64,000 nt of DNA from Nereocystis luetkeana (taxonomy: Eukaryota > Sar > Phaeophyceae > Laminariales > Laminariaceae): contig JARUPZ010000002.1 in NCBI GenBank assembly GCA_031213475.1, positions 6,023,049 through 6,087,048 of the forward strand. Reading direction: 5' to 3'. Numbering within the stretch: position 1 is the first letter of the stretch; each line of letters begins with the position of its first letter. The notes beneath the pieces are model-generated. The model worked only from the letters and a program-made list of their open reading frames with translations. It ran no database searches and had not been told where the DNA came from. The position numbers were made by a program, and so were the translations under genes. Shown here in pieces: positions 1-64,000 of the stretch.

Positions 1-105
1 TAGATGCTGCCCCGCTTCTTGCCACATCCTGATGCTCCGCTTCGCGGAATCTGCGGTCATGGTGCGCGCTACGATGCTCACAGCGTGCTCCATTCCACCC
101 AAAGG
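1..105 (-). pseudogene. Element F Gag-like ORF, fragment left of LTR-B insertion
   Basis: This stretch aligns by eye with 14660-14760 and 31640-31715, where it lies inside the Gag-like ORF of element F, just upstream of its conserved central domain. The homology stops at the start of the LTR at 106 and resumes on the far side of that element at 7262, so the two pieces are one F copy split by insertion. Only part of the ORF is inside the window and its frame is not intact. Confidence 0.6.
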
Positions 106-646
106 TGTTACAGCTGCCTCCTCCTGTGTAACGCTATCGGCTCGGTCTCACCTCGATAGCCAGCTGTTGTCGTTCGTTGAGAGAGTCCTTCTGGGGATTT
201 CCTCCTTTCCTCGGTCCTGAATCCTCTCTGGCCACGGGGTGGCCAGACGCCACGCGGGTTGAGTGTTGGTATTACTCAGCAGGTGCGACGCGTGGTTAAC
301 AGACAGGCACGTGATAGGCGATAATCATGCACGGTGTGTGAACAGGATATGGTTTGACTTGTTTCTTTCGTTCTTTGGTGGGATTGACTAACCCCAGGTA
401 GGGCCAGAGAGCACCCGTATCGACCATTACAGCCGATACGGGGTTTCCATGACCCAGACAATGGCCTCCCCCGCCGGGGACACTCCATTGTATACCTACA
501 TCGATATGACAGCGAGCCATCCTACGGCTTTATCGCTGCCTTACACGATGCACCCTCCGTGCGTCACTGGTCAGGTCAGTCAACGTACATCACAGAATAC
601 CCTGTCGCCCACCTGGGCGACTCCTGAAGCCCGTAGCGCTGCAACA
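106..646 (-). repeat. LTR-B, 3' LTR of the minus-strand element
   Basis: This 541-bp direct repeat is nearly identical to 6721-7261; visible differences are near 131, 277 and 457. It starts TGTTACAGCTGCC and ends GCTGCAACA on the plus strand, giving short inverted termini. It is the 3' LTR because the polypurine tract abuts its right edge on the minus strand. Related copies lie at 26107-26815 and 47588-48129. Confidence 0.9.
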
Positions 647-658
647 CCCCCCCTGCCC
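647..658 (-). promoter_or_regulatory. Polypurine tract of LTR-B
   Basis: On the minus strand this reads GGGCAGGGGGGG directly before the LTR start TGTTGCAG. The same tract precedes the LTRs at 17647, 26107 and, on the minus strand, 28233 and 49133. It is the expected plus-strand priming site of an LTR element. Confidence 0.7.
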
Positions 659-1302
659 GACGCATAACTATCGTCGGTGCACAGCGGGTATCCCGGCCAC
701 TACCCGGTAACAGCGTGGGCAACTCCTCCTCCATATCCCCGACGAACCGGCTGCCGCGTCCTTCCTTATCCATTCGACGATTAACGAGCTTCGGCCACGT
801 ACGGACATCCCCGATGCTCGTGACGCGGCTCCTACGCCTTCCGCTTTTCCTTCTGACGGTCGCTGCTGCTGTTTCGGCTTCTGCGGCGGCTGCAGTTGCT
901 GCTGCTGCTGATGACACAGTTGCTGCGCCTGATGCTGTTCCACCTCTTCCTCCTTCTCCTACTGGGCCGGCTGTTTGCGCTCCCTCCGCGGTGGCGGAGG
1001 TGGTGGACCTGATTGCCCCCCCGTCCTGCCGGTTCCCGTTGCCGTGCTCGGTTGCTGCTACTGCGGTTGCGCTCCTGCGTGGCACTCCTGCTACCGCGGT
1101 GGTGGCTGCTACGGCGGTCACGACTGCGACTGCGGCTCCGTGCATCTAACTTGAAAATGGTACGATGCTTTAGCATCCTTTGCCGCTTATGTAACGGGGT
1201 ACACACAAACCTACCCGACCCCTGATCCGGCGTCCTCTCATAGACGCTTGATAGCTCAGACCGGGCTGCTCGACGGAAGTGCTTCGCTACCCCCCGGTCC
1301 AA
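659..1302 (-). pseudogene. Low-complexity RS/Q-rich 3' reading frames of LTR-B
   Basis: Lying between the integrase tail and the polypurine tract, this stretch has overlapping open frames rich in Arg-Ser, Gln or Ala, depending on frame, because it is built on CAG/CGN triplets. A short tail near 650-760 (containing APTIVMRRAGGV) is recognisable in LTR-A elements too, and the frame runs through the polypurine tract into the LTR, ending at 576. A related copy on the plus strand is at 25436-26093. I see no known domain. It may be a degraded extra ORF or non-coding triplet-repeat sequence. Confidence 0.35.
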
Positions 1303-1530
1303 TGCTCGTGCGCCCGATTCGCGTGAATGCCTTCCCTTCCGCGTTTGCTGGCCGCCTCCTTGATCAAGACCCTGTTAACCCCCAGCGTCTGCTCACCCGA
1401 GGAACTCCTCTGAGTTGCCGCGTCGTCCCGCGCTCTTCTGGGGCTCTTTTTCCCCTGCTGTCTCTTGAGTATCCCTCTCAGCCTCCAGAACATCTGCTGC
1501 CTCTCCGCCACGAAATTGGACGAATTCGAG
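1287..1530 (-). pseudogene. Ty3/gypsy integrase C-terminal tail (fragment)
   Basis: The minus-strand frame carries VLIKEAASK followed by AHEHWTGG, matching the region after the catalytic core of Ty3/gypsy integrases, where a basic stretch leads into a small beta-barrel and a conserved HWTGP-like motif. An Arg/Lys-rich segment precedes it, as is usual. The integrase core and zinc-binding domain are absent; upstream sequence is minisatellite. A second copy at 20311-20796 preserves more of the N-terminal side. It marks the LTR-B family as gypsy-derived. Confidence 0.6.
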
Positions 1531-1669
1531 CCTCATGTGGTTCGGCCGCTCATGGAAGATCTTGAGTTTGGCTGCCAATACCCCAACACCAGCTATGCAA
1601 TCGAGGATTTCGTCGAAACTCATCTTTGCAGCTCTGTGTGAAACTTCGCTCGGGAACGTTTGGTGAACC

Positions 1670-2500
1670 CCTAGTGTGGTCTTTTGAAGATACTGACGTT
1701 TGACTCCAAGAAAGTAAGTCGTTTGAAGGTTCAGACGTTCACGCCACCCCCTCAAGTACTGACGTGACTCCGAGTAAGCAGATCGTTTGAGGGCCCTGAC
1801 ATTCACGCCACGTTAGAAGGTACTGACGTGACTCCGAGTAAGTAAGTCGTCGGAAGGCACTGACGTTCACGCCACGTTTGAAGGTACTGACATGACTCCG
1901 AGTAAGTAAGTCGTTTGAGGGCACTGACGTTCACGCCACCTTCACTGACGTGCCTCCGAGTAAGTAAGTCGTTTGAAGGCACTGACGTTCACGCCACGTT
2001 TGAAGGTACTGACATGACTCCGAGTAAGTAAGTCGTTTGAGGGCACTGACGTTCACGCCACCTTCACTGACGTGCCTCCGAGTAAGTAAGTCGTTTGAAG
2101 GCACTGACGTTCACGCCACGTTTGAAGGTACTGACGTGACTCCGAGTAAGTAAGTCGTTTGAAGGTACTGACGTGCACGCCTCGTTTGAAGGTACTGACA
2201 TGGCTCCGAGTAAGTAAGTCGTTTCAAGGCACTGACGTTCACGCCACCTTCACGCCAACCCCCCAAGTACTGACGTGACTCCGCGTAAGTAAGCCGTTTG
2301 AAGGCACGGCCGTTCACGCCACGTTTGAAGGTACTGACATGACTCCGAGTAAGTAAGTCGTTTGAAGGCACTGACGTGCCTCCGAGTAAGTAAGTCGTTT
2401 GAAGGTACTGACGTGCACGCCACGTTTGAAGGTACTGACATGACTCCGAGTAAGTAAGTCGTTTGAAGGCACTGACGTTCACGCCACCTTCACGCCACCC
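1670..2500. repeat. Minisatellite with GAGTAAGTAAGTCGTTTGAA core
   Basis: About 17 degenerate units share the core GAGTAAGTAAGTCGTTTGAA followed by CACTGACGTTCACGCCAC. Units are of mixed length, roughly 30 to 65 bp, with local higher-order duplication (for example around 1930-2110). Shorter versions occur at 19841-20220 (opposite strand), 29940-30320, 41995-42200 and 55740-56140, always at the same place in the LTR-A/LTR-B internal region. Open frames across it are by-products of the repeats. Confidence 0.85.
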
Positions 2501-3340
2501 CCCCAGTCCGAACAGTGTCCACTGGTGAGACCCTTTCGTTCTAAAACTCAAACACCCCCCCAGCACGGAAACTACCTACTGCTTATTGGCATCCCAATCC
2601 CACCTTTCGCTTCGTGTCTCCAACACTGGGCCACTAATCTTGGAGAGTCAAATAGGAAGGTATCCTGCTCGGTTACACCATGCCTACATCATGTTTTCCA
2701 GCATCAGTCATGCAATTTAGAATTCCTACAACCGTTCTTCTCCGATCAGGCGGATCGCTCGATGCTTGGAGACGGACGACACAACAGGTGCGTGGTACAC
2801 CCAACCACTTCACGATCGCGTTCGCAAATGAGGGGAACCTTTAGTTTGGGCATTGGGCATATGTGGCCTCGCCTAGATAGAACTGCCCTCCCCATGCGGG
2901 GACGAAGCACTTGAAAATTAGGGTCAACCCTATGTACATGTACAGGAGTGCAGTACTCAAACGGTGAAGATGCCCAATCGTCATTGGGAACCATGTCAGA
3001 TACTTGAACAAAGTCAAGCTCGTTTGATTCTCCGTTCACTGCGTCAGCAGCTAAGACGGCGCGTGAGTATGCGCGCTGGGGAGGGGCTTTGTTTTCCTAT
3101 CGGAAACTACCAGGTTTTCTCTCCTCAGTTTGATTTGCATTGTGTATCTCGTACCCACTGCTTAGGATGCATGTATTTGCTCTGGAAGAGCAGACACCCT
3201 TGCTACAGGCAAAGCGCTCCGGGGAGAGGCCAGCGCTCCGAGGTCCTTTCAGCACGAATGTAAAACAAACGCCTGTTTTCACGGTTTTCAAATATTCGTG
3301 CATGATACTCTCAAGTAACTGTTCACGCATCCCCCAGTAA
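2501..3340 (-). repeat. Shared non-coding core, segment C
   Basis: This stretch contains no convincing gene. It matches, in the same order, 56150-57830 in the LTR-A element and, in reverse, 18964-19840 and 40330-41500. Short open frames recur between copies but are broken at different places and match no family known to me. It belongs to the long non-coding interior shared by LTR-A and LTR-B. Confidence 0.7.
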
Positions 3341-6000
3341 TCGGGCGCTGTGATCACGGGATTGCAACTATTTATGTGTGTGATCCCCGATTCTGTGACA
3401 CAAACTGCTTTGTCGACATCCTGGTAGTCGATAATCTAGTGCCGGGTGGTTTGTAACTACCAGTACTAATATGCCCGGTGCCACTAGGTTGATAGGGTTA
3501 TTTATTCGTTGGTGTCGCACTGCTATCTCTCTCTGCTCTTGGACGGAATGCGTGCGTCGTGCCTGCCGTATCCAGTGTGATGTGATACCAGCTCGGTATG
3601 CTGAATGAAGATAATATACATACTTTACAGCAGTCGGGATGAATAAGGTAATGCGGCCGTATGTGTTCGACTCGTACTCTGCACGTATTGTGTATGTGTT
3701 CTTCGCCTTAAACCATTCTTTCTACCCGTCGACATCCAGCACAACCAGTGTCCGTGCCTTTTATTTGATCCTAGAGAGAGATTTTTCCTGTGGTTACAAA
3801 CTACACCACAGTCATCACCATATACGTGGATTTCTCGAAAGTTCCATGTTTGCCAGCCGACAATGCACGTTGTTGTCCAGGGGTTCATCGTTCTAAAGGG
3901 TGGTTATGTACGCCCAAACAGCGTAAGGCTCGACATTGTTAGTTTCCGTTATCACTTAACCGAGCAAACGGTCCACGAGAGCATGCGTGTATTAGTACGT
4001 ACGGCACCTATGGCTTGTATCGACACCTGTCGGTTGCATTTGGTTTTGAAGACATTATGTGGTCAATCGCATGCAGACATTTATTAACGAACATGCATGT
4101 GTGTGCGATCATGAAAAACGAGCGAACATACGAGCACGAGCAACAGGCAAACGGAGCACGAGCAACGAGTATGCCTGCATGCATTGACCAGACAAGTATC
4201 TTCAAAGCCTTACGAAACAACAGGCAGAGCACCATCGGCAGCGTGAATACATAACAGTATACCAGGTATCACACGAATCACCGTCCTACAAGGCAGGCAA
4301 CACCGAAAACATGTGGATATATGCATATACCGAGTATCCCATAACATAGTATGCAAGATGGAACGTGGGATTATAGAAAGAACACGATCACCTCATATCA
4401 CAGTTTTGCAAACATTCCCGTCGCCTGGGTTGTCCGTTCTTATTTCTTATAATTGACGGACTAATTATGTGCGCGGAAGCTAGAACATAGTATGCAAAAT
4501 AGAACTTGGGATTATACAAAGAGCACGATCACCTCATATCACAGTATTGCAAACATTCCAATCGCCTGGGTTGTCCGTTCTTCTTTCTTATAATTGACGG
4601 ACTAATTATGTGCGCGAAAGCTAATGAGTATGGTTGTTTCCTATGGCCACGTACCGGGTCAAAAGACCAGGGAAAGCCAATGAAATGCCAACGTACCGGG
4701 TGAGAAGACCCGAACGGGTGAAACAAGTGGAATTCCAGCGTATCGGGTACTTGGAGACCATAACAACCCGCTATGACTCTCGTTGTGTGCCCTCAGTTGT
4801 TTCAACATAGCTTTCATCTACCCCCGAATAGTAACATGCCGTACACTGCACAGCTGAACGGCTTCCCAACAACATTACTTTGCTCCGGTAGTAGGGGACA
4901 CTCATCCCGTACGTGTGTAGGGATGTGTGGGGCCAAAGTTAAACGTCTCCACGCTTGTGAAAGCAAGAGGAGCGATGGACCCAAGGATCTAGAGAGCTTT
5001 TGCCCGTGCGACCTTCAGTCCCATGAACGGTTATATTGATAATGGTATGAATACTGTATATACTGTGGATACATCCTCCACGTATGATATGTGGCCTTCG
5101 ACTAAAACTCGTAATTTCTACCCAGCTTCATCACCGTAGTATGCCCCGTATGAATCCCAGATACCTGGTACTCGTGTGCATACGGTGTGTGTGGTACATC
5201 CTGATATATATGTCGCTTTTCAACGCGTTATCATGACTCGAAAAGATGGGCAGAGAGATGTACGAAATGATCCCTAAGGATTTTGCCATACGGCCTACCA
5301 GGTACCTGGTACAGTTTTACGGGAGTGTGTAGTATTATATATAGCCCATAAACGCCCTTTATTGATGTTGTCAAAAGCATACATACTGCGAGCCACCCTC
5401 CCCGTATGCTTAACCGTGTATGAAGAGCTCACCCTGTTCGGGGTAGAAAAAATAAAAAAAAGACTGCAGGTACAGAGTAGAGCAGTAGTAGTAGGAGTAT
5501 GGTTTCCTATCTTTTTTCCACATTACATGTACTATCGTTAATATTCATATTCTTAGTCGTGTACGCACGGTAATGCAACTCGTCGTATAATTTACCCTGG
5601 TATACCACCTTCTCATCTTTTTGAGCATCGTGTGAAACTGCGTACCAGGTAGTGTATAGACTACTGATGGTATTGTAGACGGGGATACGGCTTTTCTGTG
5701 TAATTTTCAAGTTGAGGCGCCTTTGCTCCAGGCAGCTATTACTCAGTGCTCGGGGCATGGTAGGTTATCGGTTCCTGCGTACAACAACTTCAAACTTAGA
5801 ACCATCTACGGAAAGCGCTCCTCCCGCAACGATATTCAAAAGTACTCCCTGTTTCGATACCAGCAGCGAGGTATACTTCAACAAACAGCAGTTACATGTG
5901 ACATGTGACCACGAAAATACTGCTGTCGCTCAGGTTGGGCTGATTATTAGAGTCGTACGCATACGTATTGCCATGGTAGTGTAAATGAATACAGCCGACC
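3341..6000 (-). repeat. Shared non-coding core, segment E
   Basis: No gene is supported here. The sequence is AT-richer and corresponds to 42841-44880 and 58980-62880, where it also lies on the 5' side of an LTR-A element. All frames are closed within about 100 codons. Its position next to the 5' leader and the primer site in each copy suggests the 5' half of the element interior. Confidence 0.65.
4344..4625. repeat. 141-bp tandem duplication in segment E
   Basis: Two consecutive copies begin ACATAGTATGCAA at 4344 and 4485 and extend through TTGACGGACTAATTATGTGC. They differ at scattered bases. The duplication is not visible in the other copies of segment E, so it is specific to this copy or its lineage. 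Confidence 0.8.
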
Positions 6001-6707
6001 CCCCCCATTTTTTTCCTCGAGGAGTACCGCACAGCAAGAAAAAAAACGGCCGCACCAAAAAACACAGACGAGATGTGCGGGGCCGAAAACAAAAAAAATC
6101 GAGAGTGACGCCTGAGGCGGAGAACGGCCGCAAAAAAACGAGAGTTACACCTGAGGCGAAGGCCGGCCGCAAACAATCGTCAAGGCGTGCGCGGGAACAA
6201 AAACCAAATCGAGGGTCAGGACGGAGAGATTTGTGGCCTTCTTTTTTTCTGGTGCTGCCTTATCGCGAGTATGCGATGGTGGCTACCTGCCGTGACTACT
6301 GTTTCCTGATACGTTATGCATGGTCACTGCTATAAACAGCAGTAGTGCTACCCGAATATATGTACTCTATCGTAGTTTCTACGTGTATCCCTCGCCGCTG
6401 GTGCCCATCAGACTCCATCATCCCGGACAGAACTCGGGGCTCGATACTTGGCCACCCATCAGATTCCATCCCGGAAAAGCTCGGGCAGAGACACTGATCC
6501 CACCCAGGGAAAACTCGGGCCCCGATGTTTGGGCCTCATTCCGCCCAGGAAGACTCTCGGGCCCAGTTATTCGGGCCCTCGTTCCGCCCGGGAGAAAACT
6601 CGGGCCCAGCTGCTCGGGGCCGAACAAATTCCCTGGGTACCGATCTCTCGTGTCCCCGCCAGAGCTCATGACCTTGCGCTCCAATCTCCCCCTCTCTCTG
6701 TCATCGG
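6001..6707 (-). repeat. LTR-B 5' leader with GGGCCCGAG repeats
   Basis: This stretch separates the core from the primer site and holds no gene. Its outer half (6410-6680) has several imperfect copies of a GC-rich unit around GGGCCCGAG, also present at 48160-48440. Its inner half (6030-6250) has a few units of an A-tract/CGGCCGC repeat that is greatly expanded at 63500-64000. Presumably untranslated leader or packaging region. Confidence 0.6.
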
Positions 6708-6720
6708 CCTGGGTTCATCA
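6708..6720 (-). promoter_or_regulatory. Candidate primer-binding site of LTR-B
   Basis: On the minus strand the LTR end CTGTAACA is followed immediately by TGATGAACCCAGG. The same sequence follows the LTR-A 5' LTRs at 62892 and 44888, and TGGTGAACCCAGG follows the LTR-B at 48129. Position and conservation fit a tRNA primer site; the matching tRNA is not identified. Confidence 0.55.
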
Positions 6721-7261
6721 TGTTACAGCTGCCTCCTCCTGTGTACCGCTATCGGCTCGGTCTCACCTCGATAGCCAGCTGTTGTCGTTCGTTGAGAGAG
6801 TCCTTCTGGGGATTTCCTCCTTTCCTCGGTCCTGAATCCTCTCTGGCCACGGGGTGGCCAGACGCCACGCGGGTTGAGTGTTGGTATTGCTCAGCAGGTG
6901 CGACGCGTGGTTAACAGACAGGCACGTGATAGGCGATAATCATGCACGGTGTGTGAACAGGATATGGTTTGACTTGTTTCTTTCGTTCTTTGGTGGGATT
7001 GACTAACCCCAGGTAGGGCCAGAGAGCACCCGTATCGACCATTACAGCCGATACAGGGTTTCCATGACCCAGACAATGGCCTCCCCCGCCGGGGACACTC
7101 CATTGTATACCTACATCGATATGACAGCGAGCCATCCTACGGCTTTATCGCTGCCTTACACGATGCACCCTCCGTGCGTCACTGGTCAGGTCAGTCAACG
7201 TACATCACAGAATACCCTGTCGCCCACCTGGGCGACTCCTGAAGCCCGTAGCGCTGCAACA
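6721..7261 (-). repeat. LTR-B, 5' LTR of the minus-strand element
   Basis: Direct-repeat partner of 106-646, of identical length. The boundary to flanking F sequence is sharp at 7261/7262, and AAGG follows as the target duplication. Confidence 0.9.
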
Positions 7262-7312
7262 AAGGCTCACCGCTCCGCTCCATGGCTGCACCGCTGATCC
7301 TCCCGGCCATCA
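7262..7312 (-). pseudogene. Element F Gag-like ORF, fragment right of LTR-B insertion
   Basis: After the target duplication the sequence continues the F Gag-like ORF exactly where it stopped at 105 (compare 31724-31775). Homology ends near 7312, where unrelated sequence starts. Confidence 0.55.
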
Positions 7313-8782
7313 TTTTTACGGGTGCATTTTTGTGCTTATCGAACACAAAAAACAGCGCGACATCGACCAGCAATACACAACATCCCCGCTAAAAGCTGAC
7401 GCCTCCACCCACCGTAGAAATACTTGATTTCGGTGTATAAAATTCCGTAATATTAGAGTGGCTACGCATGATATTTTTGTGTATCGGGGATTTCCGTCGG
7501 AAAGATGATCATAATCGAAAGCCTTCCGGCATGCGCATAATCGGAGACGAATAAATAGCTAAATATTGGATTCTTATGTTTAAAAAAAAACACTTACAGC
7601 AGCGGGAGCACTTTTGCAGTACCCAAGGAGCAGAACATAAGTCGTGCAAGGAGCAGTGCCTACCTATAGCAGCAGCAGCAGCAACAACAAGCTGCAGAGT
7701 CAGTAAGCAGCACAGCAAGCATCAACAGACAACAATGCGATCAAACTTGCGCTCGTGGACACTCGCTGTGCAAGCAACGCCGCCACAACGAGAAGAGCGC
7801 CCTCCTTCTTCTTCGTTGTCCTCTCTGCCTGAAAAGGGGTAGTATTGCGGCGAAGATCAGGAGCGTGGCGGCAAGGATGCGCGCGTTTGCAGCTGCAGCA
7901 GCAGCAACAGTAGCAGCAGCCACGAGCAGCAGCAAGCAGCAGCAAGCAGCAGCAAGCAGCAGCAAGCAGCGCCTGCAACAGCCCTTGCAGCAGCGCTTGC
8001 TTGAGGCGACTCTTTCTTGGCAGCAGCGCTTGCTTGCAGCCACGCCTGCTCGCAGCAGCGCTTGCTTGTGCAACAGCGCTCGCTTCCAGCAACCCTTGTT
8101 TGCAGCACCGCTTGCTTACCGCAGTGCTTGCTTGCCGCAGCGCTTACAGCAACAGCACTGCACAGCCAGCTGCACACCTACTGGCAGCAGCAGCAGCACA
8201 CTATATGCTGTAGTAGCAGTAGTCCGTGACGTGCATCAGCAGCTGCAGCAACACCTATCTGCTGCAGCAGCAAGCAGCAGAGCAGGGATGCAGCAGCAGC
8301 GGCAGCAAATCTCGCGAAACCCCGCCGGTATCAGATATGGTCCCAGGTCACGCTCGGGGCAAGCCTGGCCACTCCAAAGCGTCCGGAAAGTTTTCGGCCA
8401 ACAGAATGCAGCGGTCAAATCTCATATCTTACAAATATGACTCTATTAATAGTAAAATGTACTATCCAAAAATGCGTAACTTCGTCATTTTTATGCAAAT
8501 TTGATTACGATTTTTGATTAGTCGTCGGTAACGGGGGAATAAATAGATGAGCAAAATTCGTAATACTTTTCATTTTGCGCAGACACCCTATTCGGGAGCA
8601 TAGCGCGGGAGATCGCGCATGAATGTTGAAGTGAAAGTTCGGGTACGTCTCCAGACCTAATACCGTTAAATGATGCAAAGGTGTATTTTTGCTTCGAAAA
8701 AAAACAAAGGTGAAATCGTCGAAAAACCGGCTGTGTTGGGGGTATTTCAAAGTAATGTAGAAAAATCTCGACATCATGAGTC
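7313..8782. other. Unassigned stretch with a CAG/GCA-rich block
   Basis: 7313-7660 and 8331-8782 show no recognisable gene or repeat. Between them, 7660-8330 is dominated by GCAGCA runs and a degenerate unit around GCAGCGCTTGCTTGCAGC. That block gives long open frames on both strands (Ala/Leu/Cys-rich on minus, Gln/Ser-rich on plus), as expected for triplet repeats, and is not evidence of a protein. Confidence 0.6.
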
Positions 8783-9031
8783 TGTGGTCGTCAGAGGACA
8801 TCCGGGGGACATCCCTGGGTTTCCTATGGAGATAGGGACCTTGGGGTATAACGGACATTGCGTCCTTGTGGCTGGGAAACATTGCCCACAGTGTCTCTCT
8901 CTTGTCTCTGATTTTGGTCTTCTAATAAACCTATGCATCTCTTACTTCGCGTCGACTAGGGTGGCTGACTCGCTCGAGTGGTACAGCTATATGCTGGTCT
9001 CGAGCTGAGCTTGGTCATCCGAGGCGTACCA
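8783..9031 (+). repeat. Element D 5' LTR
   Basis: Starts TGTGGTCGTCAG and contains TCTTCTAATAAAC, which includes an AATAAA polyadenylation-like signal. Its partner is 12686-12940. The sequence after it (TAATACTGCAG) is not a standard primer site. Confidence 0.7.
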
Positions 9032-9728
9032 TAATACTGCAGTATTCGAGGGTAGGCCGGTTGTCGCACGGGAAATTTTGAGTTTGAGGGTTGGGTGTAG
9101 GTATCTTTCGGTCAGGTATCGATCGTGTGGGCATATTGACGTCTTGGGTATTTGGTTTAGATATGTTCTTCGGGTCTTCTTCGGATTTTGGGTCTGTCAT
9201 CGGGTTGGGAATCTTCTACTTCGGTCAGGTGGTGTTCAAGGTTTCCGGATGGGTTTCGCGTAAATCTCTACGCTTCAGTGGGAGGAGCTAGTTTTGCTTG
9301 CTGCTACAAATTACAATATATTATATCTACATTAGTATAGCCAATATCACCTTCTTCGGGATCTTTGGCTACATTCGGGTGCGAGGTGTCTGTCATCGGG
9401 ACGAGTGGTGGACGGTCAGGGCGATCGACTGTTCGAGTGGAGCAGCAGCAGGCGGTTGGAGCAGCATCTGTGGTTGGAGCATCATTATTTTATACGAGTA
9501 CGAGGTACGAGTACACCAATCACCATTTTTTGTCCACGAGTACGAGGTACGAATACGGTAATATTTGTCAACAAAATATCTTTCGAAAGATACGAGTGGT
9601 TGGAAAATTATCTACAGGACCTTTCAGGTGAGAGGAACAATATCTTCGTGGGTTGGTGCACAAAGCGGTGAGGCTTTTTTTCCGTATCTTTCGCATTCAT
9701 TCGGAGTCCCAGCTCGGCGGACTAGGAT

Positions 9729-10591
9729 ATGGAACGCTGGCAAGGTTCGGTCGGTCGGTCGTTTGGTCCAGACCAAGGTCGAGGGGCTGGTGGTGCGTCA
9801 CGAGGTACTCATATGTACGAGCACGAGTCTGGAGCTTCATCGATTACTCGAACAGATTCAGAGGGTCGTCGTCTTTTCGGTGGAAATAATGCCGTTTCAA
9901 AACGTAACCGCGTAACACAATATTTCGACTACGAGTACGACGCGATTAGGACAGCCGTAGTACGTGGCCTTTCTTCCCGAAGCAGAAAACTACCCAAACT
10001 TATTGGTGGTCAGGCGGACGATATATGTTTGTTCCTCGATTCCCTTGTGAAGCTGGATGACTTGAGAGATTGTTACATTCGAGATATGATTCCAATATTT
10101 CTGCTGCAACCAAACGGCTATGCATGGCGGCAGGCTATACAGGGGATATCTCTCGTATTTCCGATGGCGACCTGCTGGACTGCCTGCATGCTAAGGCATA
10201 TCACAAGCGTAAGCTAGATGCTATCTCTGCGGAAGAATCGCTTTGCTCAATTGCTCGATCGGTTGATCCTGCGACTAACGCTGCTGATATGGCACGATTT
10301 GTTGAGACGCTATTTGACGATATGTGCAAGTTCGTTGACGAGGTTGGAATACGTGATTTTTTCATGGTTGGAGGAGATTTTCGAGGCGCCTGGAAATCAG
10401 CACCAGCACAACTTTTCACGAGGATATTCTTGGATGTGATATCACCTGAAGTCTTCAGGCAAGCTTACACTTCACAGTTGCTTGTGAACGATGAGTATAT
10501 TCTCAACGAATGGATTCATTTTTTATGTGGGAAAGAGAAGCAAACGAGTGGCCGAGAACACACCGGTTGCTGCTACATGCGTCTATGTTGA
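9729..10591 (+). pseudogene. Gag-like ORF of element D, frameshifted
   Basis: Frame one (9729-10217) begins with a Gly/Arg-rich stretch and continues into a charged helical region with DDICLFLDSLVKLDDL. Frame two (10070-10591) carries on with similar composition (MARFVETLFDDMCKF, EVFRQAYTSQLLVNDEYIL). The switch falls near 10100-10160 and suggests a single-base lesion in one original ORF. Position just inside the 5' LTR and the alpha-helical character suggest Gag. There is no zinc knuckle and no clear family match, so this is an inference. Confidence 0.4.
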
Positions 10592-10656
10592 CGAATTACC
10601 ATGATTAGTTTTATTCTGGGAGTCGAGGCTACCAGCAAACGTCTTCAGTAAGTAAT

Positions 10657-11266
10657 ATGTGTCCTTTCTTTCCATCAAGTGGGGGTGAAGTCAAGCAGGA
10701 CCGTGCTGGATATACAGGTCGACCTATTGAGCGTCAGGCCAGCCAAGGAGAGCAGGGAGTTGGAGGCGAGCGTTTTTATTCTAGGCGGTATATCTACCCT
10801 GCTTCCGCACGCGATGCTAGTTCCGGATCCGTGGGTCCTCCTGTGGGACGTTTCAAATCTCAGGGTTCCCGCCAACACCGGAATCCTAGTCCTTTGTGTG
10901 CTACCAGCGACAGTTTTGCTAGATCTGAATATTCTCATAGGTCAGGCGACACTCCAAGCGGTGCTGCTGTGTTGTATCCTTTCAGCAGAGACACGGGGCT
11001 GTGTTCGGCTGTTCCTTCAAATATCAACGTATCACCTTGACGACACCTAGTGCTACAATAATAGTAGAGGAGCGAGGGGCTTCAACAGCGACGACTAATA
11101 CTTCTGCCTTTCCCGACATTTCTACTGGTGGGAGCGTCTTTGTCTGCACTTCGGAGCCATCAGCATCGATCTTGTAGGGCTGGTTCTACCCACGGTTCAA
11201 TTAATGTCGTGCGTTGCATTACGGATCCATCTGATGTTTTTCCTTCCGCTGCACTGATATCTTTTT
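10657..11266 (+). other. Middle of element D, unidentified
   Basis: Two overlapping plus frames (10657-11040, 10679-11050) are open. The second contains DLNILIGQATLQ, loosely reminiscent of the late DLLIG-type motif of retropepsins, but no catalytic DSG/DTG is visible upstream. I do not assign a function. Confidence 0.25.
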
Positions 11267-12004
11267 ATGAGGAGACCGCAACGTGGGGCGGGGGTGTTTG
11301 TGAGGATTGATATGAATGAACCTGTGGTCGTTCCTTCTGCTGAACCGGTATCCGCTTCTAAGGAGCTGTCACAGAAGGATATGGGAGTCCGTGAAATGTC
11401 GGAGATTGATATACCAACGGGGGACGTGGGTGTTTGTGAGATTTCCGAGATTGATGTGAATAAACCTGTCGTCGTTCCTTCTGCTGAACCGGTGTCTTCT
11501 TCTAAAGAGCTCTCACAAAAGGATGTGGGTGTCTGTGGAATGTCGGAGATTGATACACCAACGGGGGACGTGGATGTTTGTGAGGAGTCCGAGATTGATG
11601 TGAATAAACCTGTCGTCGTTCCTTCTGCTGAACCGGTGTCTTCTTCTAAGGATCTCTCACAAAAGGATGTGGGTGTCTGTGGAATGTCGGAGATTGGTAC
11701 ACCAATGGGGGACATGGGTGTTAGTGAGGACTCCGAGATTGATGTGAATGAACCTGTCGTCGTTCTTTCTGCTGAGCCGGTCTCTGCTTCTAAGGACCCC
11801 TTACAAAGAGATATGGGTGTCTGTGAAATGTCGGAGATTGATATACTTGTTGTTGAAGGCTCTGACTCATTAAGGGACACTCCTGAAAAGAAAGCTGCGT
11901 CCTCTAAACCCACTCTTTTTCTGATGGATACTGAACCGGACGTTGTTGTGTATCGCCCGAGGTCGAGCTCGTGGACGATGTTGTTCAAATTCGTGTTGGG
12001 CTAG
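11267..12004 (+). CDS. 48-residue tandem-repeat protein of element D
   Basis: An intact ATG-to-TAG ORF of 245 codons. Residues about 15-205 are four units of 48 residues (144 bp; unit starts near 11309, 11453, 11597, 11741), each with PVVVPSAEPVS, then a Ser/Lys stretch, MSEID and a Gly-Asp-Val segment. Composition is acidic and Ser/Val-rich, probably disordered. No signal peptide or membrane segment is seen. It lies between the Gag-like region and the 3' LTR, where pol would be expected. No homologue is recognised; it could be an accessory ORF or a host fragment captured and expanded. Repeats staying in frame favours past coding function. Confidence 0.45.
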   Translation: MRRPQRGAGVFVRIDMNEPVVVPSAEPVSASKELSQKDMGVREMSEIDIPTGDVGVCEISEIDVNKPVVVPSAEPVSSSKELSQKDVGVCGMSEIDTPTGDVDVCEESEIDVNKPVVVPSAEPVSSSKDLSQKDVGVCGMSEIGTPMGDMGVSEDSEIDVNEPVVVLSAEPVSASKDPLQRDMGVCEMSEIDILVVEGSDSLRDTPEKKAASSKPTLFLMDTEPDVVVYRPRSSSWTMLFKFVLG

Positions 12005-12670
12005 AGAAATGTACTGATAACGCAGGAGGTTTTGAGGGAAAAGGAAGCGAGGGAAAAACGCATCATGTAAGCGAAGAAGTGTATGTCGACGATTAAATCG
12101 GTTCTTTTGCTTGGATAAAGGTTCTGGGTGAATCAGCTGCAGAGTGCCCGGTCGTGTTTGCTTGCCTGGAGTCGAAAACATTACCTCTGAACCTGGGCCC
12201 TCTACTAGCTGCTCCTGACTGATAGCTTTAGGCCGCAACAGGAAGACGCTGGTAATTGCTTCATTTCTGAGTACTGTTTTTTGTATAGTATGCATGTGTG
12301 TATGCGCGTGTGGCAACTGGTATGTTTCTGACTTGTCTCTCAGAAAATTAGAATCTGGTACGACGGCAAATGAGGAGATATGGGGCGATATCGATAAATA
12401 TTGCTGTGTAGGTTTCCACGTGAAGTTGGCTACAGTTTGTTCAAATTTCCAGTGTTTCTCGTCTGATTTAAATCAAATCCAGTGGTGGTGTTGGAAACCA
12501 CTGTATTGTGGTTGAATGATATATGGTAAGGATTTCGTCGAAACACTATGTTGACTGGTGGTTTCTTCGTTCTTCTTCTCGAGTTGTGTTTTTTTAATGA
12601 TCTCCCCGGCTGTCCCTGTCTTCATTCTTTATCGTTTTCCCCAAGTCCCTTTGGGCCTCTGGGTTCGCTC
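12005..12670. other. 3' untranslated part of element D
   Basis: No gene or repeat is recognised between the end of the repeat ORF and the polypurine tract. Frames are short. Confidence 0.5.
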
Positions 12671-12685
12671 TGGGGGGGGGGGGGC
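12671..12685 (+). promoter_or_regulatory. Polypurine tract of element D
   Basis: A T followed by 13 G and one C abuts the TGTGG start of the 3' LTR, the position expected for plus-strand priming. Confidence 0.6.
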
Positions 12686-12940
12686 TGTGGTCGTCAGGGA
12701 ACATCCGGGGGAAATCCCCGGGTTTCCTATAGATATATGGATCTTGGGAGTGTAACGGATGTTGCGTCCTTGTTGCTGGGAAACTTTGTCTACTTGTGTT
12801 TGTCTCTCTCTTGTCTCTGTGTGAGGTCTTCTAATAAACTTAAGCATCTCTCACTTCGCGTTGACTAGGGTGGCTAACTTGCTAGAGTGGTACAGCTACA
12901 TACTGGCCTCGAGCTGAGCTTAACAATCCGGGGCGCACCA
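12686..12940 (+). repeat. Element D 3' LTR
   Basis: Partner of 8783-9031 with the same ends and the same polyadenylation-like signal. The downstream flank is the 234-bp repeat family. Confidence 0.7.
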
Positions 12941-13330
12941 TATGTTCTGCGACTCTTTACTCTGTCTAGAGATTTTCGTTTCTTTTACGGAGTCGCCCTG
13001 ACTCGAGGTCAGGGCGATCAGGACATCATCATTCTGTCTAGAACTGTTGATGTTCTGATCCAAGTAACTCTGTCTAGAGCTACTGCTATTTTCTCCAGTC
13101 TCGCGTGTCCCCTGTGCCCAAGGGGTTCCCCGTGGGCTAAGGGCTGGCAACTCAACATAATTATGTCGAGTAGTACTGTTGTTCTGTGGCTCATCATTCT
13201 GTCTAGAGTTGTTTTTACCTTTGCTGACATTGCCCAGCACCCACAAGGGCTCCCCCGGTTTGGGGGCGAGCGGAGACACTCATTCCAACATCTGACTAAA
13301 AATACTCTTGTTCTTTTTACTCATACTACA
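12941..13330 (-). repeat. 234-bp repeat family, about 1.5 units
   Basis: On the minus strand the open frame 12920-13279 carries the same 78-residue repeat as 46320-47385 (SSSSRQSYLDQNINSSRQND and ELPALSPRGTPWAQGT). TCTAGA-containing boxes recur inside each unit. LTR D lies directly against it. Confidence 0.7.
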
Positions 13331-13375
13331 TGTTGACAACTTTTCAGCTTTGTCGCGCGCGCGCACAGTCCGTTC

Positions 13376-13698
13376 TTATTTTACGACTTTCCTAAACGTT
13401 CTGTTGTCTCTATACTCTCTATCATCAGCCTCTGGGTTTACTACGGCGCATTTTGTCATCATGTTGAGGTGCCTCCGGTAGTCCCACCGACTTACGGCTG
13501 TCCACGAACGTCGAAATTCCGACCTCCGCACCGCACCCCCCGCCGTTCGGCCCCACCTCCGGGCGAGGCCCGCCCTGTTAATTCCCACCCGGTCCTCTCC
13601 CCCCCCCGCCCCGTGCCGACCTTGTCCTCCGCTCTCTCTCCTCTGCTGCCCGTGCGAGAAGCTGAACCTTGCGACCCGCGCTGGAGGAGCCGTCTGAG

Positions 13699-13729
<31 letters not shown>

Positions 13730-15160
13730 ATGCTGCTGCCAATGCTGCTGCTGAGGTTGGTGTTGCTGCTGGGGCTGCTGCTGCTGGTACGTTGCGGCGG
13801 TGGCGGTTGTGGTACAGGCAGTCCTGGGGCTCCCGTCCCGTCTATCGCAAAAGGACCGTGCGAGTACGAGCAGTTGTTGCGGGTGCATTGTTGCCTCCGC
13901 CAAGCGAAGAGGCATGTTCCCTCCGGCATGCGTTCCCGCTCCAAACCTGACACGGAAGACTACGCCGGAGCGCGCCGTCCGTGCGAGAACGAGCAGCCGG
14001 GGGGGTGCGCTTCAACTGCGTTCGCCTTCCTTTTGAGAGGCTTCGCCGCTGTCGTTCCTCCGCCAAGCCTGGGCACTTCGAGTGCGATGTCCATCCGACC
14101 CAGCAAGCTGCAGCTCCCCCGCGAAGTAAGCTCGCGGAGCAGGGTGAAGGCTGGGGGTGTCAACGCTGCACACGCTCCTTCGGGAGGGGCGGCGTTGGGT
14201 AACTGCCGTTTCACGGGGGCCGCAGCGTCAAGGAGCAGTCCGAAGAAGTCATTGATGTCACGGTTAGCGACGAAAATCACGCGACCCCGCACTGCCAGAA
14301 GCGAGTTGAAGTGCGTAGTCATGTACGCGATGAGTGTCTTGGCCATGATCTGAAACTCCTCGATCAGACAATCCCTCCTGCCCTGCGACACGCCACCTGT
14401 TGACTCTGCGTCCCCCTGTTGGATGACCTTAACGAGGACATTGACGAACGTCTGGAAATGAACCTCCGGCGTACGGGACACTGTCAAGGTTCCCTGTTCC
14501 ACCGGGGGCGAGAAGACGTCAATATCAATTTTGGCTAATGGGAGGGGGATCATGCCGAGAAGGCGCTGGCTGGGATCCGCGATGTACCTGATCGTATGGG
14601 CGAAATCACCTGTCAAGATTGAGGGAACAAACAGACCACCGCGCAGCACATACATCGATGCTGCTCCTGCTTCTTGTCACATCCTGATGCTCCGCATCTG
14701 CGGCCATGGTGCGCGCTTCGATGCTCACCGCGTGCTCCATTTGACCCAAAAGGCTCCCCGCTTTGTCTCATGGCTGCACCGCTGGTCCTCCCGGCCACTA
14801 CCGTCCCGGGTGCTGCACGCTCGGAGGGTGAAAAAATTGCGCGTGTGGTGCGGCATGCAAGTACGGCTGCGAATGCTGCGCCTCCAACTGCTGCTGCTGC
14901 TGCTGTTGATGCGGCCAGTACGCGAGGGGAGGGACTGCCGGGTGCGATTGTTGTTATGGGGGCGGCGGTGGGAGTGCTGGATGCGGCTGCTGTTGTTGCT
15001 GTTCCTGCGGCAGATATTTCATCGGCAGCGCGGGAAGCTCGAACGGCTGTGGTTGCCAGTGTTGCTGCTGTTGTTGATGCTGACCTTGCTGGTGTGGCTG
15101 CTGGTGGTGGTGCTGCTGCGACGGTGCTTCCTGCTGTTGTTGCTGCTGCGAGTCAGACAC
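13376..15160 (-). pseudogene. Element F Gag-like protein, copy 1
   Basis: Reading leftward, the pieces are: a Gln/Pro-rich N-terminal part (about 14954-15160), a linker, the conserved central domain (13960-14655, with RGGLFVPS, FAHTIRYIADPSQRLLGM, QTFVNVLVKVIQQGD and RDINDFFGLLLDAAAP), then a CCCH zinc finger near 13900 (Cys-x8-Cys-x4-Cys-x3-His in CLFAWRRQQCTRNNCSYSH) and a second Gln-rich stretch with an RG-rich tail ending about 13376. Pieces sit in different frames, so there are several frameshifts. A retroelement Gag or RNA-binding role is inferred from the recombinase next to copy 3. The N-terminus is lost at the junction with LTR-A sequence near 15165. Confidence 0.55.
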
Positions 15161-16757
15161 AGAGCCCTGCTACGAAAGGGGTATAGTTCGATACGGCTAA
15201 GTATCTATCACGATCGACTTGGATCCTTAGCTTAATATCAGTAAGATACAGACCATAGTGTTCGCTAAAGGTATTCGGGATAATACCTAGGTTTTGGGGA
15301 TTGTTAACAAACATTTAGTTAATATTCAGATACTTGTACTCGTCAGTCTCATAAGACGTACATGAGGATTATACCGGGTATGGTAACGTGTAAATATCCA
15401 GATGCCCAAAGGGACGAGTGCATGTGTAAGTCCCTACACCACCCACAGGAACACATTTGGGAGACCCACGATCGAGATGGAACGTGACGAGCTTTGGTAA
15501 GATCTGCGGAACCTAACAGGATACCCTGCTTTTCGACGCTCCATCTATGGGTGCCCAGTGTTGAAGGAACGAAACGAGAGTTGTGATTGGTATGCCAATA
15601 GGCGGTTGGCCGTTTCCGTTCTGGGGGGGTGTTTGTGACCACCTTTCTACAACTACATCCACAAAAACCGTTATGCAAGGGATACGATCCGGAAGCGGAA
15701 GTGGTTGTGGATGAATGACGTTTGAGGACTCATGATTTGGTTTAAGACGAAAAGGTCTCACCAGTGGACACTGTTCGTACTGGGGTGATGGCGTAAACGG
15801 CAGTACCTTCAAACGACTAACTTACTCGCAATCAAATAATTACCTTGGCTAGTAAGCCATTCCACAGTAGGAGTGCACTAGAAGTTCATGAGCCCCTCAC
15901 ATTAGAAGCTCACTATCTCAACCGATACAATACTTGGAAGCAATTTAGAAGTGCCCGTAATTCGAAATGGTGTAAACGCCAGTACCTTCAAACAATGTAG
16001 TCACTCGGAATCGAATAATAACTATGGCTAGTGTCAGATAGTCGAAACACTCGAAGGATACCAAGTAGAACTCTACATCAGGAGGAGGGAGTCGAAAGAG
16101 GACTCATCATGAACTTTCTACATCACGTCCGTGATGAAGAACCCATGCATAAAATCACCTCCACATTCGCAAGAAGTACCTATTGTCACTGCAGAGATGT
16201 TTGAGATCATCGCCAAAAGGTAGGCGTATGTCAGATAAACCCCGTAATACGCACGATTGAATTGAATAAATAAAGCAGAACGTGATAATCCGTACCAAGA
16301 GACTAGAGACATCCGGACATACTTCAGAGTGGCAGACAAATGCTAATATACGCAGAAACGTCTGGCGAAGGTAAGTGAATGGTGGCAGCGTCGACACAGT
16401 CCACTCCGAAAGTTGAAACATCTGCTAAAGGTACGTGAAGTTATGCAAGTACGACAGTCCAGTACGCAAGTATATTTGGGTACCAAGCGGTGGACAGTTA
16501 CTACAAGTTATACAGTCAAGCGCGCAGATATGTAGAGAGGGGCAACGTGGGCAATCACGGCAGTGTTTGGGTAGTGTGGCCAAGTATAGCCCCACGACTA
16601 TGGACTGAGAGAACTCTGTGAGCTTCAGTTAAAGGTGGTAACTCACAGTGTATGGTAGGACGATGGTAGCTTACAGTGAAATCCATGCCGGGGCCGAAAC
16701 AGTAAACGTGTAGGGTATTGTCAAAATGCAGATGGAGGCCTTCGAGCGGGGCCCCCT

Positions 16758-16829
16758 ACCTCAGACGCAGGTGAGCCCCCCACCTCAGATGCAGGTGAGC
16801 CCCTCACCTCAGATGCAGGTGAGGCAGGG
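16758..16829. repeat. 24-bp repeat, three units
   Basis: Units start ACCTCAGAYGCAGGTGAGCC at 16758, 16782 and 16806. Related units lie near 28830-28870 and 49725-49775. Confidence 0.85.
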
Positions 16830-16919
16830 AGAACAACATATTTTTCCCAGGTGAGTGCATGCTCCGAGCGTGTTGTACATATGGGGCGCTGGGAGTTAGG
16901 TCGTGAAGAATGTACGGGG

Positions 16920-17510
16920 GTCAGGTCCGCCGCTCTTCTCAACAGCGTCTACGGTCAGCACCGCGGGAAGGAGAGGCGCTGCAACATCAGGCCAGCGACG
17001 ATGGACGGAGGAATTCTGAAGAACATCCGAACGAAGTTCAGGTCCGCCTCTCTTCTCAACACCGTCGAAGGCCAGCACCACGGGGAAAATGGGCGCTGCA
17101 ACAGCAAGCCGACGGTGATGGACGAAGGAGGAATGCTGAAGAATATCTGGACGAAGGTCAGGTTCGCCGCTCTTCTCAACACCGTCCAAGGCCAACACCG
17201 AGAAAAAGGGGCGCTGCAACCGGGCCGACGGCGATGGACGAAGGAGGAATGCTCAAAAACATCTGGAAGAAGGTCAGGCCCGCCGCTCTTCTTACCACCG
17301 TCGAAGGACAATACCATGGAAAGGAGAGGCGCTGCAACATCGGGCCGACGGCGATGGATGGAAGAGGAATGCCGAAGAACGTCTTGACGAAGTCCAAGAT
17401 TGCTGCTCTTCTCACCACCGTTCATAGGCAACACTAAGGAAAGGAGAGGAGCTGCAACATCCACCCGACGGCGAGGTGCAAAGGTGGAAGGCGCACGCTC
17501 TGCAGCGGTT
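16920..17510 (+). repeat. 116-121-bp tandem repeat, five units (LTR-A 3' module)
   Basis: Units start near 16920, 17036, 17157, 17273 and 17393. Each has CCGCTCTTCTCAACACCGTC, then GGGCGCTGCAACA and GGCGATGGACG. Frames stay open for 175 codons on both strands, but unit lengths are not multiples of three, so frames shift between units. The same module lies at about 28420-28740 and 49330-49640 next to the polypurine tract. Confidence 0.8.
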
Positions 17511-17633
17511 CATGATCGTAATGCCCGCTTGGGGGGTGTGACAAACGTTGGGCCGACCGAGGAGGAAAGCGCAAGCGCTGTCCCTGGGCAAGTACTGGGA
17601 CGCCCGCTTTGTGCCGACGATATCCATGTGCCG

Positions 17634-17646
17634 GGCAGGGGGGGGG
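17634..17646 (+). promoter_or_regulatory. Polypurine tract of LTR-A
   Basis: GGGCAGG followed by more G abuts the LTR start TGTTATAG; same arrangement as in LTR-B. Confidence 0.7.
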
Positions 17647-18202
17647 TGTTATAGCGAGTGGCGTCAGGGTAGGAGGTTCATAGCGCTGCGACTGTCCTGA
17701 ACAGCGCTGTGGGGAGGATAATACGGCGCGAGACAACTGTCCTGATCAGTGTCACGTATCGGGTCTATTCGATAGGTAGAGGACAAGCTTTGGTTAGCAT
17801 CCTCTGGGCGGATCTTATAGGGGCAGGGAGGATCCCCGGGGTGGGAACGCCTTCAGTTCCGTGTAAAGAACCAGTAACGAGGTCACGGAATAACCCGGTG
17901 TTTACTAAACAAGTGGAGAAAGAAAGTCAAAAGCCAAGTGATCTGTGATACCTGTCCTATCGATCCCCAGCCCCTTGGGCCATGCGTTGCCCGTCGTGCC
18001 CGTCATCGCGTCTGTGGTTCCTGTTGAATTGCTCACTCTGGCTGCTTGCACCTACTGTATTGCATCGATTCGCTTTCTGCGTGACCCGATCATTACTGCG
18101 CGAAGGCACTTCTCGAACTCCCAACCAGCCGGTCAGTCAGCCTCAGAGATCTAACGAGCGCGGGTCCTTTTTAGCGTTTGAGAGCTGTACCCTGCTGTAA
18201 CA
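17647..18202 (+). repeat. LTR-A, 3' LTR
   Basis: 556 bp with ends TGTTATAG and CTGTAACA. Four other nearly full-length LTR-A copies are at 27673, 44888, 48573 and 62892. The 130-codon open frame present in those four is broken here by a small indel near 17915. Confidence 0.85.
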
Positions 18203-18463
18203 CAGCACCGCCACCACCAGCAACACGTTCGGGGGGTGGGTGGGAGTGGTACTCAGCCTTTCGTATCATCGCAATATAACTGTTTAAAATTGATGTTTGT
18301 TATGATTGGCTCAAGAATTGAGGTATTAATTTACGCAGTAAAGCAATGCCGAAGAGGACAAACACATGTTACAATGGGACACCGAACTCCCAGCACACGC
18401 TTCGGGCTAACCCGCTTTCTACGATTACGTTTCGACCAGTACCCCTAAGGAAAACGAACAACT

Positions 18464-18648
18464 TTTTTTTTTTTTTTTTTTATCCTCCGGCGGATTGGTA
18501 AAAATAAAGCTTAAGCTCACCACACTTCCACGTTCGTGTCGTGTGTCAATTTAGCCCCGTTGGGCACGTCGACCCGACCTGACCCCCGAGAGGAGCAGGT
18601 GCGGTGGAGATAGCCACCCGGGAGAGTCATCTCTCCCGGGTAGTGTGG
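18464..18648 (-). mobile_element. SINE-like insertion with poly(A) tail
   Basis: The insert is about 185 bp and ends on the minus strand in a run of about 18-20 A. It is bounded by perfect 11-bp repeats AACGAACAACT (18453-18463, 18649-18659), the hallmark of target-primed insertion, and interrupts a sequence that is continuous at 39026-39070. Its 5' end carries an 11-bp perfect hairpin. TGGCTATCTCC and GGGTCGACGTGCC could be degenerate Pol III A and B boxes. No ORF is present. Confidence 0.7.
18616..18641. other. Perfect 11-bp hairpin in the SINE-like insert
   Basis: ACCCGGGAGAG and CTCTCCCGGGT are exact reverse complements separated by TCAT, at the 5' end of the insert. In an RNA this would be a very stable stem. 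Confidence 0.85.
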
Positions 18649-18963
18649 AACGAACAACTGGTCGAACTCTTTCCCCCTCCAACACGTACATTACCTAAGA
18701 TGCTCCCCCCTCCCCCCTCTCTTGAGCGTTAGGGTGGGATGGTGGGAAAAAAACGCTCCAAGCCTGTATGTATATCGCTGCCTGTATTTGACTCCTATTA
18801 TCTCGTGTTCTGCCTGCTTCTTCTCTCGCTGGTTCTCCCCCTCTGCTTGGGGCGCGAACTCTGACCAGGTACCCTCATCCATCCCCTTTCCATATGTCAC
18901 ATTGTAATGCCTCCCAATCCTTCTCAACGCCTTTTTAACAAACTCGATATTCGCTTTAAACAT

Positions 18964-19840
18964 TTACCCCAAGTCGGAATGACCCCGGAGCGTTGGCTTC
19001 TATCCGGAGCGCTTTGCCTGTGGCAGGTGTGACTGCTCTTCCAGAACAAATGCATGCATCCCAAGCGGTGGACACAAGATGCACAATGCCAATCAAACTG
19101 AGGAGAGTAAACCGGGTATTTTCCGATAGAAAAAACAAAGCCCCTCCCCAGCACGCATACTCATGCGCCGCCTTAGTCGCTGACGGCGTGAACGGAGAGT
19201 CAACCGAGCTTAGCTCTGCTCAAGTATCCGACACGGTTCCCAGGGACGACTGGGCATCTTAACCGTTTGAGTACTGCACTGCTGTACGGGGTACCTAAGT
19301 TTGACCCTAATTCCCACTTGTTTCGTCCCCGCAATGGGAGAGCAGTTCTAAAGAGGCCACATAAGCCCAATGCCCAAACTAAAGGTTCCCTTAATTTGCG
19401 AACGCGAGCGTGTAGTTGTTGAGCGTACCACGCATCCCTGTTTTGTCGTCCGTCTCCGAGCATTGGGTCATGCGCCTGATCGGAGAGGAACGGTTGTAGG
19501 AATGCTAAACTGCATGAAAAATGCTGGAAGACATGCTCTAATCATAGTGTAACCGAACAGGACACCTTACTATTTAACGCTCTAAGTATAGTGGCGCAGT
19601 GTTGAAGAAACGAATCGGGACGTGTGATTGGAATGAATGCCAATAAATAGGCAGTGGGTAGTTTTCGTTCTGTTTTTTTTTTGTCACGACCTTTCTACAA
19701 CTACTTTCACAAAAACCGTTATGCAAGGGATACGATCTGGACGTGGGGGTGAACGAATGACGTTTGGGAACTCATGATCTGTTTTAGCAAGAAAAAGTCT
19801 CAACAGTGGACACTGTTCTTGCTGGGGGGGGTGCGTGCGT
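18964..19840 (+). repeat. Shared core segment C of the plus-strand LTR-B copy
   Basis: This is the reverse complement of 2501-3340 in order and content, and belongs to an LTR-B copy that runs to its 3' LTR at 26107. Scattered short frames only; no gene. Confidence 0.6.
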
Positions 19841-20220
19841 GAACGTCAGTACCTTCAAACAACAACTACTTAGTCGGAGTCACGTCAGTACTTGGGGGGG
19901 GTGGCGTGAACGTCAGTACTTTCAAACGAATTCCTTACTCGGAGTCACGTCAGAACCTTCAAACGACTTACTTACTCGGAGTCAAATGTCAGTACCTTCA
20001 AACTACTTACTTGCTCAGAGTCAAGTCAGTACCTTCAAACGACTTATTTACTCGGAGTCCAATAATTACCTGGGCTAGTGAACCATCCCAGAGTAGGGGT
20101 GCACCAGGGGGGGTGGCGTAAACGTCAGTACCTTCAAACGACTTCCTTACTCGGAGTCAAAGAATTACCTTGGCTAGTGAGCCATCCCACAGTAGGGGTG
20201 CACCAAAAGTTCCTGAGGGA
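19841..20220 (+). repeat. Minisatellite (CAAACGACTTACTTACTCGG units)
   Basis: Six or seven degenerate units of the 1670-2500 minisatellite in reverse complement, placed between segment C and the integrase tail as in the minus-strand copy. Confidence 0.8.
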
Positions 20221-20310
20221 AGTTTCACACACAGCTTGCAAATATCAGTTTCGACGGAATCCCGGACTGCAAAGCTGTTGCTTTTACTTTTTCAATATAT
20301 CAGAATGTGA

Positions 20311-20796
20311 TATCCGTGCCCAGAGAGACTAGCACGCTGGATCCAACGCACGACGCCAGACCCGCGCCTACTCTCGGGAGGAAGGCCGTTTCGAATCCTG
20401 TCGGACCTCGACGCTCTCGCCCCGATACTCGACGACGACTCCTTCCGCACGGGGCTCGATGATTTCGTGGCGGGGAGGCAGCAGACGTTCTGGGAGCTGA
20501 GAGGGATACTCAAGAGGCGGCAGGGGGGAAAGAACCGCCGGAGGGCGCGGCACAACGTGGCAATTAAGAGGAGTTCCTCTGGTGAGGAGACGCGGGTGGG
20601 AGACAAGGTCTTGATCAAGGAGGCGGCCAGCAAACTCGGAAGGGAAGGTCGACGCGAAACTGGTGCTCGAGCATTGAACCGGGCCGTGGCGAACCATCTC
20701 TGTCGAGCAGCAAGGTCTGAGCTATCAAGCGACTATGAGAGGCCGCCGGATCAGGGGGCGGGAAGGTTTGTGTTTACCCCGTTACATAAGCGGTAA
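20311..20796 (+). pseudogene. Ty3/gypsy integrase C-terminal tail, copy 2
   Basis: The plus frame opens after a stop at 20308 and reads RWIQRTTPDPR, then SGGRPFRIL, matching the end of the gypsy integrase core where a T-P-x-E/F-L-type motif follows the catalytic glutamate. It continues through a basic stretch to KVLIKEAASKLGREG and a tail shared with 832-1302. No DDE residues or zinc-binding domain precede it. Stop codons end it at 20796. It sits between the minisatellite and the RS/Q module of an LTR-B copy. Confidence 0.6.
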
Positions 20797-20966
20797 TGGA
20801 TACTGTAGCATCGGGTTGCAGTGCTACGGGCTCCAGGAATCTGATAGGTTTGTATGCTGTTGAGTGTCCTTGGGTGTAGGTTTGTGGCGAGGTGAGCGCC
20901 TCCGTGGATTGAGTTCAGCGAAGGTAAGCACTGAGGGCATAGCACCGTGCAAGTGAAGGTAAGCAC
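20797..20966 (+). repeat. LTR-B interior, duplicated block left of the transposon
   Basis: This block resembles 25300-25435 on the other side of the DNA transposon (both contain GTATGCTGTTGA and TGTGGCGAGGTGAGCGCC). That looks like an older tandem duplication into which the transposon inserted. No gene. Confidence 0.5.
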
Positions 20967-20968
20967 TA

Positions 20969-20995
20969 TTACGGAGGCTCATAATTAGTAGGTCC
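20969..20995 (+). repeat. Left terminal inverted repeat of the transposon
   Basis: Begins TTACGGAGGCTCATAATTAG and ends GTAGGTCC, directly after the TA duplication. Confidence 0.85.
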
Positions 20996-21606
20996 AAATC
21001 TTGCAAAAAAAAAAAAAATCCAGAAACTTCGGAAAAAAAAAAAACTCAAAAGAACATTTTTCTCGCTGTTCGGAATGTAGTGACGGCTTCTCGAAACATC
21101 TGCAGCGTAAATTAACGGCATGTGCATACGTTTGGTGGGACGTAATGAAAGATGGCAACTGTGGCTTTCTAACGGTGGTAGTATCCTGGCCATACAATAA
21201 ATACAGCAGACAGCAGAAGGTAACAAAAAACAGCACTTCAAAACAACTTTTTTTAGGTGGGTACAAAAATTTTCACACTTTCCCCCCCGAACCAGTACGC
21301 CTTTTAATATTTTATGAAAACCCCTCAAAGTAGCGCTCAGGGTGCTCAAAGCGGTTTTTGGAACGGCGTCGTGGTGCCAATTTCACGCCGATCTGAATAC
21401 GGGCACCTCGATGTTCTGAAGGGACGGCGCTCTTTCTCTGTGGTGTAGAAGTCTGCGCCCCCGCGCAGGATCGTGTGGCGGTGTAGGACTTTGCGCGCGC
21501 AAAAGCCTGGGGTGCGAGTACTGCTGTACAGCTTTAAAACTGGTACGAGTACTCGTATCAGTATTACTGTGTTAAAGTACCGCTGTGCGTTGGAAGGGCC
21601 TGTGCG

Positions 21607-24269
21607 ATGACGCCGCCCAAGGGCCGGCGTGTGGCCGCTCTTCCTGGGAGCGCGACGAAGCGTAGGAAAAACGCGAAAGACAAGGCAGAGGCGGCTAACC
21701 TCGCGCTCATGATAAAAGCTCAAGCCAAAAGGATTGAGGTGAGGGAGGCCGCGTGCGATGTACGAGACGCAGAGGCTGCCAAACGAGAGGAACAGCAGTC
21801 CAAGAAGGCTGCCGAACGAGAGGAACGACTGGAAAAGAAGGAGGAGAACCAGGAACAGCAGCGTGTGGCGCTTTCCGCAACGCTTACTGCTCGTGAGGTT
21901 GCTTTGGAGCGGCGAGAGGCGGCGTTTGAGCAGCGCATGAAGGAGGAGGCCCTTGCAAATGCCTTCACGCCTCAGCGACAAACTCGACAGGAAGCCGCAG
22001 CTGTGGTGCGTGATGAGTTGGCTCGTCCTCGCGGCGGACTCTTGGATGCTTCGCAGTCCAAGGACATCCTTCTACTGTACTACGGCCTTGTTCAGTCCGG
22101 CATGGAAGAGAACCCGGCTGTGGCGCGAACAGCAGAGCTCATGCGCGTTGGCAAATCAAAGGTGTTCAAGGTAATTATAGTGTGATAATTGTACGTACGT
22201 AGAGCCATGTATTTTACTTGAATGTTAAAGTGTGCTGATATTTCTCCCAGTCATTGAGACGACCGTCCCTTCCTTTGTACACGGCCGTGTGTGTGTCCCT
22301 TGTCCGCTGCTGTCTGTAGAGAGAGAGAGGGGTGGGATATTGTTTTCGCCATACATTGTTTGTGGTCGCCCTTTCGTACGTGTAGTGGGGTGGCAGTGCC
22401 ACGTGTTGCGTGCCGTCTGTGCCACGCGTTGCGTGCCGTCTGCATTCCTGGTGTACCTGCTGGAGGCCCACGTGTAACACCTGCACATACCGTTCGTAAC
22501 CGCAACCCTTTCGCACCCTCGGTGGAATAGCAGTGCGACCCATTTCGCTACGCCAATTAATATCAATAGTTATGACTCCTTCGTAACCTTACGTTTTGCG
22601 AGGGTGTCGACGACTCTGTACCCTTATAAATCGAGGCCCCCGACAAGTGTAACACCTCGACACGCTTGTTTTGCTTGGCCTCAGTGCGCACCGCCAACTG
22701 CAATATCGCCCGCTCTTGCGCGATTAACAGGTCCGGGCTCATTGGGAGGACCAGAAAGCATTTCTGACGTCGTCGGGAGAGGGGCGAGGCGCAGCGGCCG
22801 CTGAGGACGGGCGGAGAGTGCTCAACTCGGAGCAGTGCGCTAAGCTGCGCGCCTTCATCAGTGCCAAGCACGAAAGCGGAAAGCAGGTTTTCCGACGTAC
22901 CGTAGGCGAATGGATCAAACAAGAGTGCAATGTTGAGATGTCGAACCGCGCGGTAGGAGGGCTGTTGTATAGGCTTCGCTATAGACGCCGCCGAGGAAGG
23001 ATCAAAGTCCCCCCCCTCAACGAGGAGAGGAAGGCCCGAATTCGCCGGTTTCTCGTAGAAATGGGCGGTGCACTTTCTGAAGAGGAAGCCGAAACTGCAG
23101 TGATCGTGTACATGGATGAGAGCTTTGTCCACCAGTTGCACGGTTCTGCCTACTCGTACTTTTTCATGGATGAAGCCGGTGTAGTGCAGGACGGGATGGG
23201 TCGTACGTCGGGCAAGGGCTTGCGAGTGATTATGGTTCATGCCATTACCAAGGACGGTCCGTTGGTCTCTCGTGACGCCGAGGATTTTCCGATCGCTGAA
23301 GGGTGGTTTAAACCTAAGGCTAAGGGGAAGGGCAGACAGGGCCGTGGGGACATGGGTACAGAGGAAACCGCCGAGATGCTTTGGCAGGCCAAAATTGCCA
23401 CGGGGGATTACCATGCTGCCATGACAGACACCATGTTCATGGAGTGGCTCGAGCGACGCCTAACGCCAGCTTTCAAAGCCGCTTTTGGGGACAAAAAAAT
23501 GATCCTTGTCCTCGACAACGCTTCTTACCACCATGGGTATGACTCTGAGGTCGGGGTGCCTGAAACGAACACCAACATGCATAACACAGTTCTGTTGCGC
23601 AAGTATGGGGCGGGAAAAATCACTGTGCAGCGCGAAGAATCCGACCGTAAAGGCGGTAAGAAGGTTGTGACCCGTAACTTCGAGGTACCAGAGTCTGGAT
23701 TGTTCCCGAACTCGAACTCTAAATCTGGCAACGGTGTTACAGGAGCAGAGTTGGCGTTGGCCACTCGGGCATTCTTCCAGCTTCGGCACCCCGAAAAGCT
23801 CATGGAGAAGGTAGAGTCGTTCATGCACAGGCACAATTGGGAGTTGATCTGGACCCCGCCATACATGCCGACCTTTCAGCCCATTGAGCTGTTCTGGCAG
23901 CACGGCAAGCAATATGTCAGTTTTAATTTCGAGACGAAGCGCAACATGGCGCAGGTCTGGGAACAGGTCCGGAAGGGTTGGTATGGAGACAGCACGTGGA
24001 AAGGGCAGGAGGGAGGTTGGAAAGCGGCGAACTGTAGCAAGTTGGTTGAACACGCAATCAAGGAGATGGATAAGTGGGTCGTAAACGACCCCGTCCTGAG
24101 CGGCAGCATGCGCGCCCTTGTGGTTCCCCAGTCGTACTTGGGTTGTGCCCCTGGATACAAAGGGGTTAACAACGATGACGGGGTTGAGGCCGAGGAGGCG
24201 CTTGAGCTATCAGGGGAGTTTTTGGAGTTTATGGGCGATGGGGACGCGGACGAGGATGCGCTCGTTTGA
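21607..24269 (+). CDS. DDE transposase (Tc1/mariner-IS630, DDE_3 type), two exons
   Basis: Exon 1 (21607-22170) starts at an ATG and encodes 188 residues: a basic N-terminus, a long Glu/Lys/Arg coiled coil (about 30-125) and the start of a helix-turn-helix. Exon 2 (22731-24269) joins in phase, giving about 700 residues. A second HTH-like stretch (VFRRTVGEWIKQECN) precedes the catalytic core. The candidate triad is Asp317 in VYMDESF, Asp450 in LVLDNASYHHG and Glu574 in PTFQPIELFW. The second Asp and the Glu are 123 residues apart, against 34-39 in typical members, so about 90 residues, including a Lys/Arg/Gly-rich part, are inserted in the RNase H fold. The C-terminus is acidic. It should cut and paste the element at TA. 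Confidence 0.8.
22171..22730 (+). other. Predicted spliceosomal intron in the transposase gene
   Basis: The first ORF ends four codons after AAG|GTAATTATAG, and the second becomes open after GATTAACAG|GTCC. Removing 560 bp with GT-AG ends joins the frames in phase 0 (VFK to VRAHW), extending the downstream protein 29 codons above its first apparent start. Not proven without RNA. Confidence 0.7.
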
Positions 24270-24399
24270 CGTACACTTCGGTTGGCTTGTTTTATTGGCG
24301 CTGGTGTACGCTATACTGTATGTGGCATAATCAACATTTTAAACATCAGCTGTGCTTCTTGTTTTTGTGGCGGAGCCGCGGTATATCTGCGGTTATTTA

Positions 24400-25200
24400 C
24401 AGCTGTTGTTCGTCGAAAAAATACAAGGATTTGCTGAGCACCAGCAAAAACTGAACGAAATGAGCCCTGGCGCAAGGCTATAAGGGTAAGACGCGCACGT
24501 TGCAGGCCTTATGGCCTCAGTAGACCAGTTCTTGATCGCTTGCCATTTCTGTTGTTCCCAAATCGTCACGCGAACCACGCGGTCATTTTGAGCTATCGTT
24601 TGTGACGAACAACAAAAAATTGGGTGATGTGCAGAAAAATGAAACGAAATGCTCACTGCCACCAGGCTAAGGATAAGACGCGCACATTGGGAATTGTACT
24701 TTTTATGATATAAATAGCTAACAACTGACTATTTTTTCATTTTGTTTTGTTCACCATCTCCGCGTTGTCCTTGCGGTCATTTGAAGCTATTGTTTCCATA
24801 TATCAGAGCAGCATTGGGCGATTTAGGGTATAATATAGACGAAATTTCCTCTCTGCGCCGGGTTAAGATTTGCCGCGGGAAATATACAAATAACACCAAA
24901 CCTCAACACCAACGACATTTTTTTTATTTTTTTAGATGTAATCGGCACCGCTCGGCTCGTGCGGTCAGTTCAAGCTCTTATGCATCGCCAAATACGAATA
25001 ATTGATGTAGTTACCGCCTGCTGATGGGGCTTCCCCCCGGCTCGGCGAGGTTAAGGTTAACTCCCGAAAACATAGTAAAAACACGATAACGTTTCCATTT
25101 TTTTTTTTTTTTGCAAAATTCGTTTTGCATCGTAACCCAAATGCACATGCGGTCCATATAAGCCATAGTGTGTGTTTTTCGTACAATTTCCAAGAGGGCT
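24400..25200. repeat. Degenerate ~190-bp subterminal repeats of the transposon
   Basis: The box GCGGTCATTTTGAGCTAT or a variant recurs near 24580, 24773, 24961 and 25148, about 190 bp apart. Other shared boxes include AAGACGCGCAC at 24488 and 24677. Subterminal repeats of this kind can bind transposase; that role is inferred. No gene lies in 24270-25208. Confidence 0.55.
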
Positions 25201-25208
25201 ATGACCCA

Positions 25209-25235
25209 GGTCCTACTAATTATGAGCCCCCGTAA
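25209..25235 (-). repeat. Right terminal inverted repeat of the transposon
   Basis: Reverse complement begins TTACGGGGGCTCATAATTAG, with TA at 25236-25237 as target duplication. Confidence 0.85.
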
Positions 25236-25435
25236 TAGTCATTGTGCTATCGCTGAGAAGGGAGGTGAAGGTGAGTCCCTCCCTGAGAATTGGATGCTGT
25301 GGCGTTTCCAGGGGTTTAATGAGTTCGTATGCTGTTGAATGTTCTGGGGTCCGGGCTTGTGGCGAGGTGAGCGCCCCGTGGATCGCGTGTTTTGTCGGGA
25401 TTGGGGGGGCGGTTTGTGTTTACCCCGGTACATAA

Positions 25436-26093
25436 GCGGCAATAGATGCTATAGCATCGTAACATTTTCAAGTTCGATGCACGCAGATGCAGTCGCAGTC
25501 GTGACCGCCGTAGCAGCCACGACCGACGTCGCAGGAGCGCCACGCGGGAGCGCAACCGTAGTAGCAGCAACCGAGTACATAAACGGGAACCCGCGGGACG
25601 GGGGGAAATCAGGGCCACCGCCGCCGCCGCCGCGAAGGAAGCGCAAACAGCCGGCTCAGCAGAAGGAGAAGGAGGAGGAAAAGAAGGAACAGCATCAGGC
25701 GCAGCAACTGCATCATCATCAGCAGCAGCAACAGCAGCCATAGCAACGGAAGCAACAGCAGCAACAGCGGCAGCAACAGCAACAGCAGCACCCTAACAGC
25801 AGCACCAGCCGCAGCAGTGCCGGCAACAGCAGCAGCAACAACAGCAGTACCAGCAACAGCAGCCGTAGCCGCAGCCGCAACAGCAGCAACGCCCGGCAGA
25901 AAGGAGAAACTGAAGGCGTAGGAGCCGCGTCACTAGAATCGGGGATGTCCATACCTGGCCGAAGCTAGTTGAGTGTCGAACGGATAAGGAAGGACTCGGC
26001 AGCTGGTTCGTCGGGGAAGTGGAGGAGGAGTTGCCCACGCTGTCACCGGGTAGTGGTCGGGATACCCGCTGTGCGCTGACGATACTTATTCGT
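25436..26093 (+). pseudogene. RS/Q-rich 3' module of LTR-B, plus copy
   Basis: Matches 659-1180 in reverse complement: a CAG-rich block (25640-25890) followed by a tail leading to the polypurine tract. Stops interrupt all frames. No domain is recognised. Confidence 0.4.
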
Positions 26094-26106
26094 CGGGCAG
26101 GGGGGG
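26094..26106 (+). promoter_or_regulatory. Polypurine tract of the plus-strand LTR-B copy
   Basis: GGGCAGGGGGG abuts the LTR start TGTTACAGCGC. Confidence 0.7.
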
Positions 26107-26815
26107 TGTTACAGCGCTACGGGCTCCAGGAGTCGCCAAGGAGGGCGACAAGGTATTATGTGATGTACGTCGACTGACCTGACCAGTGACGTATAGAGGG
26201 TGCATCGTGTAAGACAGCGAAAAGGCTGTAGGGTGGCTCGCTGTCATATCGATGTAGGAATACAATGGAGTATCCCCGGCGGGGGAAGCCATTGTCTGGG
26301 TCATGGAAACCCCGTATCGGCTGTAGTGGTCGATACGCGTGCTCTGTGGCGCTACCTGGGGTTTAGTCAATGCCACCAAAGAACGGAAGAAACAAGTCAA
26401 ACCACATCCCGTTCACACGCGGTGCATGAGTATTGCCTGTCACTTGCCTGTCTGTTAATCCCACGTCGCATTTGCTGAGCAATACCAGCACTCGACTCCG
26501 TGGCGGATAAATACCGCCACTCGACTTGGTTGCGTCTGGCCACCTCGTGGCGAGAAAGCAACACTCGACTCAGTGGCGGATAAATACCGCCACTCGACTC
26601 CGTGGCGTCTGGCCACCTCGTGTCCAGAGCGCAACACTCGACGCCGTGGCGGATAAATACCTTCACTCGACTCCGTGGCGTCCGGCCACCTCGTGGCCAG
26701 AGAGGATTTAGGAGCGAGGTACGGAGGAAATCTCCATCAGGACTCTCTCAACGAACGACAACAGCTGGCTATCGAGGTGAGACCGACCCGATAGCGGCCC
26801 CAAGAGGAGGCAAGC
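26107..26815 (+). repeat. LTR-B, 3' LTR with internal expansion
   Basis: Homologous to 646-106 in reverse complement. It is about 170 bp longer because a segment containing CACTCGACTCCGTGGCG and GGCGGATAAATACCGCCAC is repeated several times (26490-26700). The expected CTGTAACA end has decayed or been deleted after 26808. Confidence 0.75.
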
Positions 26816-27360
26816 TAAAGCACTTCGACTCGCACCATTCACGCTTTTTTATCAATGTTGTCTTTTTTTGTACCAGTACGTCCACCTCGCTTTTACCCAA
26901 GGCGAAGAGTTTGGGCGCGCTTATACGCATGGTGTGCGATTGTACCTTAACATTTCACAGCTACTCCCAATCCTGGGGAGTAAAGAAAATTATGTTCGAG
27001 AGAATACTGCTGCTGCTGTAGGTACTTTGCACGCTCGCAGTATTTCGTTTATTTTGTACTACTCAAGATACTGGGAGTATTCGCAGTATTTTGAGTTTTT
27101 GTACTCCTCCTACTTCAGATACTACTGCGTATACTTTCGGGCTCGCACATATTCGGGGTTCGCTACTGCTGCTGTCTGTCGTGGATGCTCCCTGTTGTGC
27201 TTCAAGTATATCAGGATTCCGTATCGCGAGTAATGCAAGTACTAGTCTAGCAGTATTTCGTCCGCCGGTAGTGTTTGTAGTGCTTCTGCGAGTACTCGAA
27301 GTAGTACCAAAATACCCTCAATATTCCCAGTATACTTCGACCGTCAGCGCACACTCTGTC
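26816..27360. other. Unassigned stretch with AGTACTCG-like motifs
   Basis: No gene is recognised. From 27000 to 27340 the sequence is rich in degenerate AGTATT and AGTACTC motifs, giving Tyr/Ser-rich open frames; this looks like diverged simple repeat. A similar flavour is seen at 33380-33720. Confidence 0.4.
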
Positions 27361-27672
27361 TAGCGATTTTCTTTTCTTTTACGGACTTGCCCTGACTCGA
27401 TGTCCGGGCGATCAGAACATCATCATTCTGTCTAGAACTGTTGATATTCTGATCAAAGTGGCTCTGTCTAGAGCAACTGCTATTTTCTTCCGTCTCGGTA
27501 GTGCCCTGTGCCCAAGGGGTCTCCCCTGGGCAAAGGGCTGGCAGCTTAACAAAATCCTGTCTAGGATGGCCGTTGTTCTGCGACTCGTTACTCTGTCTAG
27601 ATATTTTCTTTTCGTTTACGGACTTGCCCCGACTTGAGATCTGGGCGATCGGGACATCATCATTCTGTCTAG
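27361..27672 (-). repeat. 234-bp repeat family, about 1.3 units
   Basis: Same family as 46320-47320, reverse orientation (TCTGTCTAGA boxes, CCCTGACTCGA, GGGCAAAGGGCTGGCAG). It abuts the LTR-A at 27673. Confidence 0.7.
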
Positions 27673-28233
27673 TGTTACAGCAGGGTACAGCTCTCAGACT
27701 CTAAAGAAGACCCGCGCTCGTTAGATCTCTGAGGCTGACTGACCTGCTGGGTGGGAGTTCGAGAAGTACCTTCGTGCAGTAATGATCGGGTCACGCAGAG
27801 AGTGAATCGATGCAATGCAGTAGTTGCAAGTAGCCAGAGTGAGCAATAGAACAGGAACCACAGACACGATGACGGGCACGACCGGCAAGGAAGGGCCCAA
27901 GGGGCTGGGGATCGAAAGGACAGGTATCACAGATCACTTGGCTTTGACTTTCTTTCTCTACTTGGTGGTGTTTAGTAAACACCGGGCTGTTCCGTGACCT
28001 CGTTACTGGTTCTTTACACGTAACTGAAGGCGTTCCCACACCGGGGATCCTCCCTGCCCCTATAAGATCCACCCTGAGGATGCTGACCAAAGCTTGCCCT
28101 CTGTCTATCCAATAGACCCGACGCGTGACACTGATCAGGACAGTTGTCCCGCGCCGTATTATCCTCCCCACAGCGCTGGTCACGACAGTCGCAGCGCTCT
28201 GAACCTCCTACCCTGGCGCCACTCGCTGTAACA
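27673..28233 (-). repeat. LTR-A, 3' LTR of a minus-strand element
   Basis: 561 bp, ends TGTTACAG and CTGTAACA, with the C-rich complement of a polypurine tract (28234-28246) on its right. It contains the 130-codon open frame (28183 to 27791, minus) shared by four LTR-A copies. Confidence 0.85.
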
Positions 28234-28419
28234 CCCCCCCTTCCCGACGCATGACGATCGTCGGCACAAAGCGGGCATCCCAGTACTTGCCCGGCGATAG
28301 CGCGTGCGCTTTCCTTGGTCGGCCCAACGTTTGTAGCACCCCCCAAGCGGGCAATACGATCATAAATGCTGCAGAGCGTTCACCTTCCATCTCCGCACCT
28401 CGCCGTCGCCTCGATGTTG

Positions 28420-28740
28420 CTGCCCGTCTCCTTCCTCAGTGTCGCCTCCAGACGGTGGTGAGAAGAGCTGCGATCTTGGACTTCGTCCAGACGTTCTTCA
28501 GCATTCCTCGTCCCATCCCTCGCCGTCGACCCGATGATGCTGCAGCACCTTTCCTTTCCGTGATATTGCCCTTGGACGGTGGTAAGAAGTTTCGGACCTG
28601 ACCTTCGTCCAGATATTCTTCAGCATTCCTCCGTCCATCGCTGTCGGCTTGATGTTGCAGAGTCTCTCCTTCCCGCGGTGCTGACCGTAGACGCTGTTGA
28701 GAAGAGCGGCGGACTTGACCCCCGTACATTCTTCACGACT
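28420..28740 (-). repeat. 116-121-bp tandem repeat (LTR-A 3' module)
   Basis: About 2.5 units of the repeat described at 16920-17510, on the minus strand. Its frames are open but without a recognisable domain. Confidence 0.7.
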
Positions 28741-29070
28741 TGTAGCTCCCAGCGCCCCATCTGTAGAACACGCTCGGAGCATGTCCTCACCTGTGAAAAA
28801 TATGTTTTTCTTCCTGCCTCATCTGCATCTGAGTGAGGTGGGGGCTCACCTGCATCTGAGGTGGGGGGCCCCTCTCGAAGGCCTCCATCTGCATTTTGAC
28901 AATAATCTTCACGTTTACTGTTTCGGCCCCGGCATCTTCAGCTTCGCCTGCATGGATTCCACTGCACGCTACTATCGTCCTACCATACCACCTCACCTTT
29001 AACTGAAACTTTACAGAGTTTTGCCAGTCCATAATCGTGGGCTATACGTGGCCACACTACCCAAACACTG

Positions 29071-29366
29071 CGGTGATTGTCCACGTTGCCCCTCCCTGTA
29101 TGTCTGCTCGCTTGATAGTCTAACCTGTGGTGACGGCCCACCGCTTGGTACCCAAATATACTTGCGTACTGGACTGTCGATATTGCAAAAGTTCACGTAC
29201 CTTTGGCAAACGTGCATGCGGTGATTGCCCACGTTGCCCCTCTTTAAATATCTGCGCGCTTGATAGTCTAACCTTTAGTAACGGCCCACAGCTTGGTACC
29301 CAAATATACTTGCATACTGGACTGCCGATATTGCGAAACTTCACGTACCTTTGGCAGACGTTTCAA
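29071..29366. repeat. 148-bp tandem repeat, two units
   Basis: CGGTGATTG starts units at 29071 and 29219. Each contains GCGCTTGATAGTCTAACC and GCTTGGTACCCAAATATACT. Three units lie at 49972-50413 and one at 16430-16570. Confidence 0.85.
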
Positions 29367-31160
29367 CCTGCGCAGTGGACTGTGTCGATGATGCCACCAC
29401 TCACTTACCTTCGCCAGAGGTTTCTCACTGTGCCTTCCTTCACCAACACTTTCTGCGTATATTAGCATTAATCTACCACTCTGAAGTACGTCCGGATGTC
29501 TCTTAGTCTCTTGATACGTATTATCACGTTCTGACTTATCGATTACCCTCGATCGTGCGTAATACGGGGTTTATATGACATACGCCTACCTTTTGGCGAT
29601 TATCTCAAACTTCTCTGCAATGAAAGTAGGGACTTCTGGCGAATGTGGAGCTGGTTGTATGTATGAGTTCGTCACGGACGTGCTGTAGGAAGTTCATGAT
29701 GAGTCCTCTTTCTACTCCCTCCTCCTGATGTAGAGTTGTACTCGGTATCCTTCGAGTGTTTCGTCTTTCATGCACTAGACAAAGTTATTATTCGATTCCG
29801 AGTGACTGCATTCGATTTCGAGTGACTACATCGTTCGAATTTCTTCTCCCTCCTCCTGATGTAGAGTTCTGCTTGGTATCCTTCGAGTATTTCGACTTTC
29901 TGGCACTAGCCAAAGCTATTATCCGCTCCTGAGTGACTACATCGTTTGAAGGTACTGGCGTTCACGCCACTTTGACTCACGGCCACTTCTAAATTGCTTC
30001 CAAGTATTGTATCTGTTGAGATATTGAGCTAATGTGAGGGGCTCAGGAACTTCTGGTGCCCCCCTACTGTGGGATGGCTCACTACCCAGGGTAACTATTT
30101 ATTCCGAGTAAGTAAGTCGTTTGAAGGTACTGACGTTTACCACTTCGACTTGCGGGCCCTTCTAAATTGCTTCCAAATATTTTATCTGTTGAGATATTGA
30201 GCTAATGTGAGGGGCTCAGGAACTTCTGGTGCACCCCCACTGTGGGATGGCTCACTAGCCAGGGTAACTATTTTATTCCAAGTAAGTATGTCGTTTCAAG
30301 GTACTGACGTTTACGCCACCCCCCCAGCACGAACAGTGTCCACTGATGTGACATTTTCGTGCTCAAACAAATCATGAGTCCTCAAACGTCGTTCATCCAC
30401 AACCACTTCCGGATCGTACCCCTTGCATGACGGTTTTTGTGGAGGTAGATGTAGAAAGGTGGTGACGAACACCCCCCCAGAACGGAAACTACCTACCGCC
30501 TATTGGCATTCCAATCACACCTCTCGATTCGTTCCTTCAACACTGGGCCACCATACTTGGAGCCTCGAAAAGCAGGGCATCCTGTTAGGTTGCGCAGATC
30601 ATACCAAAGCTTGTCACGTTCCATCTCGGTCATGGGTCTCACAAATGTGTACCTGTGGGTGGTGCAGCGAAATGCACATGCACTCGTCCCTTTGGACATC
30701 TGGGCATTTAAACGTTATCATACCTGGTATAGTCCTCATGCACGTCTTATGAGACGTACAAGTATCTGAATAATAACTGAATCTGTGTGAACAATCCCCA
30801 AAGCCTGGGTATTATCACGAAAACGTTTAGCAACACACTATGGTCTGTATCCTACTGATGTTGGGTTTAGGAGCCTGGTCGGTCGTGATATTTGCATAGC
30901 TGCGTCGAACTATACCACTCTCGTAGCTGGGTTCTAGGTCTGACTTGCCTCCCATTCAACTGTCACTGATATTGTGCCATCGTTGCGATCAAAGCTGTGG
31001 TCACCTGGATCACACTATGATGATAACATTTGTTTCCAACATCAGTCATGCAATTTAGCATTTCTGCAACCGTTCTTCTCCGACCAGGCGGATCACATGA
31101 TACTCGGATACGGACGACAAAATAGTGATGTGTGGTACGCTCAACAACCACGCTCGCCTT

Positions 31161-32558
31161 CGCAAACTGCCGTTTCACGGGGGCCGCAGCGTCAAGGAGC
31201 AGTCCGAAGAAGTCGTTGATGTCACGGTTAGCGGCGAAAATCACGCGACCTCGCACTGCCTGCTGCTTCGGCAGAAGCGAGTTGAAGTGCGTAGTCATGT
31301 ACGCGATGAGTGTCTTGGCCATGATCTTAAACTCCTCGATTAGACAATCCCTCCTGCCCTGCGACAGGCCACCTGTTGACTCTGCGTCCCCCTGTTGGAT
31401 GACCTTAACGAGGACATTGACGAACGTCTGGAAATGAACCTCCACGTACGGGACACTGCCAAGGTTCCTTGTTCTACCGGGGGCGAGAAGGCGTCGACAT
31501 CAATGTTGGCTAATGGGGGGGTGATCATGCCGAGAAGGCGCTGGCTGGGATCCGCGATGTACCTGATCGTATGGGCGAAATCACCTGTCAACATTGAGGG
31601 AACAAACAGACCACCGCGCAGCACATACATCGATGCTGCTCCTGCTTCTTGCCACATCCTGGTGCTGCGCTTCGCGGCATCTGCGGCCATGGTGCGCGCC
31701 GCGTGCTCCATTTGACCCAAAAGGCTCCCCGCCCCGCCTCATGGCTGCACCGCTGGTCCTCCCGGCCACCACTGTCCCGGGTACTGCACGCTCGGATGGT
31801 GAAAAAATTGCGCGTGTGGTGCGGCATGCAGTACGGCTGCGGATGCTGCGTCTGCAACTGCTGCTGCTGCTGTTGCTGCGGCCAGTACGTGAGTGGAGGG
31901 ACTGCCGGGTGCGATTGTTGCTGTTGTGGGGGCGGCGGCGGGGGTGCTGGATGCGGCTGCTGTTGTTGCTGTTCCTGCGGTAGATGTCCCATCGGCAGGG
32001 CTGGAAGCTCGAACAGCTGTGGTTGCCAGTGTTGCTGCTGTTGTTGATGCTGACCTTGCTGGTGTGGCTGCTGCTGATGCTGCTGCTGCGACGGTGCTGT
32101 CCCATCGGCAGGGCTGGAAGCTCGAACAGCTGTGGTTGCCAGTGTTGCTGCTGTAGTTGATGCTGACCTTACTGGTGTGGCTGTTGCTGATGTTGCTGCT
32201 GCGACGGTGCTTCCTGCTGTTGTTGCTGCTGCGACAGTGACTGCTGCGGCTGCTGGTGCTGCTGCTTTTGCGGCTGGTGCTGTTGCTGCTGCTGCTGCTG
32301 AGCTTGGGGTTGGTCTTGCGGGCTCGGCTGAAAGCGTTCGATCAGAAGATTCAGAGCTTCCAGCAGCAACTCCTGCAGAGTTGACTTTACGATCGCTCCC
32401 GCCCCACGTTGGGCGCCTCCCGCCCAGCTTCCGGCGCCTCCCTCTCCAGCCTCGCCTCTGGTAACGTCTCCCCCGCCCTCGTCACTGGCGGCGTCTGCGT
32501 CGTTTCTGGTTGTCATTGCTGCGGCATACGTCGTGCGACGTTTTCCGTTCTTCGTCAT
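31161..32558 (-). pseudogene. Element F Gag-like protein, copy 2 (N-terminal and central parts)
   Basis: The ATG at 32558 (minus) opens a frame that reads TKNGKRRTTYAAAMTTRND, an acidic Asp/Glu/Gly stretch, a helical STLQELLLEALNLLIERF segment and a long Gln-rich region (about 32330-31850). After frame changes the central domain follows (31720-31165; HTIRYIADPSQRLLGM, VKVIQQGDAESTGG, RDINDFFGLLLDAAAP). A frameshift lies near 31450. The zinc finger and C-terminus are missing because the copy is fused to LTR-A segment C at 31160. This copy best shows the N-terminus. Confidence 0.55.
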
Positions 32559-32795
32559 CCTGCGCATGCAAAAAAAACGCTCCAAGCCTGTATGTATATC
32601 ATTGCTCGTATTTGGCTACTATTTTCTCGCGTTCTGCCTGCTTTTTCTGTCGCTGGTTCTCCCCCTCTGCTTGGGGCACGGACTCCGACCAGGTACCCTC
32701 ATCCATAATCCACTTCCCATATGACACATTGTAATGCCCCCCAATTCTTATCAACGGCTTTTTAACAAACTCCATATTCGCTTCGAATATTTTAA
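32559..32795 (-). pseudogene. Element F 5' ORF (IFEANVEFVKK-type), copy 2
   Basis: The minus frame 32832-32599 reads IFEANMEFVKKPLIRIGGHY, then VSYGKWIMDEGTWSE and a Gln/Glu/Lys-rich tail. Versions occur at 36554-36750, 18963-18760 and 46140-46000 with different upstream neighbours, so sequence near 32795 (TTAAAATATTCGAAGCG) is taken as the F 5' end. No family is recognised. Confidence 0.45.
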
Positions 32796-32799
32796 CTGC

Positions 32800-33365
32800 T
32801 GTAGTTAGGGGCTCTGTTGGACGTATCTTCACGACGAGCTGTGATAATAAAAGCCTCGGATTCCGAACAATACGACATCAACCCTACGATAACAAGTGCT
32901 GCACTGCTGTAGAGAAGGGGCTCTGTTGGTCGTATCTTCACGACGAGCTATGATAATGAAAGCCTCGGACTCCGAGCAATACGACATCAACCCTACGATA
33001 ACAAGTGCTGCGCTGCTGTAGTTAGGGGCTCTGTTAGTCTTATCTTCACGACGAGCAGTGATAATAAAAGCCTCAGACTCCGAGCAATATGACATCAACC
33101 CTACGATAGCAACTGCTGCACTGCTGTAGTTGGGGGCTCTGTTGGTCGTATCTTCACGACGAGCTGTGAAAATAAAAACCTCGGACTTCGAGCTTTACAC
33201 CAAAGTCAACCTCGCGAAAACATCTGCTGCACTGCTGTAGTTGTTGGGGGGGGCTCTGTTTGCGAATTCAAAACATCTGCGACGGACTGCGGATCGAAAG
33301 TTTCGGACTCCGAGCAAGTACGACATCAAGTCCACATCAGCTTCTGCTGCACTGCTGCAGGAGTT
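32800..33365. repeat. 108-bp tandem array, about five units
   Basis: GGGCTCTGTTGG-like starts recur near 32811, 32920, 33028, 33136 and 33253 (109, 108, 108 and 117 bp). 108 bp is 36 codons, so the minus frame repeats SESEAFIITARRED in register, but later units lose the frame. The array lies upstream of the copia remnant. Function unknown. Confidence 0.8.
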
Positions 33366-33720
33366 TGGAACTCTGCCTTGCGTACTCGAGACCGCGCATA
33401 CTGCTCGAAAACTGCCTGTAGTTCGGCTGCTGCTCGTAATCATCCGCGCCGCTTAGCGGGTAACCGACGAGACTACTCTGTATCGAGTTCGACGAACTGA
33501 GCTGCTGTACGAGACATCCACGCTCAAGACGGTACTTTGGGCTGTACGTGGACACCGTCAAGTCAAAGCTACTTCTGCACATAGATCAAAGATCGACTTC
33601 TTCGAGCTGCTGTGCTAAGGAGGCCTTCTGTGTATTACCTTCGACTACTACTTCCTCTATCTACTGTGCAAGACCGTTTTGCGCTCAAGAGTACGACTGC
33701 GAGTACGAAATGCTGCCAAG
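33366..33720. other. Unassigned stretch before the copia Gag
   Basis: No LTR or primer site is recognisable. It is rich in GTACTCGA-like motifs and could be a decayed leader of the copia element. Confidence 0.35.
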
Positions 33721-34498
33721 ATGGGAGACTCCAGCAACAGTAACACCCACAACCTCGCCAACACCGTTAAGGGGCTTTAGGTTTTCAGTGGAAGTTTGCC
33801 CTCGGAGTTCAAAGACTGGCGGAAACAAAACTGCTTGGTGCTTAGCATCAATCGCAGGGATGTCTACGCAATCATGAAAGGGCAGCCCAGGCCGACCACG
33901 GCAACCGGGGGGTCGACTGCGACAACAGGGGGTAGAACTCTCGCGCAGCAACAGGAAGCGTATGACAGAGTGTCTCACGGCCTCTACGCGATCCTATTTA
34001 TGGGGACGTAAAAACCGGCATCTCTCATCGTGCTCAAACACAAGGATACAACCGGCGCTAGCGGTGGTGGGCGGAGGGTCTGGGAGGAACTTCAAGAGAA
34101 GTACCTCCAGGTTACCGACGAAACTATCCGCTCCAAGACGGCAGAACTGGCAGCAACCACCATGAAGTCCGGGCAAGACCCGGACAACTACTTCACCGAG
34201 GCGATAATCAAGCGCGCCGAGGTGGAGGCGATGGACGAGCCCATGACGGACCGGCGGTTTAAGGACATCGTCGTTCAAGGGTTTATGACGGAGTACGAGA
34301 GCATCAAGTTAATGATGTATCGTGATCCGACCTTTGACCTCGCCCAGATCCAGACGACAATGCGTCATCTGTATCTAGACAACCTGCCCCGCAGCAATGC
34401 GGCGAAGGGTAGGATTGCCGGACGCGGTGTCGCCATGTCAGCGGATAGACAGTTGTTTGCTATACCTGTGACAGGTAGGACACGTCTCGCGCAACTGT
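33721..34498 (+). pseudogene. Copia Gag with two stops and a split zinc knuckle
   Basis: From ATG 33721 one frame runs through TAG (33778-33780) and TAA (34009-34011) and still reads as a Gag of the UBN2 type: FKDWRKQNCLVLSINRRDVY, YDRVSHGLYAILF, then WEELQEKYLQVTDETIRSK and MDEPMTDRRFKDIVVQGF. A CCHC knuckle follows at 34458-34498 (CYTCD then GHVSRNC), but its halves are in different frames. In an intact element Gag would coat the RNA in the particle. This copy cannot make a full Gag. Confidence 0.7.
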
Positions 34499-34501
34499 CC
34501 T

Positions 34502-35698
34502 ATGCCGGGCAAGAGCAACTCCAACAACAAGAAATCTGCTGGGAAACACCAGAAGCAGAGCAAGGACAACAAGGACACCAAGAAGAAACCTCCTGGAGCC
34601 AAGGTTGGATCCGGGGGCGGGGGCGGGGCTGGGCAAACGTGCCCAGTTCACAACTCCACAACTCACAACGATACCGACTACTATGAGCAGGGAGCACCAC
34701 GCCCGCAGAAGGGCAGTGCGTTCACCACAGCTGTATTCGGCGCCCACACCTCTCTTGCTGATGACGACGAGAAACCGACCTTCAACCTCAATGGCGACTT
34801 CGACGGTGGTTTCCTGTGGATGGCTCCTACAAACGGAAGGACATTTGCGCCCAACAGCTTTGGAATGACGATGCTGGTGGACAGTGGGGCGACAGAACAC
34901 TTCTTCGACGACAAGCTGATCTCCGGTCTGGCTGACCGTATGACGGATCACACGCTGCTGGATACGCCCAAGACGATCGTGACCGCCGGCAACAAGGAGC
35001 TGCGCGGGACTGCAACTGGCATCCTCTGCGGCACCATCGTCAATCGGGCTGGTAAAGAGCATCGGGTACGGTTTCCCGCCTTGATCGTTTCGGGCCTGGG
35101 CCGCCACATCTTTCCTCCCACCGCAGCAATGAAGCGGGGGATCACTACCATCCTCGAGGAAGGTACTCCGCACCTGCGGAAGGGCGACGTCGTGGTGCCA
35201 CTGCAGCAAGAGGAGGAGGACATACGTCTGTGTTCTTTTGAAGTGGAACTCGACGAGGCATCGTCGTCACTGGAAACTCCGCCGTATTCCCACCTGCCAA
35301 CTAAAGGACTCGACTACGTCGACGACAACGAAGAGGCCTTCGCACGAGACGTTATCGGCTACACCTCCTTCCTCGACCCCATCATTTTCGACAATAAGGA
35401 GGAGGTTGCTCCAGCGCAAGTAGAGCACCTACATGCGAGGATTCGAGACATGACGCGAAAAAACGAGGACAAGAAGTCGGCTGATGGAGCTTCATCACCT
35501 GGGACGGACGGAACATCGTCGCCTAGGGCAATCGGAGCACCATCACCTGGGGCTGACGGAATATCATCTCCTGGGGCAATTGTAGCATCTTCGCCTAGGG
35601 CTGACGGAACATCATCATCCGGGGCTACTGGAGCATCATCACCGGAGGTCGACGAATCGACACCGCCTACTTCACCTGGGGTCGCACTAGCTGCGTAA
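34502..35698 (+). pseudogene. Copia protease region, integrase deleted
   Basis: The 398-codon frame starts after the zinc knuckle with a Lys/Asn/Gly-rich linker and a CPVHNSTTHND stretch, then the aspartic protease with its active site MLVDSGATEHFFDD (about residues 123-136) and IVTAGNKELRGTATG. Instead of the pre-integrase zinc finger and DDE core, it passes after about residue 250 to a Ser-Pro-Gly-rich tail (ASSPGTDGTSSP type, 27-bp repeats) that normally lies between integrase and reverse transcriptase. A deletion of roughly 1.3-1.5 kb is inferred. It ends out of frame with the next ORF. Confidence 0.7.
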
Positions 35699-35699
35699 C

Positions 35700-36597
35700 T
35701 CTCGCCTCCATACGAGCCAACCCTAACACCGAGGACATCAGCTACGACGCCCTCACTGACTACCAACTACGGGAAATTCGCACGCTCATGCCAGCGAAGG
35801 GGCCACCGCGCGTCAACCTCGCGGGAGGGTCTCTGGATATCGCACACGATGATGGAGAACCACTTCTGGCATCGATGGCTTTAATGTACGCAACTGGCGG
35901 CCTGACTGACGAAGGCATCGCCGAGGAGACGCAGGAGCGTGTCATCATCCCCAACCAGTACGAGGACGCAATGAAATCCCGACAGCGCAAGCAGTGGCTA
36001 GGAGCAATCGACAAAGAGATGAAGAGCCTGCAGGAGCATGAGGTCTACGACTTGGTGCTTATCACTAGTGTGCCAAAGGAGAAGAAGATCGTCGGCTCCC
36101 GTTTCGTGTTTAAGCAGATGGCGGACAACCGGTTCAAGGCTCGACTTGTCGTCCAAGGCTACGTTCAGGAGCCCGGCATCGACTTCGGAAAGTCGTTTGC
36201 ACCAGTCCTCCGCCTTGGAAGCCAGCGCGTATTGCTGGCAAGGGCATGCGAGCATGGCTGGCCAATCTACCAGCTCGATGTTCAAGTAGCGTTTCTGAAG
36301 AGCAAGATCGACTCCGAGGTGTACGTCCAACTAGCTCTGGGACAAGCGACCACGGATGGCAAAACGGGCGTACCTTTGGTGATAGGGCTGAAACGCAGCC
36401 TGTACGGTCTAGTGCAGTCACCGGTCCTTTATTACGACACCATCGACGCGGCGCTGCTAGGTATCGGATTCATGCCTCCGTTGTCGGACCCTTACGTTTA
36501 CACGCATGGAATCGACGACACCTTCGCCATCCCAACACTGTACGTCGATGATACTAAAATATTCGAAGCGAATGTGGAGTTTGTTAAAAGCCGTTGA
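35700..36597 (+). pseudogene. Copia reverse transcriptase, truncated after YVDD
   Basis: The frame (ATG at 35788, open from about 35680) shows the RVT_2 landmarks: WLGAIDKEMKSLQEHEVYDL, GSRFVFKQM, KARLVVQGYVQEPGIDF, SFAPVLRLGS, YQLDVQVAFLKS, LKRSLYGLVQSP and LYVDD at about 36538. The rest of the palm, thumb and RNase H is absent. Sequence after YVDD (IFEANVEFVK) is the start of element F and ends at a stop at 36597. A -1 shift separates it from the protease frame. Confidence 0.75.
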
Positions 36598-36769
36598 TAA
36601 GAATTGGGAGGCATTACAATGTGTCATTTGGAAAGTATATTACGGATGAGGGTACCTGGTCAGAACTCGTGCCCCAAGCAAAGGGGGAGAAACAGCGAGA
36701 GAAGAAGCAGGCAGACCGCGAGATAATAGCAGCCAAATACGGGCAGTGATATACATTTAGGATTGGAGC

Positions 36770-37980
36770 GTGACGAACAACGGAAAACGTCGGACGACGT
36801 ATGCCAGCAGTGACAACCAGAAACGACACAGAGGCCGCCAGTGACGAGGGCGGAGGAGGATACGTCCCCAGAGGCGAGGCGGGAGAAGGAGGCGCCTTCT
36901 CGGCATGATCACCCCCCCATTAGCCAAAATTGATGTCGACGCCTTCTCGCCCCCGGTGGGACAGGAAACCTTGGCAGTGTCCCGTACGCCGGAGGTTCAT
37001 TTCCAGACGTTCGTCAATGTCCTCGTTAAGGTCATCCAACAGGGGGACGCAGAGTCAACAGGTAGCGTGTCGCAGGGCAGGAGGGATTATCTGATCGAGG
37101 AGTTTCACACCGTGGCCAAGACACTCATCGCGTACATGACTACGCACTTCAACTCGCTTCTACCGAAGCAGCAGGCAGTGCGGGGTCGCGTGATTTTCGC
37201 CGCTAACCGTGACATCAATGACTTCTTCGGACTGCTCCTTGACCCTGCGGCCCCCGTGAAACGGCAGTTTCCCAAAGCCGCTCCTCCCGAAGGGGCGTGT
37301 GCAGCGTTGACACCCTCAGCCTTCACCCTGCTGCGCGAGCTTACTTCGCGGGGGAGCTGCAGCTTGCTGGGTCGGATGGACATCGCACTCGAATTGCCCA
37401 GGCTTGGCGGAGGAACTACAGCGGCGAAGCCTCTCAAAAGGAAGGCGAACGCAGTTGGAGCGCACCCCCGGCTGCTATTTACTAGTTCTCGCACGGACGG
37501 CGCGGCGCCGGTGTCGTCTTTCGTGTCAGGTTTGGAGCGGGAACGCACGCCGGAGGGAACGTGCCTCTTCGCTTGGCGGAGGCAACAATGCACCCGCAAC
37601 AACTGCTCGTACTTGAACGGTCTTTTTGTGATAGACGGGACGGGAGCCCCAGGACTGCCTGTACACAACCGCCACCGCCGCAACGGTACCCGCAGCAACA
37701 GCCCCAGCAGCAACAGCAACCTCAGCAGCAGCAACCTCAGCAGCAGCATTAGCACCAGCATCAGCAGCAGCAACAGGAGCAGCAGCAACAGCAGCCACAG
37801 CCACAGACTCAGACGGCTCCTCCAGCGCGGGTCGCGAGGTTCAGCTTCTCGCACGGGCAGCAGGGGAGGGGGAGTGGAGGGCAAGGTCGGCAGGGGGTGA
37901 GGGGAGGGGAGAGGATAGGGTGGGAATTGACAGGGCGGGCCTCGCCCGGAGGCGGGGCCAAACGGCGGGGGGTGCGGGGT
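36770..37980 (+). pseudogene. Element F Gag-like protein, copy 3
   Basis: The start ATG of copy 2 is GTG here (36770), and the acidic N-terminus (36770-36900) is fused straight to the central domain, the Gln-rich part being deleted. From 36905 one frame of 331 codons is intact: central domain (QTFVNVLVKVIQQGD, FNSLLPKQQAVRGRVIFAAN, RDINDFFGLLLDP), LLRELTSRGSCSLLGRMDIA, then the zinc finger CLFAWRRQQCTRNNCSYLN, in which the final His is lost (SYSH to SYLN). A Ser/Asn-rich low-complexity tail follows after a frame change. The recombinase starts about 100 bp further on. Confidence 0.6.
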
Positions 37981-38084
37981 GGAGGTCGGAATAGCAAAAC
38001 GCTGCTGCCGTCTCAGAGCGATTGAAGGGAAGAGTCCGTGGCTAGCAGAGGGTGATGGAGCCGACGCAGCAGTGAAATAATTGA

Positions 38085-38998
38085 CGAAATTCATGGTCCT
38101 GCGATGCTTTGCATTCAAAAAACAAAGCCAGACCCATACGAGGTTATCTTTCCGCGATTAAGTATTTCCACAGAATGTTCGGAGGTTGGGAGCTGCCCAC
38201 TTCACACTGCATGGTTGTACCCGTAGGGAAAAGGATCGATAGAGCTCACGGAAAATCGGAGATACGCCCCAAGCTCAGGAAGCCTCTTACGTGGGACCTG
38301 TTGACCACGGGGATGGAGAGCGCGGGTGCGTTGGAAACCGAAGGATGGGTAGTCTGGACCGGACTTGCGTTGTCGTTTCATCTTTTTGTAGAGCCTCTGA
38401 AATTTGGGCCTACGGCAACGGACTGGTACACGCAGATTTTTGTCTGACGAGAAGAGACTTGGCGTTTTTTTCGGGAGCGTTCCAACTAGCGTGGGAAGAA
38501 AGACGTTCTGCAGACAGGGTAGAAGTGACCTTCCGCGCTTCCAAGTCAGACTCCAAGAGGTTGGGGTCAATCGTCACTAGGACGAGAGGAACAAAAGGGA
38601 AGGGAAGGTTTTGGGACGTACAGAGTCAGGGGGCGTTGGAGATCCTCCTGGATTCACTAGACCTTCATCCCGAACTTAGCAGGTCAGCACCATTGATGCA
38701 GACACACACGCACGGCCCACGGGTGGAAGGTGATCACGCGCACCGTTGCAACAAAGGCCTTGAGGCGGATGTGAAGTAGTTTGGGTAGAGACCCGACTCA
38801 GTACGCTCTCCACTCAGGCAGGATCGGGGGGGCAAATCAGCTTGCTGCGCAAGGTGCATCAGACATTTAGATTCAAAGGACGGGGAGATGCAAATCACTA
38901 GCGTTCATGGTCTATGTAAGAGCAGGAGGGGAGGGAGCAGATTTTGTGTCCGAAGCAAACAAAGTAATAATGGCAGGAAGATCAGGTCATTTAATTTG
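38085..38998 (+). pseudogene. Tyrosine recombinase (YR), frameshifted
   Basis: Frame 0 (to about 38388) gives an N-terminal SAM-like domain (IRGYLSAIKYFHRMFGGWELP) and RKPLTWDLLTTGM. Frame 2 (to about 38717) gives the first catalytic Arg in CRASEIWAYG and the hairpin Lys in TFRASKSD. Frame 0 resumes with the HxxR box HSGRIGGANQLAAQG and the nucleophile Tyr in FMVYVR (Tyr codon 38913-38915). Two in-frame stops (38772, 38868) and two frameshifts disable it. GRC replaces the usual GRW before the Tyr. Box style (GGA after HSxR) fits DIRS/Crypton-type recombinases. It would integrate a circular DNA intermediate. Confidence 0.75.
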
Positions 38999-39928
38999 AG
39001 GTATAATCGGGCTTTCCTGATGGGAAAGAGTTCGACCAGTTGTCCGTTTCCCCTTGGGGTACTGGTCGAGACGTAAACGTAAAAAGCGGGTTAGCCCGAA
39101 ATGTGTTCTGGGAGCACGGTGTCCCATTGTACCATGTGTTTGTCCTCTTCGGCATTGCTTTACTGCGTAAATTAATACCACAATTCTTGAGCCAATCATA
39201 ATATCTCACGATGGATGAGGCGGTGATTCCCGCAATATATACAATACAAAATAAATCGACTGCTGGGACCGCCTAACAAGAGTGGGCGCAGCGAAGGACT
39301 GAAGTCTTCTCGCAATATAAATCCAAGGCACAGGCCGCATGCTGATAGGGAGTTAAAGAGCCTGCTTTGTGACCCCGGGTGTTTATACGTAAGAAGGATA
39401 GAGAAAAAAGGGTGAAGAGAACAAATCGGATGGAAATAAATAATATATCTGTTTCGTACATACATAACTACGAAGTAGTAATTTAAGGTATGAACAATCG
39501 GCGAACGCGTACGCAGAAACACTGCACGGTTGGTGGACGTCGAGCGGTTTCAAGATCGGGTTGGTTCAAATAAGACGCTGCTGTCACTAACTCCCGTCAT
39601 TTGTGCCCCATACTGTATGTAGGAACTATGTCAAGACTTGGTTGTGCGAGTGTGGCGCATAATGATGTTCTCACACTATTAATAAAGTAGCACACATTAA
39701 ACTCCGGCCACAAAACAGGCTGTAACTAAAATGCATCTCGGTAGGAGAAAAAAAACACTGAAGAAATAGTGACCAATACGTAAGAGAAACGGTACTAACG
39801 AGATACCCGATATGGGATACCACCCCGTATCAATTGCAACTAAATGACACCATGAACGTACCCATGCTGTATTATTATGTGTACACCCGAAACTAAAATA
39901 AAGGACAAAGAAAGGAGAACTACAGCAG

Positions 39929-40286
39929 TTAGTACATCCTACTTGCGGTGTGTGTGAACACGAGAGTGTTGAAATAGCGAATCATACGCTACGTATTCTG
40001 GACAGCGCTTACAATGGTTCAACAAAAAGGGCCGCAGGCTGCGTGGTACATTGGTCAGTGTGGGAATGAACTGGGACGGAGTGTGAACGTGGCATATACG
40101 CCCAGAGTTAGTACATCCTACTTGCGGTGTGTGTAAACACAAGAGTGCTGAAATAGCGAATCATACACTCCGTATTCAGGACAGCGCTTACAATGGCTCA
40201 CCACAAAGGCCACAGGCAGCGTGGTACATATGTCAGTTTGGGCATGAACTGGGACGAAGTGTGAACGTGGCATATACACCCAGAAT
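39929..40286. repeat. 179-bp tandem duplication
   Basis: TTAGTACATCCTACTTGCGG starts copies at 39929 and 40108. The corresponding place in the other LTR-A element (about 57830-57990) has one copy. Confidence 0.8.
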
Positions 40287-41561
40287 AGAGCATAGAGCGG
40301 GCTACTGTAGAACTCTGGAAAGTAAACCTAACCTTGGCGTGAAAACAGGCGCTTGTTAGGTCGTGCCGAAATGCGTTGGCTTCCATCCGGGACGATTTGC
40401 CTGTAGCATGTGTGACTGCTATTCCAGAACAAAAACATGCATCCTAAGCGGTGGCTACGAGATACACAAGGCCAATCAAACTCAGGAGAGAAAACCTGGC
40501 ATTTTTCCGATAGCAAAACAAAGCCCCTCCCCAGCACGCATACTCATGCGCCGCCTTAGTCGCTGACGCGGTGAACGGAGGGTCAATCGAGCTTGACTCT
40601 GTTTTAGCATCTGGCACGGTTCCCAATGACGACTGGGCATCCTAACCGTTTGAGTACTGCACTGCTGTACATATACCCAAGTTTGACCCTAATTCCAGGT
40701 GTTTCGTCCCCGCAATGGGAGGGCAGTTCTAGAGGCCACATATGCCCAATGTCGAAACTAAAGGTTCCCTTTATTCGCGAACGCGAGCGTGTAGTTGTTG
40801 AGCGTACCACGCATCCCTGTTTTTGTCGTCCGTATCCGAGTATCGGATGATCCGCCTGGTCGGAGAAGGACGGTTGTAAAAAATCTAAATTACACGACTA
40901 ATGTTGAGAAAAAAAAGTTGTTGGCATCGTAGTGTAAGCTAGGTGGCCATAACTTTGATCGCAACGATAGCACAATAACGATGACAGTTGAATGGGAGTC
41001 AAGTTAGACACAGAACCCTGCTACGAGAGGGGTATAGTTCGACACGGCTAGGCATCTATCACGATCGACCAGGCTCCTGAATCCAATATCAGTAAGATAT
41101 AGACCATAGTGTTTTGCTAAAGGTTTTCGTGTTAATACCTAGGCTTTGGGGATTGTTCACACAGATTCAGTTAATTTACAGATATGTGTACTCGTCAAGT
41201 CTTTCATAAGACGTACATGAGGATTATACCAGGTATGATAACGTTTAAATACCCAGACGCCCAAAGGGACGAGTGCATGTGTAAGTCGCTACACCACCCA
41301 CAGGTACACTTTTGTGAGATCCATGACCGAGATGGAAGGTGACGAGCTTTGCTATGATCTGCGCAACCTAGAAGAATACCCTGCTATTCGACGCTCCAAG
41401 TATGGTGGCCCAGTGTTGAAGGAACGAATCGAAAGTTGTGATTGGAATATCAATAGGCGGTAGGCAGTTTCCGTTCTGGGGGGGTGTTTGTCACCACCTT
41501 CCTACACCTACCTCCACAAACACCGTTATCCGGATACGATCCGGAAGTGTGTGTGTGTGTG

Positions 41562-41905
41562 TTTTTTTATTTTGCTCATGCCATTTATTATCTTCGCCCA
41601 TCTTCTTCTCTGTCTCCTTCCAACTCGTAACTCAGATCCGGGGTCACATAGCAGGCTCTTCTCCCCCCTTCCCGCTACGGTACGTGCCTTCATTTTTATG
41701 GCGAGAAGATTTCAGCCTTTTCTTCCCTCGTCGACTCGCATCGAATTGTGCCTACCCACGCTGCAAGGCGCTCTCAACAATTGAATCCTTTTTTATTTTT
41801 ATGTTTGCAAATATAGTCAAAAGTCCGACCCACCTGGGGCTCGAACCCTGGACTCAAAGACAAGTAGGAAGTGAGGATAACCACTTGAACCACCGGGGGG
41901 ACCGG
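41562..41905 (-). mobile_element. tRNA-derived SINE, copy 1
   Basis: On the minus strand the head reads GGTGGTTCAAGTGG (A box) and GGGTTCGAGCCCC (B box) about 45 bp later, then a roughly 230-bp body with TTGCAAAYATAAAAAT and GCGCCTTGCAGCGTGGGTAG, ending in an A-rich tail beside a (CA)n tract. It interrupts an LTR-A sequence continuous at 30400-30430. Two more copies lie at 56829 and 60224. It encodes no protein and would rely on a LINE. Confidence 0.8.
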
Positions 41906-42840
41906 CTGGTTGGGGAGGAATGACGTTTGAGGACTCATGATTTGTTTCAGCACCAAAATGTCTCACTAGTGGACACTGTTCGTGCTGGGGGGGTGGCGTA
42001 AACGTCCACACCTTCAAACGACTTACTTACTCGGAATAAAAAATTCCTTTGCTAGTGAGCCATCCCACAGTAGGGGTGCACCAGAAGTGAGCCCCTCACA
42101 TTAGAAATCAATGTTTCAACCGATGCAATACTTGGAAGCAATTTAGAAGTGCCCGCGAGTCGAAGTGGCGTAAACGCCAGTACCTTCAAACGATGTAGTC
42201 ACTCGGAATCGAATCATAATTTGAATAGGGCCAGAAAGTCGAAACACTCGAAGGATACCAAGTAGAAAGAGGACTCATCGCACCAGAAGTGAGCCCCTCA
42301 CATTAGAAGATCAATGTTTCAACCGATGCAATACTTGGAAGCAATTTAGAAGTTCCCGTGAGTCGAAGTGGCGTAAACGCCAGTACCTTCAAACGATGTA
42401 GTCACTCGGAATCGGATCATACTTTGGATAGGGCCAGAAAGTCGAAACATTCAAAGTATACCAAGTAGAAAGAGGACTCATCATGAACTTCCTACTGCAC
42501 GTCCGTGATGAACCCACACATAAAACCACCTCCACATTCGCCAGAAGTACCTACTCTCAGTGCAGAGAAGTTTGAGATAATCGTCAAAAGGTAACTTATG
42601 CCTGAACGTGGGCAATCACCGCAGTGTTTGGGTAGTGTGGCCACGTAAAGCCTCATGATTATGAACTGGCAGAACTCTATGACGTTTCCGTCAAAGGTCA
42701 GGTGGTATGGTAGGATGATGGTGGCTTACAGTGGAATCCCGGCCGGGGCCGAGACAGCAAACGTGAATATTATTGTCAAAATGCAGATGGAGGCCTTCGA
42801 GAGGGATCCTCCAACCACCGATGCAGGTGAGACCCCACGT

Positions 42841-44874
42841 CAATAAATCGACCCGGTTCGGGGAATAATAAATAAAACTTCCAGGGTACAGCAGTAGCAG
42901 AATATGAGTCCCTGTCTTTTTTCTGAATTACACCTTGTACTCTCATTGATAGTCAATACCAGGTAGTCGTGTATGGAAATGCCCGTCCCGTAAGTACCCT
43001 ATTTTTTTTTTATCTTTTTTGAGAATCGTGCGTAGGGTATAGACTACTGGTAGCATTATTTGTAGACAAGAAGATACGCCTTTTCTGTGTGATTTCCGAA
43101 TTGAGGCGCCTTTGCTACAGGCGGCTAAGTGTTTAGGGCATGGTACGTTATATGTAACTACCTACAGCTGCAAACTTAGTACCCTCTACGGGAGGCACTC
43201 TTCCCGCAACGAGGTTCAAAAGTACTCTCTACTGTTTCGATACCAGCCGCGAGATATTCTCCAACAACAGGGGTACATGTGACATGTGACAACAAAAGTA
43301 CTGACTGTCGATGAGGTTGGGCTGACCGATACAGTCGTACACATATTGCCATACCAGGTACATAGTAGTCTAAATGAATACAGCAGAACCATCACGATTT
43401 ACTACTCAGATTCCATGCCTTTCCGGACACCATGAATACAGCAGAACCATCACAAATTACTACTCAGACTCCTTTCCGGACACCACGGGCAGCTCGTCAC
43501 TGGGATGCGCGAGTTTTCTAGCGCTGGCGTGTGTGACTTGAATTTTAAGTCAATCAGGGCGACACAGCCTACCCCCCCCATTTTTTTGTGCTCAAGGAAT
43601 ACCGTACAGTAAGAGAAATATCCGTTTTTTCGACTGTCAATACGACATCAAAACAAAGAGACGAATCAATCCCACGGTTGTGTTTCACCTACCTGTTGGC
43701 CTGGTACTGATCAGGATGGGCTGCATCGTGTTTCTGCCTTCACCCCGAACCCTTCGGACACAGCAAGCCACACCCCCCTCTATTGTGTGCAAGCTCATCA
43801 TCGCCAAGCTGAAACTATCTAACCCCGTGTGACCCGTGCCCCACAATGCCTTGCGTAGCTGATCTTCACCAGCTCCGATTTTCCTTCTGCTTTCCTCTAA
43901 TGTTTGGCTTTCAGTCCTTGATAGGTTTTACCTGGTACTCGAGCACAACACTCGGTCGGTATGAAACACGGACAGTGGTGCGACCGGAGACATCGAAGAG
44001 GGTCAAACGTGCATAGGACTTTCCATTTGGTATGCATACCCTCATTTCGTCGTGTCGTAGGTCGTAATCTTGCTAGAGACGCACATATGTACGACTAATG
44101 ATGTAGTTGAAGCATCGCGGCAAGAATGCTCTTAATAGTCACCAAACTTTACGTGATTTTCTTGAAAGTCCCATGTTTTGCCAGCCGACAATGCACAATA
44201 CGGTTGTCGAGGGAGGGGTTCATCGTTCTAGGTTATGTACGCTCAAACGGCGTAAGGCTTAATCTTGATAGTTTCCGTTATCACCTAACCAAGCAAACGG
44301 TGCACGAGAGCATGCGTGTATTAGTACGTACGGCACCTTTATCTTGTATCGACACCTGTCAGTTGCATTTGGCTTTGAAGACATTATGTGGTCAATAGCA
44401 TGCAGTCATTTCTTAACGAACATGCATCTGTGTGCATTTGGTTTTGAAGACATTATGTGGTCAATAGCATGCAGTCATTTCTTAACAAACATGCATGTGT
44501 GTGCAATCATGAACAACGAGCGAACATACGAGCACGAGCAACAGGCGAACGGAGCACGAGAAACGAATATGCCTGCATGCATTGACCAGAGAAGTATCTT
44601 GAAAGCCTCACGAAACAAACAGGCAGAGCACCATCGGCAGCGTGAATACATAACGGTATATTCCACGAATCACAATCATACAAGGCAGGCACCAACGAAA
44701 ACATTGTTCATGTATGAATATGCCGAGTATCCCATGAAATGTCACGCAAGATAGAACATGGGATTGACTATACAAAGAACACGATCACATCATATAACAG
44801 CAGTTTTGCAAACATTCCCATCGCCTGCACACGTTTTGCGAACACTCCGATCATCTGCAATGCACTTCGATCGG
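42841..44874 (-). mobile_element. LTR-A 5' interior (segment E), minus orientation
   Basis: Matches 60943-62877. A 69-bp duplication (TGCATTTGG at 44364 and 44433) is specific to this copy. Frames are closed; no gene. The left edge at about 42840 joins oppositely oriented LTR-A sequence. Confidence 0.65.
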
Positions 44875-44887
44875 CCTGAGTTCATCA
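44875..44887 (-). promoter_or_regulatory. Candidate primer-binding site of LTR-A
   Basis: TGATGAACTCAGG on the minus strand follows the LTR end CTGTAACA; one base differs from other copies. Confidence 0.5.
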
Positions 44888-45448
44888 TGTTACAGCAGGG
44901 TACAGCTCTCAGACTCTAAAGAGGACCCACGCTCGGTAAATCTCTGAGACTGACTGACCTGCTGGTTGGGAGTTCGAGAAGTGCCTTCGTGCAGTAATGA
45001 TCAGGTCACGCAGAGAGTGGATCGATGCAATGTAGTAGTTGCAAGCAGCCAGAGTGAGCAATGGAACAGGAACCACAGACACGATGACGGGCACGACGGG
45101 CAAGAAAGGGCCCAAGGGGCTGGGGATTGATAGGACAGGTATCACAGATCACTTGGCTTTGACTTTCTTTCTTCACTTGGTGGTGTTTAGTAAACACCGG
45201 GCTGTTTCGTGACCTCGTTACTGGTTCTTTACGCGGAATTGAAGGCGTTCCCACACCAGGGATCCTCCCTGCCCCTATACGATCCGCCCAGAGGATGCTG
45301 ACCAAAGCTTGCCCTCTGCCTATCGAATAGACCCGACGCGTGACACTGATCAGGACAGTTGTCTCGCACCGTATTATCCTCCCCACAGCGCTGGTCACGA
45401 CAGTCGCAGCGCTATGAACCTCCTACCCTGGCGCCACTCGCTGTAACA
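44888..45448 (-). repeat. LTR-A, 5' LTR (minus)
   Basis: 561 bp with intact ends. Its outer edge cuts into the Gln-rich part of an F Gag copy. The 130-codon LTR frame is open (45398 to 45006). Confidence 0.85.
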
Positions 45449-46148
45449 GTTGTTGCTGTTCCTGCGGCAGATGCCCCATGGGCAGGTCGGAAAGCTCGAA
45501 CGGCTGTGGTTGCAAGTGTTGCTGCTGTTGTTGATGCTGACCTTGCTGGTGTTGCTGCTGCTGGTGCTGCGACGGTGCTTCCCGCTGCTGTTGCTGCAGC
45601 GACAGTGACTGCTGCTGGTGCTGCTGCTGTTGCGGCTGCTGTTGCTGCTGCTGAGCTTGGTGTTGGTTTTGCGGGCTCGGCCGAAGGCGTTTGTTCAGAA
45701 GATTCAGAGCTTTCAGCAGCAGCTCCTGCAAAGTTGACTCTACGGTCGCTCCCGCACCACTTCCGGCGCCTCCCGCCCCGCTTCCGGTACTTTCCTTTCC
45801 AGCCTCGCCTCTGGTGACGAATCCGCTCCGCCCTCGTCACTGGCGGCGTCTGCGTCGTTTCTGGTTGTCACAGCTGCGGCATAGGTCGTCCGACGTTTTC
45901 CGTTGTCCGTCATCCTGCGCAGGCAAAAAACGCTTCAAGCCTGTATGTATATCACTGCCCGTATTTGCCTACTATTATCTCGCCTTCTGCCTGCTTCTTC
46001 TCACGCTGGTCTTCCCCCTCTGCCCTGGGGCACGAACTAGGTACCCTCATCCATAATCCACTTTCTATATGACACATTGTAATTATTTTCAATTTTTATC
46101 AACGCCTTTTTAACAAACTCCACATTCGCTTCGAATATTTTAATTTTC
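45449..46148 (-). pseudogene. Element F 5' ORF and Gag N-terminus, copy 4
   Basis: From the right: 5' end TTAAAATATTCGAAGCG near 46148, the IFEANVEFVKKALIKI ORF (46140-46040), a spacer, then ATG 45913 of Gag (TDNGKRRTTYAAA), acidic and Gln-rich parts (LQELLLKALNLLNKR). LTR-A inserted at 45448 removes the rest. The Gag frame is broken near 45740. Confidence 0.5.
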
Positions 46149-46149
46149 A

Positions 46150-46319
46150 CAGGTGAGTACATGCTCTGAGCATGTTCTACAGATGAGGCGCTGGGAGTTA
46201 CAAGTCGTGAATGTACGGGGGTCGGGTCGGCCGCTCTTCTCAACAGCGTCTACGGTCAGCACCGCGGGATTAACTGGCGCGGGTCCTTTTTAGAGTCTGA
46301 GAGCTGTACCCTGCTGCAA
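46150..46319 (+). repeat. LTR-A scraps: 3' module and last 45 bp of LTR
   Basis: 46150-46268 matches 16850-16975, then 46275-46319 matches the LTR-A end (CTGTACCCTGCTGCAACA). A deletion joins them. Confidence 0.6.
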
Positions 46320-47320
46320 CATTAGCCCAGGGAAGACCCCTTTGGGCACAGGGGACACGCGAGGCTGGAGAAAATAGCAGTAGCTCTAGACAGAGGTTTT
46401 TTGAGCAGAACATCAATTCCAGACGGACGGTTGATGTCCTGATCACCCTGATCCCGAGTCAGGGCAAGTCCGTTAGAAAAAAGAGAATCGCCAGACAGAG
46501 TAACGAGGCGCAGAAGAACAGTAATGGTAGACGTACTTACGGTGTTCGAACAGCCCTTAGTTAGTCCAGGGGAAACCCCTTGGGCACAGGGCACAACCGA
46601 GTCGGAAGAAAATAGAAGTAGCTCTAGACAGAGTCGCTTGGATCAGAACACCATCAATTCTAGAAAGAATGATGATGTCCTGCCCTGACCTCGAGTCAGG
46701 GCGACTCCGTCAAAGAAACGGAAATTTCGAAACAGAGTGACGAGTTGCAGAACAACGGCCATCCTAGACAGGACTATGTTGATTTACCAGCCCGTAATCC
46801 AGGGGAGACCCCTTGGGCATAGGGCACAACCGAGACCGGGAGAAAATAGCTGTAGCTCTAGACAGAGTTACTTTGATCAGAATATCAACAGTTCTAGACA
46901 GAATGATGATGTCCTGATCGCCCTGACCTCGAGTCAGGGCAAGTCCGTAAAAAAAAAGAAAATATCTAGACAGAGTGATGAGTCGCAACGGCCACACTAG
47001 ACAGGATTCTGTTGAGCTGCCATCCCTTAGCCCATGGGAGACGCCTTGGGCACAGGGCACAACCGAGACGGAAGAAAATAGTAGTAGCTCTAGACAAAGG
47101 TGCTTTGATCAGAATATCGACAGTTCTAGACAGGATGATGTCCTGATCGCCGTGACCTCGAGTCAGGGCAAGTCCGTAAACAAAGAAAAAATCTCTATAC
47201 AGAGTACCGAGTCGCAGAACGAGAGTAAGTCTAGACAACAGTACAGTGATTTGCCAGCCCTTAGTCCAGGGAAGAGCCCTTGGGCACAGGACAGTTTGTC
47301 AAACGAAAAATACTTACAAG
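46320..47320 (+). repeat. 234-bp tandem repeat, about 4.3 units
   Basis: CTTGGGCACAGGG-type starts recur at 46343, 46581, 46814, 47047 and 47281 (238, 233, 233 and 234 bp). Each unit has several CTAGACAGA boxes and CTCGAGTCAGGGC. Shorter blocks are at 12941-13330 and 27361-27672. Confidence 0.85.
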
Positions 47321-47385
47321 GGTCGGTACGACAAGTAGCACCTTCAGATGGAGTTGTACTGTACCAGGCAGGAAAAATTCGCTGA
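46737..47385 (+). pseudogene. 78-residue repeat protein
   Basis: The period of 234 bp equals 78 codons, and the frame carries per unit NDDVLIALTSSQGKSVK, KISRQSDESQ, ELPSLSPWETPWAQGTTETE and SSSSRQSYFDQNIN. Frames 46737-47000 and 46975-47385 are one ORF with a shift near 46985. Ser/Gln/Glu-rich and probably disordered. The plus frame at 47348-47560 continues with a coiled-coil-like stretch (KFAELNEKWKQTKMWMTDQT). No family is recognised; it may be an extra ORF of an unseen element, since the family occurs at three sites. Confidence 0.4.
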
Positions 47386-47587
47386 ACTGAACGAAAAATG
47401 GAAGCAAACAAAAATGTGGATGACCGACCAAACCAGCGAACTAAACCACACGAAAAACATCATACGGGAGGCGGAGACAGGCACGAGACTTTTGCATGTA
47501 AGCGCTGGTAAAGTGGGAGATGTGGCCGTTGGGCTCGGAGGCACTCGGTGTCACCTCCGTTGGCCGTCGATCTCATCGAACACTACT

Positions 47588-48129
47588 TGTTGCAGCGCTG
47601 CGGGCTCTAGGAGTCACCCAGGTGGGCGACAGGGTATTCTGTGATGTACGTCGACTGACCTGACCAGTGACGCACGGAGGGTGCATCGTGTAAGGCAGCG
47701 ATAAAGCCGTAGGATGGCTCGCTGTCATATCGACGTAGGTATACAATGGAGTGTCTCCGGCGGGGGAGGCCATTGTCTGGGTCATGGAAACCCCGTATCG
47801 GCTGTAGTGGTCAATACGGGTGCCCTGTGGCGCTACCTGGGGTTAGTCAATCCCACCAAAGAAGAACGAAACAAGTCAATCCATACCCTGTTCACACACC
47901 GTGCATGAGCATTGCCTATCACGTACCTGTCTGTTAACCACACGTCGCACTTGCGGAGCAATATAAACACCCAACTCTCGTGGCGTCTGGCCACTTCGTG
48001 GCCAGAGAGGATTCAGGAGCGACGTACGGAGGAAATCCCCAACAGGACTCTCTCAACGAACGACAACAACAGCTGGCTATCGAGGTGAGACCGAGCCAAT
48101 AGCGGCCCAAGAGAAGGTCAGCTGTGACA
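47588..48129 (+). repeat. LTR-B, 5' LTR of a plus-strand element
   Basis: 542 bp, starting TGTTGCAGCGCTGC and ending CAGCTGTGACA, followed by a primer site. Its element extends beyond the window end. Confidence 0.85.
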
Positions 48130-48142
48130 TGGTGAACCCAGG
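48130..48142 (+). promoter_or_regulatory. Candidate primer-binding site of LTR-B
   Basis: TGGTGAACCCAGG directly follows the LTR. It begins TGG, as expected for complementarity to a tRNA CCA end. Confidence 0.6.
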
Positions 48143-48572
48143 GAGATGACAGAGAGAGGGGGAGATTGGAGCACAAGGGCATGAGCTTTGGCCGGGACAC
48201 GAGATATCGGTACCCAGGGAATTTGTTTGGCCCCAAGCACGTGGGCCCGAGTTTTCTCCCGGGCGGAACGAGGGCCCGAATAACTGGGCTCGAGAGTCCT
48301 CCTGGGCGGAATGAGGCCAAAGCATCGGGGCCCGAGTTTTTTCCCGGGTGGGATCAGTGTCTCTGCCCAAGCTTCTCCTTGATGGAATCTGATGGGTGGC
48401 CAAGTATTGAGCCCCGAGTTCTGTCCGGGAGGACGGAGTCTGATGGGTACCAGGGGCGGGGGATATGGGTAGAAACTACGATAGAATACATATATTCTGG
48501 TAACATTACTGCTGTTTACAGCAGTGACCATGCATAACTTAACAGGAGACAGTAGTCACGACAGGTAGCCAC
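48143..48572 (+). repeat. LTR-B 5' leader, interrupted by LTR-A
   Basis: Matches 6690-6260 in reverse complement, including GGGCCCGAG repeats. It stops at GTAGCCAC (48565-48572) and resumes at 63450. A 123-codon open frame (48166-48537) is also open in part at 6684-6418, but is Gly/Pro-repeat driven. Confidence 0.6.
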
Positions 48573-49133
48573 TGCTACAGCAGGGTACAGTTCTCAGACG
48601 CTAAAAAAGACCCGCGCTCGTTAGATCTCTGAGGCTGACTGACCTGCTGGTTGAGAGTTCGAGAAGTGCCTTCGTGCAGTAATGATCGGGTCACGCAGAG
48701 AGTGAATCGATGCAATGTACTAATTGCAAGCAGCCAGAGTGAGCAATGGAACAGGAACCACAGACACGATGACGGGCGCGACGGGCAAGAAAGGGCCCAA
48801 GGGGCTGGGGATCGATAGGACAGGTATCACAGATCACTTGGCTTTGACTTTCTTTCTTCACTTGGTGGTGTTTAGTAAACACCGGGCTGTTCCGTGACCT
48901 CGTTACTGGTTCTTTACGCGGAACTGAAGGCGTTCCCACACCGGGGGTCCTCCCTGCCCCTATAAGATCCGCCCAGAGGATGCTGACCAAAGCTTGCCCT
49001 CTGTCTATCCAATAGACCCGACGTGTGACACTGATCAGGACAGTTGTCTCGCACCGTATTACCCTCCCTACAGCGCTGGTCACGACAGTCGCAGCGCTAT
49101 GAACCTCCTACCCTGGCGCCACTCGCTGTAACA
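48573..49133 (-). repeat. LTR-A, 3' LTR
   Basis: 561 bp; its first bases are TGCTACAG, one change from the family ends. The open frame 49083 to 48691 is retained. Confidence 0.85.
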
Positions 49134-50754
49134 CCCCTCCTGCCCGACGCATGACGATCGTCGACACAAAGCGGGCATCCCAGTACTTGCCCGGCGACAG
49201 CGCGTGCGCTTTCCTCCTCTATCGGCCCAACGTTGGTAGCACCCCCCCAGCCGGTATTACGATCATGAACTGCTGCAAAGCGTTCGCCTTCCATCTCCGC
49301 ACCTCGCCGTCGGCTCGATGTTGCTGCTCGTCTCCTTCCTCAGTGTCGCCTCCAGACGGTGGTGAGAAGAGCTGCGATCTTGACCTTCGTCCAGACGTTC
49401 TTCAGCATTCCTCGTCCCATCCATCGCCGTCGGCCCGATGCTGCAGCGCCTCTCCTTTCCGTGATATTGCCCTTGGACGGTGGTAAGAAGTTTCGGACCT
49501 GACCTTCGTCCAGATCTTCTTCAGCATTCCTCCGTCCATCGATGTCGGCCTGATGTTGCAGAGTCTCTCCTTCCCGCGGTCCTGACCGTAGACGCTGTTG
49601 AGAAGAGCGGCGGACCTGACCCCCGTACATTCTTCACGACTTGTAGCTCCCAGCGCCCCATCTGTATAACACGCTCGGAGCATGTCCTCACCTGTGAAAA
49701 ATATGTTTTTCTTCCTGCCTCATCTGCATCTGAGTGAGGTGGGGGCTCACCTGCATCTGAGGTGGGGGGCCCCTCTCGAAGGCCTCCATCTGCATTTTGA
49801 CAATAATCTTCACGTTTACTGTTTCAGCCCCGGCATCTTCAGCTTCGCCGGCATTGGTTTCACAGTACGCTACTATCGTCCTACCATACCACCTCACCTT
49901 TAACTGAAACTTTACAGAGTTCTGCCAGTCCATAATCGTGGGCTATACGTGGCCACACTACCCAAACACTGCGGTGATTGTCCACGTTGCCCCTCCCTGT
50001 ATGTCTGCTCGCTTGATAGTCTAACCTGTAGTGACGGCCCACCGCTTGGTACCCAAATATACTTGCGTACCGGACTGTCGATATTGCAAAAGTTCACGTA
50101 CCTATGGCAAACGTGCATGCGGTGATTGCCCACGTTGCCCCTCTATACATCTGCGCGCTTGATAGTCTAACCTCTAGTAACGGCCCACCGCTTGGTACCC
50201 AAATATACTTGCATACTGAACAGTCAATATTACAAAACGTCACGTACCTTAGGCAAACGTACATGCGGTGATTGCCCACGTTGCCCCTCTCTATACATCT
50301 GTGCGCTTGATAGTCTAATCTCTAGTAACGGCCCACAGCTTGGTACCCAAATATACTTGCGTACTGGACTGTCAATATTGCAAAACTTCACGTACCTTTA
50401 TCCGACGTTTCAACCTGCGCAGTGGACTGTGTCCACCATGCCATTATTCACTCACCTTCGCCAGACGTTTCCCACATTACCTTCCTTCACCAACAGTTTC
50501 TGCGTATATTAGCATTAATCTGCCAGATGTCTCTTAGTCTCTTGATACGGATTATCACGTTTTGACTTATCGATTAACCCCGTTCGCGCGTAATACGGGG
50601 TTTATATGACATACGCCTACCTTTTGGCGACTATCTCAAACTTCTCTGCAATGAGAGTAGGTACTTCTTGCGAATGTGGAGCTGGTTGTATGTATGAGTT
50701 CGTCACGGATGTGCTGTAGGAAGTTCATGATGAGTCCTCTTTCTACTCCCTCCA
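49134..50754 (-). repeat. LTR-A 3' module and adjacent interior
   Basis: Contains the polypurine tract (49134-49148), the 116-121-bp repeat (49330-49640), 24-bp repeats (49725-49775), the 146-148-bp repeat in three units (starts 49972, 50120, 50266), and the 50500-50754 block. It stops abruptly at TCTACTCCCTCC (50743-50754), which continues at 55546. No gene. Confidence 0.7.
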
Positions 50755-53700
50755 AAACTCTGCCTGCTTCGGCCTGCCCCGTCCTTGGGGTGGGCCGAGG
50801 AAGTCTGTAAGGACCTGCAGCGGTCTAGCGACAGTCACACGAACATCGAGCTTCGGACTACGTAGGTAGGGAACCTTGCGCGGTCCGGCTGGTGGCCTGC
50901 TCGCTTTAAGGACCGCGTGGGGTGGTGGTGATGTTTTTTCTTCTTAACCCCGACGCCGAGGAGTTCATCCCTCAGGCGGGACGGGTACATCACCACAGCA
51001 GAGAGCGCTACGTGGGCAGCCGGTGGAGTGGAGAGGCTGGCCACAGCGTGGGTATGCATGCACGACAGGAAGGATGGGATTGTCGGCGTGGGTTGGGACG
51101 GCTGCACCCAGCCAACGGAAACCAAGGCGCGTACCGGGCTACGAAACGGAGAGCCACTTTCGCCATAGTAGAGAAAAAAAAGAAAGAAAAAAAAAAAAAG
51201 AAGGCGGGGACGAGCCTCACGTCGGCTGGCAAAGAAAGCAGCACGCGAGGCTCGTAAGAGACAGAAGGAGGCACTTGTGACGGTAGCGACCTACAATGTG
51301 CGCACCCTGGCTGTCAAGGGGAAGAACGGGTACGGACATGACGAGCGTATACTGGCCAAGGGACGGCAACTCGGCTGTGACTTCATTGGCCTGCAAGAAA
51401 CTCGGAGGTCCGGCAACACGATGTTCCGTGCGGCAGGGTATCGTGTTTTTTGTTCAGGACAGGAAACAACAGCCACCAGGCAAGGGCTGTACAGAGTAGG
51501 CCTAGCTGTCAAGGAATCGTTGTGCAGTAAGTCTGTGTATACTCATCAGTTCGTTGACGAGCGGCTAATGTCTATGCGCTTTGAGCTGGCTGGCAAATGC
51601 GAGGCAGTCAATTTCGTCGTTGCGTATGCTCCAACTGATTGTACCAAGGACGCCGAACTGAAACGTATTTTCTGGCAGAAGCTGGAGTACTTGGTGGAAA
51701 AAATCCCGACGAAAGAGTGTCTGTATGTCCTGATGGATGCCAACGCGCGAACTGGACAGAGGAAGGAAGGGTGCGATGATGGTGAAAGCAGAGTGCTGGG
51801 AGCGTATGGACGTGATGTTCGTAAAGATAATGGCAGATGGCTCCTGTCGTTCGCCACCGATTGCAAGTTAGCTCTCACCAACACGTTTTTCAGCACGCGC
51901 AAGAGTGGGATATCGCATACTCACAATGGCACCGGCCCGAATGACCGTAAGCAGATTGACTACATCCTAACCCGTCAAGTCCATCGACCTAGAGTACAAG
52001 ATGCGAAAGTCGTCCCACAGCCTCCTGCCCCAGCTAAGGCTGACTCAGACCACAACATCTTGTATATCAAAGTCCGACTAGGTGGTCATTTTGCGCCCAA
52101 CAGACAAATACGTAGACCGACGAAACGCCGAGAGTTCAACAGGCAGCTTTTTATGTCCGATGGAAATTGTCGTGAACGAGTAGTCTCCAGGGTCATCTCC
52201 ACTCTGAACCAGCCTATCCAGCCCCGTAATACGTCTGGTATGGTTGAGAGTTTCACTACGGCTGTTATTGATGCGGTCGAAAAAGAGGTACCATCCCCTG
52301 CACGTCGCCACCGCAGACATGGATGGTGTGAGTCTGCCGAAACCTTGGCCGCATTCATGCCAGCATGGACAGCGAGGGAGGATGCACGGCAATTCTTGCG
52401 TGCCCACCCCCGGGACAGAACCGCGTGGAAGACCCTGAGATCTGCGTGTGCGAACCTGCAGAAGGTGATTGCCGCAGGACTGCATGCGTACTTCGAAGCG
52501 TACCTTGCCGAAACCGAACGACTCCTAGCGAACAACGACCAAAGAGGCTTTTACAAGCACCTTAAGAGTACGGTAGGATTGGAAGGGACTAAAGCGAGGA
52601 GCGAACAGTTCATTAGGGACGAGGATGGCACGATCCTACGGGATAAGGTGCGAATTCGTGAACGATGGGCGGGGTTTTACCACAAACTCTTGAACACGAA
52701 GTCGCTGAAACTCGATCCCACGATCATCGACCTCTTGCCACCGCGACCGCCTAAACTGTCGCTTGAAGATGAACCATCCATAGACGAGATGACAGAAGCA
52801 CTTAAGGGGATGTCGAATTGGAAAGCTGTCGGGCCAGATAGTCTCCCGGTCGAACTCCTAAAAATCGACCACCCGGCATTCGCCCAGCGCTTTCACAACA
52901 TCCTTGTCAATGTTTGATTAACAGGAGAAGTCCCTCAGCAATGGAAAGATGCGATCATCAAGGTCCTTCACAAAAAGAAGGATCGAACTGACTGCAACAA
53001 CTATAGAGGGATTTCGCTTGTTGCCCACGCAGGCAAAGTGTTGTTGAAAATCGTCGCGTCCCACCTCAGCAACTACTGCGAGACCGAGGAACTACTCCCC
53101 GAGGAACAGTGCGGCTTCCGCCCCGCACGATCAACGATTGATATGTTGTTCGTCGTGCGCCGGCTGCAAGAGCTCGGACGACAGAGGAAAATCCCCTTAT
53201 ACGTGTGCTTCATCGATCTGCAGAAAGCGTACGAGTCTGTCGACCGAGAGCTGTTATGGAAGGTACTCACACGCTTTGGCGTTCCAACCAAGATGCTGAG
53301 AATTATCCGTAATTTCCACGATGGCATGCGGGCTCTGATGACGGCGAGCTCTCGGAATGGTTTGATGTCACGCAGGGGCTGCGGCAAGGCTGTGTACTAT
53401 CACCGATACTGTTCAACGTGTTCTTCGCTGCTGCGTTACACGTCGTACTAGTACGCTTCAGCCAAGACGAAGCCATTGTAAGGGGTTTGGTCCAACTCTG
53501 TGAAGCTGGAGTAGTTCGAACAGGGAAGGAGGAGCCATTGGCGTGCGTGCGAAGGGCTGTATGGGGCATGTTGTACGCCGATGATGCAGGAATTGTCTCG
53601 AAGTCGGCTGAAGGGCTCGCAAAAATGATGACAGTCATCGTGACTGTCTTCGAAGCAGCAGGCCTCACGGTGTCGGAAAAGAAGACTGAGACAATGGTCC

Positions 53701-55326
53701 TACAAACACCAGACCAGACAACCCTCGCACCACCGCTCGTCATCGAAGCGGCAGGTCAGAGGTATAAGCAGACGGCCCAGTTCTTATATCTAGGCGGCGT
53801 TATCCACGAAAACGCTGCGCTCTCGCTCGAAATCGACCGACGGATCCGCCTCATGCGAGCATGCCTCAAACGGTTCGGCCCGGAGTTGTATGATAGGACG
53901 ACCGCCCCCCTTAGCCTTAAAGTCCGAATGCTGAAGGCCGAGGTGATTGAGACCCTGCTGTACGGGTGTGTGACGTGGACCCTCAGAGCGGAACACTTTG
54001 CCAAGCTTCGAACGGCTCACCACCAAGTCCTGCTGCGAGTCATTGGCTTCCAGCGCCGACTTCATACTGACCATGCCACCCTCTCGTACGCGAAGGCCCT
54101 CAAGATGACACGTTGCGAGAGCATCGAAACGACCATTCGTAAACGGCGGCTCTTCTTTGCGGGGGGCGTGGCACGGCAAAGCAAGGAGCGATTACCCAGT
54201 CGGGTAATGTTCGGGACGATAACTGTTGGGGAGAACCCGAGACCAGGCGGACAGTGTAAGACTTGGCATAGATGCATAGTCGAAGACCTTAGGGAGTTCC
54301 GAGCCACCGAAGGGTCAGCGGAAGTTGCCCCCTTGGTGTTTGGAGTTGAGACCGCGTTGTGGCCCACTGCAGCCAAAAAGGCGGGGAAGTGGTACCGGGG
54401 GATCCTTGAAGCAGCCGAACGGTTCATGGTGAGGTGGCACGAGGCTGAGGCTGAGATGAGTAGGCAGCGCCGTGCATCCGCCGTGGATGGTGCCCAAGGG
54501 AACGGGGGGAGGGGGGGCAACAGGAGAAGCGGCAGAAAGTCCGACCGAGGGAATGCGGAGAGGGGGGGGAACAGGAGGGGTAGAAGGGAAACGGCGGTAG
54601 ACGAAAGTAGGAAGGAGATGGCAGACAGGGTAGCAAGGCACCAAGTCGACTAGAAAGTAGAACATGACCCTACTGCTAGTGCTACCAACCGGTGCAGCTG
54701 GTTCGAACGTGGTCTTCCCTTGTCTTCTCTTCTTGTTCTTGTTTTTTTTTTCTTTCTTGCGCTGACTCTCCGTGATTTTCATGTTATTTTTTTCTCTTCC
54801 TCTTCCTTTTCTGATTGATAAGCCGTACTGAAGGAGCCGTGTGGCGTGGTTGGAAGACGAACCTGCTCTGCTCGTTTCGTATTGTCTGACGCCAAGGGGC
54901 TGGGCATAGTTGACGAACGCAGGGCGGAGACGGCAGTCTGGGTAGCAAGGTACCAGGCGGATTAGCAAGGAGAACCGGGCTATACTACTCGTACCACAAG
55001 CTGCTGCCGTCACCTGGAAGGTGCTTTGGGCTTTGGTCTGCCTGTTATTTCCCCTTTGTTATTTTTCCTTGTTACTTTTTTCCTTGGTTCTTTGTCTTAC
55101 TCTGTTCACAAGCAGTGGTGTTTTTTCCTATTTTATTTTATTTTTCCTTCTTTTCTCCAGCTCGTTCTTTTTCAAGTGTTGGCCACCTCGCCTGCGGGGG
55201 GGGGGCACGACAGATTGTTTCTCTTAGATTTTGCTTTCATTTTTCTTCTTTTTCTCTTTCGATTTGTCTACCTTGTTTTTGTTTTCTCTTTGATTGTTTC
55301 TTTTCGTTTCACTATTTCATAGATTG
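50755..55326 (+). mobile_element. LINE-type non-LTR retrotransposon
   Basis: Inserted in the LTR-A interior. A 520-bp GC-rich leader with an A-rich run at 51173-51199 precedes an endonuclease/reverse transcriptase ORF and a T-rich 3' region (54654-55326) containing a diverged direct duplication (GGGTAGCAAGGTACCA near 54939 and the related 54629 copy). The 3' end is ambiguous: no clear poly(A), and a segment-E-like fragment separates it from the resumed host sequence. No target duplication found. Confidence 0.7.
51277..54653 (+). pseudogene. LINE endonuclease-reverse transcriptase, one stop and one frameshift
   Basis: The APE-type endonuclease is N-terminal: YNVRTL, LQETRRSG, VLMDANARTG, QIDYIL and SDHNILYI. 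The reverse transcriptase follows: [74 protein letters not shown] and LYADDAGIV. The C-terminal part has the usual LLYGCVTWTL and HHQVLLRVIGF and a Gly/Arg-rich end. Lesions are a TGA at 52915-52917 and a shift near 53340. The frame is open upstream of the GTG at 51277, so the true start is further 5' or lost. In life it would nick target DNA and copy its RNA there. Confidence 0.8.
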
Positions 55327-55545
55327 CGTATGTCGTGCCTGTCGTATCTAGTATGATGACATGGCTTTGCATTGCCCACTGCAGTGCACACTGCACACGT
55401 GGCAACGTAGTATCTCTGTGGCGAAGCTTTGTGACCACAGAACTTGTATCTCTTCTAGGATTGAAGAATCGGCACGGACACTGGTTGTGCTGGATGTCGA
55501 CGGGTAGAAAGAACGGTTTAATGTGAAGAACACACACACACACCT
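55327..55545 (-). repeat. Segment-E-like fragment with (CA)n
   Basis: Resembles parts of 3530-3790 and ends in a (CA)n tract (55531-55545). It lies between the LINE and the resumed LTR-A interior, so it was carried in with, or inserted before, the LINE. Confidence 0.45.
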
Positions 55546-56828
55546 GATGTAGAGTTGTACTTGGTTTTCTTCGAGTGTTTCGTCTTTCATGCACTAGATA
55601 AAGTTATTATTCGATTCCGAGCGACTACATTCGATTCCGAGTGACTACATCGTTCGAATCGCTACTCCCTCCTTCTGATGTAGAGTTCTACTTGGTATCC
55701 TTCGAGTATTTCGACTTTCTGGCACTAGTTAAGTTATTATCCGCTCCTGAGTGACTACACCGTTTGAAGGTACTGGCATTCACGCCACTTCGACTCACGG
55801 CCACTTCTAAGTTGCTTCCAAGTATTTTATCTGTTGAGATATTGAGCTAATGTGAGGGGCTCAGAAACGCCTGGTGCGCCCCTACTGTGGGATGGCTCAC
55901 TAGCCTGGGTAACTATTTTATTCCGAGTAAGTAAGTCGTTTGAAGGTACTGACGTTTGCCACTTCAACTTGCGGGCCCTTCTAAATTGCTTCCAGGTATT
56001 GTATCTGTTGAGATATTGAGCTAATGTGAGGGGCTCAGGAACTTCTGGTGCACCCCTACTGTGGGATGGCTCACTAGCCAGGGTAACTATTTTATTCCAA
56101 GTAAGTATGTCGTTTCAAGGTACTGACGTTTACGCCACCCCCCCAGCACGAACAGTGTCCACTGATGTGACATTTTCGTGCTCAAACAAATCATGAGTCC
56201 CCAAACATCATTCATCCACAACCACGTCCGGATCGTACCCCTTGCATAATGGTTTTTGTGGAGATAGATGTAGAAAGGTGGTGACGAACACCCCCCCAGA
56301 ACGGAAACTACCTACCGCCTATTGGCATTCCAATCACACCTCTCGATTCGTTCCTTCAACACTGGGCCACCATACTTGGAGCATCGAATAGCACGGTATC
56401 CTGTTAGGTTGCGCAGATCATACCAAAGCTTGTCACGTTCCATCTCGGTCATGGGTCTCACAAATGTGTACCTGTGGGTGGTTTAGCTACCTGCACATGC
56501 ACTCGCCCCTTTGGACATCTGGGCATTTAAACGTTATCATACCTGGTATAGTCCTCATGCACGTCTTATGAGACGTATAAGTATCTGTATATTAACTGAA
56601 TCTGCGTGAACAATCCCCAAAGCCTAGGTATTATCACGAAAACGTTTAGCAAAACACTATGGTCTGTAGCTTACTGATGTTGGGTTTAGGAGCCTGGTCG
56701 GTCGTGATATTTGCTTAGCCGTGTCGGACTATACCACTCTCGTAGCTAGGCTCTAGGTATGACTTGCCTCCCATTACCCTGTCACTGATATTGTGCCATC
56801 TTTGCGATCAAAGTTGTGGTCACCTGGA

Positions 56829-57162
56829 TTTTTTTTTTTTCATCTCATTTATTGTCGCACATCTTCTTCTCTCCTTCCAACTCGTAACTTAGATCCGGGG
56901 TCACATAGCAGGCTCTTCTACCCCCTTCCCACTACGGTACGTGCCTTCATTTTTATCGCGAGATGACTTGAGCCTTTTCTTCCCTCGTCGACTCGCATCG
57001 AATTGTGCCTACCCACGCTGCAAGGCGCTCTCAACAATTGAATCCTTTTGATTTTTATTTTTGCAAATAAAGTCAAATGTCCGACCCACCTGGGGCTCTA
57101 ACCCAGGACTCAAAACACCAGTAGAATTCGAGGTTAACCACTTGAACCACCGGGGGGACCGG
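56829..57162 (-). mobile_element. tRNA-derived SINE, copy 2
   Basis: A box complement CCACTTGAACCACC at 57138-57151; the B box is mutated (CTCTAA for CTCGAA at 57096-57101). The tail is a T run at 56829-56840 on the plus strand. The empty site is seen at about 31005-31015. Confidence 0.8.
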
Positions 57163-60100
57163 CAATTTACACTATGATGACAACATTTTGTTTCCAACAT
57201 CAGTCATGCAATTTAGCATTTCTACAACCGTTCTTCTCCGACCAGGCGGATCACATGATACTCGGATACGGACGACAAAAGAGTGATGTGTGGTACGCTC
57301 AACAACCACACGTTCGCGTTCGCAAAATAATGGAACCTTTGGTTTGAAAATTGGGCATATGTAGCCTTTACACCTGTCATTCCATTGCGGGGACGAAACA
57401 CTTGAACTAGGGTCAAAATTGAGGTACATACAGCAGTGCAATACTCAAACGGTTGGAGATGCCCAGTCGTCTTTAAAAACCGTGTCAGATACTTCAACTG
57501 AGTCAAGCTCGGTTGACTCTCCGTTCACCGCGTCTGCGACTAAGACGGCGCATGAGTATGCGTGCTGGGGAGGGGCTTTGTTTTTCTGTCGGAAAATACC
57601 AGGTTTTCTCTCCTCAGCCGATTGGCATTGTGTATCTCGTATCCTCCGCTTAGGATGCATGTATTTGTATTGGAAGCGCAGTCACACTTGCTACAGGCAA
57701 AGCGTTCCGGATAGAAGCTCATGCTCCGGGGTCATTTCGGCGCGATGTAACAAGCGCCTGTTTTCACGCCAAATTTTGGTTTGCTTTCCAGAGTTCCACA
57801 GTAGCCCGCTCTATTCGTTATGCTGGGCGTATTTGGAACGTTAACACTCTACCCCGGTTCATGCCCGGACTGACCAATGTACCACGCAGCCTGCGGCCCT
57901 TGTTGGTGAGCTATTGCAAGCGTTGTCCTGAAGACGTAGTGTATGATTCGCTATTTCAGCACTCTTGTGTTCACACACACCGCAAGTAGAATGTACTTTT
58001 AATAACTGCTGTAGTTCTCCTTTCATTGTCGTTTTCTTTTTGATTTCGGGTGTGCATATAATATTACAGCATGGATACGTTCATGGTGTCCTTTAGTTGC
58101 AATTGATACGGGATGGTAACCCATATCGGGTGCCTCGTTAGTACCGTTCCTCTTACGTATTGGTACTGCACGTGTTTATTTTCTCCTACCAAGATGCACT
58201 TTAGTTACAGCCTGTTTCGTGGCCGGAGTTGATGTGTCCTATTAATAGTGTGATAACATCAATATACCCCACACTCGCACAACCCAGTCTTGACATAATG
58301 CTTTTTTTACAGCAGTATGGGGCCTAAATGACGCGAGTTAGTTCCAGCAGTGTCTTCTTCGCCTGAAACCGTTTGACGTCCACCAACCATGCAGTGTTTC
58401 TTCGTACGCGTTTGCCGATTGTACCTTAAATTATTACTTCGTAGCTATGTATGTACGATACAGGCATATTATGTATTCCCATCCCATTTGTTCTCTTCGC
58501 CCTTTTTTCTCTATCCTTACGTATAAGCATCCGGGGTCACAAAGCAAGCTCTTTGATCCCATCCCAGCATGCCGTCTGTGCCTTGGATTTATATTGCGAG
58601 AAGAGTTCAGTCCTTCGTTGCACCTATATACTCTCGTTAGGCGGTCTCAAATAGTTGATGTGATTCCTTACATTTTATTGTATATATTGCGGGAATCACC
58701 GCCTCACCCATCGTGAGATTCGAGCTCCAACTTTAACGCTGAAAACAGAGGCAATACACAAGACCACAGGGGGCCTTTTGATGAAAGGAATAGGAACCAA
58801 TGCTAACCATGATCAAAACCAACGAAACCATCTCTGGTACCCAATTGGATCTGATATTTGTGTTTCTGTGCTGTTGACAATATTTCATGTAATCGATGCA
58901 GGTAAGAATGCTTTTAACCGAATCTTCAACCATAGACTGGTAAGGACTGCAGTATCGTAGCTCATGCACATCAGTAAATATATCATTGCATACTTCCGTA
59001 GCGTACGAGTACGAGGGGATTACGAGTATACAGCGTATCTGGTAATAGTAGTAGACTGGGGCTGTGTGATGTGATACCAGCTCGGTGTGCTGAAGATACT
59101 ATATTTTACTGTAGTATGTGAATGATGAAGAGAAGACATTATTTGCAGCAGTCGGGATGAAAAAGGTAACGCGACCGTGTGTGTACTGCTTGTGCTCTTT
59201 ACGAGTTTTGTGTGTGTGTTCCTCACCTTAAACCGTTTTTACTTCCCATCGACATCCTGCACAACCAGTGTCCATGCCAATAGTTTTATGCTAGAGATAG
59301 ATTTATTGTGGTCACAAACTACGCCACAGAGATGCCAGTACATTGTTACGTACAGGATATGTATGCAGCAAGCACCGTAGTATTGGGACCCCATGAACAC
59401 ATGTCTTTATGCCCAACTACATCTGTACTGGGTTATCCGTTCTGATTTCATAAATAATTGAAAGGGGCTAATCCTGTGTGTGTTCTTCACATTAAACCGT
59501 TCTTTCTATCCGTCGTCATCCAGCACAATCAGTCAGTGTCCGTCCTGATTCTTTAATCCTAACATGGATTTGCTGGGGTCACAAACTACGCCACGGATAT
59601 GCTACAAACCAGAACGTTGTTACGTACAGCACTACATGTACGTATGCAGTAAGCACAGCAGTAGTATTGAGACCCCACAAACACATTTCTTTATACCCCA
59701 CTACATACATCAGTACTGGGTTGTCCGTTCTGTTTTCTTAGAATTGACAGACGTTCGTGACGTGCGGAGGAACTATTAACATTGAGTAGCGCTGTTTCCT
59801 ACGGCAACGTACGGGATCAGAAGACCATAGGGGGGAAAGCCAGTGAAATGACAACGTACCGAGTAAGAGTACCATAAAAACAGGTAAAACAAGTAATATT
59901 CCCACGTATCGGGTACTATTACCAGAAGACCAGAACATCAGCTATTCCACGTGATGACATATAATGGTTGTCGTGTATAGTTCTCAGTTTTAACGTAGCT
60001 TTCATAGAGTGCTTTCACCCCAATAATAATCGGCCTTGCCACGCACAGCTGAACGGCTTCACAGCAGTATTTCATGCCAGGACACTACGAGTAGCGGTGT

Positions 60101-60223
60101 GCTACGTTGCTGAGGTAATAAGGGACACTAATACCGTAAATGTGTAGGGAAAAAGGTAAAGGTATCCACTCTTGTGAAAGCACGAGGAATTGTGGGCCCA
60201 AGAATCCAGCGATATCATGCTAT

Positions 60224-60578
60224 TTTTTTTTATTTATTTATTTTTCTCATCCCTTTCATTATCTTCGCCCATCTTTTTCTCTCTCTCCTTCTAACTCGTA
60301 ACTCAGTTCCGGGGTCACATAGCAGGCTCTTCTCCCCCCTTCCCGCTACGGTACGTGCCTTCATTTTTATCGCGAGAAGATTTTCAGCCTGTTCTTCCCT
60401 CGTCGACTCGCATCGAATTGTACCTACCCACGCTGCAAGGCGCTCTCAACGATTGAATCCTTTTTTATTTTTGCAAATAAAGTCAAAGTCCGACCCACCT
60501 GGGGCTCGAACCCCGGACTCAAACACAATTTCAAGTAGAATTCGAGGTTAGCCACTTGAACCACCGGGGCGACCGGCT
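60224..60578 (-). mobile_element. tRNA-derived SINE, copy 3, with target duplication
   Basis: Flanked by ATGCTAT at 60217-60223 and 60579-60585. A box at 60552-60565, intact B box GGGGTTCGAGCCCC at 60501-60514 (minus strand). The tail is an A-rich run with AAAT repeats. The best-preserved copy. Confidence 0.85.
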
Positions 60579-62878
60579 ATGCTATACGACTTATAGTACC
60601 ATGAACAGCAGTTCTATAGAAAGTACTAATATTGATAGTGTGAATACATACATCCTTCCCGTGTGTTGTCCTCAACTTTTTGTTCTACCCAGCTTCATCA
60701 GCATACCCCGTATGAATACCATATAGACATACGTTGTGTGCTGTATCCTGATACGTGTCTTTTTCATGACTTGTTACAGCAGTTAAGATGGAAAGAGAGA
60801 TAGACCCAAGGGTCCCTCGGGATCTTACCATACGGCCCACAGCGGTTTTGCACACAGTATTATAGATACCAAATATACGTCGTCCATTGATGTTGTAAAA
60901 AGCATACGTATTGCGAGCCACCCCCCCTGTATGCTTCTCCGTGTATCAATAAAAAAATCGACCCCGTTCCTAAAAAAATAATTAAATATTCCATTCCAGG
61001 GTACAGCAGTAGCAGAGTATGAGTCCCTGTCTTTTTTCCAAATTGCACCATGTACTATCATTGATATTATTAATGGTCGTGTATGGTAATGCCCGTCGTG
61101 AGTACCATGATTCTTTTTCCTTTTCGAGACTACAGATAGTATTTTTTGTAGAGACGAAGATACGCCTTTTCTGTGTGATTTCCGAATTGAGTCGCCTTTG
61201 CTACAGGCAGCTAAGTGTTTGGAGCATGGTACGTTATCCGTAACTACGTACAGCTGCAAACTTAGTACCTTCTACGGGAGGCACTCATCCCGCAACGAGG
61301 TTCAAAAGTACTCCCTGCTGTTTCGATACCAGCCGCGAGATATTCTCCAACAACAGCAGCTACATGTGACATGTGACAACGAAAGTACTGACTGTCGATA
61401 AGGTTGGGCTGACCGATACAGTCGTACACATATTGCCATACCAGGTACATAGTAGTCTAAATGAATACAGCAGAACCATCACGATTTACTCAGATTCCAT
61501 GCCTTTCCGAATACCACGCGCAGCTCGTCACTGGCATGCGCGAATTTTTTATCGCTCACGCGTTTTCTAGCGCTGGCGTGTGTGACTTGAATTTTAAGTC
61601 AATCAGGGCGACACAGCCTACCCCCCCTCCATTTTGTTTTTTGTGCTCGAGGAATACCGTACAGCAAGAAAAATATCCGTATTTTCCTTTGTCAATACGA
61701 CATCAAAACAAAGAGACGAATCGATCCCACGGTTGTGTTTCACCCGCTCTATACCTGTTGGCCTGGTACTGATCAGGATGGGCTGCATCGTGCACCTGCC
61801 ATCACCCCGAACCCTTCGGACACAGCAAGCCAAACCTCCCTCTGTTGTGTGCAAGCTCATCATCGCCCAGCTGAAACTATCAAAACCCCGCAGCCAGTGT
61901 GACCCGTGCCCCACAAGGCCTTGCGTAGCCGATCTTCACCTGCTCCGATTTTCCTCCTGCTTTCCTCTTATGTTTGACTTTCAGTCCTTTAAACGTTATA
62001 CCTGATACTCGAGCACAACGCTCGGTTGGTATGCAAGACGAACAGCAGTGGTGCAACCGGAGGCATCGAAGGGGGTCAAACGTGCATCGGACTTTCCATT
62101 TGTTGTGCGTATGCTCATTTCGTCGTGTTGTAGTCTTGCTAGAGACACACACATGTACGACTAATGATGTAGTTGAAGCATCGCGGCAAGAATGCTAGTC
62201 GCCAAAATATACATGATTTTCTTGAAAGTTCCATTTTCGCCAGCCACCAATGCACAGGAGTGTTGTCGAGGGAGGGGTTCATCGTTCTAGGTTATGTACG
62301 CCCAAACGGCGTAAGGCTCAACATTGTTAGTTTCCGTTATCACCTAACCGAGCAAACGGTGCACGAGAGCATGCGTGTATTATTATAGTGCGTACCGCAC
62401 CTTTGGCTTTTATCGATACCTGTCGGTTGCATTTGGCTTTGAAGACATTATGTGGTCAATAGCATGCAGTCATTTCTTAACGAGCATGCATGTGTATGCG
62501 ATCATGAACAACGAGTGAACATACGAGCACGAGCAACAGGGGAACGGAGCACGAGAAACGAATATGCCTGCATGCATTGACCAGACAAGTATCTTGAAAG
62601 CCTCACGAAACAAGCAGACAGAGCATCATCGGCAGCGTGAATACATAACGGTATATTCCACGAATCACAATCATACAAGGCAGGCAACAACGAAAACATT
62701 GTGCGTGTATGAATATACCGAGTATCCCGTAACATGTTATGCAAGATAGAACATGGGATTGATTATATAAAGAACACGATCACATTATATCACAGCGGTT
62801 TTGCAAACATTCCCAACATTCCTATCGCCTGCACACGTTTTGCGAACACTCCGATCATCTGCAATGCACTTCGGTCGG

Positions 62879-62891
62879 CCTGGGTTCATCA
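62879..62891 (-). promoter_or_regulatory. Candidate primer-binding site of LTR-A
   Basis: TGATGAACCCAGG on the minus strand directly after the LTR end, identical to the site at 6708-6720 of LTR-B. Confidence 0.55.
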
Positions 62892-63449
62892 TGTTACAGC
62901 AGGGTACAGCTCTCAAACGCTAAAAAGGACCCGCGCTCGGTATATCTCTGGGGCTCACCGACCTGCTGGTTGGGAGTTCGAAAAGTGCCTTCGTGTAGTA
63001 ATGATCGGGTCACGCAGAGAATGGATCGATGCAATGCAGTAGTTGCAAGCAGCCAGAGTGAGAAATGGAACAGGAACCACAGACACGATGACGGGCACTA
63101 CGGGCAAGGAAGGGCCCAAGGGGCTGGGGATCGATAGGACAGGTATCACAGATCACTTGGCTTAGACTTTCTTTCTTCACTTGGTGTTTAGTAGACACCG
63201 GGCTGTTTCGTGACCTCGTTACTCGTTCTTTATATGGAACTGAAGGCGTTCCCACACCGGGGATCCTGCCTGCCCCCCTACGAACCGCCCAGAGGATGCT
63301 GAACAAAGCTTGCCCTCTGCCTATCGAATAGATCCGACGCGTGACAATGACCGGGACAGTTGTCTCGCGCCGTATTATCCTCCCCACACCGCTGGTCACG
63401 ACAATCGCAGCGCTATGAACCTCCTACCCTGGCGCCACTCGCTGTAACA
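62892..63449 (-). repeat. LTR-A, 5' LTR
   Basis: 558 bp with intact ends, partner of 48573-49133. The LTR frame 63399 to 63010 is open for 129 codons. Confidence 0.85.
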
Positions 63450-64000
63450 CCACCACCTCGGTATCACAGACTCGCTATAAGGCAGAACCAGAAAAAAAGC
63501 CACGAATCTCTCCGTCCTGACCCTCGATTTGTTTTTTCGGCCCCGCACATCTCGTCTGTTTTTGTTTTCTACGACCGGTGCCCCTCAGACGTGACTCTAG
63601 ATTTTTTTTTCTCGCTCTAACACACCTCTACGATTTTTTTTGCGGCAGTTCCTCACCGCCAACGTGCCTCTCAAATTTTCTTTCTGGCACACATCTCGAC
63701 GATCTTTTGCGGCCGGCGTTCGCCTCAGGTGTAACTCTCTAATTTGTTTTGCGGTCGTTCTTCGCCTCAGGCCTGACTCTAGATTTTTTTTTCTTTTCGG
63801 CCCCGTACATCTCGTCTGTTCTTTTTTACTGCCGGTTCCCCTCCGGTGTGACTCTCGATTTTTTTTCTTTCACCCTAGCACATCTCTACGATATACCAGG
63901 TATGTTGGTTTTGGCGGCAGTTCGTCACCGCCAGCGTGCCTCTCGATTTTTTTCTTTCTCGCGCACATCTTGACGATTGTTTGCGGCCGGCCTTCGCCTC
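63450..64000 (+). repeat. LTR-B leader resumed, with expanded degenerate array
   Basis: After CCAC the LTR-B leader continues (compare 6300-6190 in reverse). From 63520 it becomes an array of degenerate 50-80-bp units containing GACTCTCGATTTTTTTT, CACATCTCGTCTG and GCGGCCG, far longer than the two or three units at 6030-6190. It runs to the window edge. Confidence 0.6.

Follow-up and report, generated by a model that had tools for sequence, protein, structure and literature searches.

The Gag-like open reading frame (ORF) and the tyrosine recombinase (YR) that lie side by side in the window, the 64,000-nucleotide stretch of Nereocystis luetkeana DNA analysed here, are a decayed copy of a known mobile-element type from which the reverse transcriptase (RT) has been deleted. 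We identify this copy with high confidence as a defunct, internally deleted YR retrotransposon of the Ngaro/PAT type, the type whose direct repeats are split. Its subfamily occurs almost exclusively at a single short site per chromosome, which we infer to be, most likely, the centromere. The copy is made up as follows (window positions).

36555..39200 (+): full extent of the decayed copy, comprising an A repeat, a portion of gag, YR and a B repeat, with nearly all of pol and A2-B2 gone
36555..36896 (+): A repeat and 5' leader; the left end adjoins a copia RT
36893..37992 (+): central and C-terminal gag remnant, 87% identical to 1130-2184 of the element in locus L035; ORF 36845-37900
37562..37618 (+): CCCH finger with its His lost (C-x8-C-x4-C-x3-N); relatives keep the His
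37928..37930 (+): remnant of the UGA codon that in relatives divides Gag from Pol in frame; context AAU-UGA-CAG
37993..37996 (+): internal deletion junction, with nearly all of pol removed (~4.0 kb by L035, 3.46 kb by L029)
38078..38960 (+): YR remnant in two alternating frames; Tyr codon 38913-38915
39022..39200 (+): B1 repeat, right end of the copy, 89% identical to B2 of L035

The window copy matches L035 at 2-340, 1130-2184 and 6198-7397, and its ends were compared with those of other copies. The A repeat with its leader is 81% identical to the first of these segments, the A repeat itself (36555-36771) is 85.9% identical to the A2 repeat, and the YR stretch is 91% identical to the third segment over its full length. 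About 0.8 kb of 5' gag has been deleted, while the gag remnant runs some 20 codons past the Gag stop. Only the A1 and B1 terminal repeats are kept, A2-B2 being absent. As the initial annotation had proposed, remnants of Gag and YR are both present on the same strand with no RT between them, the gap being the deletion junction.

Searching the whole genome with Gag and the recombinase, a check suggested in that annotation, recovered copies in which the two are separated by an ORF bearing motifs (and motifs only) of RT and RNase H, as in L029 and its close relatives. In relatives L029-L034, Gag, Pol (open for up to 1125 amino acids) and YR follow in that order on one strand, in the layout A1 - gag (CCCH finger) - in-frame UGA - pol - YR - B1 - A2 - B2. 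Among relatives picked from the match lists, the distance from Gag to YR is ~4-6 kb on the same strand, with an RT-like Pol between them in the copies read. The window copy aligns with L029 over 1527-2612 and 6076-7290 only, on either side of the missing 3.46 kb, in agreement with the earlier suggestion of a deleted YR retrotransposon. RT and RNase H were assigned from motifs because Pfam scans of the copies examined detected neither these two domains nor YR, a PDB profile search with Pol gave no relevant match, and profile comparison of Pol with the RTs of the window's copia and LINE was negative. Some 170 bp separate Pol from YR in L029, and there is no other long sense ORF within that element. 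Mapping the termini of several copies, also suggested earlier, revealed split direct repeats in the order A1-B1-A2-B2: among 20 fetched loci both pairs were found in 8, one pair in 5 and neither in 7, and repeat junctions and ends were compared for 6. Loci in which both direct pairs are present showed no inverted pair at the ends of the element, unlike DIRS-like elements, which have inverted terminal repeats and an internal complementary region.

The recombinase landmarks had been described as complete and in order; the order stands (CRASEIW at 38387, FRASKSD at 38531, LHSGR at 38808, then the Tyr codon), but the frame is broken, switching between two frames with in-frame stops. YR of relatives is a single open frame of 261-418 amino acids in 7 loci, some truncated. 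Among relatives the Arg and Lys are kept in 8 of 8 aligned sequences and the Tyr in all 6 that reach that far; HSGR is kept in 5 of those 6, the exception, L046, having PSGR. Of PDB entries, Cre matches best, aligning weakly (E 0.24) over the HSGR..W..Y stretch. At least 126 scored genome matches to Gag and at least 150 to the N-terminal part of YR indicate that these ORFs are not chance. An AlphaFold model of the Gag core was not informative (mean pLDDT 37.8).

The CCCH-finger ORF had also been said to recur at five loci. Pieces of the gag region do occur at five places in the window (3-102, 13460-15151, 31156-32795, 36893-37992 and 45449-46146), with a further 61-bp piece at 7263-7323, but the finger itself is seen at two: the copy described above, where its His is lost, and a second gag copy at ~13914 (-), which retains it. 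The other features of the window are these.

12943..15151 (-): another subfamily copy, gag with the intact finger, coding repeats
18296..18953 (-): terminal repeats (A and B parts) of another copy, by element match
27352..27672 (-): piece of the element's coding tandem repeats, by element match
31156..32795 (-): A repeat and gag of another copy, by element match
32795-33242: 108-bp array
34012..36554 (+): copia remnant adjoining the element; RT matches Pfam RVT_2 (4.3e-37)
45449..46146 (-): A repeat and gag start of another copy, by element match
46322..47588 (+): Pol N-terminal coding tandem repeats (units of ~237 bp, or 79 amino acids) with the first part of the RT region
49970..50398 (+): 148-bp tandem repeat that does not match the element; also at 29069-29361

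A 238-bp array at 46322-47290 was considered as a satellite and rejected, since it consists of the coding repeat of the element.

In relatives a conserved UGA separates Gag from Pol without a change of frame, which suggests that readthrough of this stop probably yields a Gag-Pol protein. Of 21 sequences scanned for the motif, with Gln or Pro demanded after the stop, 18 showed the Gag/Pol stop (L038, L041 and L047 gave no result). It is UGA in all 18, followed by CAR in 17, and the full context AAY-UGA-CAR is present in 16. In decayed copies the frames flanking the UGA are short. Under the published model for such elements, Gag would package the element RNA, RT-RNase H would copy this RNA into a full DNA circle, restored with the help of the A and B repeats, and YR would insert the circle at a short A-rich core.

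PAT elements carry a methyltransferase; neither an ORF for one in L029 nor a Pfam match in the element was found, arguing against a PAT-like rather than Ngaro-like assignment. That assignment is doubtful, though split direct repeats are common to both groups (PMC6681497) and Ectocarpus has 5 PAT-like families beside 15 Ngaro families (PMC12477816). Ngaro-like elements are described as having no methyltransferase (PMC9210276). Those of Cafeteria burkhardae (PMC8547959) and Ectocarpus (PMC12477816) resemble the present element in the arrangement A1-[ORFs]-B1-A2-B2, in Gag, RT-RNase H and a YR with HxxR and Tyr, in solo AB repeats, and in a site preference of single types. Unlike them, the element here has an RT, RNase H and YR missed by Pfam, a Gag with a CCCH finger, Gag and Pol in one frame across a conserved UGA, and one subfamily limited to one place per chromosome. 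RT and YR of the Cafeteria Ngaros are recognised by Pfam profiles, a trait not itself defining. The initial annotation had mentioned neither the split direct repeats, nor the in-frame UGA, nor the distribution of one cluster per chromosome. Its other reading, a new combination, falls with the relatives, which carry an RT-like Pol between the same Gag and YR. A new element type pairing Gag with YR and never with RT, or a Crypton that lies next to a decayed Gag, would suit the adjacent, RT-free pair in the window but is barely conceivable, given the Pol-filled interval in relatives, the joining of both sides of that interval in the window copy, and the ends of that copy, where the same terminal A and B repeats stand as in the full element. 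A Crypton, which has YR as its sole enzyme and neither RT nor Gag, was rejected on the Gag and RT-like Pol of the relatives.

Four probes gave at least 217 subfamily matches on 29 of 40 chromosome-size contigs, and 209 of the 217 fall in one cluster per contig, with a median cluster span of 30 kb. The remaining 11 contigs have no subfamily match, and some clusters are thin (one match on C31, two each on C26 and C37). Contig C2 has, in addition, lone matches at 3.14 and 16.7 Mb and a second group at 19.19-19.27 Mb, where one fragment is present as an inverted duplicate (98.3%) in a comparison of two loci of ~4 kb. These genome counts are lower bounds, the best candidates having been scored. They use 106 of 126 Gag matches (the 20 omitted lie within 1 kb of kept ones), 137 of 150 YR matches (those omitted are mostly on small contigs), 63 of 99 for a further probe (close identity only, about 59% or more) and 44 of 47 for the terminal probe (3 on small contigs dropped), with cut-offs of 59% for YR and 49% for Gag. 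The total leaves out small-contig matches and seven loci of a young sister subfamily, removed by hand; one 58% YR match (C24, 6.44 Mb) was placed in neither class. Matches were joined into clusters across gaps of up to 250 kb for the subfamily and 150 kb for a distant relative.

The window's copia served as a control: 1 of 109 matches used (of 123) lies in a cluster, that one being the window copia itself. The distant relative, a second control, is dispersed, with 100 matches in 82 places. Four of these, three inside clusters and one within 50 kb of a cluster, probably come from cluster copies read in a shifted frame. Only one of the seven young-sister loci is inside a cluster; one of the seven is known from search matches alone and is perhaps an assembly duplicate. 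The 148-bp repeat, unrelated to the element, has 25 of 36 matches used (of 42) within 50 kb of clusters, against 0.36 expected, and 22 of 32 without C2. Other repeats common to cluster loci are mainly also in non-cluster loci (L030, L048) or in few loci only. Pfam chromodomain matches number 8 in the genome, none at a cluster and 2 on small contigs.

Most simply, the clusters would be centromeres that consist in part of an old YR retrotransposon, an identity that we infer and consider most likely. A rival holds that they are other gene-poor islands in which old copies survive, so that confinement reflects retention, not targeting. The subfamily is indeed old, its own terminal repeats differing by ~10-13% (87-90% identical within 5 copies); 11 contigs are without it; and the young sister lies mostly elsewhere. 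However, the distant family, whose copies are not much younger (terminal repeats 91-94% identical in 2 copies), and copia are both dispersed, and retention would thus have to act on one subfamily. The single cluster per contig and the unrelated 148-bp repeat common to it also argue against retention, which we regard as unlikely. An assembly artefact, such as collapsed or misjoined repeats, is highly improbable: the inverted duplicate on C2 may be a misjoin, but copies in different clusters are 81-95% identical by the terminal probe (self-match excepted), and in this assembly other repeats are scattered.

The centromere reading can be extended to a fuller proposal, which we judge evenly balanced: that the centromeres are or were built on a homing YR retrotransposon replacing the Ty3 chromodomain element of Ectocarpus, that one subfamily homes, and that its Gag-Pol is made by UGA readthrough. 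To our knowledge YR elements have no chromodomain-bearing integrase, so homing would need another explanation. The confined subfamily differs from its mostly dispersed young sister in the Pol N-terminal array of 79-amino-acid repeats; the determinant could therefore be mapped, and the two, which coexist in this genome, would lend themselves to a search for the basis of homing.

Three known systems are comparable. DIRS-1 of Dictyostelium discoideum (PMC5633606) is also a YR retrotransposon, makes up about half of the centromere sequence and prefers insertion into its own copies; its repeats are inverted, and it carries an internal complementary region and a methyltransferase, whereas the element here has split direct repeats and yielded no methyltransferase. 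ECR-1 of Ectocarpus (PMC11541908) likewise forms one short cluster per chromosome in a brown alga (median 38.6 kb, versus 30 kb here), but is a Ty3-type LTR element with an integrase and chromodomain. CoLT of Phytophthora sojae (PMC7082073) forms clusters enriched in centromeres, about one per contig in relatives; unlike the YR element here it is of copia type, with centromeres proved by CENP-A and 14 of 80 copies outside them. Should the clusters prove to be centromeres, a YR retrotransposon would occupy centromeres in a second lineage, one distant from Dictyostelium, and the centromere element would have turned over between brown algae. On up to 29 contigs the clusters mark where a candidate centromere lies.

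The sequence at 36555-39200 on the forward strand is the remnant of a retrotransposon that encodes Gag, Pol and a tyrosine recombinase (YR). Remnants of a Gag-like gene (ORF 36845-37900) and of the YR lie there on one strand, as the initial annotation had proposed, and Pfam gave no match in either. The YR landmarks do occur in the order described, but spread over two alternating frames with stops rather than along one frame. The CCCH finger no longer has its His here; the pattern C-x8-C-x4-C-x3-H is kept in most of the relatives listed (see below). The copy aligns to positions 1527-2612 and 6076-7290 of L029, a locus of the young sister subfamily, and covers 2-340, 1130-2184 and 6198-7397 of L035, a locus of its own subfamily. 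As only these segments are matched, the copy has lost the terminal repeats A2-B2, pol apart from about 20 codons, and about 0.8 kb at the 5' side of gag; at the first deletion junction a few bases are common to both sides.

Features of the window, which spans C2:6023049-6087048
22728-24266: DNA transposon ORF with a DDE_3 domain (2.7e-12)
29069-29361 and 49970-50398: 148-bp tandem repeat, without match to the element
32795-33242: 108-bp tandem repeat, about four copies, beginning at the start of another element copy's A repeat
36555-39200, forward strand: deleted element copy; left end (36555) adjoins copia reverse transcriptase (RT) sequence, right end (39200) is the end of B1
51172-54650: LINE with an endonuclease ORF (Exo_endo_phos, 5.8e-7) and an RT ORF (RVT_1, 3.1e-12)

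Searches of the genome (465 Mb in 1987 contigs, 40 of them above 3 Mb and the next, C41, 0.4 Mb) gave at least 126 scored matches to Gag and at least 150 to YR, and we fetched 20 regions where both shared a strand a few kb apart. In L029, a Gag open frame of 583 aa is followed by UGA, an in-frame Pol of 1125 aa and a YR of 314 aa. Pol carries blocks that we take to be those of RT (KADVTDAF, LTFGWAASPGYWG and VYVDDF), conserved as far as a distant family, where L047 has VYVDGF, and of RNase H (SDAS, LLEL, DNIAAV and IPG..VVAD), seen only in young-sister copies. No library model (Pfam, PDB profile) matches Pol in the scanned copies, so both calls rest on motifs. Of the two possibilities first raised, a deleted YR retrotransposon or a new combination, the former thus holds: relatives have an RT-like Pol between Gag and YR, and the window copy has lost it. 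The YR aligns weakly with Cre across HSxR..W..Y (E 0.24). A pattern scan found the finger in the young sister and most clustered-subfamily copies listed; it missed the distant family, where the same finger is visible by eye (L046). A literature search for CCCH Gag proteins in DIRS elements led to work that, by its title, concerns Gypsy elements. The young-sister copies are mutually about 96-98% alike over long matches, have long open frames and lie mostly away from the clusters described below; this subfamily was possibly active recently.

In self-comparison, eight of the 20 loci have A and B direct repeats arranged as A1 ... B1 A2 B2, five have a single repeat pair and seven have neither, though some loci may stop short of one or both ends of the element. 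The element thereby resembles Ngaro, PAT and VIPER elements, for which split direct repeats are described (PMC6681497, PMC8547959). A methyltransferase was not found in the element.

A motif scan of 21 sequences (the 20 loci and the window) located the Gag/Pol stop in 18, with no row for L038, L041 and L047, and the stop is UGA in all 18. It is directly followed by CAG or CAA in 17 (CCG in L039), and 16 have AAU or AAC before and CAR after (GAU before in L040), counts biased to CAR because the scan required Gln or Pro after any stop. Long open frames flank the UGA on both sides (Gag/Pol, 583/1125 aa in L029, 390/850 in L030, 494/895 in L031 and 270/342 in L034), as also in the distant-family L045 (462/292 aa). 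Since its position and frame are kept between two families with Gag identity of 25-32%, the sequences suggest that Gag-Pol is expressed by UGA readthrough. Our search for readthrough in YR retrotransposons returned no title on the subject.

The subfamily of the window copy has a confined distribution. Four probes (Gag, the YR N-terminus, RT of L036 and terminal-repeat DNA of L037) gave at least 217 matches over 29 of the 40 large contigs, and one cluster per contig holds 209 of the 217 listed. Clusters have a median span of 30,470 bp (269 kb on C9, owing to a single outlying repeat), make up 0.31% of these contigs and contain 1 to 17 matches each (one on C31, two on C26 and C37); the C26 matches are 20 kb away from the end of their contig, which looks broken at that point. 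Matches outside the main clusters fall on C2 (3.14, 16.72 and 19.19-19.27 Mb) and C26 (2.31 Mb). The probes found no match on C18, C19, C25, C28, C30, C32, C35, C36, C38, C39 and C40, of which C30 and C40 carry the young sister. The second group on C2 (G000:C2:19188078-19271250) includes two oppositely oriented fragments, L003 and L004, 98.3% alike and about 75 kb apart, reflecting either a misjoin or recent duplication in inverted orientation.

Among 109 listed large-contig matches to the window's copia RT, one lies in a cluster (the window copy itself) and two within 50 kb. Listed distant-family Gag/YR matches (100) occupy 82 places, with 96 expected at random; close matches, sister included (136), occupy 38, with 129 expected. 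One of seven young-sister loci is in a cluster. None of the eight chromodomain matches, six of them on large contigs, lies at a cluster. Of the 36 listed large-contig matches to the 148-bp repeat, 25 lie no further than 50 kb from a cluster, where 0.36 would be expected, and 13 lie in clusters proper; excluding C2, the count is 22 of 32 over 14 contigs, and the best of 20,000 random draws was four. This repeat is a candidate centromere-linked repeat.

Because 29 of the 40 large contigs have a single main short cluster, at or near which two unrelated repeats coincide, a pattern as in Ectocarpus, we consider the clusters likely to be centromeres. Literature searches for centromeres of kelps and other brown algae led to the Ectocarpus work, where such a pattern combined with Hi-C named the centromeres (PMC11541908), and to an oomycete paper that proposes it as a centromere predictor (PMC7082073). 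Occupation of centromeres by a YR element is already described for DIRS-1 (PMC5633606). In the passages seen of PMC7473861 and PMC9210276, two of the papers to which a search on Ngaro and centromeres led, no centromere-confined Ngaro appears.

Terminal repeats within copies are only 87-90% alike in five clustered-subfamily copies, by which sequence measure the subfamily is old; the values are 91-94% in two distant-family and 96.6-99.6% in three young-sister copies. Retention alone explains the confinement poorly, since the distant family is dispersed although its copies are only slightly younger. A putative homing preference would fit better, and so would a putative tendency to insert into existing copies of itself, like that of DIRS-1. 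In the clustered subfamily the N-terminus of Pol carries 79-aa coding repeats unlike the corresponding ones of the young sister; they are one candidate place for a homing determinant. A 238-bp array at 46322-47290, considered as a satellite, proved to be this coding repeat. Separately, a brown algal source is very probable, because the EsV-1-7 domain, which has proliferated in brown algae according to PMC12477816 (2025), has at least 150 scored genome matches from 1713 candidates.
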